Shown piece after piece: positions 1 through 46,241 of a DNA stretch of 46,241 nucleotides; position 1 is the stretch's first letter, and each line of letters opens with the position of its first letter. Below the pieces are notes generated by a model. It was not told the DNA's origin. It did not search any database and saw nothing but the letters and a program-made list of their open reading frames with translations. The DNA comes from an uncultured Dorea sp. (GTDB lineage Bacteria > Bacillota > Clostridia > Lachnospirales > Lachnospiraceae): NCBI GenBank assembly GCA_947063855.1, contig CAMSTW010000021.1:1-46241 (forward strand). Direction: 5' to 3'. Made by a program: the position numbers and the translations under genes.

Positions 1-861
1 GCAGATGGTGCCGTGTATGTCGATTTCGCTGCGCACGACCTTGCCAAGATCGGTGGGCGCCAGCTGATGGAACAGGCCTGTGATATAGTAGTGGCCCGTT
101 TTCTTCAGGGAATTCATGGCAACCTCCACTAATGGAACGGCTCCCGCGCAGTCATGGACGAAATCCAGCATCTCGCCGTCTGTGATCTCGCGTATCCGTT
201 CGATGGGGTCTTCGATGGAATTATTGATCACATGATCGGCCCCAAGGGTCCTGGCCAGTTCAAGGCGGTCCCTGTCGCAGTCAGCCCCGAGAACGATGAT
301 CTTGCGTGCCCCGCGAAGCTTTAGAAGCTGTGTGGCATACAGGCCGATGGGACCGGGACCTAAGACCATGACGGTGTCTTTGGATGTGAGAGGCATACGC
401 TTGACCGTGCGGTATGCGGAAGCCACCGGGTCCACTGCCGCTCCGAAGTCATAGCTTGTGGTATCGCGAAGCTTTACCAGTACCTTCGCCGGAACGCGGA
501 CATATTCTGCGAAAGCACCGTCTACATGGATACCGGTCTCGATCAGGTTATCGCACAGCGGCTCATTTCCCTCGATACAGTATTTACAATTGCCGCATCC
601 GATCACGATGCATGCGCTGACACGGTCGCCCGCCTTCCAGCCCTTTACTTTTGTTCCGACTTCCACGATGTCGCCCGCGAATTCGTGTCCGGGGATCAAG
701 GGATAAGGAACCTCCCTGGTTCCTGCAAGGATTGGCCCGTCAGAGCCGCAGAAGCCGACGGATTTTACTTTTACTATGACGTCATCCTCCCGGCATACCG
801 GTATTGGAACGTCCTTGATCGCAAAGCCTGGTCCTTTCTGTTCTTTTACTACTGCTAACAT
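1..861 (-). CDS. zinc-dependent alcohol/polyol dehydrogenase (3' end outside window)
   Basis: This is a medium-chain zinc dehydrogenase, read to residue 287, with the rest of the Rossmann domain beyond base 1. The N-terminal GroES-like domain has the catalytic zinc ligands C38 (GFCGSD) and H59-E60 (GHEF). A structural zinc lobe is formed by C89, C92, C95 and C103. The NAD(P)-binding motif VLGPGPIGLYA follows around residue 170. The start ATG has a GGAGACG box just upstream. The family includes sorbitol, galactitol-1-phosphate, threonine and butanediol dehydrogenases; the LFHQLAP...GKVVRSEI segment resembles polyol-type members, but the substrate cannot be assigned. It follows gcvPB by 77 bp on the same strand, so it may belong to that operon. 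A threonine-dehydrogenase role next to a glycine-decarboxylase-like pair is possible but unproven. Confidence 0.85.
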   Translation of the reverse strand, partial: MLAVVKEQKGPGFAIKDVPIPVCREDDVIVKVKSVGFCGSDGPILAGTREVPYPLIPGHEFAGDIVEVGTKVKGWKAGDRVSACIVIGCGNCKYCIEGNEPLCDNLIETGIHVDGAFAEYVRVPAKVLVKLRDTTSYDFGAAVDPVASAYRTVKRMPLTSKDTVMVLGPGPIGLYATQLLKLRGARKIIVLGADCDRDRLELARTLGADHVINNSIEDPIERIREITDGEMLDFVHDCAGAVPLVEVAMNSLKKTGHYYITGLFHQLAPTDLGKVVRSEIDIHGTIC

Positions 862-938
862 GTTTTCGTCTCCTTTTATAATTTTCTAATTTTTCTGATA
901 TCTTTTCCAGCCTTCCGGCAGATTGGGGACATTGTCTG

Positions 939-2498
939 TTATGCGTCCGGATTCAGTTTTTTATATGCCCGCCATGTAGTTGCGAACTTATCCCAGTCTG
1001 TCAGGCCGGACTCGTCGATCTGAGATGCCAGTGCCGCCTTGTGCGGGGCGCTCTTAACCAGTTCCGGATTCTCGTATGCTTCCTTTGCGATGGAACGGAA
1101 CGCTTCCACGAATTCATCGATATCGTCTTTGGAATAGGTTTCCACCGGTTCCGGTGTAAATGGCTCTGGAATTATCTTTGGATGGTGGCTGGCAAAATAA
1201 TCCTGGAATCCATAATCGACGATCCGTCTGCAGATGTCGTCGGTTGTGACTCCCGTGTCCTTCGTCAGCTGCTCCCAGCTAAGCCTTGCCTGCTCCATAC
1301 GGAATCTTCCTTCTGCCATAGGCATACTGAGTCCCGGGATGGTCAGCAGCTTTTTCAGCATATAGTTATTGTTAAGAATGGACAGTTCGGCGATCTGTTT
1401 CATTCCGTCCGGGCCAAGAGAGCGGATATAGGCGTAGGCACGTACCAGAACCGCAGGTACGCCGTAGAATTTCCTTAATTTTCCGATACTGTCCGGATGA
1501 TTGTAGTCAAGGTAATATTTCTCTCCGTCAAATTCTACCGTCGGAACCGCAGTGAATCTTCTAAGCTTCTCAGAGACGCACTGGGCGCCTGCCGCCGGCC
1601 CCTGGCAGCCGTGAGGTGAGGAGAAGGATTTGTGCAGGTTATAGTGGCACATGTCGAATCCCGCGTCCTTCGCCCGGGTAATCCCGAATACGCCGTTTAG
1701 GTTGGCCTGATCATAGACACAGAGACCGCCTGCCTCATGTACGGTATCCACAAACTGACGGATACGGTCGTTGTAGATACCGGTGTCCTCGGGATTGGTG
1801 ATCATCAGAGCCGCCGTATGCTCAGATACCGATGCCTTCAGGGCTTCCAGGTCCGGCAGTCCGTCCTTGTCCGGATAGAGCGTGATCAGTTTATAGCCTA
1901 AGGTTGCGGCTGTTCCGGGGTTGGCGGGGTGTGAGAGGATGGTGGTTATGATCTCGTTGCGCTGTTCTCCCTCACCATTGGCTTCATGATAGGCACGGAT
2001 GGTCTGCACATTGGCGAAGATCGCCTGGGAACCTCCGGAGGGCTGGAGGCTTACGCAGTCCATTCCGGATATTGCTTTCAGATATTCCTGGTCACGGTAC
2101 ATGATCTCAAGGATTCCCTGCAGGGTGCTTTCATCCTGGTAAGGATGAAGTTCAGTAAGCTTGGGGGATCGTATCATTTGTTCGTTGACCTTGGGGCTGT
2201 ACTTCATGGTACAGGTTCCAAGGCCGATGTCAATATTGATATCCGTCCCGATCGTCTCCTGGGAGAGTCGCATATAATGCCGCAGTATCTGCATCTGGGA
2301 CATCTCCGGAAGCGCCGGCTTCTTCTTCCTCAGAAGCCCCCGGGGGACTAAGGATTCCCCGTTGCCCACACATTCTTTGATATGTTCGGATGCAAGGGGG
2401 ATCATCACGCCCCGCTCCCCCGGATTCCCCAGTTCCATGATGATTGGTTCGTCCCATCTCGCCTCGTGGAAATCGCGGTCTGTTCTTATATATCCCAT
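939..2498 (-). CDS. gcvPB: glycine decarboxylase P-protein-like subunit 2 (GcvPB type, divergent)
   Basis: This 519-residue protein is the PLP-bearing half of a split P-protein. The family member oxidatively decarboxylates glycine and passes the aminomethyl group to lipoyl GcvH. The Schiff-base lysine is K290 in the motif HYNLHKSFSSPHG, and LGTCTMKYSPK matches the conserved LGSCTMKYNPK region. Known glycine enzymes, as I recall them, read PHGGGGPG after the lysine; here it is PHGCQGPAAG. The usual AHGSNPATA stretch is SHPANPGTA, and EPAAGAHGE is QPSGGSQAI. The protein is also about 30 residues longer than usual. It starts 1 nt after the gcvPA stop, with its ribosome site inside gcvPA, so the two are translationally coupled. 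The fold is secure, but glycine as substrate is less so. Confidence 0.82.
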   Translation of the reverse strand: MGYIRTDRDFHEARWDEPIIMELGNPGERGVMIPLASEHIKECVGNGESLVPRGLLRKKKPALPEMSQMQILRHYMRLSQETIGTDINIDIGLGTCTMKYSPKVNEQMIRSPKLTELHPYQDESTLQGILEIMYRDQEYLKAISGMDCVSLQPSGGSQAIFANVQTIRAYHEANGEGEQRNEIITTILSHPANPGTAATLGYKLITLYPDKDGLPDLEALKASVSEHTAALMITNPEDTGIYNDRIRQFVDTVHEAGGLCVYDQANLNGVFGITRAKDAGFDMCHYNLHKSFSSPHGCQGPAAGAQCVSEKLRRFTAVPTVEFDGEKYYLDYNHPDSIGKLRKFYGVPAVLVRAYAYIRSLGPDGMKQIAELSILNNNYMLKKLLTIPGLSMPMAEGRFRMEQARLSWEQLTKDTGVTTDDICRRIVDYGFQDYFASHHPKIIPEPFTPEPVETYSKDDIDEFVEAFRSIAKEAYENPELVKSAPHKAALASQIDESGLTDWDKFATTWRAYKKLNPDA

Positions 2499-2499
2499 A

Positions 2500-3993
2500 T
2501 CACTGCCTCCCTTCTGTGTCTGTCGTCGGTGCGGGAATTAGATTCCGTGCATTTCCTTCTGTGATTGCCGTCAATGCAGTTTTTAGATTCTCGATCTCTT
2601 CTTCTGTTGTCAGCTCCGAGATACAGTACAGCGCGCTCTGTCCGTACTGCGGGAAATCCTGGCTTAAGTCCTTGCCGCCGAAGATCCTGCGGGCAAGAAG
2701 TTCCTGGTTGATCTCCTTGACCGTCTTTTCTGTCCGGTCAAAATTAATCACAAATTCCTGGAAATTCGATCCGCCGAACAGATTCACCGTGATACCCTTT
2801 ATTTCGGACAGTCTGCGGATAGCATAGCTTGTCTTCTGCAGGATGGTCTCGCCCAGTTCATACATCCCTGCAGGTCCCATGCTTGCAAGATAGATGCCGG
2901 CGGTGATTCCCCAGAGGCCTGTCTCTGTTCCGAAATACTCATTGGCATTCTCGCGGCTTCCGTGGGAGCAGCGGTAGTTCATCGCGCGGCCCCATCCGTA
3001 GCGTCCGTCTTTCCCGGTTTTGGTAATGCCGTACATGTAGGTGGGGAATTGTTCAGCAAGTTCAAGATCCTGATTGCACGCAATGAATCCTGCCTGCCCG
3101 CCGCCAAACTGCATGTGCATCCCCAGCGGCTGGATATCCCCGCATACCAGATCCGCACCCAGATTCAGCGGGCTCTCTACGATGCCGAGAGATGTGGTCT
3201 CCGGCTGTGCGATGCAAAGAGCCTGGTAACGATGTGCCAGTGCGGCGATCTGTTCTGCCTGTGTCTCGAAGAATCCCAGATAAGACGGATTCTCATAGAA
3301 TACAGCCGCCGCGCTGCCGTCCTTTAATTTTTCTTCCAGATCTTGTAAGTCCATAAGGCCTGTCCGGGCATCGCTGCCAACCGTGACGATCTCACCGGCA
3401 TTCCTGCAGTATGCGAGGGCCTGTGATTGGATCTCCGGGTTCATGGTAGACGGAATCAGGATCCGGTGTCTATCGTGTCCCTTCGCCGCCTGCGCCCGGA
3501 GTGCGATGCGGAAAGCGGAAGATACCGACTGTCCGGCGTCATAAGTCGTATAGCTTACGATATCCGCGTCCAGAAGCTCGCCCATCATGCTGGTGTATTC
3601 GAATATAGCCTGCATCTTTCCGTGGTCGGAGTAGGTATCCCCGCAATAAGCGGTCAGAAATTCCCCGCGCATGTTCAGCTCGTCACAGATGGCGGGAACC
3701 TGATGACGGTAACAGCCTGCCCCCAGGAAGCTTACATAGTCCTCCGTGGTTATGTTTCGGTTCAAGATTCCCATCACATGCCGCTTCAATTCGTATTCGT
3801 TAAGGATTGGCTCCGGAAAATCCAGCCGCTCCTTGTACAGCAGATCGTCCGGGATCAGGCTTTTGTAGATCTCATCAATACTCTCTATACCCAGCTCATC
3901 CAGCATCTGTTGCTTGATCTTTGGGACACTGTTTGGCATGTAAGGGTGGACGAATGCCTTGTCCTTTCCTGTATTTCCCATTTGTTTTTTCAT
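2500..3993 (-). CDS. gcvPA: glycine decarboxylase P-protein-like subunit 1 (GcvPA type, divergent)
   Basis: This 497-residue partner subunit lacks the PLP lysine, as GcvPA proteins do. It begins with the family's typical HPYMPNSVPKIKQQML helix region, and FLGAGCYRHQVP and RGEFLTAYCGDTYSDHGKMQ follow the GcvPA pattern. Diverged parts are GDIQPLGMHMQFGGGQAGF, in place of the usual GQSLGLPMGFGGP, and the stretch after RYGWGRAMNYR, where the canonical REQHIRREKATSNI motif is replaced. It is about 50 residues longer than typical GcvPA. An AAAGGAG box precedes the ATG. Only about 35 bp separate the gene from a predicted -10 element, so there is no room for a glycine riboswitch. The upstream DNA from 4012 onward is homologous to the AAA-ATPase cassette at 10377, so its original promoter may have been replaced. 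Confidence 0.82.
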   Translation of the reverse strand: MKKQMGNTGKDKAFVHPYMPNSVPKIKQQMLDELGIESIDEIYKSLIPDDLLYKERLDFPEPILNEYELKRHVMGILNRNITTEDYVSFLGAGCYRHQVPAICDELNMRGEFLTAYCGDTYSDHGKMQAIFEYTSMMGELLDADIVSYTTYDAGQSVSSAFRIALRAQAAKGHDRHRILIPSTMNPEIQSQALAYCRNAGEIVTVGSDARTGLMDLQDLEEKLKDGSAAAVFYENPSYLGFFETQAEQIAALAHRYQALCIAQPETTSLGIVESPLNLGADLVCGDIQPLGMHMQFGGGQAGFIACNQDLELAEQFPTYMYGITKTGKDGRYGWGRAMNYRCSHGSRENANEYFGTETGLWGITAGIYLASMGPAGMYELGETILQKTSYAIRRLSEIKGITVNLFGGSNFQEFVINFDRTEKTVKEINQELLARRIFGGKDLSQDFPQYGQSALYCISELTTEEEIENLKTALTAITEGNARNLIPAPTTDTEGRQ

Positions 3994-4034
3994 CTCCTTT
4001 TCTTTTAAGTTGCTCTTCGGTATTCAGTGATTTC

Positions 4035-4064
4035 AGTATACCACAATCTGTTGTGATTTCGTAA
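4035..4064 (-). promoter_or_regulatory. candidate promoter for gcvPA-gcvPB
   Basis: On the minus strand TTACGA (4064-4059) and TATACT (4040-4035) are spaced by 18 bp and point toward gcvPA. The element lies within the DNA shared with the ATPase cassette and overlaps the CACAA-TCTG-TTGTG palindrome. It is predicted from sequence only. Confidence 0.45.
4042..4055. promoter_or_regulatory. palindrome between divergent promoters (candidate operator)
   Basis: CACAA-TCTG-TTGTG is a perfect 5-bp inverted repeat around a 4-bp centre. It overlaps the -35 of the plus-strand promoter (TTGTGA-N17-TATACT, 4051-4079) and lies beside the minus-strand -10. The copy at 10406-10421 is extended to a 6-bp arm. 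A regulator site is inferred; the binding protein is unknown. Confidence 0.4.
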
Positions 4065-4139
4065 TTTTTCGTGTATACTTATGAAGAAAAGATCATAGTG
4101 TTACAAGTTCAGATTTGTTGTAAGAGAGAGGGGGATTCC

Positions 4140-4444
4140 ATGGGAATCTATCTGAATCCGGGAAATGAAAAATTTTTCCAGTGTACCAATTCGGAAATCT
4201 ATGTTGATAAAACAGGGCTGATCCGTTACTGTAACAGGGTCATGCACGAATTCTGACTGGGGAGAGGTGACGGAAGCGCTTAAGAACTCCAAAGCCGTGT
4301 TAGAAGCAGTCTGATTAAGGAAAAATGTTATCCCGGGGCGCTTGAAGGGTATAAAGGCAATCTGCTTCTTGTGGGGTCAGTTACGATGTGAAAACAAAGG
4401 AGCACAGCTGTAAGATAGAATCTTATGAGGTGAATAAGGAATAA
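4140..4444 (+). pseudogene. collapsed remnant of AAA-ATPase/PD-(D/E)XK gene
   Basis: The remnant keeps the ribosome site, the start codon and the first about 35 codons of the 10507 gene. It then jumps at TCATG|CACGAATTC to the region matching 11620-11690. It jumps again at GAAGCAG|TCTGATTAAGG to the last about 140 bp, matching from 11960 to the stop. A one-base loss in the G-run near 4375 (four G instead of five) adds a frameshift, and translation from 4140 stops after 38 codons. About 305 of 1584 bp remain. The junctions carry short microhomologies, consistent with deletion by slippage or illegitimate recombination. The promoter and terminator are retained. Confidence 0.9.
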
Positions 4445-4445
4445 A

Positions 4446-4493
4446 ACAAAACGCGGCAGAGGTCTTGGATTCAAGATTTCTGCCGCGTTTTGT
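4446..4493 (+). terminator. rho-independent terminator of the ATPase remnant
   Basis: ACAAAACGCGGCAGAG pairs with TTTCTGCCGCGTTTTGT across a short loop. The A-tract upstream and T-tract downstream make it potentially bidirectional. The hairpin recurs at 12092-12139 after the intact gene. Confidence 0.85.
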
Positions 4494-4601
4494 TTGGGAT
4501 ATATTAGTATTGCCGAGGATAATCTTTGAAAATGATATGTTTTTGAAGACTTTTATATGATATTCTCAAGAAAACTGTTTTAAGAAAGGAGAGATGTATC
4601 C

Positions 4602-5417
4602 ATGAAGATGATAGAAGTCCGGAATCTGAAAAAGGACTACCGGATTGCGAAGAAGCGTACAGGGATGATGGGCAGCCTGAAGCATCTGGTCATGCCCAGA
4701 TATGAGACTTTGGAAGCTGTGAAAGGGATTTCCTTTCAGATTCATGAGGGAGAGAGCGTAGCGTTTCTGGGGTTAAACGGAGCGGGTAAGTCGACGACCA
4801 TTAAGATGCTGACGGGAATCATGAAGCCAAGTGAAGGAACGGTCAGGATCATGGGGAAGGATCCTTTCTTAAACCGGATTGAGAATGCCAGGAGGATCGG
4901 CGTGGTATTTGGCCAGAAGTCGCAGCTCTGGTGGGATATTCCGGTCATCGAGTCCTTCCGCCTGCTCAAGAATATCTACAGTATACCAGAGGAGCAGTAT
5001 ACCCGGAACATGGAGAGGTTCGGCGAGATCCTGGGTCTCCATGATTTCCTGTCACAGCCGGCAAGAAAATTATCCTTAGGACAGCGGGTAAGGGCGGATC
5101 TGGCGGCGTCTTTGCTGCATGAGCCGCCGATTCTTTTCCTTGACGAACCCACCATCGGTGTGGATGTAACGGCGAAGCAGAAGATCTATGAATTCTTAAG
5201 AGAGACGAACAGCAAGAAGAAGACCACCATTCTGCTCACCAGCCATGATATGAAGGATCTGGAGTCCATTTGCCAGAGATTGCTTATACTGGAGAAGGGG
5301 AAGATCCTGTTTGACGATACGATTGATAAGCTGCTTAAAGAGTACGGCGGTGAGATGACTTTGGAGGAGATTATTATCCGGTTATTTGAGCATGAGGCAG
5401 ATCATATAACCGGATGA
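4602..5417 (+). CDS. ABC-2 type exporter, ATP-binding subunit
   Basis: This 271-residue cytoplasmic ATPase energises the two permeases encoded next. Walker A is GLNGAGKST (about residues 57-65), the signature is LSLGQRVRAD and Walker B is ILFLDEPTIGVD, followed by the switch histidine in LLTSHDMKD. The FGQKSQLWWDIPVIESF Q-loop region is characteristic of the ABC-2 exporters that pair with DUF990-like (ABC2_membrane_6) permeases; the substrate is not predictable. AAAGGAG lies 10 nt before the ATG. It is about half identical to the minus-strand ATPase at 15731-16519. Its first codons and upstream DNA are duplicated at 12130-12312, where only a stub remains. Confidence 0.92.
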   Translation: MKMIEVRNLKKDYRIAKKRTGMMGSLKHLVMPRYETLEAVKGISFQIHEGESVAFLGLNGAGKSTTIKMLTGIMKPSEGTVRIMGKDPFLNRIENARRIGVVFGQKSQLWWDIPVIESFRLLKNIYSIPEEQYTRNMERFGEILGLHDFLSQPARKLSLGQRVRADLAASLLHEPPILFLDEPTIGVDVTAKQKIYEFLRETNSKKKTTILLTSHDMKDLESICQRLLILEKGKILFDDTIDKLLKEYGGEMTLEEIIIRLFEHEADHITG

Positions 5418-5509
5418 ATGAAGTGCACTATCTGGTTTAAAGACTTTGGTTTCTGGTCGGATGGAGTACTAATATAACATTGTGCCATATTATTAGAATG
5501 GAGATGAAT

Positions 5510-6298
5510 ATGAAGAAATATCTTGCTTACATAAGATGTGGATTTTTGGAGGGGTGCGCATACCGGAGCACATTTATCACCGGTATGCTGGCGAATTTCA
5601 TCCAGGCGGTGGTATTGTATTATGTCTGGAAAAGTATTTTCACGTATCAGGAAGCGGTGAATGGGTATACATGGGAGATCATGAAACAGTATGTGTTTGT
5701 CGCCTTTTTGTGCAACAGTGTTTTTTCTATGGGATTCGAGATGAATATAGCAGAGCGGATTGTGAAAGGGGACATTATACTGGATCTTCTAAAGCCTTTG
5801 TCTTATCGGGGAATGCTTTTCTTCCGCATGCTTGGGACTGCCGGACTGGAATTTGCGGCGACTTTTGTATTGATTGGAAGCGTCTATCTGTCGGTGAACG
5901 GACTGCAGTATCTGAGCGGGACGCGCACAGCGCTCTTCCTGATTTCGCTTTTTCTCGGCATGGGAGTGAAATTCTGTATCCAGTATATCTTCTCGCTGCT
6001 GTGCTTCTATACGGATAATTCTTACGGTGTGACGAAGGCGCGGGAGATACTTACCAACTTTTTCTCCGGGGCGCTCATTCCCCTGGCGATGTTTCCGGGT
6101 GTCTTAAGAGAGATTGTGAAATATCTGCCTTTTCAGGGAATCATCTATACGCCGTGCTGCATTTTTATCGGGACGTTCTCGGTGGAAGAGAGCATGATAA
6201 GTATATTCCTGCAGATTGTGTGGATTGTGGTTTTAGGACTTTTGGGGAGTTTGCTGGGGAAGAAGGCATTTGGTGTGATATCAATGTATGGAGGATAA
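5510..6298 (+). CDS. ABC-2 type exporter permease 1
   Basis: This hydrophobic protein of 262 residues has about six membrane segments and is a probable ABC-2 (DUF990-like) permease. I chose the ATG at 5510 because GGAG sits at the right distance and because the paralogous permease at 15644 also begins MKKYLSFFRLRF; an upstream in-frame start at 5480 would add ten residues. Conserved features are the cytoplasmic loop with NIAERIVKGDIILDLLKPL, and LTNFFSGALIPLAMFP, which match DYVVRGEFDR-like and FFAGALIPLPFFP regions in the paralogues. It lies 92 bp after the ATPase and its stop is 7 nt before the next start. The exported substrate is unknown. Confidence 0.85.
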   Translation: MKKYLAYIRCGFLEGCAYRSTFITGMLANFIQAVVLYYVWKSIFTYQEAVNGYTWEIMKQYVFVAFLCNSVFSMGFEMNIAERIVKGDIILDLLKPLSYRGMLFFRMLGTAGLEFAATFVLIGSVYLSVNGLQYLSGTRTALFLISLFLGMGVKFCIQYIFSLLCFYTDNSYGVTKAREILTNFFSGALIPLAMFPGVLREIVKYLPFQGIIYTPCCIFIGTFSVEESMISIFLQIVWIVVLGLLGSLLGKKAFGVISMYGG

Positions 6299-6305
6299 AA
6301 TCAGA

Positions 6306-7106
6306 ATGCAAAAATATGGAACTTATATCAAATTATACATCATGTTCCAGGTGCAGAATATCAAGTCGCTGGCGCAGTACCGGACAGATTTTCTTATGAT
6401 GGTATTCTTTACATTATTTTCACAGGGATGTAATCTGGGACTGATCTGCATCATATACAGCAATATCCCGCAGGTGGGCGGCTGGACGATGTGGGAAATA
6501 TTCCTTCTCTATGGTTTCCTGCTGTTCTCAGAAGGGTTTATCAACTTCTTCTTCCAGGGAGCGTGGAAGATCACGAATATGATCCATATGGCAGAATTAG
6601 ACCGGTTCCTGGTAAGGCCGGTGCCGGTGGGTCTGCAGCTTCTGACGGCGAAGATTGATTTTGACGGGCTTAACAAGATGGTGATCGCGGCGGCGGTTCT
6701 GGCAGTGGGATTTGGGAAGTGTGAGATTTCATGGGATGTGAAAAAGGTTATATTGCTTCTTGTGTTTTTGGCGGAGGCATGTATCATAAGAGTGTGTATG
6801 ATATGGATCGCGAGCTGTGCTTCCTTCTGGATGGAAGGGAAGAAGAACAGCCTGAATTACTTTGTGATCTCATTGGGGGAGATGGCGAAGTATCCGATGG
6901 TGATCTATCCGCCTGTTTTTCAGGGAATCTTCGGATATCTGATTCCTTATGCATTCGTAAGCTTCTATCCGGTCGGTTATCTTCTGGGCAAGGAAGGAAC
7001 CGGGGCGGGCGCGCTTGGAATCCCGTTCTTCTGTGTTCTTATGCTTGCAGCGTCCTGTATGGTGCTGAGACAGGGGCTTGCGAATTATGAGAGCAGCAGC
7101 TATTAA
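6306..7106 (+). CDS. ABC-2 type exporter permease 2
   Basis: This is the second DUF990-like permease, 266 residues with about six transmembrane segments, completing an ATPase-permease-permease exporter. The ATG at 6306 is preferred, with GGAGG 11 nt upstream inside the end of permease 1; an ATG at 6288 would overlap permease 1 by 11 bases. The loop MAELDRFLVRPVPVGLQLL is the typical cytoplasmic loop of this family and recurs as RSGEFDRVLVRPQSE in the 13944 paralogue. SLGEMAKYPMVIYPPVFQGI near the C-terminus is also shared. No regulator is adjacent, and the operon is probably read from upstream of the ATPase. Confidence 0.85.
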   Translation: MQKYGTYIKLYIMFQVQNIKSLAQYRTDFLMMVFFTLFSQGCNLGLICIIYSNIPQVGGWTMWEIFLLYGFLLFSEGFINFFFQGAWKITNMIHMAELDRFLVRPVPVGLQLLTAKIDFDGLNKMVIAAAVLAVGFGKCEISWDVKKVILLLVFLAEACIIRVCMIWIASCASFWMEGKKNSLNYFVISLGEMAKYPMVIYPPVFQGIFGYLIPYAFVSFYPVGYLLGKEGTGAGALGIPFFCVLMLAASCMVLRQGLANYESSSY

Positions 7107-7126
7107 GTTATGGGACATTCGTCCGC

Positions 7127-7224
7127 AAATTCACTCATGTTTTGTGATATTCAACAGAGAATTCACTCGTTTTTTTGTAATAACTAAAATAAAGTTCGCT
7201 CATTTTTTTGTATTTCTGCTTGCC
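7127..7224 (+). repeat. three imperfect 32-33 bp direct repeats upstream of the DUF4143 ATPase
   Basis: Three blocks begin AAATTCACTCAT (7127), GAATTCACTCGT (7159) and AAGTTCGCTCAT (7192). Each is followed by a T-run and TTGT. They fill the gap between the exporter operon and the -10-like TATAAT at 7246-7251. They could be iterated protein-binding sites or remains of slippage. No function is known. Confidence 0.6.
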
Positions 7225-7279
7225 TTTGTTATTAAATGCGTATACTATAATAGAGAGAAGATAGAAATGAGGTGGGGGA

Positions 7280-8659
7280 ATGGCATATTTACGAAGAAAG
7301 GTAGATTATTTTCTGGAAGAATGGAGAGCAGATGAGTCCAGGAAGCCGTTGATAATTAAAGGGGCGCGCCAGGTGGGGAAGACGGAATCCATCAGGCATT
7401 TCGGGGAAAAGAGCTATGAACATCTTGTTGAGATTAATTTTGTTGAAGAGCCAAAATACAAGATGATTACTGAAGACGGGTTCAGAGCAGAAGATATTAT
7501 CAAGAATATATCCAGGATTGATCCGTCAAAGGAATTTGCAGAGGGAAATACATTGATTTTTTTTGACGAGCTGCAGGAATTTCCGGAGATTGCCACGGCG
7601 CTTAAGTTTTTTAGTATTGACGGAAGATTTGATGTGATTTGCAGCGGTTCTATGCTCGGAATACAATACAAGAGAATTGAGAGTAACAGTGTCGGTTATA
7701 AGACAGATTATCAGATGTATTCGATGGATTTTGAAGAGTTCTTATGGGCGAAAGGGTATAAGGATTCTTTTATAGATGAACTTTTCGAATATATGGCTGA
7801 ACAAAAAGCCTTAAGTGAGCTTATGATGTCGGTTTGCAGCGAGGCGTTTCTTGATTACTGTATATTGGGAGGAATGCCGGCGGTCGTGAGAGATTATATT
7901 TTGAAGAATACGTTTGAGGGATCGCTGGCGGCGCAGCGGCAGCTTATTGAAGATTACAAGGAGGATATCCGCAAATACGCGGAGGGAATGGATCAGACAC
8001 GGATATTGAATGTATTTAACCAGATTCCGGTTCAGCTTGCGAGAGAGAACAAGAAGTTTCAGATATCGAAGGTTGCAAAAGGAGCAAGATTCAGGGATTA
8101 CAGAGGATGTATCGAGTGGCTGCATGATTCGGGAATCATTAATCTATGCTATTGCCTGCATTTCCCGGAATTGCCTCTAAGAGGGAATTATGACGAGACG
8201 AAATATAAGCTGTATTTTGCAGACAGCGGTCTGCTTGTCTCCATGCTGGATGATGAATCCCAGGATGATCTGCGGGCGAATAAGAATATGGGGGTTTATA
8301 AAGGCGCCCTCTATGAAAATGTGGTCGGCGAAGCACTTGTCAAAAGTGGGTATGAGCTCTATTACTATAAACGTGAAGATTCTACGCTGGAAGAAGATTT
8401 CTTTGTACGGACAATGTCCGGGCTGATCCCGGTTGAAGTGAAATCGGCGAACGGAAGGTCAAAATCACTCCGCACGCTGATTGAGAGTGAGAAATATCCG
8501 GATATCTCTTACGGGATAAAATTCACATCAGGAAATATAGGATATAGTGATAAGATATATTCTTTCCCCTATTTCTGTGCCTTCTTGTTGAAGCGGTATT
8601 TAAAAAGTACTACCCCTTCTTTCTGTAAGCAGAAGGCGGCAATCCATAATAGGACTTAA
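7280..8659 (+). CDS. AAA ATPase with C-terminal DUF4143
   Basis: This 459-residue protein of the widespread AAA_14/DUF4143 family has Walker A KGARQVGKT (27-35) and Walker B TLIFFDELQE (91-100). The C-terminal DUF4143 region carries IPVEVKSANGRSKSL, a PD-(D/E)XK-like E-x-K element. The cellular role of this family is unclear; proposals include defence, toxin-antitoxin-like and mobile functions. A GGTGGGGG box precedes the ATG, and TATAAT lies 28 bp upstream. The natural family end would be near FCAFLLKRYL, but here the frame runs about 16 residues further and its last 50 bases overlap the convergent AraC gene. The tail may therefore be acquired sequence. Confidence 0.85.
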   Translation: MAYLRRKVDYFLEEWRADESRKPLIIKGARQVGKTESIRHFGEKSYEHLVEINFVEEPKYKMITEDGFRAEDIIKNISRIDPSKEFAEGNTLIFFDELQEFPEIATALKFFSIDGRFDVICSGSMLGIQYKRIESNSVGYKTDYQMYSMDFEEFLWAKGYKDSFIDELFEYMAEQKALSELMMSVCSEAFLDYCILGGMPAVVRDYILKNTFEGSLAAQRQLIEDYKEDIRKYAEGMDQTRILNVFNQIPVQLARENKKFQISKVAKGARFRDYRGCIEWLHDSGIINLCYCLHFPELPLRGNYDETKYKLYFADSGLLVSMLDDESQDDLRANKNMGVYKGALYENVVGEALVKSGYELYYYKREDSTLEEDFFVRTMSGLIPVEVKSANGRSKSLRTLIESEKYPDISYGIKFTSGNIGYSDKIYSFPYFCAFLLKRYLKSTTPSFCKQKAAIHNRT

Positions 8660-9497
8660 AAACGGCCGAGAACTGAAACGGATTGGCGTATCCCAGTGAT
8701 TCGGCGATCATGGATACGGAATGATCCGTCAGAACCAGCAGCATAGAAGCCTGAGACATACGGATGGAGCGCAGATAATCACTGGGCGTCTGTCCGTATG
8801 TTTTTTTAAACACGGCGCACAGATAATTGGGATGGATGCCTAAGGCGGCCGCCACATCCTGCATCTTGACCGGGTCGCCGTAATGGGCATCCATGAATGC
8901 CTTTGCCTGCATCGCCGGGGAATTCTTCACGGGATTAATCGTATCCTCCGGAATCTGGAATCTCAGCAGACCGGAGAAGAAGTTAAGCATCCGGCTGTTC
9001 GCTTTCAGGGAATCGGAGAGTCCCAGAATGGTGGTGAACTGTTCGCCCGGAAAGATGTCTTTGTCATATTGAGAATAATCGGCGACCCTTTGGTCTGTTA
9101 CGGAGATAATGGACAGAAGATTCTGCTCTGTCTCTTTAAGAGGCATCTTGAATTCGATCACGTTCTCACCGCCGAATAAAAGGGAGAGAAATGGATTGGC
9201 GGCATTGGTATAGAATCCGACCCATCCGTATGTCCATGGATCCGTCAGGGAAGCGTAGTATCTGGCAGATACTCCCGCCGGGATATAGAATGCCTGTCCG
9301 GCATGCAGGCTTAACAGCTTATGGCCCGTCTCGAAGAAACCATTTCCAGCCAGTATGAAATGGATCAGATGATAGGGGCGCGAGTCGATTTGATAGGAGA
9401 AGCCGGGGGTGCACTCCTGCATCCCGCAGTGGTTCAATTGAAGTGAGAATTTGCTTACGTCTGTTCTGTCCAGGAAAATGTCTCTGTTGCCGATCAT
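8610..9497 (-). CDS. AraC family transcriptional regulator
   Basis: This 295-residue regulator has an N-terminal cupin-like sensor domain (about 20-170, with HLIHFILAGNGFFETG and the AGQAFYIPAG turn). The C-terminal AraC DNA-binding domain (about 195-295) has two helix-turn-helix units: AAALGIHPNYLCAVFKKTYG and IAESLGYANPFQFSAVFKSYYG, ending with the usual PPSAYR. It resembles regulators of sugar utilisation genes, but no sugar gene is adjacent, so the target and ligand are unknown. It is a single gene convergent with the DUF4143 ATPase and overlaps it by 50 bp at the 3' ends. Confidence 0.9.
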   Translation of the reverse strand: MIGNRDIFLDRTDVSKFSLQLNHCGMQECTPGFSYQIDSRPYHLIHFILAGNGFFETGHKLLSLHAGQAFYIPAGVSARYYASLTDPWTYGWVGFYTNAANPFLSLLFGGENVIEFKMPLKETEQNLLSIISVTDQRVADYSQYDKDIFPGEQFTTILGLSDSLKANSRMLNFFSGLLRFQIPEDTINPVKNSPAMQAKAFMDAHYGDPVKMQDVAAALGIHPNYLCAVFKKTYGQTPSDYLRSIRMSQASMLLVLTDHSVSMIAESLGYANPFQFSAVFKSYYGLPPSAYRKKG

Positions 9498-9579
9498 GAT
9501 TAACTCCGTTTCGCAGGTATGATTTGTCTTTGGCCAAAGTGCAGTGTCTGGTGCGTTTTAAGATTCTTATCTATGCATT

Positions 9580-10134
9580 TTATGCAGTCTGATTAAGTTT
9601 CTCTTTTACTTTCCGTACCTCATTCTCGAGATGGTTGACCCGAAGGAGAAGCAACTCCTTTTCACTCTCAACTCTTAATGCATCGTTAAGCTTCCGGTTC
9701 AAGTCAAGATGTCCTTCGGCAACAATCTTAATGCCTGGATTCGTCTCATTCTCCAGAGTTAACTCCATTCTGACCGCACGTTTTTTCAATTCCTGCGAAT
9801 CATCTTTGAGCTCCTGAACGTCATCCTTAAGTACGTGAACGTTACTTTTAAGCTCCTGAACGTCATCCTTGAGTACCAGAACATCACCTTTGATCCCCTG
9901 AACGTCATCCTTGAGTAACAGAACATCACCTTTGAGCCCCTGAACATCGTCTTTGAGTACGTGAACATCACTTTTAAGCCCCTGAACGTCGTCTTTAAGT
10001 ACCTGAACGTCATTCTTGAGTTCTCGATTATCTTCTTGCAATATTTTTATATTGTCTTTTATCATATGTATATCGTCTGCAGCGGGTTTAAGTAAATTAG
10101 CAATTGCCTGTAAATCGTCATTTGTTAATGCCAT
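9580..10134 (-). CDS. heptad-repeat coiled-coil protein of unknown function
   Basis: This predicted soluble protein of 184 residues has no signal peptide or membrane segment. Residues about 38-122 consist of about 12 heptads of the pattern LKxDVQx, alternating LKDDVQ and LKSDVH/LKGDVL, and form an uninterrupted coiled coil encoded by 21-bp repeats. A short globular N-terminus (MALTNDDLQAIANLLKPA) precedes it, and a second helical segment (ESEKELLLLRVNHLENEV) ends it. I chose the ATG at 10134 because GGAAGGGGTGAT lies just upstream; longer in-frame starts lack a ribosome site. A good promoter (TAGACA-N17-TATAAT) reads into it. Similar 'LKxDVQ' proteins are, from memory, frequent and variable in Lachnospiraceae. 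No function is known. Confidence 0.8.
   Translation of the reverse strand: MALTNDDLQAIANLLKPAADDIHMIKDNIKILQEDNRELKNDVQVLKDDVQGLKSDVHVLKDDVQGLKGDVLLLKDDVQGIKGDVLVLKDDVQELKSNVHVLKDDVQELKDDSQELKKRAVRMELTLENETNPGIKIVAEGHLDLNRKLNDALRVESEKELLLLRVNHLENEVRKVKEKLNQTA
9790..10025. repeat. 21-bp / 42-bp tandem coding repeats
   Basis: On the plus strand the motif (t)gaacgtcatccttgagtac and its variants recur every 21 bases, with the best similarity every 42 bases. Each unit encodes one heptad (or a pair) of the coiled coil. Copy number could vary by slippage or recombination without breaking the frame. Confidence 0.85.
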
Positions 10135-10185
10135 CGTATCACCCCTTCCGATTATACAATTTTCAAACGTGCTTTGGTGATTCGT

Positions 10186-10214
10186 ATTATACCACGAGGA
10201 TGGCAAAATGTCTA
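10186..10214 (-). promoter_or_regulatory. promoter of the coiled-coil gene
   Basis: Minus strand: TAGACA (10214-10209), 17-bp spacer, TATAAT (10191-10186), about 50 bases upstream of the ATG at 10134. It is a near-consensus sigma-A promoter. Confidence 0.65.
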
Positions 10215-10276
10215 TTGTACTCGCAGTATAATGGAATACATAAAAAAGAATACAGGTGCGGCAGCATAAGTGTAGG

Positions 10277-10377
10277 AGCCGCCGTATGTCATGAGAATCT
10301 TCCCCTTCCCGATCAGGATGATACGGCTTGCAAGCGCTTCGATATCCTGCATATCGTGGGTGGGCAGGGAGGTAAAG
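10277..10377 (-). pseudogene. deletion relic of the minus-strand ABC exporter ATPase gene
   Basis: Bases 10290-10368 match 15815-15893 (the 3' part of the ATPase gene) with about two mismatches. Bases 10362-10377 match 16683-16698, the region upstream of that gene, with one mismatch. The relic therefore equals the gene with about 790 internal bases removed at a GGGCAGG/GGTCAGG microhomology. It abuts the ATPase cassette at 10377. It is too short to encode anything. Weak similarity of 10255-10275 to the 12300-12320 stub may be a further trace. Confidence 0.85.
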
Positions 10378-10405
10378 CTCTTCGGTATTCAGTGATTTCA
10401 GTATA

Positions 10406-10444
10406 CCACAATCTGTTGTGGTTTCATAACTTTTCGTGTATACT
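10406..10444 (+). promoter_or_regulatory. ATPase cassette promoter with overlapping palindrome
   Basis: TTGTGG (10416-10421), 17 bp, TATACT (10439-10444). The palindrome CCACAA-TCTG-TTGTGG (10406-10421) covers the -35, suggesting repression by a dimeric regulator. The same arrangement, one base shorter, precedes the remnant at 4042. Confidence 0.55.
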
Positions 10445-10506
10445 TACATAAGAAACAATCAGAGTGCCAAACAATCAGAATTGTTGTAAGAGAGAGGGGG
10501 GATTCC

Positions 10507-12090
10507 ATGGGAATCTATCTGAATCCGGGAAATGAAAAATTTTTCCAGTGTACCAATTCGGAAATCTATGTTGATAAAACAGGACTGATCCGTTACTGTA
10601 ACAGGGTCATGAATTCTTTGCAGAAATATATCAGCATGAGCAGGCCCAGAAGATTCGGGAAATCCGTAACTGCGGACATGCTTGCGGCATATTATAGCCG
10701 CGGCTGTGATTCCCGGGAGTTGTTTGCCGGATATGAAATCTCAAAAGATAAAGACAGCGGAAAATACATGAACCAGTTTAACGTCCTGTTCTTGAATATG
10801 CAGGAGTTCTTAAGCAGGACAGATTCTATGGAAAAGATGCTGGCGTTGCTGAGGAACAGGGTTATCCGTGAGCTTGCATATGAATATCCGCAAGTCGATT
10901 TTTTTGATAAGAATGATTTGATTGGTTGTATGCAGGATTTATACAGTGAGACCAGAATACCATATATTCTCATTATCGACGAATGGGACTGTATTTTCAG
11001 AGAATACAAATCAGAAACCGAAACGCAGAAGATGTATCTTGACTTCCTGCGGGATCTTCTGAAGGATAAGGGGTATATCTCTTTGTGTTATATGACCGGA
11101 ATTCTCCCGATTAAAAAATACGGAACCCACAGCGCGCTGAATATGTTTGACGAATTCTCTATGACCTTCCAGGGAGCGCTGGCAGAATATGTCGGATTTA
11201 CAGAGGATGAAGTCAGAGAATTATGCGCAAGGTATCAGATGGATTTTGACGAGACAAAGAGATGGTATGACGGATATTATCTCGAAGATGTGGGCTCGAT
11301 CTACAATCCGCGTTCTGTGGTAAGCGCCATGCGTTTTGGCAAATTCCAGTATTACTGGAATCAGACGGAGACTTTCGAGGCGCTCCGTGCTTATATTGAT
11401 ATGAATTTTGAAGGACTTAAGGATACCATTGTAGATATGATGAACGGTAAAAATGGCGCGGCGGTTAACGTTCGCAGCTTTACAAATGATATGGTTACGT
11501 TTCATTCGAAGGACGACGTGCTGACATTACTGATTCATCTGGGATATCTGGGATACCGAAGCGACACAGAGGAGGCATTTATTCCGAACAATGAGATCCT
11601 GAATGAATATGTGAATTCCATCACGAATTCTGACTGGGGAGAGGTGACAGAAGCACTTAAGAACTCCAAAGCTGCGCTGGAAGCAGCCTGGAGAGGTGAT
11701 GAAGCTTTTGTCGCGAAAGCAGTACAAAAAGCTCATTATGAAAGTTCCTATCTGCAGTACAATGATGAGAATGCGCTCAGCTATACGATCTCACTGGCAT
11801 TTTATGTGGCGCGCAATTATTATACGGTGGTCAAGGAGCTTCCGTCCGGAAAGGGACGTTCGGATATTGTATATATTCCGCGGAAGCAGTTTGCGGATAA
11901 ACCGGCTCTTTTAATTGAGTTAAAATGGAATCAGACTGCAGAAAGCGCCATCGAACAGATTAAGGAAAAATGCTATCCCAAGGCGCTTGAAGGGTATAAA
12001 GGCAATCTGCTTCTTGTGGGGGTCAGTTACGATGTGAAAACAAAGGAGCACAGCTGTAAGATAGAATCTTATGAGGTGAATAAGGAATAA
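10507..12090 (+). CDS. AAA-ATPase-like protein with PD-(D/E)XK nuclease-like C-terminus
   Basis: This 527-residue protein is of the AAA-ATPase_like/PDDEXK_9 type (formerly DUF1703). The N-terminus (FFQCTNSEIYVDKTGLI) and the Walker A variant RPRRFGKS (47-53) are family hallmarks, and Walker B is ILIIDEWD (154-161). The C-terminal nuclease-like fold has GRSDIVYIP and the core ALLIELKWNQTAESAIEQI, including E-x-K. The ribosome site GAGAGGGGGGATTCC precedes the ATG. The family is common, multicopy and variable in gut anaerobes, and its role is not established; defence or mobile-element links have been suggested. It has its own promoter and strong terminator, and a wrecked second copy lies at 4140. 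Confidence 0.9.
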   Translation: MGIYLNPGNEKFFQCTNSEIYVDKTGLIRYCNRVMNSLQKYISMSRPRRFGKSVTADMLAAYYSRGCDSRELFAGYEISKDKDSGKYMNQFNVLFLNMQEFLSRTDSMEKMLALLRNRVIRELAYEYPQVDFFDKNDLIGCMQDLYSETRIPYILIIDEWDCIFREYKSETETQKMYLDFLRDLLKDKGYISLCYMTGILPIKKYGTHSALNMFDEFSMTFQGALAEYVGFTEDEVRELCARYQMDFDETKRWYDGYYLEDVGSIYNPRSVVSAMRFGKFQYYWNQTETFEALRAYIDMNFEGLKDTIVDMMNGKNGAAVNVRSFTNDMVTFHSKDDVLTLLIHLGYLGYRSDTEEAFIPNNEILNEYVNSITNSDWGEVTEALKNSKAALEAAWRGDEAFVAKAVQKAHYESSYLQYNDENALSYTISLAFYVARNYYTVVKELPSGKGRSDIVYIPRKQFADKPALLIELKWNQTAESAIEQIKEKCYPKALEGYKGNLLLVGVSYDVKTKEHSCKIESYEVNKE

Positions 12091-12091
12091 A

Positions 12092-12139
12092 ACAAAACGC
12101 GGCAGAGGTCTTGGAGTCAAGATTTCTGCCGCGTTTTGT
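12092..12139 (+). terminator. rho-independent terminator of the AAA-ATPase gene
   Basis: ACAAAACGCGGCAGAG pairs with TTTCTGCCGCGTTTTGT, starting 2 nt after the stop codon. It is identical in structure to the terminator at 4446. Confidence 0.9.
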
Positions 12140-12240
12140 CTGGGATGTATTGACGAGGATAATCTTTGAAAATGATATGTTTTTGAAGGCTTTTATATGA
12201 TATTCTCAAGAAAATGTTTTAAGAAAGGAGCGGTGTATCC

Positions 12241-12324
12241 ATGGAGATGATAGAAGTCCGGAATCTGAAAAAGGGCTACCGGATTGTGAAGAAGCGTACG
12301 GGGCAGCATAAGCTTGTAGAATAA
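12241..12324 (+). pseudogene. 5' stub of ABC exporter ATPase gene
   Basis: The first about 65 bases match 4602-4664 with a few substitutions, and the preceding 100 bp match as well. After the ACGGGG junction the frame reads out in seven unrelated codons to a stop, giving 27 codons without Walker motifs. It is a truncated duplicate. Nothing else is recognisable between it and the GGDEF gene. Confidence 0.85.
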
Positions 12325-12372
12325 TATTTACTGTGATAAACTAAAGGACAGAAGCAAGGCAGAAAATACAGA

Positions 12373-13788
12373 GTGAAGGGATGGGAACAAAAGGTGAATG
12401 GACAGACAATAACAGAAAAAGAAGCGGGTACTCTGAGGGGATTGCGGATACAGACGCTCAGCTTATGGATGGTAGCAGCCACGCTTGTTGTCTCCATACT
12501 GATCGGAGACGGAATCATACATGTGATGCAGGATCACAGGAAACTGGCGGATATGACGGAGGAATACATTTATGTCCGGGAGGAAGCAGAGAATTTAGAG
12601 AGAGGTTCGGATTATCTGACTGATCAGGTACGTCTCTACGCCGTTACGAAGGATACCGCCTATATAGAAGAATATTTTAAAGAAGTGGAAGAGACCAGGA
12701 GAAGGGATAAAGCCCTTGATTCCCTGGAGGAACACCTTAGCGGGAAGGATGGGGAGATTCTTAATGCATCCCGGGAAGCCCTCCGGTTATCCAATGAACT
12801 CATGGAGATGGAGATATATGCCATGAAGCTTGCGGCGTTATCTGCCGGTGAGGATGAAAGCGGCCTGTTGCCGGAGATAGCGGACTATCCACTGACGGAG
12901 GAAGAACTGTCCATGTCAGGCGACGAAAAATCCGATGCCGCTGTGGGGCTGGTATTCAGTGATGAATACAGGGATATGAAGAGCCGGATAGAAGAAAAGA
13001 TATCAACCGTTACAGACGGGGTAATCGCAATCTGTGAAAAGGAACAGGCAGAGAGTGAGAATATCATGAGGAACGCACTGATTCGCCAGAGCATCTATAC
13101 AGTTTTGATCGTGATACTGGTAATCTTTTCTTACATTATGATTGCCGTCCTGATCTTAAGGCCGATCCGTCTCTATGTGAACTGTATTAAGAACAATAAT
13201 TTCCTGGAGATTACGGGAGCTTATGAGTTCAAATATCTTGCGGCTACATATAACAATGTATATGAGATGACTATGGAGCAGCAGAACATGCTCCGGGAGA
13301 AGGCGGAGCGGGATGCGTTGACAGGTCTTTTGAACCGGCAGTCATTTGAGCAGTTAAAAGAGAGCCTCCGCAATCCGGCAAAGAAACTTGCCTTTTTACT
13401 GGTAGATGTGGATGTATTTAAGGCTATCAATGATAACTACGGACATGATGTGGGCGATCAGGCTCTCATTAAGGTGGCGAATCTTTTGAATGATAATTTC
13501 AGAAAGGGAGATTATGTTCTGAGAATCGGCGGGGATGAATTTGCGGTCATTATGGAGAATACAACGGTTGATAAGAAACAGATCATCCGGGAAAAGATTG
13601 ACGCGATTAACGAGATCCTTAAGCATCCTGAGGGGGATTTCCCCGAATATTCGCTTAGCGTGGGGATTGCATTTTCCGTGAAGGGATTCCATGATGAATT
13701 GTTTAACCAGACGGACAGTGCGTTGTACCATACAAAAGAGAATGGCAGATGCGGGTATACGTTTTACGACGAGCTGATTGAGAAGTGA
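12373..13788 (+). CDS. membrane-bound diguanylate cyclase (GGDEF)
   Basis: This 471-residue protein makes the second messenger c-di-GMP from two GTP. TM1 is at about residues 28-50, followed by an extracytoplasmic sensor region of about 185 residues rich in coiled-coil helices. TM2 lies at about 238-262, then the GGDEF domain from RDALTGLLNR (about 314) to the end. The active-site loop is intact (GGDEF 386-390), and a product-inhibition I-site RKGD (377-380) sits five residues upstream, so the enzyme is probably active and feedback controlled. No EAL or HD-GYP domain is present. The start is uncertain: GTG at 12373 fits the length but has a poor ribosome site. Confidence 0.88.
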   Translation: MKGWEQKVNGQTITEKEAGTLRGLRIQTLSLWMVAATLVVSILIGDGIIHVMQDHRKLADMTEEYIYVREEAENLERGSDYLTDQVRLYAVTKDTAYIEEYFKEVEETRRRDKALDSLEEHLSGKDGEILNASREALRLSNELMEMEIYAMKLAALSAGEDESGLLPEIADYPLTEEELSMSGDEKSDAAVGLVFSDEYRDMKSRIEEKISTVTDGVIAICEKEQAESENIMRNALIRQSIYTVLIVILVIFSYIMIAVLILRPIRLYVNCIKNNNFLEITGAYEFKYLAATYNNVYEMTMEQQNMLREKAERDALTGLLNRQSFEQLKESLRNPAKKLAFLLVDVDVFKAINDNYGHDVGDQALIKVANLLNDNFRKGDYVLRIGGDEFAVIMENTTVDKKQIIREKIDAINEILKHPEGDFPEYSLSVGIAFSVKGFHDELFNQTDSALYHTKENGRCGYTFYDELIEK

Positions 13789-13878
13789 TAGACGATTATA
13801 ATGGCCGCCTGTTATGAGCCATCGTATGTCATTGCAAGAGCGTACCGGTCAGGCGGATTCTGAGCCGGTGCAGGAGAA

Positions 13879-13929
13879 TAATATATTGCCCGCAGATCTA
13901 TGGCGGATGGATCTGCGGGCAATATATTA
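13879..13929. terminator. bidirectional terminator between convergent genes
   Basis: This is a perfect 20-bp inverted repeat (TAATATATTGCCCGCAGATC and its complement) around an 11-base loop. It lies between the GGDEF gene and the convergent permease gene, with A/T-rich outer ends suited to termination on both strands. Confidence 0.75.
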
Positions 13930-13943
13930 TGCTTCCGGGCCGG

Positions 13944-14831
13944 TCAGGAACCGCTCGATTTATAGTGCCTCACTCCGAACTTCCAGAACATAAGCGCCGG
14001 AATCAGGAACCAGCACGCCAGAAGAGGAAGGAACATATAGACTGGGTGTGTCCGGCGGTCCAGTATATACAGGAGGGGATAGTACTGTATCAGCGCGTAA
14101 GGCACGAAAAATGTGGAGAACAAGAGCATCTTCTCCCCGTATACGCCGACGGGATACTTGCCGAATTCTCTGGCGCCGTCCGTGAATATATTCATGAATT
14201 CCAGACTCTCTAACGTGAAGAAGCATAACGCGGCATAGACAAGGAACAGTGCGGTAAAGACAGCCGTGCCTCCGATCAGCATAAAGATTACGGTAAGCAC
14301 TTTGGAAAGGTTCCAGGCAATACCGCTTCGGATAATCCCGTATACGAACATCACAACAGCCTGCAGCATTCTGCCGAACCGGGTGAGTTCGAATTTGCTT
14401 CCCAGTACCTGGATGATCTCGCTTTGGGGGCGGACCAGAACCCTGTCAAATTCTCCGCTTCTTACCATGCCGGAGAACTGGTCGAATCCCCGGGCAAACA
14501 TTTCCGCAAGGGAGAATTCCATCAGCATGATAGAGAAGCACAAAAGAACCTCGCTGTAGGTGAATCCTTCCACCCTGGAAAATCTCTGAAACATGAAGAA
14601 CACGCCCAGGAACGCCGTAAATGATACCAGAAACTGTCCCAGGGCAGTCAGGAAAAAGGATGTTTTATACTGCATCATACACCGGATGTTTACAGACACG
14701 TAATGAAGATAGAGCCGGATGGACTTACGTACTCTGGATTCATTATGAGGTGTCCGGCCGGGTGGCCGCATGTGCTTGTGTGCGGAATCTTTGTGCGTGG
14801 TATTATGCAGGGTTTTATGTGTATTTGTCAT
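13944..14831 (-). CDS. ABC-2 type exporter permease (second operon, distal)
   Basis: This 295-residue permease has about six membrane segments. A hydrophilic N-terminal extension of about 35 residues rich in H, T and R precedes the first helix. VRSGEFDRVLVRPQSEIIQVL is the cytoplasmic loop and GAREFGKYPVGVYGEKML the C-terminal shared motif; both align with the 6306 gene. GGAGG lies 13 nt before the ATG at 14831, inside the end of the preceding permease gene; a start at residue 21 would also be possible. It is the last gene of an ATPase-permease-permease operon and ends at the bidirectional terminator. The substrate is unknown. Confidence 0.82.
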   Translation of the reverse strand: MTNTHKTLHNTTHKDSAHKHMRPPGRTPHNESRVRKSIRLYLHYVSVNIRCMMQYKTSFFLTALGQFLVSFTAFLGVFFMFQRFSRVEGFTYSEVLLCFSIMLMEFSLAEMFARGFDQFSGMVRSGEFDRVLVRPQSEIIQVLGSKFELTRFGRMLQAVVMFVYGIIRSGIAWNLSKVLTVIFMLIGGTAVFTALFLVYAALCFFTLESLEFMNIFTDGAREFGKYPVGVYGEKMLLFSTFFVPYALIQYYPLLYILDRRTHPVYMFLPLLACWFLIPALMFWKFGVRHYKSSGS

Positions 14832-14840
14832 AGCGTTTCA

Positions 14841-15644
14841 TCAACCTCCTTGTACCGTAACGCGTCTCTGTGCCAGCAGACAGAGCACCTTCCCGGTAAA
14901 TGTAATGGCTGCAAGCCAGAAGACCTGCAGGAAGACAGCCTTTTGCATCTCATAGCCGGTCATGCTCCCGCCGTAGATCCGGAGGGGGACATTCTGCATG
15001 GACGCGAAGGGCAGCAGTTCCATGACCTGCCGCATCTTTTCCGGAAAGAATGGCAGCGGGATCAATGCGCCGGCGAAGAAGTCGGCGGCGGAGTCAAACA
15101 TCAGCCGAAGCCCTGCCGGCGATATGGTGAAAAAGGCGAGGATATAGATCAGCTCGCAGAGCGAAACGGTCATAAGAAGCCCAAGGATCATTGTAACCAG
15201 GAACAGGAGAAAATGTCCGGGGCTTGCCGGCGGGGTTATGCCATAGGGTTTCGGCAGGAATGCGGCGACGATAAGGATTGGGAAGCATCTAAGCACGGCT
15301 CTTGACAGCCGCGTCGCAATACTTCTTGAGAACCACATGTTGTAGAGATCCACCGGCCTGCACAGTTCATAGGCAATATTGCCGTCCACGATGGAGTCAA
15401 AGATCTCATTTTCCATCATCCACGCAGCAAAAAGGGCAAGAAACGCCTGCTGAAGCCACAGGTATGATACCGTAGCCGAAAAACTCATAGGGAAGGATGC
15501 GGGGTCTGCCCGGTAGAATGCACGGAATATCATAATCTCCATAAAACCCCATGCGAACTGGGTTGCGACCCCGGCAAGAGCCGCCGCCCGGTACTGCAGG
15601 CCCATGGCGAATCTCAATCGGAAGAAGGAGAGGTATTTTTTCAT
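14841..15644 (-). CDS. ABC-2 type exporter permease (second operon, middle)
   Basis: This 267-residue, six-helix ABC-2 permease begins MKKYLSFFRLRFAMGLQYR, paralogous to the gene at 5510. The intracellular loop FDSIVDGNIAYELCRPVDLY and DFFAGALIPLPFFPEKMRQV are typical. AAAGGATTTG precedes the start, and the stop lies 9 nt before the next permease start, so the two are translationally coupled. It forms one exporter with the ATPase at 15731-16519. The order ATPase, permease, permease matches the plus-strand operon at 4602-7106, so the two operons are paralogous copies in opposite orientation. Confidence 0.83.
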   Translation of the reverse strand: MKKYLSFFRLRFAMGLQYRAAALAGVATQFAWGFMEIMIFRAFYRADPASFPMSFSATVSYLWLQQAFLALFAAWMMENEIFDSIVDGNIAYELCRPVDLYNMWFSRSIATRLSRAVLRCFPILIVAAFLPKPYGITPPASPGHFLLFLVTMILGLLMTVSLCELIYILAFFTISPAGLRLMFDSAADFFAGALIPLPFFPEKMRQVMELLPFASMQNVPLRIYGGSMTGYEMQKAVFLQVFWLAAITFTGKVLCLLAQRRVTVQGG

Positions 15645-15730
15645 TTTATTACAAATCCTTTCTATAATATATATTCAGAAAATCTGGTATAACCCACACG
15701 AATTACCGATACGTTTCGGTTATGGTTATA

Positions 15731-16519
15731 CTAGATATCATATGCGCGGTACAGTTCCGCCACCGTCTCATCAATATTATCGCCGCCTCTTCTGATATCG
15801 TCCAGTGTGCCGTCCATGAGGATCTTCCCCTTCCCGATCAGGATGATACGGCTTGCAAGCGCTTCGATATCCTGCATATCGTGGGTGGTCAGGATCACCG
15901 TAGTACCATGGGACTGATTCTCCTTTAAGATAAAGTCCCGGACGGCAAGCTTCGATACCGCGTCAAGGCCGATGGTTGGTTCGTCGAGGAACAGGATCCG
16001 CGGACGGTGCAGCAGAGAAGCCGCAATCTCACAGCGCATCCGCTGGCCAAGCGAGAGCTGTCTTGCCGGAGAGCGCAGCAGCTCGGTCAGGTTCAGTAAT
16101 TCCGTTAATTCTTCAAGGCTTTGCCTGTACAGGGGTTCTGGAATAGAATAGATATCCTTCAATAATTCGAAGGAATCTATGACGGGAACATCCCACCAGA
16201 GTTGAGAACGCTGGCCGAACACGACGCCGATCTCGCTGACGTGCCGGGTTCTGTTCTTGTAGGGAATCCTTCCGTTGACAAGGACGGTTCCGTGATCCGG
16301 GGTCAATATTCCGCTTAGAATCTTGATTGTGGAGCTTTTCCCCGCTCCGTTGGGGCCGATGTAGCCGACCATCTCTCCGTCTTCGATGGTGAAGCTTACG
16401 TCGTTCAATGCATGGATAATCTCATATTCCCGGTGAAAGAGCGCTTTTACAGCCTCACCAAAGCCGGCGTTTCTTTTTGCAATCTTGTACGATTTGCATA
16501 CGTGTTCCATCGTAATCAT
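15731..16519 (-). CDS. ABC-2 type exporter, ATP-binding subunit (second operon)
   Basis: This 262-residue ATPase has Walker A GPNGAGKSS, Q-loop FGQRSQLWWDVPVIDSF, signature LSLGQRMRCE, Walker B ILFLDEPTIGLD and the H-loop TTHDMQD. I placed the start at 16519 because GGAGGAAGCAAG lies directly upstream; the frame is open to 16660 but those 47 codons are unlike the family. It is about half identical to the ATPase at 4602. A deleted copy of its ends lies at 10290-10377. It heads an exporter operon with unknown substrate; no regulator is beside it, and the next gene upstream is a divergent MATE exporter. Confidence 0.9.
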   Translation of the reverse strand: MITMEHVCKSYKIAKRNAGFGEAVKALFHREYEIIHALNDVSFTIEDGEMVGYIGPNGAGKSSTIKILSGILTPDHGTVLVNGRIPYKNRTRHVSEIGVVFGQRSQLWWDVPVIDSFELLKDIYSIPEPLYRQSLEELTELLNLTELLRSPARQLSLGQRMRCEIAASLLHRPRILFLDEPTIGLDAVSKLAVRDFILKENQSHGTTVILTTHDMQDIEALASRIILIGKGKILMDGTLDDIRRGGDNIDETVAELYRAYDI

Positions 16520-16729
16520 TCTTGCTTCCTCCTGGTAGTTATATTCGCATATCTTGCCAAGTCGGTCTGGTTCCTGTGGATTTTGCCAGAGGATACCGAA
16601 GGTAAAATATTCAGTTGGCGAAAGACCGGCGTCAGTGGATCCGGGAGCCAGTCTTTCCAAACATTCTGATTATATCATGGATGGGCAGGAAGGTAAAGTG
16701 GAATTGTATGTGAAATGAAAGTAAAAGGT

Positions 16730-16758
16730 TTGTAAAGTGATAAGGGATATGATATTAT
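16730..16758 (+). promoter_or_regulatory. promoter of the MATE transporter gene
   Basis: TTGTAA (16730-16735), 17-bp spacer, TATTAT (16753-16758), 40 bp before the start codon. Confidence 0.6.
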
Positions 16759-16798
16759 ATGAGTATAGAAAAGGCGAATATGAATTGGAGGGGATAAG

Positions 16799-18181
16799 AT
16801 GAAGAACAGACAGGTATGTTTAACAGAGGGGCCGATTCTGAGGTCTCTGGTTGCACTGGCGGTGCCGATCATGGCATCGTCCTTTTTAAATACGGTTTAC
16901 AGTATAACGGATATGGCGTGGATCGGTCTGCTTGGATCGAAGGCTGTGGCGGGAGTCGGAGTCGGAGGCATGTATGTGTGGCTCTCTCAGGGCTTGTCAT
17001 CCCTTGCCAGGATGGGCGGACAGGTCAATGTCGCACAGTCCTTCGGACGGGGGAGAAAGGATGAAGCAGGAGAGTACGCCCGCGCAGCCTTGCAGATGAC
17101 TCTGGTATTCGGGGTGGTGTTTGCGGCGGTCAGCGTAGGCTTTACAGAGGGGCTGGTGTCGCTGTTTCATCTTGGTGACGCAGAGACGGTCAGATATGCC
17201 GAAGAATATATGCGGATCACCTGCGGACTCGTGATATTTTCTTATATGACGGTAGTGCTGACCGGGATCTATACGGCGCAGGGGGATTCGAAGACGCCGC
17301 TTCTGGCGAATTTTATCGGACTTATTATGAATATGATCTTAGACCCGCTGTTGATTCTGGGAATCGGACCCTTTCCGAGACTGGAGGTGGTCGGAGCGGC
17401 GGCCGCTACGGTCACAGCCCAGTTCATTGTCATGCTGGTGATGATCGTCGGGATATGGAGAGGCCGGGGGACTGAAAATATACTGGCGGGGATGAGACTA
17501 TGCAGACTGTCGGAGCCGAAGTTTTACAGGGGAGTGTTCCGGATCGGACTGCCTACGGCGATACAGGGGACCGTGTACTGCGGGATTTCCATGGTGCTTA
17601 CCCGTATGGTGGCTGTATTCGGGCCGGGGGCTGTGGCGGTACAGCGCGTAGGAGGACAGGTAGAAGCAGTCTCCTGGAATACTGCGGATGGATTCGCGGC
17701 GGCGCTCAATGCATTCGCCGCACAGAATTACGGGGCAGGGCAGATGGAGCGGGTGCGGAAGGGATATCGTATCTCGTTATGGACGATTGTGATATGGGGG
17801 AGTCTGATTACGCTGGCCTTTGTTCTGTTCCCGGAGCCGATCTCCAGTATATTTTTCCATGAAGCGGAGGTTATCGGTATATCGGTAAATTATTTTATCA
17901 TTGTGGGAATCAGTGAAGCGTTTATGTGTGTGGAACTGATGACAGTCGGCGCCCTGTCCGGTCTTGGCAGGACGAAGCTGTGCAGTATGATCAGTATCCT
18001 GCTTACCGGATTCCGCGTGCCGCTTGCGGTTGTGCTTTCCATGACGCCGCTTGCGCTGAATGGAATCTGGTGGGCGATAACGTTGTCATCCGTGGCGAAA
18101 GGGATCCTGTTTGTGGGAGCGTTTAGCAGGGTGACGGCCCGGCCTCATGCCGCAGACCAGAGGAATGAACAGTGTAATTGA
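16799..18181 (+). CDS. MATE family multidrug/toxin efflux transporter
   Basis: This 460-residue inner-membrane antiporter has twelve predicted helices in two related halves. The N-terminal signature ILRSLVALAVPIMASSFLNTVYSITDMAWIG and the second-half FRIGLPTAIQGTVYCG are typical of Na+- or H+-coupled MATE exporters of the NorM/DinF-like clostridial group. GGAGGGGATAAG precedes the ATG, with a promoter immediately upstream. It is a single gene followed by a terminator and convergent with the opp operon. The substrate is not predictable; cationic drugs or metabolites are usual for the family. Confidence 0.92.
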   Translation: MKNRQVCLTEGPILRSLVALAVPIMASSFLNTVYSITDMAWIGLLGSKAVAGVGVGGMYVWLSQGLSSLARMGGQVNVAQSFGRGRKDEAGEYARAALQMTLVFGVVFAAVSVGFTEGLVSLFHLGDAETVRYAEEYMRITCGLVIFSYMTVVLTGIYTAQGDSKTPLLANFIGLIMNMILDPLLILGIGPFPRLEVVGAAAATVTAQFIVMLVMIVGIWRGRGTENILAGMRLCRLSEPKFYRGVFRIGLPTAIQGTVYCGISMVLTRMVAVFGPGAVAVQRVGGQVEAVSWNTADGFAAALNAFAAQNYGAGQMERVRKGYRISLWTIVIWGSLITLAFVLFPEPISSIFFHEAEVIGISVNYFIIVGISEAFMCVELMTVGALSGLGRTKLCSMISILLTGFRVPLAVVLSMTPLALNGIWWAITLSSVAKGILFVGAFSRVTARPHAADQRNEQCN

Positions 18182-18194
18182 TGAAGAAGATAAG

Positions 18195-18254
18195 AAGAAC
18201 CCCGGGGAATCAGATGTGATAAGCATCAGATTTCCGGGGGTCTTTTCTTTTGTT
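18195..18254. terminator. terminator between MATE gene and opp operon
   Basis: AACCCCGGGGAATCAGATG pairs (some mismatches and G-U) with CATCAGATTTCCGGGGGTC, followed by TTTTCTTTTG. The opposite strand also ends in a T-rich tract, so it can serve both convergent units. Confidence 0.75.
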
Positions 18255-18291
18255 CTATGAGGGGGGACCGGCAGTAACCGACAGCCCCGGC

Positions 18292-19260
18292 CTATTCTTC
18301 TACTAAGTGACACGCAACCTTGTGTCCCGGTTTCACCTCGCGAAGCTTCGGCATCTCGTTAAAGCATCTGTCCGTCGCATATGCGCAGCGCTCTGCGAAA
18401 CGGCAGCAGTTCTTGGGATTGATCGGGCTTGGAATCTCACCTTTGATGAGGATTCGTTTGTTCGATTTCGCCCTGTCCGGATCTGCCTCTGGAATAGCAG
18501 AGAGCAGAGCCTTTGTATATGGGTGCAATGTATTGCCGTAGAGTTCTTCTGTCTCGGCGGTCTCCACAACCGTTCCCAGGTACATTACAATGACACGGTC
18601 AGAGATATACTTTACAACGCTCAGATCGTGCGCAATGAAGAGATAGGTAAGTCCGCGCTCGGACTGAAGGTCTTTCAGCATATTGATTACCTGCGCCTGT
18701 ACAGATACGTCGAGCGCAGAAATCGGCTCATCACAGATGATGAAGTCCGGATCTACAGAGAGTGCTCTCGCAATACCGATACGCTGTCTCTGTCCGCCTG
18801 AGAATTCATGAGGGAAACGTGACATATGGTCTTTGTTAAGACCCACAATCTCTAACAGTTCCTGCACCTTTACATCTGCGTCTTTTGCCGGCATACCGTG
18901 CTCTCTTAATCCCTCGCCTACAATCTCTTTTACCGTCATACGGGAATTGAGGGAGGCGTATGGGTTCTGGAAGATCATCTGTACCTTCTTGCAAAATTCC
19001 TTTTTCTCGGCACCGGTAAGCTTCGTAATATCTTTTCCATCGTAGATTACTTCACCGGAGGTTGGTTCATACAGGCGGATCATACAACGGCCCATCGTGG
19101 ATTTTCCGCAGCCGGACTCTCCGACAAGACCAACCGTCTCTCCTTTGTAGATCTCAAAGGAAACGTGATCTACCGCCTTCAGATCTGCATTCTTTCCCAC
19201 ATGGAAATATTTACATACGTCTTTTACCTGTACGAGAGGCTGTTTTTCATTGTTACTCAT
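18292..19260 (-). CDS. oppF: oligopeptide ABC transporter ATP-binding protein OppF
   Basis: This 322-residue ATPase is the last gene of the opp operon. Walker A is GESGCGKST (about 43-51), the signature FSGGQRQRI, Walker [13 protein letters not shown]. The C-terminal oligo/dipeptide domain has the four-cysteine element [15 protein letters not shown] that binds a 4Fe-4S cluster in some homologues. The start overlaps the end of oppD by 8 bases, indicating translational coupling. With OppD it powers import of peptides (or nickel or other ligands used by this family) through OppBC. Confidence 0.93.
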
Positions 19261-20314
19261 CTGCTTTCACCTCTCCTTCCTTCTTTCCTTCGATTGCTGC
19301 CGCATTTTTTTTCTTCATATCTGTGTCCGGTGCATATTCATGCTGCAGCCAGCAGTTTGTCGAATGTTCATCCGATAATCGATACTGGTATGGCGGTTCG
19401 TCTTTACATACATCCATGGCGTATGCGCAGCGCGCCGCGAATGGACAGCCCTTGGGCGGGAAGAATAGATCCGGAGGCGTTCCTTCAATGGATTGGAGCC
19501 TCTCGCCTTTCCTGGTGTCCAGTTTGGCAATCGAACCGATCAGACCTTTTGTATATGGATGCGCCGTATCATAGAAGATCTCCTGTACAGTACCCTTCTC
19601 TACAATCTTTCCGCCGTACATTACGATTACACGATCGCACATACGTGCGATTACGCCTAAGTCATGCGTAATCATGATAATAGACATCCCAAGCTTCTCC
19701 CTGAGTTCCAGAAGCAGGTCAAGAATCTGTGCCTCGATGGTTACGTCAAGAGATGTGGTCGGTTCGTCGCAGATCACAAGGCCCGGACGGCTTACAAGCG
19801 CAATCGCTATCATGACACGCTGTTTCATACCGCCGGATAATTCATGCGGATATTGTTTGTAACGCTTTTCCACGTCAGAGATACCTACGAGTTTCATGAT
19901 CTCAAGCGCTTTCTCTTTTACTTCCTGCTTCGTGACGTCTGTCCTTCCCAGGAATACTTCTTCAATCTGGGCTCCGACTCTCATGGTTGGATTTAACGAG
20001 GTCATCGGATCCTGAAATACGAATCCAATATCTTCGCCGCGAAGCTTCCGGAGTTCTTTCTTGCTCATCTCAAGCACATTTTTTCCGTTGAACATTATCG
20101 CTCCGCCCTCAAAGAAGCCCGGCGGTTCCGGGTTCAGCCGCATAATGCACTGGGCCGTAACGCTTTTGCCGCATCCGGATTCTCCTACGATACCAAGGAT
20201 CTCGCCCTTTCTTACCTCAAAGCTCACATCCCGTACAGCCTTTACTTCTCCTCCGTATGTATGAAAGGAGTAGACAACATTTTTCATTTCCAGAATATTA
20301 CCATTCTCTGCCAT
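19253..20314 (-). CDS. oppD: oligopeptide ABC transporter ATP-binding protein OppD
   Basis: This 353-residue ATPase has Walker [10 protein letters not shown], signature LSGGMKQRV, Walker B LVICDEPTTSLD and H-loop ITHDLGV. The C-terminal oligopeptide domain contains CPFAARCAYAMDVC. The last about 20 residues are charged, with a KKKNAAAIEGKKEGE tail. It is preceded by oppC with a 12-bp gap and overlaps oppF. It partners OppF as a heterodimer at the membrane. The substrate range of the system is set by the binding protein at 22295. Confidence 0.93.
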   Translation of the reverse strand: MAENGNILEMKNVVYSFHTYGGEVKAVRDVSFEVRKGEILGIVGESGCGKSVTAQCIMRLNPEPPGFFEGGAIMFNGKNVLEMSKKELRKLRGEDIGFVFQDPMTSLNPTMRVGAQIEEVFLGRTDVTKQEVKEKALEIMKLVGISDVEKRYKQYPHELSGGMKQRVMIAIALVSRPGLVICDEPTTSLDVTIEAQILDLLLELREKLGMSIIMITHDLGVIARMCDRVIVMYGGKIVEKGTVQEIFYDTAHPYTKGLIGSIAKLDTRKGERLQSIEGTPPDLFFPPKGCPFAARCAYAMDVCKDEPPYQYRLSDEHSTNCWLQHEYAPDTDMKKKNAAAIEGKKEGEVKADE

Positions 20315-20326
20315 TTTCGTTTCCTC

Positions 20327-21250
20327 CTATTCTGTTCCACGAAGTTTCGGGTCTACCGCGTCACGTAAACCATTACCAAGAAGATTGAGCGCCAGCATCG
20401 TCGTACAGACAAAGAATGCAGGAATCAATACCTGGTGCGGTGAGTTACGAAGATATGCAATACCCTCCTTACAGATAACGCCCCAGCTGCAGTTCGGAGG
20501 CGTGACACCAAGACCTACATAACTTAAGAATGCTTCCTGGAAGATTGCGCCCGGGATTGCCATACAAAGGTTCGTAATGAGCATACCAAGGATATTCGGG
20601 ATAATATGCTTCACAATAATCTTAAAATCAGGAATGCCCAGTACCTTTGCCGCAAGAACAAAATCCTGCTCTTTTATACGGTAAACTTCACCGCGCACGA
20701 AACGGCAGGTCCCAATCCAGCCGACCACGCACATCGCGATGATAAGTGGCGCGATCCCTTTACCAAGAACCATTACAACAAGGATTGTAATGATAAGACT
20801 CGGAATACCGTATAATATATCCACGATTCTCATAACGATCATGTCTAATTTGCCGCCGTAGAAACCGCAGAGACCGCCGATTACAGCGCCCACGCACATA
20901 TTCACAACAGCGGCGATAAGACCGATACTAAGGGATACGCGTCCGCCCATCCAGATACGGACCCAGAGGTCACGTCCTGTGGAGTCCGTGCCAAGCCAGT
21001 GTGCGGATGACATCATCTGGCTTCTTGCACTTGCATCCATCTGGGACTGTGTATACTGACTGAACATCGGTGCTAAGATGGATAATAACCCATAGAGAAT
21101 AATCAATGTAAGTCCGAACATTGCCGCCTTATTCTTTTTCAGCCGTCTCCACGCATCCTGCCAGAAAGAGAGGGAGGGTCTGCTGATACTTTCCATACGG
21201 ACGTTATCTTTTCCTTTAATCACAAAAGATTCTTTCTTTAATTCTGCCAC
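20327..21250 (-). CDS. oppC: oligopeptide ABC transporter permease OppC
   Basis: This 307-residue permease has a cytoplasmic N-terminus and six helices, with a large loop after helix 1 carrying SAHWLGTDSTGRDLWVRIWMG, diagnostic of the DppC/OppC family. The EAA-like coupling loop is VLAAKVLGIPDFKIIVKHII. It is separated by 9 bp from oppB upstream and followed closely by oppD. It forms the membrane channel with OppB. Confidence 0.93.
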   Translation of the reverse strand: MAELKKESFVIKGKDNVRMESISRPSLSFWQDAWRRLKKNKAAMFGLTLIILYGLLSILAPMFSQYTQSQMDASARSQMMSSAHWLGTDSTGRDLWVRIWMGGRVSLSIGLIAAVVNMCVGAVIGGLCGFYGGKLDMIVMRIVDILYGIPSLIITILVVMVLGKGIAPLIIAMCVVGWIGTCRFVRGEVYRIKEQDFVLAAKVLGIPDFKIIVKHIIPNILGMLITNLCMAIPGAIFQEAFLSYVGLGVTPPNCSWGVICKEGIAYLRNSPHQVLIPAFFVCTTMLALNLLGNGLRDAVDPKLRGTE

Positions 21251-21259
21251 CTTCTACAC

Positions 21260-22180
21260 CTACCTTTCGCCGATACGTACACGCGGATCTGCCACGCCAT
21301 AAAGAATATCTACAACCAGGTTACAGATAATAAGGAAGACGCCGTAGAATAGTGTCATTCCCAGAACCATGGAATAATCGTTGTTTGATACGCTGTCTAC
21401 GTAATGTTTTCCCATTCCGGGAATTGCAAAGATAGATTCGATGACGAACGTACCTGTAAGTACAGATGCCACGGTTGGTCCCATAACGGTCATAACCGGC
21501 ATGATCGCATTACGGATCTGGTGCTTTGCAGTGATTCTGAACTCACCCAGTCCTTTTGAACGGGCAGTCTTTATGTAGTCCTGTGAGGCAACCTCAAGCA
21601 TGCTTGCGCGCATGATACGCGAGACAGATGCCAGTGTGTAGAATGCAAGGGCGCATGCCGGAAGAATCGTGTACTCGATCCCTTCATACCTTGCTACCGG
21701 AAGGAGCCCCCATTTAATACCGAATCCATACTGCAGCACGGCTCCCATAATAAAATCAGGAATACTCGTTCCCAAAACGGCGACAATAACACAGAAAAAG
21801 TCTATGCCCTTTCCGCGGTTCCTCGCCGATACGATACCAAGAACCAGACCAATCGAAACCGCCAGCACAAGCGAACGGATTCCAAGGTCCGCTGAGAATG
21901 GAAATGTCTCGCCTATAATACCCGCAACTGTTTTATTTGTAAATTTCATGGAATATCCAAAATCGCCCTTGAGCAGATTGACCATATAGTTTCCATACTG
22001 TACGATCAGTGGTTTGTCAAATCCATAATAACTTTCCATGTTCTCTCTTACTTCCGGTGTCAGTTTTGGATTTGTAAACGGATCACCGGGCATGAGACGA
22101 ACCAGGAAAAAGACAACCGTAATCAATACCCAGACCGTCACTATAGCAGCGATCACACGCTTAAATATGTATTTACGCAT
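21260..22180 (-). CDS. oppB: oligopeptide ABC transporter permease OppB
   Basis: This 306-residue permease begins with the family's N-terminal helix (VFFLVRLMPGDPF follows it). It has six helices and the coupling loop QDYIKTARSKGLGEFRI. AAGGAGGGATAAGG precedes the ATG. It is separated from oppA by 114 bp holding a stable hairpin, a common arrangement that leaves oppA mRNA more abundant than the rest. Confidence 0.93.
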   Translation of the reverse strand: MRKYIFKRVIAAIVTVWVLITVVFFLVRLMPGDPFTNPKLTPEVRENMESYYGFDKPLIVQYGNYMVNLLKGDFGYSMKFTNKTVAGIIGETFPFSADLGIRSLVLAVSIGLVLGIVSARNRGKGIDFFCVIVAVLGTSIPDFIMGAVLQYGFGIKWGLLPVARYEGIEYTILPACALAFYTLASVSRIMRASMLEVASQDYIKTARSKGLGEFRITAKHQIRNAIMPVMTVMGPTVASVLTGTFVIESIFAIPGMGKHYVDSVSNNDYSMVLGMTLFYGVFLIICNLVVDILYGVADPRVRIGER

Positions 22181-22228
22181 CCTTATCCCTCCTTGTAATA
22201 CTTGAAAAAGTCCTTTTTATATTTTAAT

Positions 22229-22257
22229 TCGCCACCCGTCATACCGCCGGGTGGCGA
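22229..22257 (-). terminator. intergenic hairpin between oppA and oppB
   Basis: The perfect 10-bp stem TCGCCACCCG/CGGGTGGCGA has a 9-base loop. There is no T-run after it in the direction of transcription, so it is more likely an mRNA-stabilising or partial-attenuation hairpin than a full terminator. Confidence 0.6.
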
Positions 22258-22294
22258 TTCTTACTCAATTCCTATATTGATATGACTTTCTCTG

Positions 22295-23935
22295 TTATTC
22301 AACAATATCAGCATAGACCCAGTCAAGGTTGATACTGCAGTGGAAGAAGTTAAGTCCCTGTACATCATCATCTACAAGATAGTGAACTTCTCTCTCTGCT
22401 TGTGGGAAGAATGCAGCTTCATCAATCAGGATCTGCTCTACCTCGTGAAGCATATCCATACGTTTCTGTACGTCTGTCTCTGTCTGAGTAGCCGTCAGCA
22501 GCTTGTCAACTTCATCATTCTTATATTTGCTGTAATTGTACGGGCTGTCGGACTTGAACAGTTCAAGGTATGTATATGGATCGTCATAGTCGGCGCCCCA
22601 GCCTCCCCATGCAATCTCATACTCACCGCTTGCCTGACGGTTCAGTGTCTCCGCATAGGTTACCTGATTCACTTCTACGTTGATGCCAAGCGTGGTCTTC
22701 CACATCTCCTGGCAAACCTCAGCCTGCTTCTTAGCTGACTCGGAGTCGGTTGTCGTAATGGTTACCGTGATATCGGATGCTTTCTTTCCAAGAGCGCCCA
22801 ATGCTTTCTCCAAGTGTTCTTTTGCCTTTGCTTCGTCTCCGTCCATCGGGTATCCCTCAAGCGTGGATTCTTCACCATATGTCTTCTCAACGCCGGAAAG
22901 TCCGCTGAATACAAGTGATGAACTCGGTGCAAACATGCCGTTGTTAACCAGTTCGTTGTAAGAGTTCCTGTCAATCGCATAATTGAGGGCAAGACGGAAA
23001 TCAATATTTTTCATCGCCTCATTCTCGCTGTCGCAATTATAATAGAAGTAATCCACGTTACCATTACGGTAGGACTCGTCCTGACCCTCGTAATTCGGAG
23101 CGTCTGCAGACGGGATCTCGGAGAAGTCCAGTTCTCCGTCTTCATACATGGCAAGAGCCGTGGACTGATTCTGCACGTAACTCATCTCTGCGCGGTCAAG
23201 CTTGATGCTGTCTCTGTCCCAGTAGTTCTCATTCGGCTCGAAGATCCACTTCTGATTTGCGGAGCTTGTAAGGACATATGGTCCTGAATAAACGTTCTTC
23301 TCTGCATCTGCCGCGAAGTCTTTGCCGTATTCCTCTACAATGTCCTGGCGAAGAGGTGCGAAGAGAGAGGATAATCCCATCATACTTAAGAAGTATGCGG
23401 TCGGATGCTCCAAGGTAACTTCGAGTGTCTTGTCGTCGATTGCTTTTACGGCGAGCTCTTCCGGCTTCATCTCGCCGGTCTCAACTGCACGGCCGTTCTT
23501 AATATATTCGCCGATATATGCGAATGGAGCCGCAGTCGCCGGATCCATCAGTCTTCTCCAGCTGTACACAAAGTTCTCTGCCGTGATGGGCTCTCCATCG
23601 CTCCATTTAGCGTCTCTTAAGTGGAATGTATACACAAGTCCGTCGTCGGAAACTTCCCACTTCTCTGCAATACCTTCTTTTACTTCACCTTTTACGTTGC
23701 GCACCAGCCGCTCTGTCAGAGCATTCTGAAGTTCCGTATCAGGGATACAGTTACCCTTTGACGGGTCAAGTGTTGTCGGCTCGGTTCTTGTTGAAAAACG
23801 GAATACTTTTTCGCCGGATGCACCGGAGTCCCCGGATTCCCCGCTGCTGCTTTCACTTTTTGGTACGCCGCATCCTGCAAGTAATGACGCCGCCATAGCT
23901 ACGGTCAGAATACTTGCAATAAGTCTCTTTTTCAT
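22295..23935 (-). CDS. oppA: oligopeptide-binding lipoprotein OppA
   Basis: This 546-residue solute-binding protein (SBP family 5) has a lipoprotein signal peptide with lipobox LLAGC and lipidated C22, followed by a Ser/Gly-rich linker. The body has typical features: EPTTLDPSKGNCIPD near the N-terminus, LVYTFHLRDAKWSDGEPITAENFVYSWRR (each part is a family signature) and DFRLALNYAIDRN. It captures peptides outside the cell for OppBCDF. It is the first gene of the operon, with AAGGAGG near the start and a strong promoter at 24022-24051. It could transport other ligands, since family 5 also includes nickel, heme and opine binders. Confidence 0.93.
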   Translation of the reverse strand: MKKRLIASILTVAMAASLLAGCGVPKSESSSGESGDSGASGEKVFRFSTRTEPTTLDPSKGNCIPDTELQNALTERLVRNVKGEVKEGIAEKWEVSDDGLVYTFHLRDAKWSDGEPITAENFVYSWRRLMDPATAAPFAYIGEYIKNGRAVETGEMKPEELAVKAIDDKTLEVTLEHPTAYFLSMMGLSSLFAPLRQDIVEEYGKDFAADAEKNVYSGPYVLTSSANQKWIFEPNENYWDRDSIKLDRAEMSYVQNQSTALAMYEDGELDFSEIPSADAPNYEGQDESYRNGNVDYFYYNCDSENEAMKNIDFRLALNYAIDRNSYNELVNNGMFAPSSSLVFSGLSGVEKTYGEESTLEGYPMDGDEAKAKEHLEKALGALGKKASDITVTITTTDSESAKKQAEVCQEMWKTTLGINVEVNQVTYAETLNRQASGEYEIAWGGWGADYDDPYTYLELFKSDSPYNYSKYKNDEVDKLLTATQTETDVQKRMDMLHEVEQILIDEAAFFPQAEREVHYLVDDDVQGLNFFHCSINLDWVYADIVE

Positions 23936-23953
23936 AGAGATTCCTCCTTTTCA

Positions 23954-24014
23954 TCAGGTTTTCCTGATTATTTATTTTATAAATAATGCGTGTGTTGTAT
24001 TGATAAAATACAAC
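23954..24014. promoter_or_regulatory. palindrome cluster in the opp leader
   Basis: Three inverted repeats lie between the opp promoter and the oppA ribosome site: TCAGG-TTTT-CCTGA (23954-23967), ATTATTTA-TTTTA-TAAATAAT (23967-23987) and GTTGTATT-GATAA-AATACAAC (23994-24014). The last begins almost at the predicted transcription start and is a good operator candidate. No matching regulator gene is adjacent. Confidence 0.5.
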
Positions 24015-24021
24015 TATTGCT

Positions 24022-24051
24022 ATCATAGCATTTTCACTAAGTTTTTGTCAA
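24022..24051 (-). promoter_or_regulatory. promoter of the opp operon
   Basis: Minus strand: TTGACA (24051-24046), 18-bp spacer, TATGAT (24027-24022). The -35 is consensus. The 5' leader would be about 80 nt. Confidence 0.75.
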
Positions 24052-24099
24052 CAAGATTGTGCGTTTATGTGAAATTGTTCCATTTTCCGTTTTTTTTTA

Positions 24100-24128
24100 T
24101 TTCAAAAATGCTCATTATCCAATATAAT
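24100..24128 (+). promoter_or_regulatory. promoter of the molybdenum hydroxylase operon
   Basis: TTTCAA/TTCAAA (24100-24106) with 16-17 bp to TATAAT (24123-24128), 40 bp upstream of the start codon. The -10 is consensus and the -35 weak. It is divergent from the opp promoter with about 50 bp between the two -35 elements. Confidence 0.55.
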
Positions 24129-24167
24129 AGAGATAAAAGAAACCGATACAGGAGGAGGGAATCAGTG

Positions 24168-26453
24168 ATGTATGTCGGAAAGAATGTACCCCGTGTAGAT
24201 GCTCGGGACAAGGTGCTTGGACGGACAAAGTATACGGATGATCTGTGTGATAAGAGCGCATATATTGCCAGAGTATTGCATTCAACCATTGCTCACGGAA
24301 GGGTAGTGTCTGTCGATACTTCTGAGGCGGAGAAAATCCCGGGAGTTGTGAAGATATTTACCTGCTTCGATGTGAAGGAGAAGCATTATTTCCCAACAGC
24401 AGGCCATCCCTGGTCTACGGATCCGGATCATCAGGATGTGGCGGACCGTCTGGTACTGACAGAGGAGGTCCGCTTCTATGGAGACGATATCGGTGCAGTG
24501 GTGGCAGAGGATGAGATTGCCGCGGCTAAGGCCCTTAGGGCCATCAGAGTAGAATATGAAGAGTATCCCTTTGTGCTGGATGTGCAGGAGGCGATGAGGG
24601 ACGGGGCGCCCCGGATCCATAAGAATTATCCGCATAATATCCTGAAGCACACGGGCACGCGCAGGGGGAACTATGAAGAAGCCATTAAGGAGCCTGGGCT
24701 TACGAAAGTGGAGGGGTGGTATGATACCCCGACGGTGCAGCATTGTCATATTGAGAATTTTATCTGTTACGCTGAGATGGAGGGCGGCCGCATCACGGTG
24801 ACTGCTTCTACCCAGATTCCGCATATCATCCGCAGGATTGTAGGCCAGGCGCTGGGGATCGAATGGGGCAGGGTACGCGTCGTCAAACCTTACATAGGCG
24901 GCGGCTTCGGCAATAAGCAGGACGCCCTCTACGAACCGCTGTGCGCGTGGCTGTGTATGCAGCTTGGCGGGCATCTGGTGAAGCTGGATGTTCCAAGGGA
25001 GGATACCTTTGTGTCCAACCGTGTACGCCACGCGATCCGAAGCCATATCATATCCTGGGTGCGTCCGGACGGAACCTATGCGGCGCGCAAGCTTGAGGCG
25101 TTCTCCGACCAGGGGGCGTATGCGTCTCACGGCCACAGCATTGCGGCGAAGGGGGCGGGTGCATTCTCGCAGCTATACCCGTGTGATAATATAGAAGTCG
25201 ACGCCTACACGGTATTTACCAACAAACCGGTGGCAGGGGCGATGCGCGGCTATGGGATTCCGCAGGCCATGTGGGCGGTAGAAGCCCACACAGAAGATGT
25301 GGCGGCGAGGATGGGGATGGATCCGGTAGAATTCCGGCGCAGGAATCTGATGCCGGTAGGATACGTAGATGCATTTTCCAGAAATGAACTGTATGACGAT
25401 ACCTTCAACCAGTGCCTTGACAAGGCCATGGAGGCGATTGATTATAAGCGCAAATATAAGGAATACCAGAACCAGACCGGGGATATCCGGCGCGGGATCG
25501 GAGTAGCTGTTTTCTGGTACAATACGGCTGTGTGGCCCATTTCCCTGGAGACTTCGTCCTGCCGGATGGTACTGAATCAGGACGGCTCCCTGCAGGTGCA
25601 GCTTGGAGAGACGGAGATCGGGCAGGGGGCGGATACCGCATATACGCAGATGACAGCGGATGTGCTTGGGGTTCCTCTGGAAAATGTACATGTAGTGTCC
25701 TGTCAGGATACGGATGTGACGCCCTTTGGAACGGGGGCGTATGCGTCACGGCAGACGTATACGGCGGGTTTCTCCATCCGGCAGACGGCTCTTCTACTTA
25801 AGGAGCGCATCTTGAAATACGCCGGCGGGCTGACACGTATGCCGGTATATAACCTGGATATTGTAGAAGGAGTTATCGTGCGCACCACAGATGGAAGGCG
25901 TCTGATGACTCTTGGAGAATTGTCCACGGAAGCGCTGTACAGTCTGAAGGACAGCCGGCACCTGACGGCGGAGAGCACTTCACAGATCAAGTCCAATGCC
26001 TATTCCTTTGGATGTACCATCGCGGAGGTTGAGGTGGACATTCCGATGTGTAAGGTGAAGCTTTTGGACATCGTCAACGCCCATGACGCGGGAACGCTGA
26101 TCAATCCGGCTCTGGCCGAAGCACAGGTGCATGGCGGTATGAGTATGGGGATCGGGTACGGGATGTCGGAGCGGCTGATCTTCGATGAGAAGACAGGGCG
26201 TCCGCTGAATAATAACCTGCTGGATTACAAGCTCTCTACCTTCATGGATCATCCAAGGCTTAAGGCGGTGTTTGTGGAAAATGCAGAACCGACCAGTGCG
26301 TTTGGAACCAAGGCCCTGGGTGAACCGCCGGCCTGTTCGGTTGCGCCTGCAATCCGCAATGCGGTATATCAGGCGACAGGGGTGGCAGTGAACGAGGCGC
26401 CTGTGAATCCGCACAATCTGTTCCGGAGATTTCAGGAGGAAGGGCTGTTATAA
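24168..26453 (+). CDS. xdhA: xanthine dehydrogenase-type molybdenum hydroxylase, Mo-binding subunit
   Basis: This 761-residue catalytic subunit hydroxylates a purine or other N-heterocycle or aldehyde at a Mo-pterin centre, in the cytoplasm. The N-terminal half has the aldehyde oxidase a/b hammerhead fold. The Mo-pterin motifs are PYIGGGFGNKQD (241-252), AMRGYGIPQ (358-366), ETEIGQGADTAYTQ (481-494) and the C-terminal catalytic glutamate in TKALGEPP (E about 719). The RGYGIPQ loop, close to RGFGGPQ of purine-oxidising enzymes, favours a xanthine-type substrate. I placed the start at 24168 after AGGAGGAGGGAATCAGTG; the frame is open further upstream but those codons cover the promoter. Genes for the FAD and 2Fe-2S subunits follow. 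No XdhC-type maturation gene is in the window. Confidence 0.9.
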   Translation: MYVGKNVPRVDARDKVLGRTKYTDDLCDKSAYIARVLHSTIAHGRVVSVDTSEAEKIPGVVKIFTCFDVKEKHYFPTAGHPWSTDPDHQDVADRLVLTEEVRFYGDDIGAVVAEDEIAAAKALRAIRVEYEEYPFVLDVQEAMRDGAPRIHKNYPHNILKHTGTRRGNYEEAIKEPGLTKVEGWYDTPTVQHCHIENFICYAEMEGGRITVTASTQIPHIIRRIVGQALGIEWGRVRVVKPYIGGGFGNKQDALYEPLCAWLCMQLGGHLVKLDVPREDTFVSNRVRHAIRSHIISWVRPDGTYAARKLEAFSDQGAYASHGHSIAAKGAGAFSQLYPCDNIEVDAYTVFTNKPVAGAMRGYGIPQAMWAVEAHTEDVAARMGMDPVEFRRRNLMPVGYVDAFSRNELYDDTFNQCLDKAMEAIDYKRKYKEYQNQTGDIRRGIGVAVFWYNTAVWPISLETSSCRMVLNQDGSLQVQLGETEIGQGADTAYTQMTADVLGVPLENVHVVSCQDTDVTPFGTGAYASRQTYTAGFSIRQTALLLKERILKYAGGLTRMPVYNLDIVEGVIVRTTDGRRLMTLGELSTEALYSLKDSRHLTAESTSQIKSNAYSFGCTIAEVEVDIPMCKVKLLDIVNAHDAGTLINPALAEAQVHGGMSMGIGYGMSERLIFDEKTGRPLNNNLLDYKLSTFMDHPRLKAVFVENAEPTSAFGTKALGEPPACSVAPAIRNAVYQATGVAVNEAPVNPHNLFRRFQEEGLL

Positions 26454-26558
26454 CGAATACAGCACCCTAAGGGGACGGGCAGATTGTGGGAATGAGTTTT
26501 CGGACAGTTTGGCTGGGGCGTGCAGATGGCGCAGGAGAGAAGAAGGAGGTTAAAACAT

Positions 26559-27446
26559 ATGTATGACATAAAAGCACTTTACGAGGCCGAGAGTGTGGAG
26601 CATGCAGTCGCTCTGCTTGTGGAGCACCCGGAAGCACAGATCATTGCAGGCGGAAGTGATATTCTGGTAAAGATGCGGGAAGGTAAGTGTGCGGGAAAAG
26701 AGCTTGTCAGTATCTATGGGCTTGATGAGATGCGCGGCGTAAGCTTCGAGGCAGACGGGGCGATTCGTATCGGATCTCTTACCAGCTTCTCCCATATTAC
26801 CGGAGATCCCATCATTCAGGAGCATATCCGTGTGTTGGGAGAGGCAGTCGATATGGTGGGCGGACCGCAGATCCGCAATATCGGGACGATCGGGGGAAAT
26901 ACCTGTAACGGTGTGACTTCCGCGGATTCTGCTTCTACACTTTTTGCGTGGGATGCAGTCGTAGAGATAACCGGGCCGGAAGGGGTGAGGAGAATCCCGA
27001 TCCAGGATTTCTATATCAGAGCAGGAGTCGTGGATCTGAAGCCGGGAGAGCTGCAGACGGCGATCCTTATTCCGAAGAAGGCTTATGAGGGATATCAGGG
27101 GCATTATATGAAGTATGCCATGAGAAATGCCATGGACATCGCCACTACGGGATGTTCGGTGAATGTGAAATTATCTGAGGATAAGAAGGTGATGGAGGAT
27201 GTCCGGATTGCCTACGGTGTTGCCGGGCCGGTGCCCATGCGTGCGTCCGGGACAGAGGCGGCGGTAAAGGGGAGGACTGTGTCCGGGGAGAATGTGAAGA
27301 CATTTGCCGGGGCCGTACTGGAGGATATCCGTCCCCGTGACAGCTTCAGGGCGTCTAAGGAATTCAGGCAGCACATTGCGGTGGTACTGGCGGAGCGTGC
27401 ATTAAGGGAATCCATCCGTCTTGCGGGAGGTGAGGTTGATGAGTAG
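26559..27446 (+). CDS. xdhB: molybdenum hydroxylase, FAD-binding subunit
   Basis: This 295-residue subunit of the CoxM/XdhB type carries electrons between the Fe-S subunit and NAD+ or another acceptor. FAD contacts are AQIIAGGSDILVKMREG (26-42) and GGPQIRNIGTIGGNTCNG (101-118). The C-terminal CO-dehydrogenase flavoprotein domain starts after residue about 175. The start at 26559 has AAGGAGG 9 nt upstream. The gene overlaps the 2Fe-2S subunit gene by 8 bases. Confidence 0.92.
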   Translation: MYDIKALYEAESVEHAVALLVEHPEAQIIAGGSDILVKMREGKCAGKELVSIYGLDEMRGVSFEADGAIRIGSLTSFSHITGDPIIQEHIRVLGEAVDMVGGPQIRNIGTIGGNTCNGVTSADSASTLFAWDAVVEITGPEGVRRIPIQDFYIRAGVVDLKPGELQTAILIPKKAYEGYQGHYMKYAMRNAMDIATTGCSVNVKLSEDKKVMEDVRIAYGVAGPVPMRASGTEAAVKGRTVSGENVKTFAGAVLEDIRPRDSFRASKEFRQHIAVVLAERALRESIRLAGGEVDE

Positions 27447-27942
27447 ACAGTACAAGTTGGTATCCTGTACCATTAACGGGAAGCAGGTGGAGAAGATGGT
27501 TGACGTCCGCGCGTCGCTTACGGATATGCTGCGGGACGACTATCGTCTCACGAGCGTAAAGAGAGGCTGTGAGGTCGGAGAGTGCGGCGCCTGCAATGTG
27601 ATCATAGACGGGGAGTGTTTTAATTCCTGTATCTATCTGGCTGTGTGGGCGCAGGGAAAGGAGATTCTGACCCTGGAGGGGCTTGCCGGTCCGGACGGAG
27701 GGATCTCGGATATCCAGCAGGCGTTTATCGACGAAGCGGCAGTACAGTGCGGATTCTGTACCCCCGGCTTCATTATGAGCGCGGCGGCGATTCTGGAGGC
27801 AAAGAGAGAATTCACAGATGATGAGATCCGTAAACGGATGTCCGGAAATCTGTGCAGGTGTACGGGATACGAGAATATCTTCCGGGCGGTGAAAAAGACC
27901 ATGCTTCAAAGGCTGGGGAAGGAGAAAGAAGGGATTTTATGA
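27439..27942 (+). CDS. xdhC: molybdenum hydroxylase, 2Fe-2S subunit
   Basis: This 167-residue small subunit of the CoxS type has two 2Fe-2S domains: a plant-ferredoxin-like one with C44, C49, C52 and C64, and a helical one with C104, C107, C139 and C141 (CGFCTPG and CRCTGY motifs). The start at 27439 is chosen for GGGAGGTGAGG upstream and the usual length; a TTG at 27421 is less likely. The symbol follows the three-letter subunit order; it is not the XdhC maturation factor. It completes the Mo/FAD/FeS trimer. The stop overlaps the next start as ATGA. Confidence 0.92.
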
Positions 27943-28706
27943 ATTATTCAGAAATAGCAGGAAAGCAGTATCATATTCAAACAGGCAAAGGAGATGTGGG
28001 CAAGTATGTGATCCTGCCGGGCGACCCAAAGAGGTGCGCAAAGATTGCAAAATACTTTGACGATGCGAAGCTGATAGCGGACAACAGGGAATATGTCACC
28101 TATACGGGATATCTGGACGGAGTGAAGGTAAGTGTGACGTCCACCGGAATCGGCGGTCCGTCGGCAGCCATTGCGATGGAAGAGTTGGTAATGTCGGGAG
28201 CGGATACCTTTATACGGATCGGGACCTGCGGCGGTATGCAGACCAATGTGATGAGCGGTGATGTAGTGATTGCAAGCGGTGCGGTCAGAATGGAGGGGAC
28301 GAGCAGGGAATATGCGCCGATCGAGTATCCGGCAGTGCCCGATATCCAGGTTGTCAACGCCTTGATTCAAGCGGCAAAGAAGCTTGGGACGGATTATCAT
28401 GTAGGTGTTGTACAATGTAAGGATTCTTTCTATGGGCAGCATTCCCCGGAGACGAAGCCGGCCAGCTATGAGCTGCTTCATAAGTGGGAGGCATGGAAGC
28501 GGATGGGATGCCTTGCCTCGGAGATGGAGTCTGCGGCGCTGTTCATTGTTGCAGGCAGTCTGCGCGTCAGGGTGGGATCCTGCTTTCTGGTGGTCGCCAA
28601 TCAGGAAAGAGAGAAGGAAGGGCTTGACAACCCGGTTGTCCATGATACAGATATGGCGGTCCGGGTGGCGGTTGAGGCGCTTAGAACCCTGATTAAGGAA
28701 GAATAG
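27939..28706 (+). CDS. udp: uridine phosphorylase
   Basis: This 255-residue nucleoside phosphorylase (PNP/UDP family I) splits uridine and phosphate into uracil and ribose-1-phosphate. The phosphate-binding GDP element is at 28-30 in ILPGDPKRC, with [10 protein letters not shown] (69-78) and RIGTCGGM (93-100). The nucleobase-proximal [11 protein letters not shown] (161-171) is typical of the uridine group, and EMES (195-198) binds ribose. The start overlaps the stop of the 2Fe-2S gene by 4 nt (ATGA), so translation is coupled. Its place in the hydroxylase operon suggests nucleoside/nucleobase breakdown. A purine nucleoside activity cannot be excluded. Confidence 0.9.
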
Positions 28707-28763
28707 AGAGGAGCCTGGTATATCTGACAAGATAGAGACAGGCGTATGGGTGAAGATATAGAA

Positions 28764-28812
28764 AGTCGATGTGGGCAGTATACGGAATGCTGGCCATATC
28801 GGCTTTTTATTT
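28764..28812 (+). terminator. terminator of the hydroxylase-udp operon
   Basis: AGTCGATGTGGGCAGTAT pairs with ATGCTGGCCATATCGGCT (several wobbles) around a 6-base loop, followed by TTTTTATTTTG. Confidence 0.7.
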
Positions 28813-28848
28813 TGTGTTTTTTGCTATCATATTTTTCGTTGGCCAGGT

Positions 28849-28892
28849 AACAATTATATATATTGTACAAAAAAATAATTGTTTTCTATAAT
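28849..28892 (+). promoter_or_regulatory. SLC13 transporter promoter with flanking inverted repeat
   Basis: TTGTAC (28863-28868), 18 bp, TATAAT (28887-28892). The perfect 9-bp arms AACAATTAT (28849-28857) and ATAATTGTT (28875-28883) embrace the -35. It is a plausible regulator site, but the match to the nearby LysR protein is only inferred. Confidence 0.5.
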
Positions 28893-28945
28893 AATTTTAT
28901 ACAAAGAGTACTCGTGTAAATTAAAATCTATAAGGAGAATACTAG

Positions 28946-30382
28946 ATGAAGAGTAAAGATATGAGTTATTATGTGAAATCCGTAATCGGCCTTCTGTTCA
29001 TGTTTGGTTTTGGCCTGCTGCCTCCGATTGAACCATTGACGCCGCTGGGGATGCAGATTGCCGGCATCTTTATAGGTCTGATCTTTCTTTTGTGCCTGGT
29101 AGATATTGTATGGCCCAGTATGCTCGGTCTGATCGCTCTTGGAATGACGGAATACTGTTCGGTGGAGGAGGCGATCGCTTCCGGCTTCGGCAGTGAGCTG
29201 GTTTGGATGATGCTGATTATTCTGGTTCTGGCAGAAGCAATCAACTTAAGCGGACTTGGGGAAGTGATTGCACGCTGGCTGATCACAAGAAGATTTCTGA
29301 ATAAACGGCCCTTGCTGTTTACTTTTGTATATATTGTGGGACTGGGGTTATGTTCCCTGCTGGTATCATCGACCGCGGCGGTAATCATGGGATGGGTAAT
29401 CTTTTATGATATCGCGGATATGGTTGGATATAAGAAAGGCGAGCGGTACAGTACATTGATGATCTTAGGGACCTTCATGTCCTGTATCATGTATGAAGGA
29501 CTCTTCGCGTTCCAGAGCTGGTGGCTGGTGCTGGGAGAAACCTTCAGAGATATGACGGGATTCGGAATCAATTATGTGACTTATTTTATCATTGGTTTCA
29601 TCATAGAGACGCTGATCAACATCTTGTTCGTGCTGTCTATGAAATATGTGTTCAAATGTGATTTTGACAAACTGAACGAGGTGGATATCAAGAAACTGGA
29701 GGGCGAGGGAGAATTAAAGCTGAATTTCCTCCATAAGTTTTTCCTCCTGTGTTTTGGCATGATCGTCGCATATGTATTTGTCACGATCATCTGCCCGCCA
29801 GAGTGGCCCTTTATTGCCCTGCTGAATAAGATTACACAGTCTGGCTGGTTTGCGATTGTATTATGTCTTGCCATGATTGTCAGATGGAAGGAGAAGCCGG
29901 CATTGGATTTTGCTCAGGCTGCATCCACTGGATTGAGCTGGAATATCCTTATGATGTGTGCCGCTATCATTCCGGTTGCCAGGGCGCTGACGTCAGATGC
30001 GACAGGGATGAAGGAGATGCTCAATCATCTGCTCAGTCCGATCTTCTCGGGGATGCATCCGGTGGTATTCATCATCACGCTGATCATCATGATGATGATT
30101 CTGACGAATGTGGGAAGTAACATGGCCACGGGCGTAGTACTGATGACGGTCATCATACCCTTCGTGGGAGACTATTATTTCTCCCCTGCGCTGGTAGGCA
30201 TGATTATCATCTTCGTGGCGACGATGGGGTTCATACTTCCGGGTTCCTCCGGAATGGCGCCATACTTGTACGGAAATGACTGGATCCAGGTCAGGGATAT
30301 CTATCGATATGGATTATTCTACTGCCTGCTGTTCTTAATCTGTTCTGTTCCGGTGTATCTGGCCGCCAGCTTTATCATCTGA
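28946..30382 (+). CDS. SLC13/DASS-type anion transporter
   Basis: This 478-residue, very hydrophobic transporter has about 11-12 helices. The pattern fits the divalent-anion:Na+ symporter (SLC13, CitT/SdcS) family. The two inverted repeat halves each carry an SNT-like substrate/Na+ site: LVSSTAAVIMG (about 132-142) and ILTNVGSNMATGVV (about 385-398). The second half keeps GFILPGSSGMAPY before the last helices. It probably imports a di- or tricarboxylate or similar anion. AAGGAGAATACTAG precedes the ATG, and the gene is convergent with the LysR gene. It is a likely uptake step for the pathway encoded from 31468 on; this role is inferred from position. Confidence 0.8.
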   Translation: MKSKDMSYYVKSVIGLLFMFGFGLLPPIEPLTPLGMQIAGIFIGLIFLLCLVDIVWPSMLGLIALGMTEYCSVEEAIASGFGSELVWMMLIILVLAEAINLSGLGEVIARWLITRRFLNKRPLLFTFVYIVGLGLCSLLVSSTAAVIMGWVIFYDIADMVGYKKGERYSTLMILGTFMSCIMYEGLFAFQSWWLVLGETFRDMTGFGINYVTYFIIGFIIETLINILFVLSMKYVFKCDFDKLNEVDIKKLEGEGELKLNFLHKFFLLCFGMIVAYVFVTIICPPEWPFIALLNKITQSGWFAIVLCLAMIVRWKEKPALDFAQAASTGLSWNILMMCAAIIPVARALTSDATGMKEMLNHLLSPIFSGMHPVVFIITLIIMMMILTNVGSNMATGVVLMTVIIPFVGDYYFSPALVGMIIIFVATMGFILPGSSGMAPYLYGNDWIQVRDIYRYGLFYCLLFLICSVPVYLAASFII

Positions 30383-30394
30383 CAGGATGCCGGC

Positions 30395-30425
30395 GCCGGG
30401 CGTTACCGGATAGAAAAGCGGCCGG
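30395..30425. terminator. weak hairpin between convergent SLC13 and LysR genes
   Basis: ATGCCGGC and GCCGGCGT can pair around the 30400-30420 stretch, giving a GC-rich hairpin without a clear T-run. It may limit read-through between the convergent genes. Confidence 0.35.
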
Positions 30426-30427
30426 CG

Positions 30428-31360
30428 TCATATGGAATCCGAATGGATAGCAGAAAAGAAGCTGTGAATCTCCTGCATCAGCAGGTTTTCCTGGATACTC
30501 AGTCCGGAGGAGTCGTATACCATGAACAGTGTAAGCGAAGTGTGGAAACCGGTAACTTCAAGGAGCTTAAGCCTTGCGGAGGTTACCAGGGGATCCTGAT
30601 ATACGGCGAATGCGGGCGCGATCATCACCTTGTCCGGATCGTCCACAAGAACCTGCTTGGCAACCTCCATATTGCTGAGTACCGTGAAGAGCCTGAACTT
30701 GTGGATGATGCTGCCGATGGGTTTGTCCTGCGGGCTGGGATAGTTGTGATGCAGCAGAAGGTGCTTGTGGAGCAGCTCGTCTACATGGACGCTTCCCCGG
30801 TCTGCAAACTCAGAGGCGGCAGATACCATGGCGAAGAACCGGTCGTTATAGAGCGGCTCGATGCAGATGTTCCCGTTCTTTGCAGACAGTGCATGAAACT
30901 GGTTGGGGTAGTCTGTAGATTCGGCGCCGATCACGATACTGGCTGTGCGGTTGTTGAAGCAGCTGTGCATATCTTCATAGCCGATCTCATAGATGTGCAG
31001 GTGGATATTGCGGTGCTTCTTAGACCAGATCTTCACGAGATGACGGGAGAGCGCGTAGGTTCCCGACGGAAAGATTCCGAGATTGATGATCTGACGCTGC
31101 TGGCTGTTATCCGAGCAGAGATAGTGAAGCTCGTCATTCTTGGCGAGAATATCCTTCATCAGACGGATGGCCTGCTCACCGTCAGGCGTAAGGAGAGTCC
31201 CCTTATTGGTCCGGCGGAAGATCTGGATATTCAGTTCGGCTTCGATGGAGTTGATAATGGCGCTCAAACCGGTCTGGCTGATGTAAAGCTTCTTTGCGGC
31301 AGTGGAAATGGATTTGCAGCGGGCAACTTCAATTAAGAATTGTAAATGATCAATACGCAT
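30428..31360 (-). CDS. LysR family transcriptional regulator
   Basis: This 310-residue regulator has an N-terminal winged helix (about 1-60) in the classical LysR pattern, with AAKKLYISQTGLSAIINSIE as recognition region and IFRRTNKGTLLTPDGEQ as the wing. The C-terminal periplasmic-binding-like effector domain covers about 90-300. It is divergent from the mmgE/prpD gene with 107 bp between starts, the standard arrangement for a LysR protein controlling its neighbour. The likely inducer is the substrate or an intermediate of the 28946-39047 pathway, probably a carboxylate. GAGG lies just before the ATG. Confidence 0.92.
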   Translation of the reverse strand: MRIDHLQFLIEVARCKSISTAAKKLYISQTGLSAIINSIEAELNIQIFRRTNKGTLLTPDGEQAIRLMKDILAKNDELHYLCSDNSQQRQIINLGIFPSGTYALSRHLVKIWSKKHRNIHLHIYEIGYEDMHSCFNNRTASIVIGAESTDYPNQFHALSAKNGNICIEPLYNDRFFAMVSAASEFADRGSVHVDELLHKHLLLHHNYPSPQDKPIGSIIHKFRLFTVLSNMEVAKQVLVDDPDKVMIAPAFAVYQDPLVTSARLKLLEVTGFHTSLTLFMVYDSSGLSIQENLLMQEIHSFFSAIHSDSI

Positions 31361-31467
31361 AAGGATACCTCAAACAAACAGCAGATGAAACGTACAAAGC
31401 AACAGGCCCTGACGGGCGTATATAACAAGTTCAATAAAAATATAAACCCATAAAAAGGAGACTGAAA

Positions 31468-32856
31468 ATGAAGAAATATACCAAGATTATAGCAGACTAT
31501 TTAACGAATCTCAAGTACGAAGATATTCCGGGGGAAGTCATCGAGCGTGCGAAATTAGTTACATTACATACGGTGGGAGCGGCAATAGCAGCAGTGAAGA
31601 CCGAGGCCGGACAGAATATCATCGACGTGGCCAAGACGCTTGGAGCGGGAGGGCGCGAGGCAACGATCATCGGCGACGGCACGAAGGTAAGTGTAGGCAA
31701 TGCAGTCCTGGCAGGCGGAACCCTGGCAGACCTTCTGGACTGGGAGGACTGCAGCTGGACCGGACACCCGTCGGCGGGCGCCGTGCCGACCGGGCTTGCG
31801 GTTGCGGAGGCTTATCATAAGAGCGGGAAGGATTATCTGACCGCATTGGTAGGAGGGTATGACGTATATCAGAGAGTCGCCATGGCGGTACAGCCCTCCC
31901 CGAAGCGTTTTGAGGAGGGCTGGGGGCTTCACTGCTGGCAGATCTTTGCGCCGGCCTCTGTCACCGGTAAGCTTCTTGGGATAGAAGGCGATAAGATGAA
32001 CCAGCTTCTGGGAGCGGCGGGGCATATGACGCCCATAGCCATTAACCTGATTCATTCAAGCTTCAGTGATTTCTATCACTATACACATGGCCTTACGGCT
32101 CAGTCGGCAGTTGAATGCGCGCTGATTACAGAGAAGGGGATATCGACGCTGACGGGCGTGCTGGAAGAAGATACCGGCTATTACTTCGGCGTGTCTGACC
32201 AGTGCGACTGGGACTGGTATGACAGGGAGCTTGGAAGCCGTCATATGATCATGGAGCTGATGCTTAAGAACTGGCCGGTCAATATGTGGATCCAGACTCC
32301 GATGGATATGATACATGCTATTAAGACGAAGCATGACATTGACCCGGATCAGATTCAGTTGATTGAAGTCTCTCCGTTTATTCCGGAGAGAAGTGAGGAC
32401 AGTCCGGCAGACGGCTATGATTCCCTGGTTGCCGCTCAGTTCAGCATCCCCTTCTGTATGGCGATGTATCTGAAAGGACCAGAGGTTGGGACGGCGTGGC
32501 TGGATGAGAAGTATCTGAAGGATCCGGAGATTTTAAAGATGGCTTCCCGGGTAAAAGGAGTCGGGGAGACCTCCCTGATCAGCAGCAATTTTGATACCTT
32601 CCAGAAGGGGTCTTATCCGTCCTATACGATGAAGGTAACGATGAAGGATGGGACGGTCTATGAGGAAGCGGTACAGTTCCCCAAAGGACATCCAAAGAAT
32701 CCATATACAAGGGAAGAGTGTATCGACTGCTTCAAGCTGGCGACCAGGGGACTTATGAGTGAGAAGAAGCAGGATGAACTCTGTGATTTCATCCTGAACA
32801 GGCTGGAGACCGTTGAGGATATGGAAGAAATCGGGAGATATCTGGCGGTTATTTAG
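31468..32856 (+). CDS. MmgE/PrpD family protein
   Basis: This 462-residue protein matches the MmgE/PrpD fold: an all-helical N-terminal domain (1 to about 260) and a smaller C-terminal domain. The active-site region is LADLLDWEDCSWTGHPSAGA (85-104), with a second region around GWGLHCWQIFAP. Known members include 2-methylcitrate dehydratase, cis-aconitate decarboxylase and iminodisuccinate epimerase, so a hydroxy/unsaturated or N-carboxyalkyl dicarboxylate is a plausible substrate. AAAAGGAG precedes the ATG. It is the first gene downstream of the LysR divergent region, and opine-type dehydrogenase and racemase genes follow. The specific reaction is not predictable. Confidence 0.85.
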   Translation: MKKYTKIIADYLTNLKYEDIPGEVIERAKLVTLHTVGAAIAAVKTEAGQNIIDVAKTLGAGGREATIIGDGTKVSVGNAVLAGGTLADLLDWEDCSWTGHPSAGAVPTGLAVAEAYHKSGKDYLTALVGGYDVYQRVAMAVQPSPKRFEEGWGLHCWQIFAPASVTGKLLGIEGDKMNQLLGAAGHMTPIAINLIHSSFSDFYHYTHGLTAQSAVECALITEKGISTLTGVLEEDTGYYFGVSDQCDWDWYDRELGSRHMIMELMLKNWPVNMWIQTPMDMIHAIKTKHDIDPDQIQLIEVSPFIPERSEDSPADGYDSLVAAQFSIPFCMAMYLKGPEVGTAWLDEKYLKDPEILKMASRVKGVGETSLISSNFDTFQKGSYPSYTMKVTMKDGTVYEEAVQFPKGHPKNPYTREECIDCFKLATRGLMSEKKQDELCDFILNRLETVEDMEEIGRYLAVI

Positions 32857-32872
32857 ACATAATCATTCATGA

Positions 32873-32942
32873 TTTTACCGATATGATATTAAAACTGTAA
32901 AGCCATACATTTTCAGGAAAACTGCAATTCATATCGGTAAAA
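32873..32942. repeat. 14-bp perfect inverted repeat with 42-base spacer
   Basis: TTTTACCGATATGA (32873-32886) and TCATATCGGTAAAA (32929-32942) are exact complements in the gap between the prpD-like and opine-dehydrogenase-like genes. An alternative inner pairing (CATACA with TGTATG near 32903 and 32946) also exists. It may be an RNA switch, a processing hairpin or a pair of operator half-sites. Confidence 0.6.
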
Positions 32943-32987
32943 GTCTGTATGATTGTGTATAGACGGAGAAAGGAAAGAGGAAAGAAA

Positions 32988-34055
32988 ATGATTAAAAATA
33001 TAACAATAATCGGAGGCGGCTCTACGGGTCATGCGGCGGCGGCATTCCTGACAGGCAGAGGATTCGAAGTTGTGCTCTGCGATCATGAAGGATTTGAAAA
33101 AGAATTAAATGATATAGAGGAAAATGGAGGCATCCTCTTAAGAGGACGGGCCGGCAGGGGGATCTACAAGATTGCCGGCGTGACGCATGATTTCGGGGAG
33201 GCTGTCGGACGCGCACAACTGATCCTTGTCTGTGTACCTGCGGCAAGACATCCGGAAATTGCCGGACGGATGGCGCCTTATATGAAGGCGGGACAGAGTG
33301 TGCTGATCCTGCCGGGGAATCTTGGTTCCTTTATTTTCCGGGATGTCTTTAAGGAACATCAGGCGCCGGAGGATGTGATCATAGCAGAGATGGAAGGGAA
33401 CTTATGCCCATGCCGTCTGACGGCCCCGGCGGAGGTAACTGTGGGGCTTCCTATCCGGGCCAAGAAGGTGGCGGCTCTGCCGGGATCGAAAACGGCTGAA
33501 TTCATGAAGCGTAATGAAGGCGTCCTCGACTTCATCGCGAATAAACATGTTCTGGAAGGTGCATTGCTGTCAGATAATTATGTATTACATATCGGAACGA
33601 CACTTCTGGCGTCCAGCACCATAGATGAGATGGGTGAGGAATTCATCCTGTTCCAGCATGGACTTACGGATGCGGCCGTCTGCTGCACGGAAGCAATCCG
33701 GCAGGAGAGGATCCGCCTGCTGGCGGGACTTGGAATGGAGGAGCGGGACAGCGCGACAGAGTTTTTCGAGGAACTTAGGGACTGGAAGAATCATCCGGAA
33801 TATTCCGTATTCAGGACGTTGAAGGGACCGGACAGGCTGAAGCACCGTTATATAGAAGAGGACGCGGCCGCATGTGCTTCCATGGCGCTTTCCTGCGCGG
33901 CAAGACTGGGAATCGAGATGCCTGTTCTGAAGTCTGTGGTTACACTGGCGTCTGCGGTGAACCGGACGGATTATTATGGGACGGGAAGAACGCTTGAGAA
34001 TGCGGGATATGGTATGGATATGACCATGGATGAGATCATTGCGCAGTTAACGTAA
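32988..34055 (+). CDS. NAD/NADP octopine/nopaline dehydrogenase family protein
   Basis: This 355-residue protein has an N-terminal Rossmann fold with ITIIGGGSTGHAAAAFL (6-21) and a helical C-terminal octopine-dehydrogenase-type domain. The family includes opine, octopine and tauropine dehydrogenases, which reversibly join a 2-oxo acid to an amino acid with NAD(P)H, and related ketopantoate-reductase-like enzymes. The start at 32988 is preceded by AAAGGAAAGAGGAAAG; an in-frame start 13 codons upstream is less likely. The downstream neighbour is a racemase. With the MmgE/PrpD gene this suggests metabolism of an amino- or imino-dicarboxylate, which is an inference. Confidence 0.82.
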   Translation: MIKNITIIGGGSTGHAAAAFLTGRGFEVVLCDHEGFEKELNDIEENGGILLRGRAGRGIYKIAGVTHDFGEAVGRAQLILVCVPAARHPEIAGRMAPYMKAGQSVLILPGNLGSFIFRDVFKEHQAPEDVIIAEMEGNLCPCRLTAPAEVTVGLPIRAKKVAALPGSKTAEFMKRNEGVLDFIANKHVLEGALLSDNYVLHIGTTLLASSTIDEMGEEFILFQHGLTDAAVCCTEAIRQERIRLLAGLGMEERDSATEFFEELRDWKNHPEYSVFRTLKGPDRLKHRYIEEDAAACASMALSCAARLGIEMPVLKSVVTLASAVNRTDYYGTGRTLENAGYGMDMTMDEIIAQLT

Positions 34056-34129
34056 TGGAGCAATGCTGTACTAGTACAAAAATAACGATAGATGAGATTG
34101 TCTCATAGATTAGCAAGGAGGACGAAGAT

Positions 34130-34855
34130 ATGCTTTATAATTGGAGAGCAATGATCGGAGTGATTGCTCCAACGACAGGCGTTGCGATTGAAACAGATTT
34201 CCACAGATTTGCCCCGGAAGGTGTTGCGGTAGTGACCAACCGGATTCCCTTTTCCGGGAATCCTTCACCGGAAGAACTGATGGATATGGTAGAGTGCCTG
34301 GAGGGCTCTGCGAAGATTTTCGCGGATAATCTGCCCTTTGATGTTGTAACCTTTGGATGTACGTCAGGAAGCCTGGTAGGGGGAAGCGGGTTTGATAAGA
34401 AGTGTGCCGAGACGATTGAGCGGGTCTGCGGATACCCGGGACTTACGACCAGTACTTCCCTGCTGGATGCATTTGCCGCACTGGGAGTGTCCAATGCGGC
34501 GGTGGTGACGCCTTATCCGGATGACACCAATGAACTGGAGAAGCAGTTTCTGGAGAACAACGGCGTCCATGTGACAACGATACAGGGGATGACGTCGAAG
34601 CGGTGTACGCTGGATGAGCTGAGCGACCGTCCTTACGATATCTACCGGCATGTGAAGGCGCTTGACCTGACAGGGGCGGATTGTATCTTCATCAGCTGTA
34701 CCGGGATGAATGTGCTGGATATCATCTCAACCATCGAGACGGATTTCGCGCTTCCGGTTCTTACCAGTAATCAGGTGACTCTGTGGGGAGCGCTGAGGAA
34801 GGCGAGGGTAGGAGACAAGATCCCTTATCTTGGCAAACTTTTTACACAATATTAG
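34130..34855 (+). CDS. Asp/Glu racemase superfamily protein (maleate isomerase/arylmalonate decarboxylase type)
   Basis: This 241-residue protein has the pseudo-symmetric two-domain fold of this superfamily. The two active-site cysteines are C77 in VTFGCTSGSL and C190 in FISCTGMN. The N-terminal IGVIAPTTG and VVTPYPDDTN stretches resemble maleate cis-trans isomerase and arylmalonate decarboxylase more than amino acid racemases. The likely role is isomerisation, racemisation or decarboxylation of a carboxylic acid, in line with the SLC13, PrpD-like and opine-type neighbours. GCAAGGAGGACG precedes the ATG. The stop codon is inside a 41-bp tandem duplication. Confidence 0.85.
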   Translation: MLYNWRAMIGVIAPTTGVAIETDFHRFAPEGVAVVTNRIPFSGNPSPEELMDMVECLEGSAKIFADNLPFDVVTFGCTSGSLVGGSGFDKKCAETIERVCGYPGLTTSTSLLDAFAALGVSNAAVVTPYPDDTNELEKQFLENNGVHVTTIQGMTSKRCTLDELSDRPYDIYRHVKALDLTGADCIFISCTGMNVLDIISTIETDFALPVLTSNQVTLWGALRKARVGDKIPYLGKLFTQY

Positions 34856-34925
34856 GCTGACGGTGCGCGTACGGTAAGGACTGTACACGATATTAGGCAG
34901 ACGGCGCGTGTACGGTAAGGAATGA
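34844..34925 (+). repeat. 41-bp tandem duplication spanning the racemase stop codon
   Basis: 34844-34884 and 34885-34925 are about 80% identical. The unit begins ACACAATATTAGGC, contains the gene's last codons with the TAG and ends in GTACGGTAAGGA. The second copy carries a decayed, untranslated version of the gene tail. Confidence 0.9.
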
Positions 34926-34967
34926 AGTATGCAAAGCTGCAATAGATGATAAATGCGAGGAGAATTT

Positions 34968-37106
34968 ATGATGTCAGAAATAGATGAATTGACGAAGGCA
35001 AAGATTCCAAGTGCAGATAATGGAATCGAATTGAAGAGGACCTTGTGCGATATCTGCTGTCCGGGTATGCACTGCGGGGTGAACGCCTATGTGAAGGATG
35101 GGAAGATTGTCAAGATAGAAGGTACGAAGGAACATCCCCGCAATCACGGGAAACTCTGCACCAAAGGGGCGGCGGGCCGCCAGTATATATACCGCGAAGA
35201 CCGGCTTAAGACGCCGCTTAAGAGGGTTGGCGAGCGGGGAGAAGGGAAGTTCGAACCGGTCTCCTGGGAGGAGGCGTACCGGACCATCCGGGATAAATTG
35301 TTCAAGGTAAGGGATACTTACGGAGCCGACAGCGTGGCGTTCTTCTCAGGTTATACCAAATGGTACAGGCAGTATCTGCACCGTTTTGCGTATTCCTTTG
35401 GAAGCATCAACTATGGAACCGAATGCAGCACCTGCTTTAAGGCCAGTGAGATGGCGTGGGAGGCGACGGTGGGACGGAATTCCGATCCGGATATGGAGAA
35501 TTCCAATGTAATCCTGGGTTTTGCATTGAATGGATTCCACTCAAATCATCTGATGTCTGCCAGACTTCTGAAACTTAGAGAGCAGGGGAAGAAATTTATT
35601 ATCATTGATCCCAGGAAGACGCCGGCGACACAGAAGCTTGCAGATATCCACCTGCAGCTTAAGCCGGGTACGGATGGCGCGCTGGCGCTTGGAATGGCGA
35701 ACCTGATCATTGCGAACGACTGGCATGATAAAGAATATATCGAGAAATATACCTATGGATTCGAAGAATATGCGGACTATGTGAAACAGTTCGATCTGGA
35801 TACGACTGCGAGAATCACGGGACTTCGGAAGGACGATATCTACGAGGCCGCGAAGCTGTATGCGACCGGCGGACCGGCGTCTATTACGGAGACGTCGTGC
35901 TCTGTTACACATCACACCAATGGTTTCCAGAATTACAGGGCGATGATCTGCCTGAATGGACTGACCGGGAATTTCGACCGGCCGGGAGGGCAGATCCCGG
36001 AGAAATCCACCTTCTATGATATGCCGGCAGGTTATCATATGTACGAGCATGAATATTATCTGGATGTACAGCCGGACCGGAAGGCAAAGGCAATCGGCTG
36101 CCGGAAATATCCGCTCTGGAACAAGTTCATGAATGAATTCCAGGCGATGGATCTGTCCAGACAGATACTGGAAGGGACGCCGTACCCGGTCAGGGCCGTT
36201 TACGGCGCGGGGATGAACGCCAAGATGTTTCCGGATACGAGAAAGATGTATGAAGCGCTTAAGAGTCTGGATTTCTTTGTGGATGTCGATCTGTTTATGA
36301 CAGATACGGCAAAATATGCGGATATTGTCCTTCCGGCATGCACTTCATATGAAAGAGGAGAGTTCAAGGCCTATATGGGAGGATATGCCGCATTTACCAA
36401 ACCGGTGATCGAACCGCTCTATGAATCGAAGAGCGATGTACAGATTCTAAAGGAGCTGGCAGACGTCATGGAGCTTGACGACCCGCTGTTAAGAGAAGGA
36501 TATGAAGCGGAGATCAAATATATGATCCGTGATCTGAGCGTTACGATCGAGGACATGAAGGCAAGTGAATTCCCCATAAAGGTTCCGGAGGCGCGGGAGG
36601 TTGTGCCGGGTGAATTCACGGCAAACGGCATGAATACGGTGAGCGGGAAATTCGAGTTCTATTCCAATTACATCGCAGAATTCAAGGACCAGGGACTATC
36701 TCCGATTCCTACATATAAAGAAACACTGGATGATGAAGGGATGGATGAGAAAGAATATCCCTACATCCTGGTGACCGGCTCGAGGCTTCCGAACGCCATA
36801 CATTCCAGGATCCATGGTCTGGCCTGGACAAGAAGCCTCAGGAAGGATGCCATGGTAGATCTGAATATGGAAGATGCAAAGGAGCTTGGTATCAGACAGG
36901 GAGATCTGGTAGAGATACAGACAATCACCGGGAAGATACGGATGAAAGCAAATCCTTCGGTGAAGATCCGTAAAGGGGATGTGCAGTTGTACCATGGATA
37001 TGGGGAGGCTAACGCGAACGATCTGATCGGCAGTACACATACCGACCCGTACAGCGGATTCCCCGGGTTTAAGTCAAGCAGATGCAGGATTACCCGGGTG
37101 GTGTAA
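34968..37106 (+). CDS. molybdopterin oxidoreductase catalytic subunit (Mo/W-bisMGD, Fe-S)
   Basis: This 712-residue enzyme belongs to the DMSO reductase superfamily. The N-terminal 4Fe-4S site uses C27, C30/C31, C36 and C64 (CDICCPGMHC...KLCTKG). The Mo-ligand position falls in YGTECSTCFKAS; C156 in the STC motif is the probable Mo ligand, as in the polysulfide/thiosulfate reductase and acetylene hydratase groups. The C-terminal domain has GSRLPNAIHSRIHGL and the cap at LYHGYGEANANDLIG. No twin-arginine signal is present, so it works in the cytoplasm. GAGGAG lies before ATG 34968. It is followed by FAD and ferredoxin-like partners and by the Moco operon. The substrate is unknown; a reductive or hydrating reaction on the carboxylate handled upstream is the main idea. 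Confidence 0.88.
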   Translation: MMSEIDELTKAKIPSADNGIELKRTLCDICCPGMHCGVNAYVKDGKIVKIEGTKEHPRNHGKLCTKGAAGRQYIYREDRLKTPLKRVGERGEGKFEPVSWEEAYRTIRDKLFKVRDTYGADSVAFFSGYTKWYRQYLHRFAYSFGSINYGTECSTCFKASEMAWEATVGRNSDPDMENSNVILGFALNGFHSNHLMSARLLKLREQGKKFIIIDPRKTPATQKLADIHLQLKPGTDGALALGMANLIIANDWHDKEYIEKYTYGFEEYADYVKQFDLDTTARITGLRKDDIYEAAKLYATGGPASITETSCSVTHHTNGFQNYRAMICLNGLTGNFDRPGGQIPEKSTFYDMPAGYHMYEHEYYLDVQPDRKAKAIGCRKYPLWNKFMNEFQAMDLSRQILEGTPYPVRAVYGAGMNAKMFPDTRKMYEALKSLDFFVDVDLFMTDTAKYADIVLPACTSYERGEFKAYMGGYAAFTKPVIEPLYESKSDVQILKELADVMELDDPLLREGYEAEIKYMIRDLSVTIEDMKASEFPIKVPEAREVVPGEFTANGMNTVSGKFEFYSNYIAEFKDQGLSPIPTYKETLDDEGMDEKEYPYILVTGSRLPNAIHSRIHGLAWTRSLRKDAMVDLNMEDAKELGIRQGDLVEIQTITGKIRMKANPSVKIRKGDVQLYHGYGEANANDLIGSTHTDPYSGFPGFKSSRCRITRVV

Positions 37107-37140
37107 GTTATACGGTGGTTACTGCCCTGGGGAGAGGATG

Positions 37141-37169
37141 TCTTCACAGCAGCTATTTTGCTGTGGAGA
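37141..37169 (+). other. intergenic hairpin downstream of the Mo enzyme
   Basis: TCTTCACAGCA pairs with TGCTGTGGAGA (one mismatch) around a 7-base loop, in the 118-bp gap before the FAD protein. It lacks a T-run, so it is more likely mRNA processing or stability than termination. Confidence 0.4.
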
Positions 37170-37224
37170 TGTACCAGCCTGCGTGTGTACTTAGCTGAGG
37201 GAAGGAGAAAGGAGAAGAGGACGA

Positions 37225-38490
37225 TTGAAACAGAAAACGGCAGTCGTAGGGTTTGGCTGTGCCGGATACCACGGCGTTAAGGCAATGCGTGAGCATGGGT
37301 ATAACGGGGAGATCGACGTATATACAGATTCACTGTGGGCGCCGGCGAATCCTATGCTGACAACCTACTACATATATGGAAAGCTTCCCAAAGAAGCGAC
37401 GCGTCCGTTCGGCACATTGGATGAGCTTGCAGAAAAATATGAGTTTCATACGGTGAACGGGCAGGCGCAGAAGGTATTGTCAGAAGAGAAAAGCATCCGG
37501 ATGAAGGATGGACGGATTGAAAGATATGACCAGATTCTGATCGCAACGGGAGCGAGAGCATTTCTCCCTCCGGTTGAGGGACTGGACTGTAAGAATGTAT
37601 TTCCTATGAGGACGATGGAGGACGCCGGGCGTGTGAAAAAGGTTCTTGAGGAAGAGGAGATTCACAGTGCGGTCGTGGTGGGCGCCTCCATGGTGGGAAT
37701 CAAGCTTGTGGAATTATTCCATGCAAGAGGTATCAAATGTACGCTGGCAGATATGGCGCCGGGGATCTTCCCGATCGCCGCAGTGCCGTGTATCGCATCA
37801 GAGATTGAGCGCCGGCTGAAAGAGAAAGGAGTTGATCTTGCATTTTCCAGAGCTTTACAGAGGATAGAGGAAGCAGACGGAAGGCGGCAGGTAGTATTTG
37901 CCGGCGGTGAATGGATTTCCTGTGATCTGGTGATGATGTGTATCGGCACGAGAGCGAATACACAGCTTGCCGATGAGAAGCTTCGTGTGAACCGCGGAAT
38001 CGTGGTGGATGGGCAGATGAGGACGAATATGCCGGATATCTACTGCGCGGGTGACTGTAGTGAAGGGACGAATCTTCAGACCAAGGAGACGCAGATCATT
38101 GGTATCTGGGATAATGCGGCGAAGCAGGGCAGGACGGCGGGGGCGAATATGGCCGGCGTCCGGACGGTTTATCAGGGAAATATGCTCCATAACATCACTC
38201 ATTTCATGGGAATGGATTTTATCGGCTATGGCGATGTCAGAAGTGAAGGCCGGGAGTATCTCTATGAGAACAGAGAGCTTGGACAGAAGTTCTTCCTCCG
38301 TATGGGAGATGCGGGGCCGGTATGCATGAATTTCCTGGATTCCTACAAAGCGAGCGGAGCGCTGAAATCCTATATGCTCCGGAAGATAAATGGAAATGCA
38401 CAGACTCTGAGCCCTGTCGAACGGGTACGGATGATCCGTGAAGGGATACCGGAAGATTTGACAGAGCTTCTGATGAAAGACCAGGGATGA
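37225..38490 (+). CDS. FAD/NAD(P)-dependent oxidoreductase (pyridine nucleotide-disulfide type)
   Basis: This 421-residue flavoprotein has an FAD Rossmann motif VVGFGCAGYHG (7-17) and a second dinucleotide motif VVVGASMVGIK (150-160). The FAD-ring contact is MPDIYCAGDCSEG (269-281). There is no redox CxxxxC pair, so it is closest to NirB-like or rubredoxin-reductase-like NADH oxidoreductases. It starts with TTG at 37225, with AAGGAGAAGAGG upstream. It is probably the electron entry from NAD(P)H to the 4Fe-4S protein and Mo subunit, which flank it. The C-terminal about 110 residues are a family extension of unknown role. Confidence 0.85.
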   Translation: MKQKTAVVGFGCAGYHGVKAMREHGYNGEIDVYTDSLWAPANPMLTTYYIYGKLPKEATRPFGTLDELAEKYEFHTVNGQAQKVLSEEKSIRMKDGRIERYDQILIATGARAFLPPVEGLDCKNVFPMRTMEDAGRVKKVLEEEEIHSAVVVGASMVGIKLVELFHARGIKCTLADMAPGIFPIAAVPCIASEIERRLKEKGVDLAFSRALQRIEEADGRRQVVFAGGEWISCDLVMMCIGTRANTQLADEKLRVNRGIVVDGQMRTNMPDIYCAGDCSEGTNLQTKETQIIGIWDNAAKQGRTAGANMAGVRTVYQGNMLHNITHFMGMDFIGYGDVRSEGREYLYENRELGQKFFLRMGDAGPVCMNFLDSYKASGALKSYMLRKINGNAQTLSPVERVRMIREGIPEDLTELLMKDQG

Positions 38491-38540
38491 GACAGAATTT
38501 TGACAGAGTTTGATTTTTTAATGTAAAACAGATAGGAGAT

Positions 38541-39047
38541 ATGATGGGAAAGATTATAGACCTTGATATTCAGAAATGTTCTGCCTGCGGCGCATGTGCC
38601 GTGGCGTGTATGGACCAGAATGACCTGGATCTGTCGGAGGGGGTATCCCCCTTCCGGGTGGTATGCGATCTTGAGGACGAGGACGGAGAATTCCAGTACT
38701 ATTCAATTGCATGTTTTCACTGTGAAGATGCGCCCTGTATTACGGCGTGTCCGTGTAACTGCCTGCGTAAGGATAAAGAGACCGGATTCACGGTTTATGA
38801 TAATACGAACTGTATCGGCTGTCACAGCTGTGCCATGGCCTGCCCCTTTGGCGCGCTAAGTTACCGGGGAGACGGGAAGATGGTGAAATGTGACGGCTGT
38901 GCGGCCAGAGTAAAGCAGGGGCTTGAACCGGCATGTGTCAATAACTGTCCGACAGGGGCGTTGCGGTGTATCGAAGAACGGGAACTGAAAGATGTGAAAG
39001 TGAAGCGCTCCTTAAAGAAGATGATGGCGGCGCTGGATACAAATTAG
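38541..39047 (+). CDS. four-cluster 4Fe-4S electron-transfer protein
   Basis: This 168-residue protein resembles the HycB/DmsB/NrfC type. Sixteen cysteines form four 4Fe-4S sites: C13/16/19 with C136-type partner, C58/61/66/70, C91/94/97/101 and C117/120/132 with C23-type partner, in the usual crossed order. It is cytoplasmic, with no signal peptide. The start is ATG 38541 or 38544 after TAGGAGAT. It would carry electrons between the FAD protein upstream and the Mo subunit. No membrane anchor gene (NrfD or cytochrome type) follows, so the complex is probably soluble. Confidence 0.9.
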   Translation: MMGKIIDLDIQKCSACGACAVACMDQNDLDLSEGVSPFRVVCDLEDEDGEFQYYSIACFHCEDAPCITACPCNCLRKDKETGFTVYDNTNCIGCHSCAMACPFGALSYRGDGKMVKCDGCAARVKQGLEPACVNNCPTGALRCIEERELKDVKVKRSLKKMMAALDTN

Positions 39048-39099
39048 GGATTGAAAAAGAAGTCGTAAACGAATATAATTAACATTAATAATTGTTCTT

Positions 39100-39224
39100 T
39101 GAGCGAAAGCATCTAAGTCATAGAGGATATGGTGCTAAGCCGGGATGAGATCTTCATCCCCGGGGTTCAGATGGAAACGTCCGGGCCTTCCCGCGGAACC
39201 GGCAGGTAATCCGCATTGAAAAAA
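39100..39224 (+). ncRNA. molybdenum cofactor (Moco) riboswitch, probable
   Basis: The 299-bp gap before mobA contains a compact folded region. The pieces include GCTAAGCCGGGATGA...TCATCCCCGG (hairpin 39139-39162), CAGATGGAAACGTCCGGGCC and TTCCCGCGGAACCGGCAGG...TCCGC. The order AGCCGGG / CCCCGG / CCGGGCC / CCCGC follows what I recall of the Moco RNA motif upstream of E. coli moaA. It precedes an operon for cofactor synthesis, as the known elements do. A covariance-model search (Rfam MOCO_RNA_motif) would settle it. Confidence 0.75.
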
Positions 39225-39259
39225 AGAACACGAAGCAGCCATATTGTGTTTATGATTTG

Positions 39260-39305
39260 AAAGCAGTAAGGGGACTTTGTGTCTTTTTACTGCTTTTTGT
39301 TGTTT
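39260..39305 (+). terminator. riboswitch expression-platform terminator
   Basis: AAAGCAGTAAGGGGAC pairs with GTCTTTTTACTGCTTT (16 bp with G-U pairs) around the loop TTTGT, followed by TTTGTTGTTT. It lies between the aptamer and the mobA start at 39347, so termination under cofactor excess is the likely mode of control. Confidence 0.85.
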
Positions 39306-39346
39306 ATGGCAGTATAAAGATGTGCTTTAGAGATAAGGGGGGAATC

Positions 39347-40069
39347 ATGCAGGCAGAGGGATTGATTCTGGCAGGAGGCCAAAGTACAAGGATGGGCGGC
39401 CGTCATAAGGGAAGCCTTACGTATAGAGACGAGACCTTTACGCATCATCTTGTAAGGGAGCTGAAAAGGGGAGTTTCATGCGTAAGGCTGTCATACGGGC
39501 AAGAAGTAAAGGATGAAGGGATAGAATGTCCGGTCGTGATGGATATCTACCCGGGATGCGGTCCGATCGGGGGAATCTACGCGGGTCTTAGAGCCTGTGA
39601 GAGCGAATGGATGCTGGCGGCGGCCTGCGATATGCCTCTGATGAAGATAGAGATGTATTGCTGTCTGATGGACATGCTTGGTCGGAAAGGAGAGGAGATC
39701 TTGGCATACGATGGGGCGGTTCCCGTGACAGGCAGCAGGATTCATCCGCTGGCGGCCATCTATCGTGCGAGGAAGCCGGTGAACAAAGAAGCATCTGTGC
39801 TGACGGAACATATGATGGGCCGGCAGGTAGAGATTCAGGCAGACGCCGGGTCTGAATATCCGGTGAACCGGCCGGATATGGCTGATATATTAGAAGAACA
39901 GATCCAAAGAGGGAATTATCGTATCCGGGATGCTCTTAATCGTCTGAATATCCTCTATGTCGATGTGACGGGGAATAAAGGGTTCGAACAGATGCTTCGC
40001 AATATAAATACGATAGAAGAATACAGACAGTTAGAAATTCTCGCAAAAGCATGCTCATTGAAACAATAA
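39347..40069 (+). CDS. mobA: molybdenum cofactor guanylyltransferase MobA
   Basis: This 240-residue enzyme adds GMP to molybdopterin to form MGD, as needed by the bisMGD oxidoreductase at 34968. The nucleotide-binding signature is LILAGGQSTRMGGRHKG (6-22), followed by YPGCGPIGGIYAGL and AACDMPL. Start at ATG 39347 with AAGGGGGGAATC upstream; the open frame from 39257 would include the terminator hairpin and is not coding there. The C-terminal about 50 residues are longer than in minimal MobA. It is the first gene of the cofactor operon. Confidence 0.92.
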   Translation: MQAEGLILAGGQSTRMGGRHKGSLTYRDETFTHHLVRELKRGVSCVRLSYGQEVKDEGIECPVVMDIYPGCGPIGGIYAGLRACESEWMLAAACDMPLMKIEMYCCLMDMLGRKGEEILAYDGAVPVTGSRIHPLAAIYRARKPVNKEASVLTEHMMGRQVEIQADAGSEYPVNRPDMADILEEQIQRGNYRIRDALNRLNILYVDVTGNKGFEQMLRNINTIEEYRQLEILAKACSLKQ

Positions 40070-40095
40070 GGTTTACAGGGAAGGAGTATAAAGAA

Positions 40096-41307
40096 ATGGC
40101 AGAGAAGATATTAGATCTTAAGCAGGCGCAGGAATTGCTGCTTGAACGGGTGGAGAAGATTGAAGAGACCGAGAGCATCTCTCTGTGGGATGCGGTAGGC
40201 AGGGTTCTTTCTGAGGATGTATCTGCGGGGCATGACCAGCCGCCGTTCCCGCGGTCGCCCCTCGACGGGTATGCCGTGCGAAGCCAGGATATTGAGGGGG
40301 CTTCAAAGGAATCACCGGCAGAGCTTACCGTGATTGACGAGGTGGATGCAGGCCATGTAAGCGGGAAATGCGTAAGCCCGGGAACGGCCATCCGCATCAT
40401 GACCGGCGCGCCGATACCGGAAGGAGCAGACTGCATCGTCGGTCAGGAGGATACGGACTATGGCGAAGAGACGGTAGAGATCTACGAAGAGATCGGGGCG
40501 TATCAGAACTATTGCCATGCAGGCGAGGACTACAAAGAAGGTACGAGGATACTGACAGGAGGTATGGTATTGGGCTCTGTCGAAGCCGGGATTCTTGCCA
40601 GTCTTGGTCGGGAGAAGGTGTCGGTATACAGACGTCCAAGGATTGCCGTACTGACTACCGGAGATGAGACCGTACTCCCGGGAGAGGCGCTTGGGCCTGG
40701 AAAAATCTACGATTCCAACCTCTATACACTGGTAACGAGGTTTATATCCCTTGGAATGGATGTGGTGAGACGGGACCGCCTGGGCGACGATCTGGCGGCA
40801 GCGGCAGAGTGGATCCGGCTGGCGGCGCAGGAGGCGGATCTCATCGTTACGACAGGCGGGGTGTCCGTGGGCAAGAAGGATATCATGCACGAGGTGCTAA
40901 AGCTGCTTGGCTGTGAGCGGATTTTCTGGAGGATTGCCGTGAAGCCGGGAATGCCCACTTTATGCGCACAGTACCAGGGAACGCTTCTGATCTGTCTGTC
41001 GGGGAATCCTTTTGGGGCAGCGGTGAATCTGGAATTGCTGGTGCGGCCTCTTCTGGCGAAGCTTACCGGGAGAAAGGATTTGGAGCTTAAGAAAGTAACG
41101 GCAGTGGCAGAGAGTACATTTCCCAAGAAAAGCGGCGTGACCAGATATGTCCGGGCATATTATGAGGACGGGAAGGTACGGATTCCAGAAGGGTCTAATG
41201 CGTCGGGAATCTTAAGTTCCATGTGTGGATGCAACTGCCTGATTGAGATCCCGGCAGGAACATTGAGGGTTGACAGAGGAGATGAGGTATGGGTGATACT
41301 GTTGTGA
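40096..41307 (+). CDS. moeA: molybdopterin molybdotransferase MoeA
   Basis: This 403-residue protein inserts molybdate into adenylylated molybdopterin. It contains PPFPRSPLDGYAVRS in domain III, the MPT-binding fold with TTGDE, the TTGGVSVGKKD loop and the LSGNPFGA turn. A C-terminal domain (about 325-403) completes the gephyrin-type architecture. The start at 40096 follows GGGAAGGAGTATAAAG. It is separated from mobA by 26 bp, and its end overlaps mobB by about 19 bases. It serves both Mo enzymes of the window. Confidence 0.93.
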   Translation: MAEKILDLKQAQELLLERVEKIEETESISLWDAVGRVLSEDVSAGHDQPPFPRSPLDGYAVRSQDIEGASKESPAELTVIDEVDAGHVSGKCVSPGTAIRIMTGAPIPEGADCIVGQEDTDYGEETVEIYEEIGAYQNYCHAGEDYKEGTRILTGGMVLGSVEAGILASLGREKVSVYRRPRIAVLTTGDETVLPGEALGPGKIYDSNLYTLVTRFISLGMDVVRRDRLGDDLAAAAEWIRLAAQEADLIVTTGGVSVGKKDIMHEVLKLLGCERIFWRIAVKPGMPTLCAQYQGTLLICLSGNPFGAAVNLELLVRPLLAKLTGRKDLELKKVTAVAESTFPKKSGVTRYVRAYYEDGKVRIPEGSNASGILSSMCGCNCLIEIPAGTLRVDRGDEVWVILL

Positions 41308-41855
41308 AGATGGGAGAGATTGAGGAGGCTGGTGTGACGAGGGTTATCGCTGTCTGCGGAGTTAAGAATTCGGGGAAGACGACCTTGCTTGCAAGACTCG
41401 TAGAAGAACTTGTGAAGCGGGGGATGAAGGTGGCCGTCATCAAGCATGACGGACATGATTTTACCTGCGATATCGAAGGGACGGACAGCCATCGTCTGAA
41501 AGAGGCGGGAGCCTACGGGACGGCCGTATTTTCAGATTCCCGGATATTTGTCCACAAGACCGGAACCGGGGAGAGGGCGGAAGAACTGCTGGCGATGTTT
41601 CCCGAAGCCGATCTTATTTTCCTGGAGGGCATGAAGGACAGTACTTATCCGAAGATTGAGATTATACGGAAGGGAATATCAGGTATTCCTGTGTCGAATC
41701 CCCGGGGACGGTTTCTGATTGTGACGGATACGGACCGGGCGGAATATGAGGAAGAAGCAGTTGGGTTTGAAGACATAGAGCGGATAATCCATAAAATATT
41801 AATGCTGCCGGAGAATGGAGGTACGACAGGATATGAAAGAGATGAGAACCGTTGA
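41289..41855 (+). CDS. mobB: molybdopterin-guanine dinucleotide biosynthesis protein MobB
   Basis: This 188-residue GTP-binding P-loop protein has Walker A GVKNSGKTTL (24-33), the IKHDGHDF element and DADLIFLEGMKDS around Walker B. It assists MobA in MGD formation. The ribosome site lies within moeA's last codons, so translation is coupled to moeA. Its tail overlaps the next gene by about 23 bases. The exact start is not certain: an internal ATG eight residues in would also fit. Confidence 0.9.
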   Translation: MGDTVVKMGEIEEAGVTRVIAVCGVKNSGKTTLLARLVEELVKRGMKVAVIKHDGHDFTCDIEGTDSHRLKEAGAYGTAVFSDSRIFVHKTGTGERAEELLAMFPEADLIFLEGMKDSTYPKIEIIRKGISGIPVSNPRGRFLIVTDTDRAEYEEEAVGFEDIERIIHKILMLPENGGTTGYERDENR

Positions 41856-42930
41856 TGCAGTGGGGCAGGTGCTCTGCCATGATATCACGCAGATTATAAA
41901 GGGAGTTACCAAGGATGCGGTATTCCGTAAGGGACATGTCATCCGCGAAGAGGATATCGGGGTGCTGCTGCGTGTGGGAAAGGATCACATCTATGTCTGG
42001 GAGAAGGATGAGAACATGCTTCATGAGGATGAGGCGGCCGGGATTCTCTACTCTCTGTGTGAAAATGAGCATATGCACCCATCGGAGGTGAAAGAAGGGA
42101 AGATTGAGGTCATGGCAGACTGCGACGGCCTTCTGAAGGTAGACCGCAGACGTCTGAACAGGGTCAATGCATTGGGAAAAATGATGATTGCATCAAGGCA
42201 CGGGAATTTCCCGGTAAAGGCGGGCGATAAGATCGCCGGGACAAGAATCATCCCCCTGGTGATCGAGAAAGAGAAGATGGAGCGGGCGCGGGAAGTCTGT
42301 GAAGGACTGCCTTTGTTCGAACTAAAGCCTTATTTACATAAGAAAGCGGGGATTGTGACGACAGGGAATGAGGTGTATCACGGGCGGATTCAGGATACCT
42401 TCACGCCGGTGATTAAAGAAAAACTGGCAGAATACGATGTGGAGATCGTCGGGCATGAGATTGTCGACGATAACCATGAGAAGATTACGGCCTGTATCCA
42501 CAGCCTTATAGAGGCGGGAGCAGAGATGATTCTCTGCACAGGCGGCATGAGCGTGGATCCAGACGACAGGACGCCCCTTGCCATCAAGAATACGGGGGCG
42601 GAGATTGTGACCTACGGTGCGCCGGTGCTTCCGGGGGCAATGTTTCTTCTGGCGTATCTTGACAGGGAGAATGCAGGCGGGCGTGCAGGGTATGACTGCC
42701 ATGAAGGAAAATGTCCGCCGGACGGCAGGAGATGTGTTACGATCATGGGCTTGCCGGGATGTGTGATGTATGCGAAGCGGACCATATTTGATCTGGTGCT
42801 TCCGAGAGTCATGGCGGGAGAAGTATTGAGCGAAGCAGACATTTCCGTGCTGGGAGAGGGGGGCCTGTGCCTGTCCTGCCCGGTGTGCACATTCCCCAAC
42901 TGCGGGTTTGGCAAAGGAGGCAATGCATGA
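41833..42930 (+). CDS. second MoeA-like molybdopterin-binding protein with Cys-rich tail
   Basis: This 365-residue protein combines an N-terminal region unlike MoeA (about 1-165, starting with AVGQVLCHDITQII) and an MPT-binding domain with GIVTTGNEVYHGRIQD and ILCTGGMSVDPDDRTP. It ends in the cysteine-rich sequence CLSCPVCTFPNCGFG, a possible metal or Fe-S site. It is the clostridial MoeA_like group, whose exact step is uncertain; it may sort or insert metal (Mo or W) or store cofactor. The start at 41833 follows GGAGG; an ATG at 41815 is in frame. Confidence 0.85.
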   Translation: MKEMRTVDAVGQVLCHDITQIIKGVTKDAVFRKGHVIREEDIGVLLRVGKDHIYVWEKDENMLHEDEAAGILYSLCENEHMHPSEVKEGKIEVMADCDGLLKVDRRRLNRVNALGKMMIASRHGNFPVKAGDKIAGTRIIPLVIEKEKMERAREVCEGLPLFELKPYLHKKAGIVTTGNEVYHGRIQDTFTPVIKEKLAEYDVEIVGHEIVDDNHEKITACIHSLIEAGAEMILCTGGMSVDPDDRTPLAIKNTGAEIVTYGAPVLPGAMFLLAYLDRENAGGRAGYDCHEGKCPPDGRRCVTIMGLPGCVMYAKRTIFDLVLPRVMAGEVLSEADISVLGEGGLCLSCPVCTFPNCGFGKGGNA

Positions 42931-42931
42931 G

Positions 42932-43933
42932 ATGAGAGACGGATATGGAAGAGAGATCAGGTATATGCGCATCTCCATTACGGATCGGTGCAATTTAAGG
43001 TGCAGATACTGTATGCCGGAGGGAATTAAGCTTTCGCCTATGGAAGAGATTCTGACCTTTGAAGAGATTGCGGCGGTCTGTGAAGCGGCGGCGGCGCTTG
43101 GGATTACCCGGTTTAAAATTACAGGAGGGGAGCCTCTGGTGCGTCTTGGCTGCCCGCAGCTTGTGGGGATGCTTAAGGGGATTTCTGGCGTGGAGCAGGT
43201 GACGCTTACGACGAACGGCGTTCTTCTTGGCGATTATCTGGATGAACTTCTAAGAAATGGCCTGGATGCGGTGAATGTGAGCCTGGATACGCTGGACGCA
43301 GAACGGTTCCGGCAGATTACAGGGTTCGACGAACTTGGGAGAGTGAGAGAGAGCATCCTAAGCGCAGTAGGAAGAGGCGTGCGGGTTAAGATCAACAGTG
43401 TCCTTCAAGATGGGATAAATGCGCATGAATGGGAGACTCTTGCCGGGCTTGCGAAGGAGAATCCGCTGGATGTCCGGTTTATCGAGATGATGCCGATTGG
43501 TTACGGAAAGAAAGAAAAAACCATCGAAGGAAATAAAATACTTTCTCTGTTGAAAGAGAAGTACCCGGGAATCCAGAAGGATCACAGGGTTCACGGGAAT
43601 GGACCGGCAGAGTATTACCGGATTCCGGGATTTGCAGGAGGTATCGGATTTATTCGTGCGGTTCACGGTCAGTTCTGTGAGAACTGCAACCGGATTCGCC
43701 TGACTGCGAAGGGAGAATTGAAACCATGCCTCTGTTATGAGGATTGTGTGGATGTAAGGAGTATTCTCAGAAGGCCGGAAGTAATGACAGGTGAAGACAG
43801 GAGGAAAGAAGCAGTATCAGAAGATATCAGGGCTGCGATCTGCCGTGCAGTCCATTCTAAGCCCCGTAAGCATTGCTTTGATGTCAGAGAGCAGATCACA
43901 GAGGGAAGACAGATGGTGCAGATTGGAGGCTGA
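42932..43933 (+). CDS. moaA: GTP 3',8-cyclase MoaA
   Basis: This 333-residue radical SAM enzyme catalyses the first step of Moco synthesis, converting GTP to 3',8-cH2GTP. The SAM 4Fe-4S cysteines are C20, C24 and C27 (DRCNLRCRYC). The second cluster uses the CENCNRIRLTAKGELKPC region. The protein ends in the conserved GG dipeptide. I chose ATG 42932 because the family normally starts just before DxxGRxIxYLRIS; GGAGG lies 11 nt upstream, and the preceding stop overlaps. The gene end is caught up in a tandem repeat. No moaC is next to it. Confidence 0.94.
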   Translation: MRDGYGREIRYMRISITDRCNLRCRYCMPEGIKLSPMEEILTFEEIAAVCEAAAALGITRFKITGGEPLVRLGCPQLVGMLKGISGVEQVTLTTNGVLLGDYLDELLRNGLDAVNVSLDTLDAERFRQITGFDELGRVRESILSAVGRGVRVKINSVLQDGINAHEWETLAGLAKENPLDVRFIEMMPIGYGKKEKTIEGNKILSLLKEKYPGIQKDHRVHGNGPAEYYRIPGFAGGIGFIRAVHGQFCENCNRIRLTAKGELKPCLCYEDCVDVRSILRRPEVMTGEDRRKEAVSEDIRAAICRAVHSKPRKHCFDVREQITEGRQMVQIGG

Positions 43934-44057
43934 GGTCTGAGAATTTAGAAGGAAGACAGATGGTGCAGATTGGAGGCTGAGGTCTGAGAATCAGAGGGAA
44001 AACAGATGGTGCAGATTGGAAGTTGAGGTCTGAGAATCAGAAGGAAGACAGATCAGG
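43904..44057 (+). repeat. 46-47 bp tandem repeat starting inside the moaA 3' end
   Basis: There are three units and a partial fourth starting at 43904, 43951, 43997 and 44043. Each begins GGAAGACAGATGGTGCAGATTGGAGGCTGAGGTC or a variant. The first contains the last codons of moaA (VQIGG and the stop); the later copies lie in the untranslated gap and include decayed stop codons. It accounts for most of the 139-bp gap before the MOSC gene. Confidence 0.9.
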
Positions 44058-44072
44058 AGGGAGAAGATAAAA

Positions 44073-45005
44073 ATGGGAAAAATCATTGCCATATGTACAA
44101 GTGAGAAGAAGGGTACGTCAAAAAGTGAGGTCCCCGGCGCGGTACTTAAGGAAGAATGGGGAATCGAAGGAGACGCCCACGCGGGGAAATGGCACCGGCA
44201 GGTCAGCCTGCTTGCAGCAGAGAAGATAGATGCATTCAGGGCAAGAGGGGCCGATGTGGACTATGGGGCTTTCGGGGAGAATTTCATTATCGAGGGATAT
44301 GACTTAAGAAATATTCCGGTAGGAACCCGGTTCGAGGTTGGGGAAGCTGTGCTTGAGCTGACCCAGATTGGAAAGGAATGCCACAGTCATTGCGCCATCC
44401 ATAAGGCGGTGGGCGACTGCATCATGCCAAGAGAAGGCGTATTTGCGAAGGTAGTTAGAGGCGGAGAAGTTAAGCCGGGAGACGAGATTCGAAGACTGCC
44501 CTTTGATGCCGCGAGACCCTTTACGGCCGCCGTGATTACACTCAGCGATAAAGGGTATGTGCACGAACGTGAGGATCAGAGCGGTCCCAGGGCCTGTGAG
44601 ATGCTTAAGGAGGCGGGATATGAGATTATTGAGACGCTGCTGCTTCCGGATGGGGAGGAACAGTTAAAGAAAGAGTTGATCCGTCTTGCCGATCAGCGGC
44701 AGGTCAATGTGATCTTCACCACGGGCGGCACCGGTTTCGCAAAGAGGGATGTGACGCCGGAAGCGACGCAGGCGGTATGTGACAGGATGGCAATGGGAAT
44801 CGCGGACGCGATACGCGTACATTCTCTGGCAATCACGGAGCGCGCCATGTTAAGCCGCGCCGTATCAGGGATACGGAAGCAGACGCTGATCGTGAATCTT
44901 CCGGGAAGCCCCAAAGCGGTTGGGGAAGGACTGGAATATATCCTTCCGTCACTGGAGCATGGGCTGGGAATCCTGCGGGGGACTGCGGGGGAGTGCGGAA
45001 GATAA
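44073..45005 (+). CDS. MOSC-MogA/MoaB fusion protein
   Basis: This 310-residue protein has two cofactor-related domains. Residues 1 to about 145 form a MOSC domain with GIEGDAHAGKWHRQVSLLA and a conserved cysteine in GKECHSHCAIHKAVG. Residues about 150-310 form a MogA/MoaB molybdopterin adenylyltransferase with AVITLSDKG and FTTGGTGFAKRDVTPEA. The latter adenylylates molybdopterin for MoeA, and the MOSC part may handle the sulfur or metal of the cofactor. Start after AGGAGGGAGAAGATAAAA. The fusion is known in Clostridia. Confidence 0.92.
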   Translation: MGKIIAICTSEKKGTSKSEVPGAVLKEEWGIEGDAHAGKWHRQVSLLAAEKIDAFRARGADVDYGAFGENFIIEGYDLRNIPVGTRFEVGEAVLELTQIGKECHSHCAIHKAVGDCIMPREGVFAKVVRGGEVKPGDEIRRLPFDAARPFTAAVITLSDKGYVHEREDQSGPRACEMLKEAGYEIIETLLLPDGEEQLKKELIRLADQRQVNVIFTTGGTGFAKRDVTPEATQAVCDRMAMGIADAIRVHSLAITERAMLSRAVSGIRKQTLIVNLPGSPKAVGEGLEYILPSLEHGLGILRGTAGECGR

Positions 45006-45086
45006 GGGCAGTACTCCACCGAGTCCAATTTCTATCCGGATGGAGCGCCTCAGATAGAAAATAAATGCACAAGGAGGAAAAGGAAA

Positions 45087-45992
45087 TTGAGGAAAAGAAT
45101 TTTGGCAATGCTGGTGACCATAGGAATGGTATTTACTATAGCGGGATGTGCGGGAGACGGCGATACAAAGGAAGAGAGTAAGAATAATAACCGGAAGGAG
45201 GATCTGTCAGAGGCTGACAAAGGCGGAGAAGATACGGAAGAGACCGAGATCCAGGTATTTATCGCGGCAAGCCTTAATATGGTGATGACGGAACTGGCAG
45301 GAATGTATAATGAGGAACATCCTGAGGTGAAGATTACCTATAACGCAGACAGTTCCGGAACACTCCTGACTCAGATTGAAGAGGGATATGAATGTGATAT
45401 CTTCTTTTCCGCGGCGTCAAAGCAGATGGACCAGTTAGAGAAGGACGGCCTTGTGCAGGCGGGAACCCGTGCCGATGTGGTGAATAACCAGGTGGTTGTC
45501 GTGACGAGAAAGGACAGCGGCACGAAGGTGAAAGGGATAGATTCTCTGGCAGACGCTGAGAGTATCGCGCTGGCAGGCGGCAGTGTCCCGGTTGGAAAAT
45601 ACACGAGACAGGCGCTTATGAACCTGGGGACGTTGTTTAAAGTGGAGGATGTATCTGCAATCACGACTCAGGAGGTGGCAGATGCCCTTGGCGGCGTGGA
45701 AATCAGCGAACAGGATAATGTGAGCAAGGTGCTGTCAGCCGTTGTGGAGGGCTCCTGTGAAGTCGGAACCACCTATTATTCAGATACGTATGGGTTTGAG
45801 GATGAGCTTACGATTCTGGAAACTGTGGGTTATAATCTGACCGGAGACGTTATATATCCGATTGCAAGAGTAGTGAACGAAGAGGCGGACGAGGCACAGA
45901 GCGCGGCGGCAGACGATTTCCTTGCATTTATCCTTTCCGATGAAGCGAAGGCAGTGTTTGATGCGTATTATTTCGATACGGATGTAGAGTAG
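45087..45992 (+). CDS. modA: molybdate-binding lipoprotein ModA-type
   Basis: This 301-residue solute-binding protein has a lipoprotein signal: lipobox TIAGC with C21 as lipid site, then a charged linker. The core matches ModA, with VFIAASLNMVMTELA, YNADSSGTLLTQIEEG and GSVPVGKYTRQAL. It probably binds molybdate or tungstate outside the cell. The start is TTG 45087 with AAGGAGGAAAAGG upstream. Permease and ATPase genes (modB, modC) do not follow in this window, as the next gene is a glutaminase, so its transporter partners must lie elsewhere. It closes the cofactor operon. Confidence 0.9.
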   Translation: MRKRILAMLVTIGMVFTIAGCAGDGDTKEESKNNNRKEDLSEADKGGEDTEETEIQVFIAASLNMVMTELAGMYNEEHPEVKITYNADSSGTLLTQIEEGYECDIFFSAASKQMDQLEKDGLVQAGTRADVVNNQVVVVTRKDSGTKVKGIDSLADAESIALAGGSVPVGKYTRQALMNLGTLFKVEDVSAITTQEVADALGGVEISEQDNVSKVLSAVVEGSCEVGTTYYSDTYGFEDELTILETVGYNLTGDVIYPIARVVNEEADEAQSAAADDFLAFILSDEAKAVFDAYYFDTDVE

Positions 45993-46022
45993 AGATTTGG
46001 GTCAGGAAGACGGTATTTTTCG

Positions 46023-46050
46023 TTGTATTATTTTTGAAATACGTTATAAT
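46023..46050 (+). promoter_or_regulatory. promoter of the glutaminase gene
   Basis: TTGTAT (46023-46028), 16-bp spacer, TATAAT (46045-46050), about 70 bp before the start codon. Confidence 0.55.
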
Positions 46051-46121
46051 GAACATAATGATATTATTTCCGGACAGTTCCTGAGATGAAAATAAGATGG
46101 AGAATGGCAGGAGAAGAGCGT

Positions 46122-46241
46122 ATGGAGAAGTTACTGAGCGAGATATTGGATGAAGCGGTGGAGAACGGAAGAAAGATGACGAAGTTTGGCAGTACGGCAA
46201 CCTATATACCGGAGCTTGGACATGTGAATAAGGATTATCTG
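46122..46241 (+). CDS. glsA: glutaminase (5' end only)
   Basis: The first 40 codons run into the window edge. FGSTATYIPELGHVNKDYL matches the conserved N-terminal VADYIPELAK region of class A glutaminases, which hydrolyse glutamine to glutamate and ammonia. GGAG lies 8 nt before the ATG; an in-frame ATG at 46086 would add 12 residues but is less well placed. Catalytic serine and lysine lie beyond the window, so the call rests on the N-terminus and is moderate. Confidence 0.7.
   Translation, partial: MEKLLSEILDEAVENGRKMTKFGSTATYIPELGHVNKDYL

Follow-up and report, generated by a model that had tools for sequence, protein, structure and literature searches.

A conserved, LysR-linked operon in an uncultured Dorea sp. 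that probably imports and cleaves a nitrogen- or sulfur-bearing carboxylic acid and passes the electrons to a new-branch molybdoenzyme

Gene content and transcriptional organization

The window analysed here, i.e. positions 1 to 46,241 of contig CAMSTW010000021.1 from an uncultured Dorea sp. (assembly GCA_947063855.1), had been described in a first-pass annotation as carrying a LysR-controlled carboxylate and molybdoenzyme island, and Pfam and NCBIfam models recovered all eight of its genes, in the families and at the positions originally assigned:

28946..30382, plus strand: DASS/SLC13-type anion transporter (Pfam Na_sulph_symp, 65 bits; TIGR00785 under its cut-off)
30428..31360, minus strand: LysR-family regulator (lysR), divergent from mmgE (Pfam HTH_1 and LysR_substrate)
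31361..31467, no strand: lysR/mmgE divergent intergenic region, poorly conserved across five relatives
31468..32856, plus strand: MmgE/PrpD-family epimerase/isomerase-like enzyme (mmgE; MmgE_PrpD N and C domains)
32949..34055, plus strand: octopine/nopaline-type (opine) dehydrogenase, ODH (odh; Pfam Octopine_DH, 75.6 bits, cut-off 30)
34130..34855, plus strand: two-Cys Asp/Glu racemase/maleate isomerase/EutA-type enzyme, AMD (amd; Pfam Amdase, 83 bits)
34953..37106, plus strand: Mo-bisMGD catalytic subunit MopA (mop, mopA; Pfam Molybdopterin, Molydop_binding and Fe4S4, with active-site signature, Cys161 and tree)
37225..38490, plus strand: FAD/NAD(P) oxidoreductase, PadH-like (fadR; Pyr_redox_2; best NCBIfam model PadH, under cut-off)
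38541..39047, plus strand: four-cluster 4Fe-4S electron-transfer subunit, DmsB-like (fesB; Fer4_11, four Cys clusters read from the sequence)

The six genes from mmgE to fesB are all on the plus strand, as first described, with 50-118 bases between neighbours and no terminator-like site in the plus-strand gaps scanned. The DASS gene is convergent to lysR, therefore lies outside the plus-strand operon transcript and has a transcript of its own. Two of the proteins likely start later than their longest open reading frames, MopA at 34968 or 34971 and ODH at the Met at 32988. Weak promoter-like matches were seen in the interiors of amd and mopA.

In all five close relatives inspected (L051-L055, 58-64% identity) lysR is divergent from mmgE and adjoins it. 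A search for a LysR box using the T-N11-A motif gave 2930 matches against 2953 expected, and no box was resolved. Control of the cassette by a Moco riboswitch was also considered and rejected: the riboswitch sits downstream of fesB, with its own promoter-like site upstream and a terminator-like hairpin after, and the neighbouring operon that it heads looks like a separate transcription unit. Among the 22 relatives' loci scanned, the riboswitch was present in L112, L068 and L104.

Conservation of the gene set

Among 62 loci with MopA relatives in named genomes (flanks fetched up to 10 kb; genes called by a codon-usage caller that may miss some, and several loci cut by contig ends), 24 carried the MmgE/AMD/ODH module (type A), with mmgE, amd and odh all present in 20, whilst 20 carried a PatB cysteine-S-conjugate beta-lyase instead (type B); none had both modules and 18 had neither. 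Retention of the trio in 20 of 62 loci rules out a chance neighbourhood, and the gene set is a real, conserved, LysR-linked unit, so that joint conservation of these genes, the check that the first-pass annotation had proposed, is borne out. The DASS transporter follows the module, being found in 16 of the 24 type A loci and none of the 20 of type B. The redox partners are common to both contexts, fadR and fesB each adjoining mop on the same strand in 48/62 loci, and the association with MopA holds from family to family within Bacillota.

The type A and type B contexts largely correspond to two clades of the MopA tree, on which the type A label required five changes compared with a mean of 20.3 after shuffling (0/500 shuffles as low), the tree being a quickly built one in which branches are long and the outgroup does not fall on one side of a branch. 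L107, in which no mop open reading frame was called, and L037-L039, second fetches of L054, L078 and L106, were left out of it.

Several loci show other partners for the complex. All 19 type B PatB members given (of 21 such open reading frames) match TIGR04350; at L121 a tryptophanase-family beta-lyase accompanies fadR-mop-fesB; and at the basal loci L084 and L123 a TRAP transporter is the sole addition beside the complex. Conversely, in L041 and L042 ODH and the DASS transporter are paired with a fumarate-reductase-like flavoprotein, the Mo complex being replaced. The xdh-type genes at 24000-27942 of the window were rejected as pathway members: xdh matches occur in 0/24 type A loci and, among the mapped loci, only in L108, a distant locus with neither module.

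A search of the class for mop (E 1e-190) found it in 4 of 391 genomes, the window's own included, which indicates rarity only roughly, since one of the genome's own paralogues also passes; two further families gave 1/32 and 8/71 genomes, and in those opened of the latter eight mop and fesB were present with fadR not beside them. ODH matches above 150 bits numbered nine, in 8 of 299 genomes of the family, and five of them (two in G217 and one each in G046, G141 and G247) lacked MopA within the 20 kb retrieved, so ODH does not depend on MopA. ODH matches were also found in 13 plasmid records (25-30% identity), the two inspected having no MmgE, AMD or Mo neighbours of ODH, and a search of viral contigs found no ODH relative. 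No OCD partner was found in the window's genome, where the best match has 25% identity in an assembly that is 84% complete.

Family placement and active-site residues

MopA belongs to the DMSO reductase superfamily by its Molybdopterin and Molydop_binding domains together with four cluster Cys and a Cys ligand, with C32, C35, C41, C69 and C161 invariant in 36/36 aligned proteins, and its active-site signature reads SGYxKWYR and HHxNGxQNYRA. It groups with no characterised enzyme and falls in no family of known substrate, which leaves the first-pass reading standing on this point. The best NCBIfam models, Fdh-alpha (TIGR01591; 350 of 666 bits) and PhsA (324 of 694), both fall far under cut-off. 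Formate dehydrogenases, polysulfide/thiosulfate reductase and acetylene hydratase share with MopA the bis-MGD fold, a single 4Fe-4S cluster and Cys in the column of the metal ligand, but the MopA signature is distinct and the residues tested for each are absent from the window's protein. Ligand Cys161 is followed by Phe162 and not by the His of formate dehydrogenases, a His that does occur in four basal relatives (L084, L096, L098 and L099). His145 and Arg332, which have active-site roles in PsrA, align with Gly133 and Ser315. The catalytic residue of acetylene hydratase is Asp13, after the second cluster Cys; its column holds Gly38 in MopA (Asp in L089 and L102), and the cluster motif of MopA has two extra residues.

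ODH most closely resembles N-(1-carboxyethyl)norvaline dehydrogenase (CENDH), with its family profile finding PDB 1bg6 at E 3.4e-56 over positions 4-350 of 354. The likeness to CENDH and octopine dehydrogenase is full-length (N-terminal Rossmann and octopine-DH helical domains) and includes the NAD-binding glycines, but identity is ~30% or less and ODH is embedded in a Mo-enzyme operon. CENDH residues His202, Arg292 and Asp297 have functional roles, and align with H214, R300 and D305, invariant in 22/22 ODH members.

MmgE has the MmgE/PrpD fold and is by fold closest to iminodisuccinate epimerase (PDB 2hp0/2hp3), at 19% identity. That enzyme uses two bases, His99 and Tyr145 (PMC7347537); the former corresponds to MmgE H100, invariant in 27/27 selected rows and absent from one aberrant open reading frame among 42, whilst the latter aligns with Phe148 in a region of uncertain alignment. 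No iminodisuccinate lyase was seen near the window's mmgE. The active-site Lys of aconitate decarboxylase is absent (Asp201), and the single 2-methylcitrate dehydratase PrpD equivalog model compared gave 37.9 bits (cut-off 950).

AMD is in the superfamily of maleate isomerase, EutA and arylmalonate decarboxylase, the last of which has a single catalytic Cys. AMD keeps both catalytic-type cysteines, Cys77 and Cys190, in 37/37 rows and is therefore of the racemase/isomerase type rather than a one-Cys decarboxylase. It scored below the cut-offs of the arylmalonate decarboxylase (88.4 of 225 bits) and ectoine utilisation EutA (TIGR02990; 105.4 of 318 bits) models, and lacks the Asn that maleate isomerase has at the start of the fold.

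A proposed pathway and its rivals

Taken together, the gene set probably serves to import and cleave an unusual carboxylic acid that carries nitrogen or sulfur, the electrons going to a Mo enzyme of a new branch that occurs in many gut bacteria. The specific reading that we prefer, whilst giving it not quite an even chance, is that the operon catabolises a substituted dicarboxylate taken up from outside, most likely opine-like or an imino-dicarboxylate (two carboxylate-bearing carbons joined via N, with a succinate-type backbone), and that epimerase-assisted, NAD-dependent cleavage is coupled to an NADH-fed Mo complex as electron sink. The DASS protein would import the dicarboxylate, which LysR would sense; MmgE and the two-Cys AMD, cofactor-free, would move protons on carbons beside carboxylates and so convert stereoisomers to the form that ODH accepts; and ODH, using NAD+ and water, would split the substrate at its C-N bond into an amino acid and a 2-oxo acid, with formation of NADH. 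Electrons would then pass via the soluble FAD reductase and the Fe-S subunit to MopA, which would reduce an organic anion in the cytosol as the terminal sink. We infer the direction of every step, as we do the substrate; for the MopA acceptor a first guess is the 2-oxo acid from ODH, giving a 2-hydroxy acid, and reduction of 2-oxo acids by a Mo enzyme reportedly has a precedent.

The logic first put forward, of epimerisation or isomerisation, C-N oxidation and a Mo sink, fits the family evidence and the module swap in L041/L042. Its Mo step is not specific to this carboxylate pathway, however, since the complex also stands behind unrelated front ends (PatB in 20/62 loci; the tryptophanase-family lyase of L121), which makes sulfur chemistry a live alternative. 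Counting against the preferred reading are the C-S beta-lyase contexts, where opine chemistry is not evident, the second base and the aconitate decarboxylase Lys that MmgE lacks, the absence of an OCD partner and the ODH matches that have no MopA nearby. The main rival, which we hold to be unlikely yet deserving of real weight, has S-conjugated carboxylates (e.g. succinated cysteine or other thioether acids) degraded, with MmgE/AMD acting as epimerases at the carbon that bears the carboxylate, a beta-lyase or ODH cutting C-S or C-N, and MopA reducing the S-bearing product or a sulfoxide. The PatB-type partner and the L121 lyase favour it, as do the closeness of polysulfide reductase to MopA and M20 amidohydrolases in L037 and L040 (TIGR01891), a position that other members of the M20 family occupy in L054, L055 and L104. 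YxeQ, a PrpD-family protein, also counts in its favour. YxeQ is encoded, with function unknown, in the yxe locus for succinocysteine breakdown (PMC9706529). Type A, however, has no C-S lyase, its ODH and OCD belong to families that work on C-N bonds, and the two PsrA residues are not kept. An SDH_alpha protein at L041/L042 might be added in favour, but it has no NCBIfam match in L041 and only L-serine ammonia-lyase, under cut-off, in L042, so a desulfidase reading is unsupported there.

The Mo complex could also work in the oxidative direction, MopA, the Fe-S subunit and the flavoprotein oxidising an anion such as a (2R)-hydroxy acid to yield NADH, with ODH/OCD reductive or amine-forming as an opine-forming sink. 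An FAD reductase could run both ways, and the lone TRAP transporter at L084 and L123 suggests that an imported acid may itself be the Mo substrate; opine formation, though, needs neither an importer nor LysR pairing, and the flavoprotein standing in for the complex in L041/L042 is of the fumarate-reductase type, making this direction improbable. We consider it very improbable that MopA works as acetylene hydratase does, as a hydratase or hydrolytic lyase, with redox partners that only keep it reduced, given Gly38 at the catalytic Asp column, the longer cluster motif and the dedicated partners, FAD reductase and Fe-S subunit, each adjoining mop in most loci. Least probable of all is that MopA, as a formate dehydrogenase or thiosulfate reductase of the ordinary kind, lies beside a carboxylate operon by accident: its top models and the His of the four basal relatives speak for it, and the low scores, Phe162 and an association kept across Bacillota families against it.

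It is quite possible, though short of probable, that MopA founds a new functional class: an NADH-fed cytosolic reductase of gut Bacillota with a substrate class (a 2-oxo acid, or a C-N/C-S-linked carboxylate) not known for any sequenced Mo enzyme. It would act as an electron sink common to front ends that can be exchanged for one another, namely an opine-type dehydrogenase with epimerases in one lineage and, in others, beta-lyases for C-S or C-C bonds. By description rather than by sequence, a similar substrate class is that of the Proteus (2R)-hydroxycarboxylate-viologen oxidoreductase, reportedly a Mo/Fe-S enzyme acting on 2-oxo/2-hydroxy acids. Gut catechol dehydroxylases of Eggerthella and Gordonibacter are likewise Mo-bisMGD reductases of gut anaerobes with organic substrates, and a 2024 review places the known dehydroxylases in two Actinomycetota genera only (PMC11574389); MopA is set apart from these, again by description, as a Bacillota protein that keeps company with opine or C-S lyase modules and a flavoprotein of the NAD(P)H type.

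A search of an open-access library found no description of this gene set, in keeping with the first-pass annotation, which knew of no described pathway containing it. If the proposal is true, many gut Bacillota use dietary or host amino-acid adducts as both food and electron acceptor by a route so far unrecognised, organic-substrate Mo reductases reach beyond the two genera named in that review, and orphan MmgE/PrpD and opine-dehydrogenase genes gain a functional context. By record titles, MopA relatives occur in the cultured strains Anaerotruncus colihominis DSM 17241, [Clostridium] asparagiforme DSM 15981, Mediterraneibacter massiliensis and Faecalibacterium prausnitzii.

Organization of the cassette in the window

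The eight genes proposed in the first-pass annotation were borne out in both position and family assignment by the open reading frames and domain matches. Gaps between the six plus-strand genes at 31468-39047 (mmgE, odh, amd, mopA, fadR and fesB) are 50-118 bases, and a scan for plus-strand terminator-like sites found none between the operon genes, such sites lying only within genes or outside the operon. The DASS transporter gene is placed on another transcript because lysR is convergent to it. The cassette is followed by a Moco riboswitch and mobA operon, which looks like a regulated unit of its own.

30428-31360, minus strand, lysR, head to head with mmgE and tail to tail with the DASS gene
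39095-39229, Moco riboswitch RF01055 (48.6 bits), preceding mobA
39347-45992, mobA-moeA-mobB-moeA2-moaA-MOSC/mog, then modA (named from reading the ORFs)

A promoter-like site (39051-39079, 11/12) lies upstream of the riboswitch and a 17-pair terminator-like hairpin (39259-39297) between it and mobA, for which the ATG at 39347 is the likelier start. Two other MopA loci, L112 and L068, have the same fesB-riboswitch-Moco gene order. Just upstream of the transporter (24000-28706), the ORFs read as xanthine-dehydrogenase-type large, FAD and 2Fe-2S subunit genes followed by a nucleoside-phosphorylase-like gene; no xanthine dehydrogenase match was found across the 24 type A loci defined below. The minus-strand ORFs at 18292-23935 read as an operon for a Dpp/Opp-type ABC transporter, and several relatives of the Mo cassette are also flanked by similar ABC genes.

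Conservation and phylogeny

The gene set is real and conserved. A four-row MopA alignment, run against named genomes, recovered 62 loci, 60 of them 43-87% identical to the window and two at 30%, which were sorted after gene calling and clustering into type A (mmgE/amd/odh module; 24), type B (PatB-family lyase; 20), both (0) and neither (18). The whole trio is kept in 20/62 loci, all among the 24 of type A; the type A exceptions are L057, L063, L064 and L096, some cut by contig ends. In 48/62 loci fadR lies directly beside mop with the same orientation, and the same count holds for fesB. At least two mmgE genes occur in 14 type A loci and two amd genes in 10. Type A neighbours include DASS (16/24), OCD family (16/24) and DctM (2/24) genes and no amino acid permease (0/24), and type B neighbours amino acid permease (11/20), GntR (11/20) and EamA (9/20) genes, with DASS and OCD each at 0/20. 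Judged by record title, four genomes carry both types.

Genomes with both types, and their loci
1_7_47_FAA: L059, L074
Flavonifractor An92: L073, L082
A85_79: L054, L085
SUG478: L056, L104 with L075

In a 70-row MopA tree, one branch held 24 type A rows and three unassigned (SH-aLRT 97), and another, drawn open, 19 type B rows and eight unassigned (SH-aLRT 99); one type A row, L096, fell outside the type A branch. The type A label required 5 changes against a shuffled mean of 20.3 and the type B label 3 against 16.8, with 0/500 shuffles as low in either case.

Searching 299 family genomes with ODH, the octopine-type dehydrogenase, gave matches in 112, mostly short Rossmann ones, and matches above 150 bits at nine places in eight genomes. 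The Mo cassette is present in four of these eight (the window's own, G262, G298 and G219) and was not found within the 20 kb fetched around ODH in G217 (two places), G046, G141 and G247.

Interchangeable partners and proposed function

All 19 type B lyases given matched TIGR04350 at 1e-60 or better, and one scored against its cut-off passed (384.6 vs 340 bits). At L121, fadR-mop-fesB is flanked by a UbiD decarboxylase, an NhaC-like transporter and a lyase of the tryptophanase family (730.6 bits against a cut-off of 285), which reached the cut-off of neither equivalog model tried (tryptophanase, tyrosine phenol-lyase). TRAP components occur in L084 and L123. ODH and DASS are accompanied in L041 and L042 by an SDH_alpha protein plus a flavoprotein resembling fumarate reductase. 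L040 lacks a Mo enzyme and pairs ODH with MmgE, an amidohydrolase of the M20 family and an ABC transporter of Dpp type. Such swapping of partners suggests a logic of 'ODH + isomerase or lyase + reductase', with the Mo complex as reductase.

The favoured reading is that an imino- or opine-like dicarboxylate would be taken up, epimerised and cleaved at a C-N bond in an NAD-dependent step, with MopA carrying out an NADH-driven reduction, perhaps of the 2-oxo acid set free. The redox balance fits, ODH making one NADH and MopA using one, and Mo enzymes are reportedly able to reduce 2-oxo acids, as in a Proteus enzyme. A sulfur version is the main rival, since sulfur-amino-acid relatives exist for PatB, for the tryptophanase-type lyase and for the M20 amidohydrolases alike. 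The dicarboxylate is a candidate substrate; the system is of interest and directly testable in cultured strains. No description of the gene set was found in a search of mainly open-access literature; it comprises known families in an undescribed arrangement, and its Mo enzyme belongs to a clade outside the families of known substrate.

Other related loci

L043, L044 and L045 hold distant ODH relatives (29-33%) adjoining a LysR gene and an unidentified protein of 177-178 aa, with no Mo enzyme within the stretch fetched. Downstream of fesB, L092-L095 (Solobacterium/Erysipelotrichaceae) encode a permease-like protein (184-232 aa), one of 166 aa that matches Oxidored_molyb weakly, and one of 372 aa with a MobA-like C-terminal half. 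In L122 and L132-L137, mop and fesB occur without fadR and adjoin a protein of ~1060 aa, in L122 an SNF2-type helicase; this layout was seen in 8/71 genomes of one family (7/8 of one genus). A Mo-enzyme paralogue in the window's own genome (L004, contig C6, 59109-60578) has one in-frame TGA and is perhaps a selenocysteine formate dehydrogenase.
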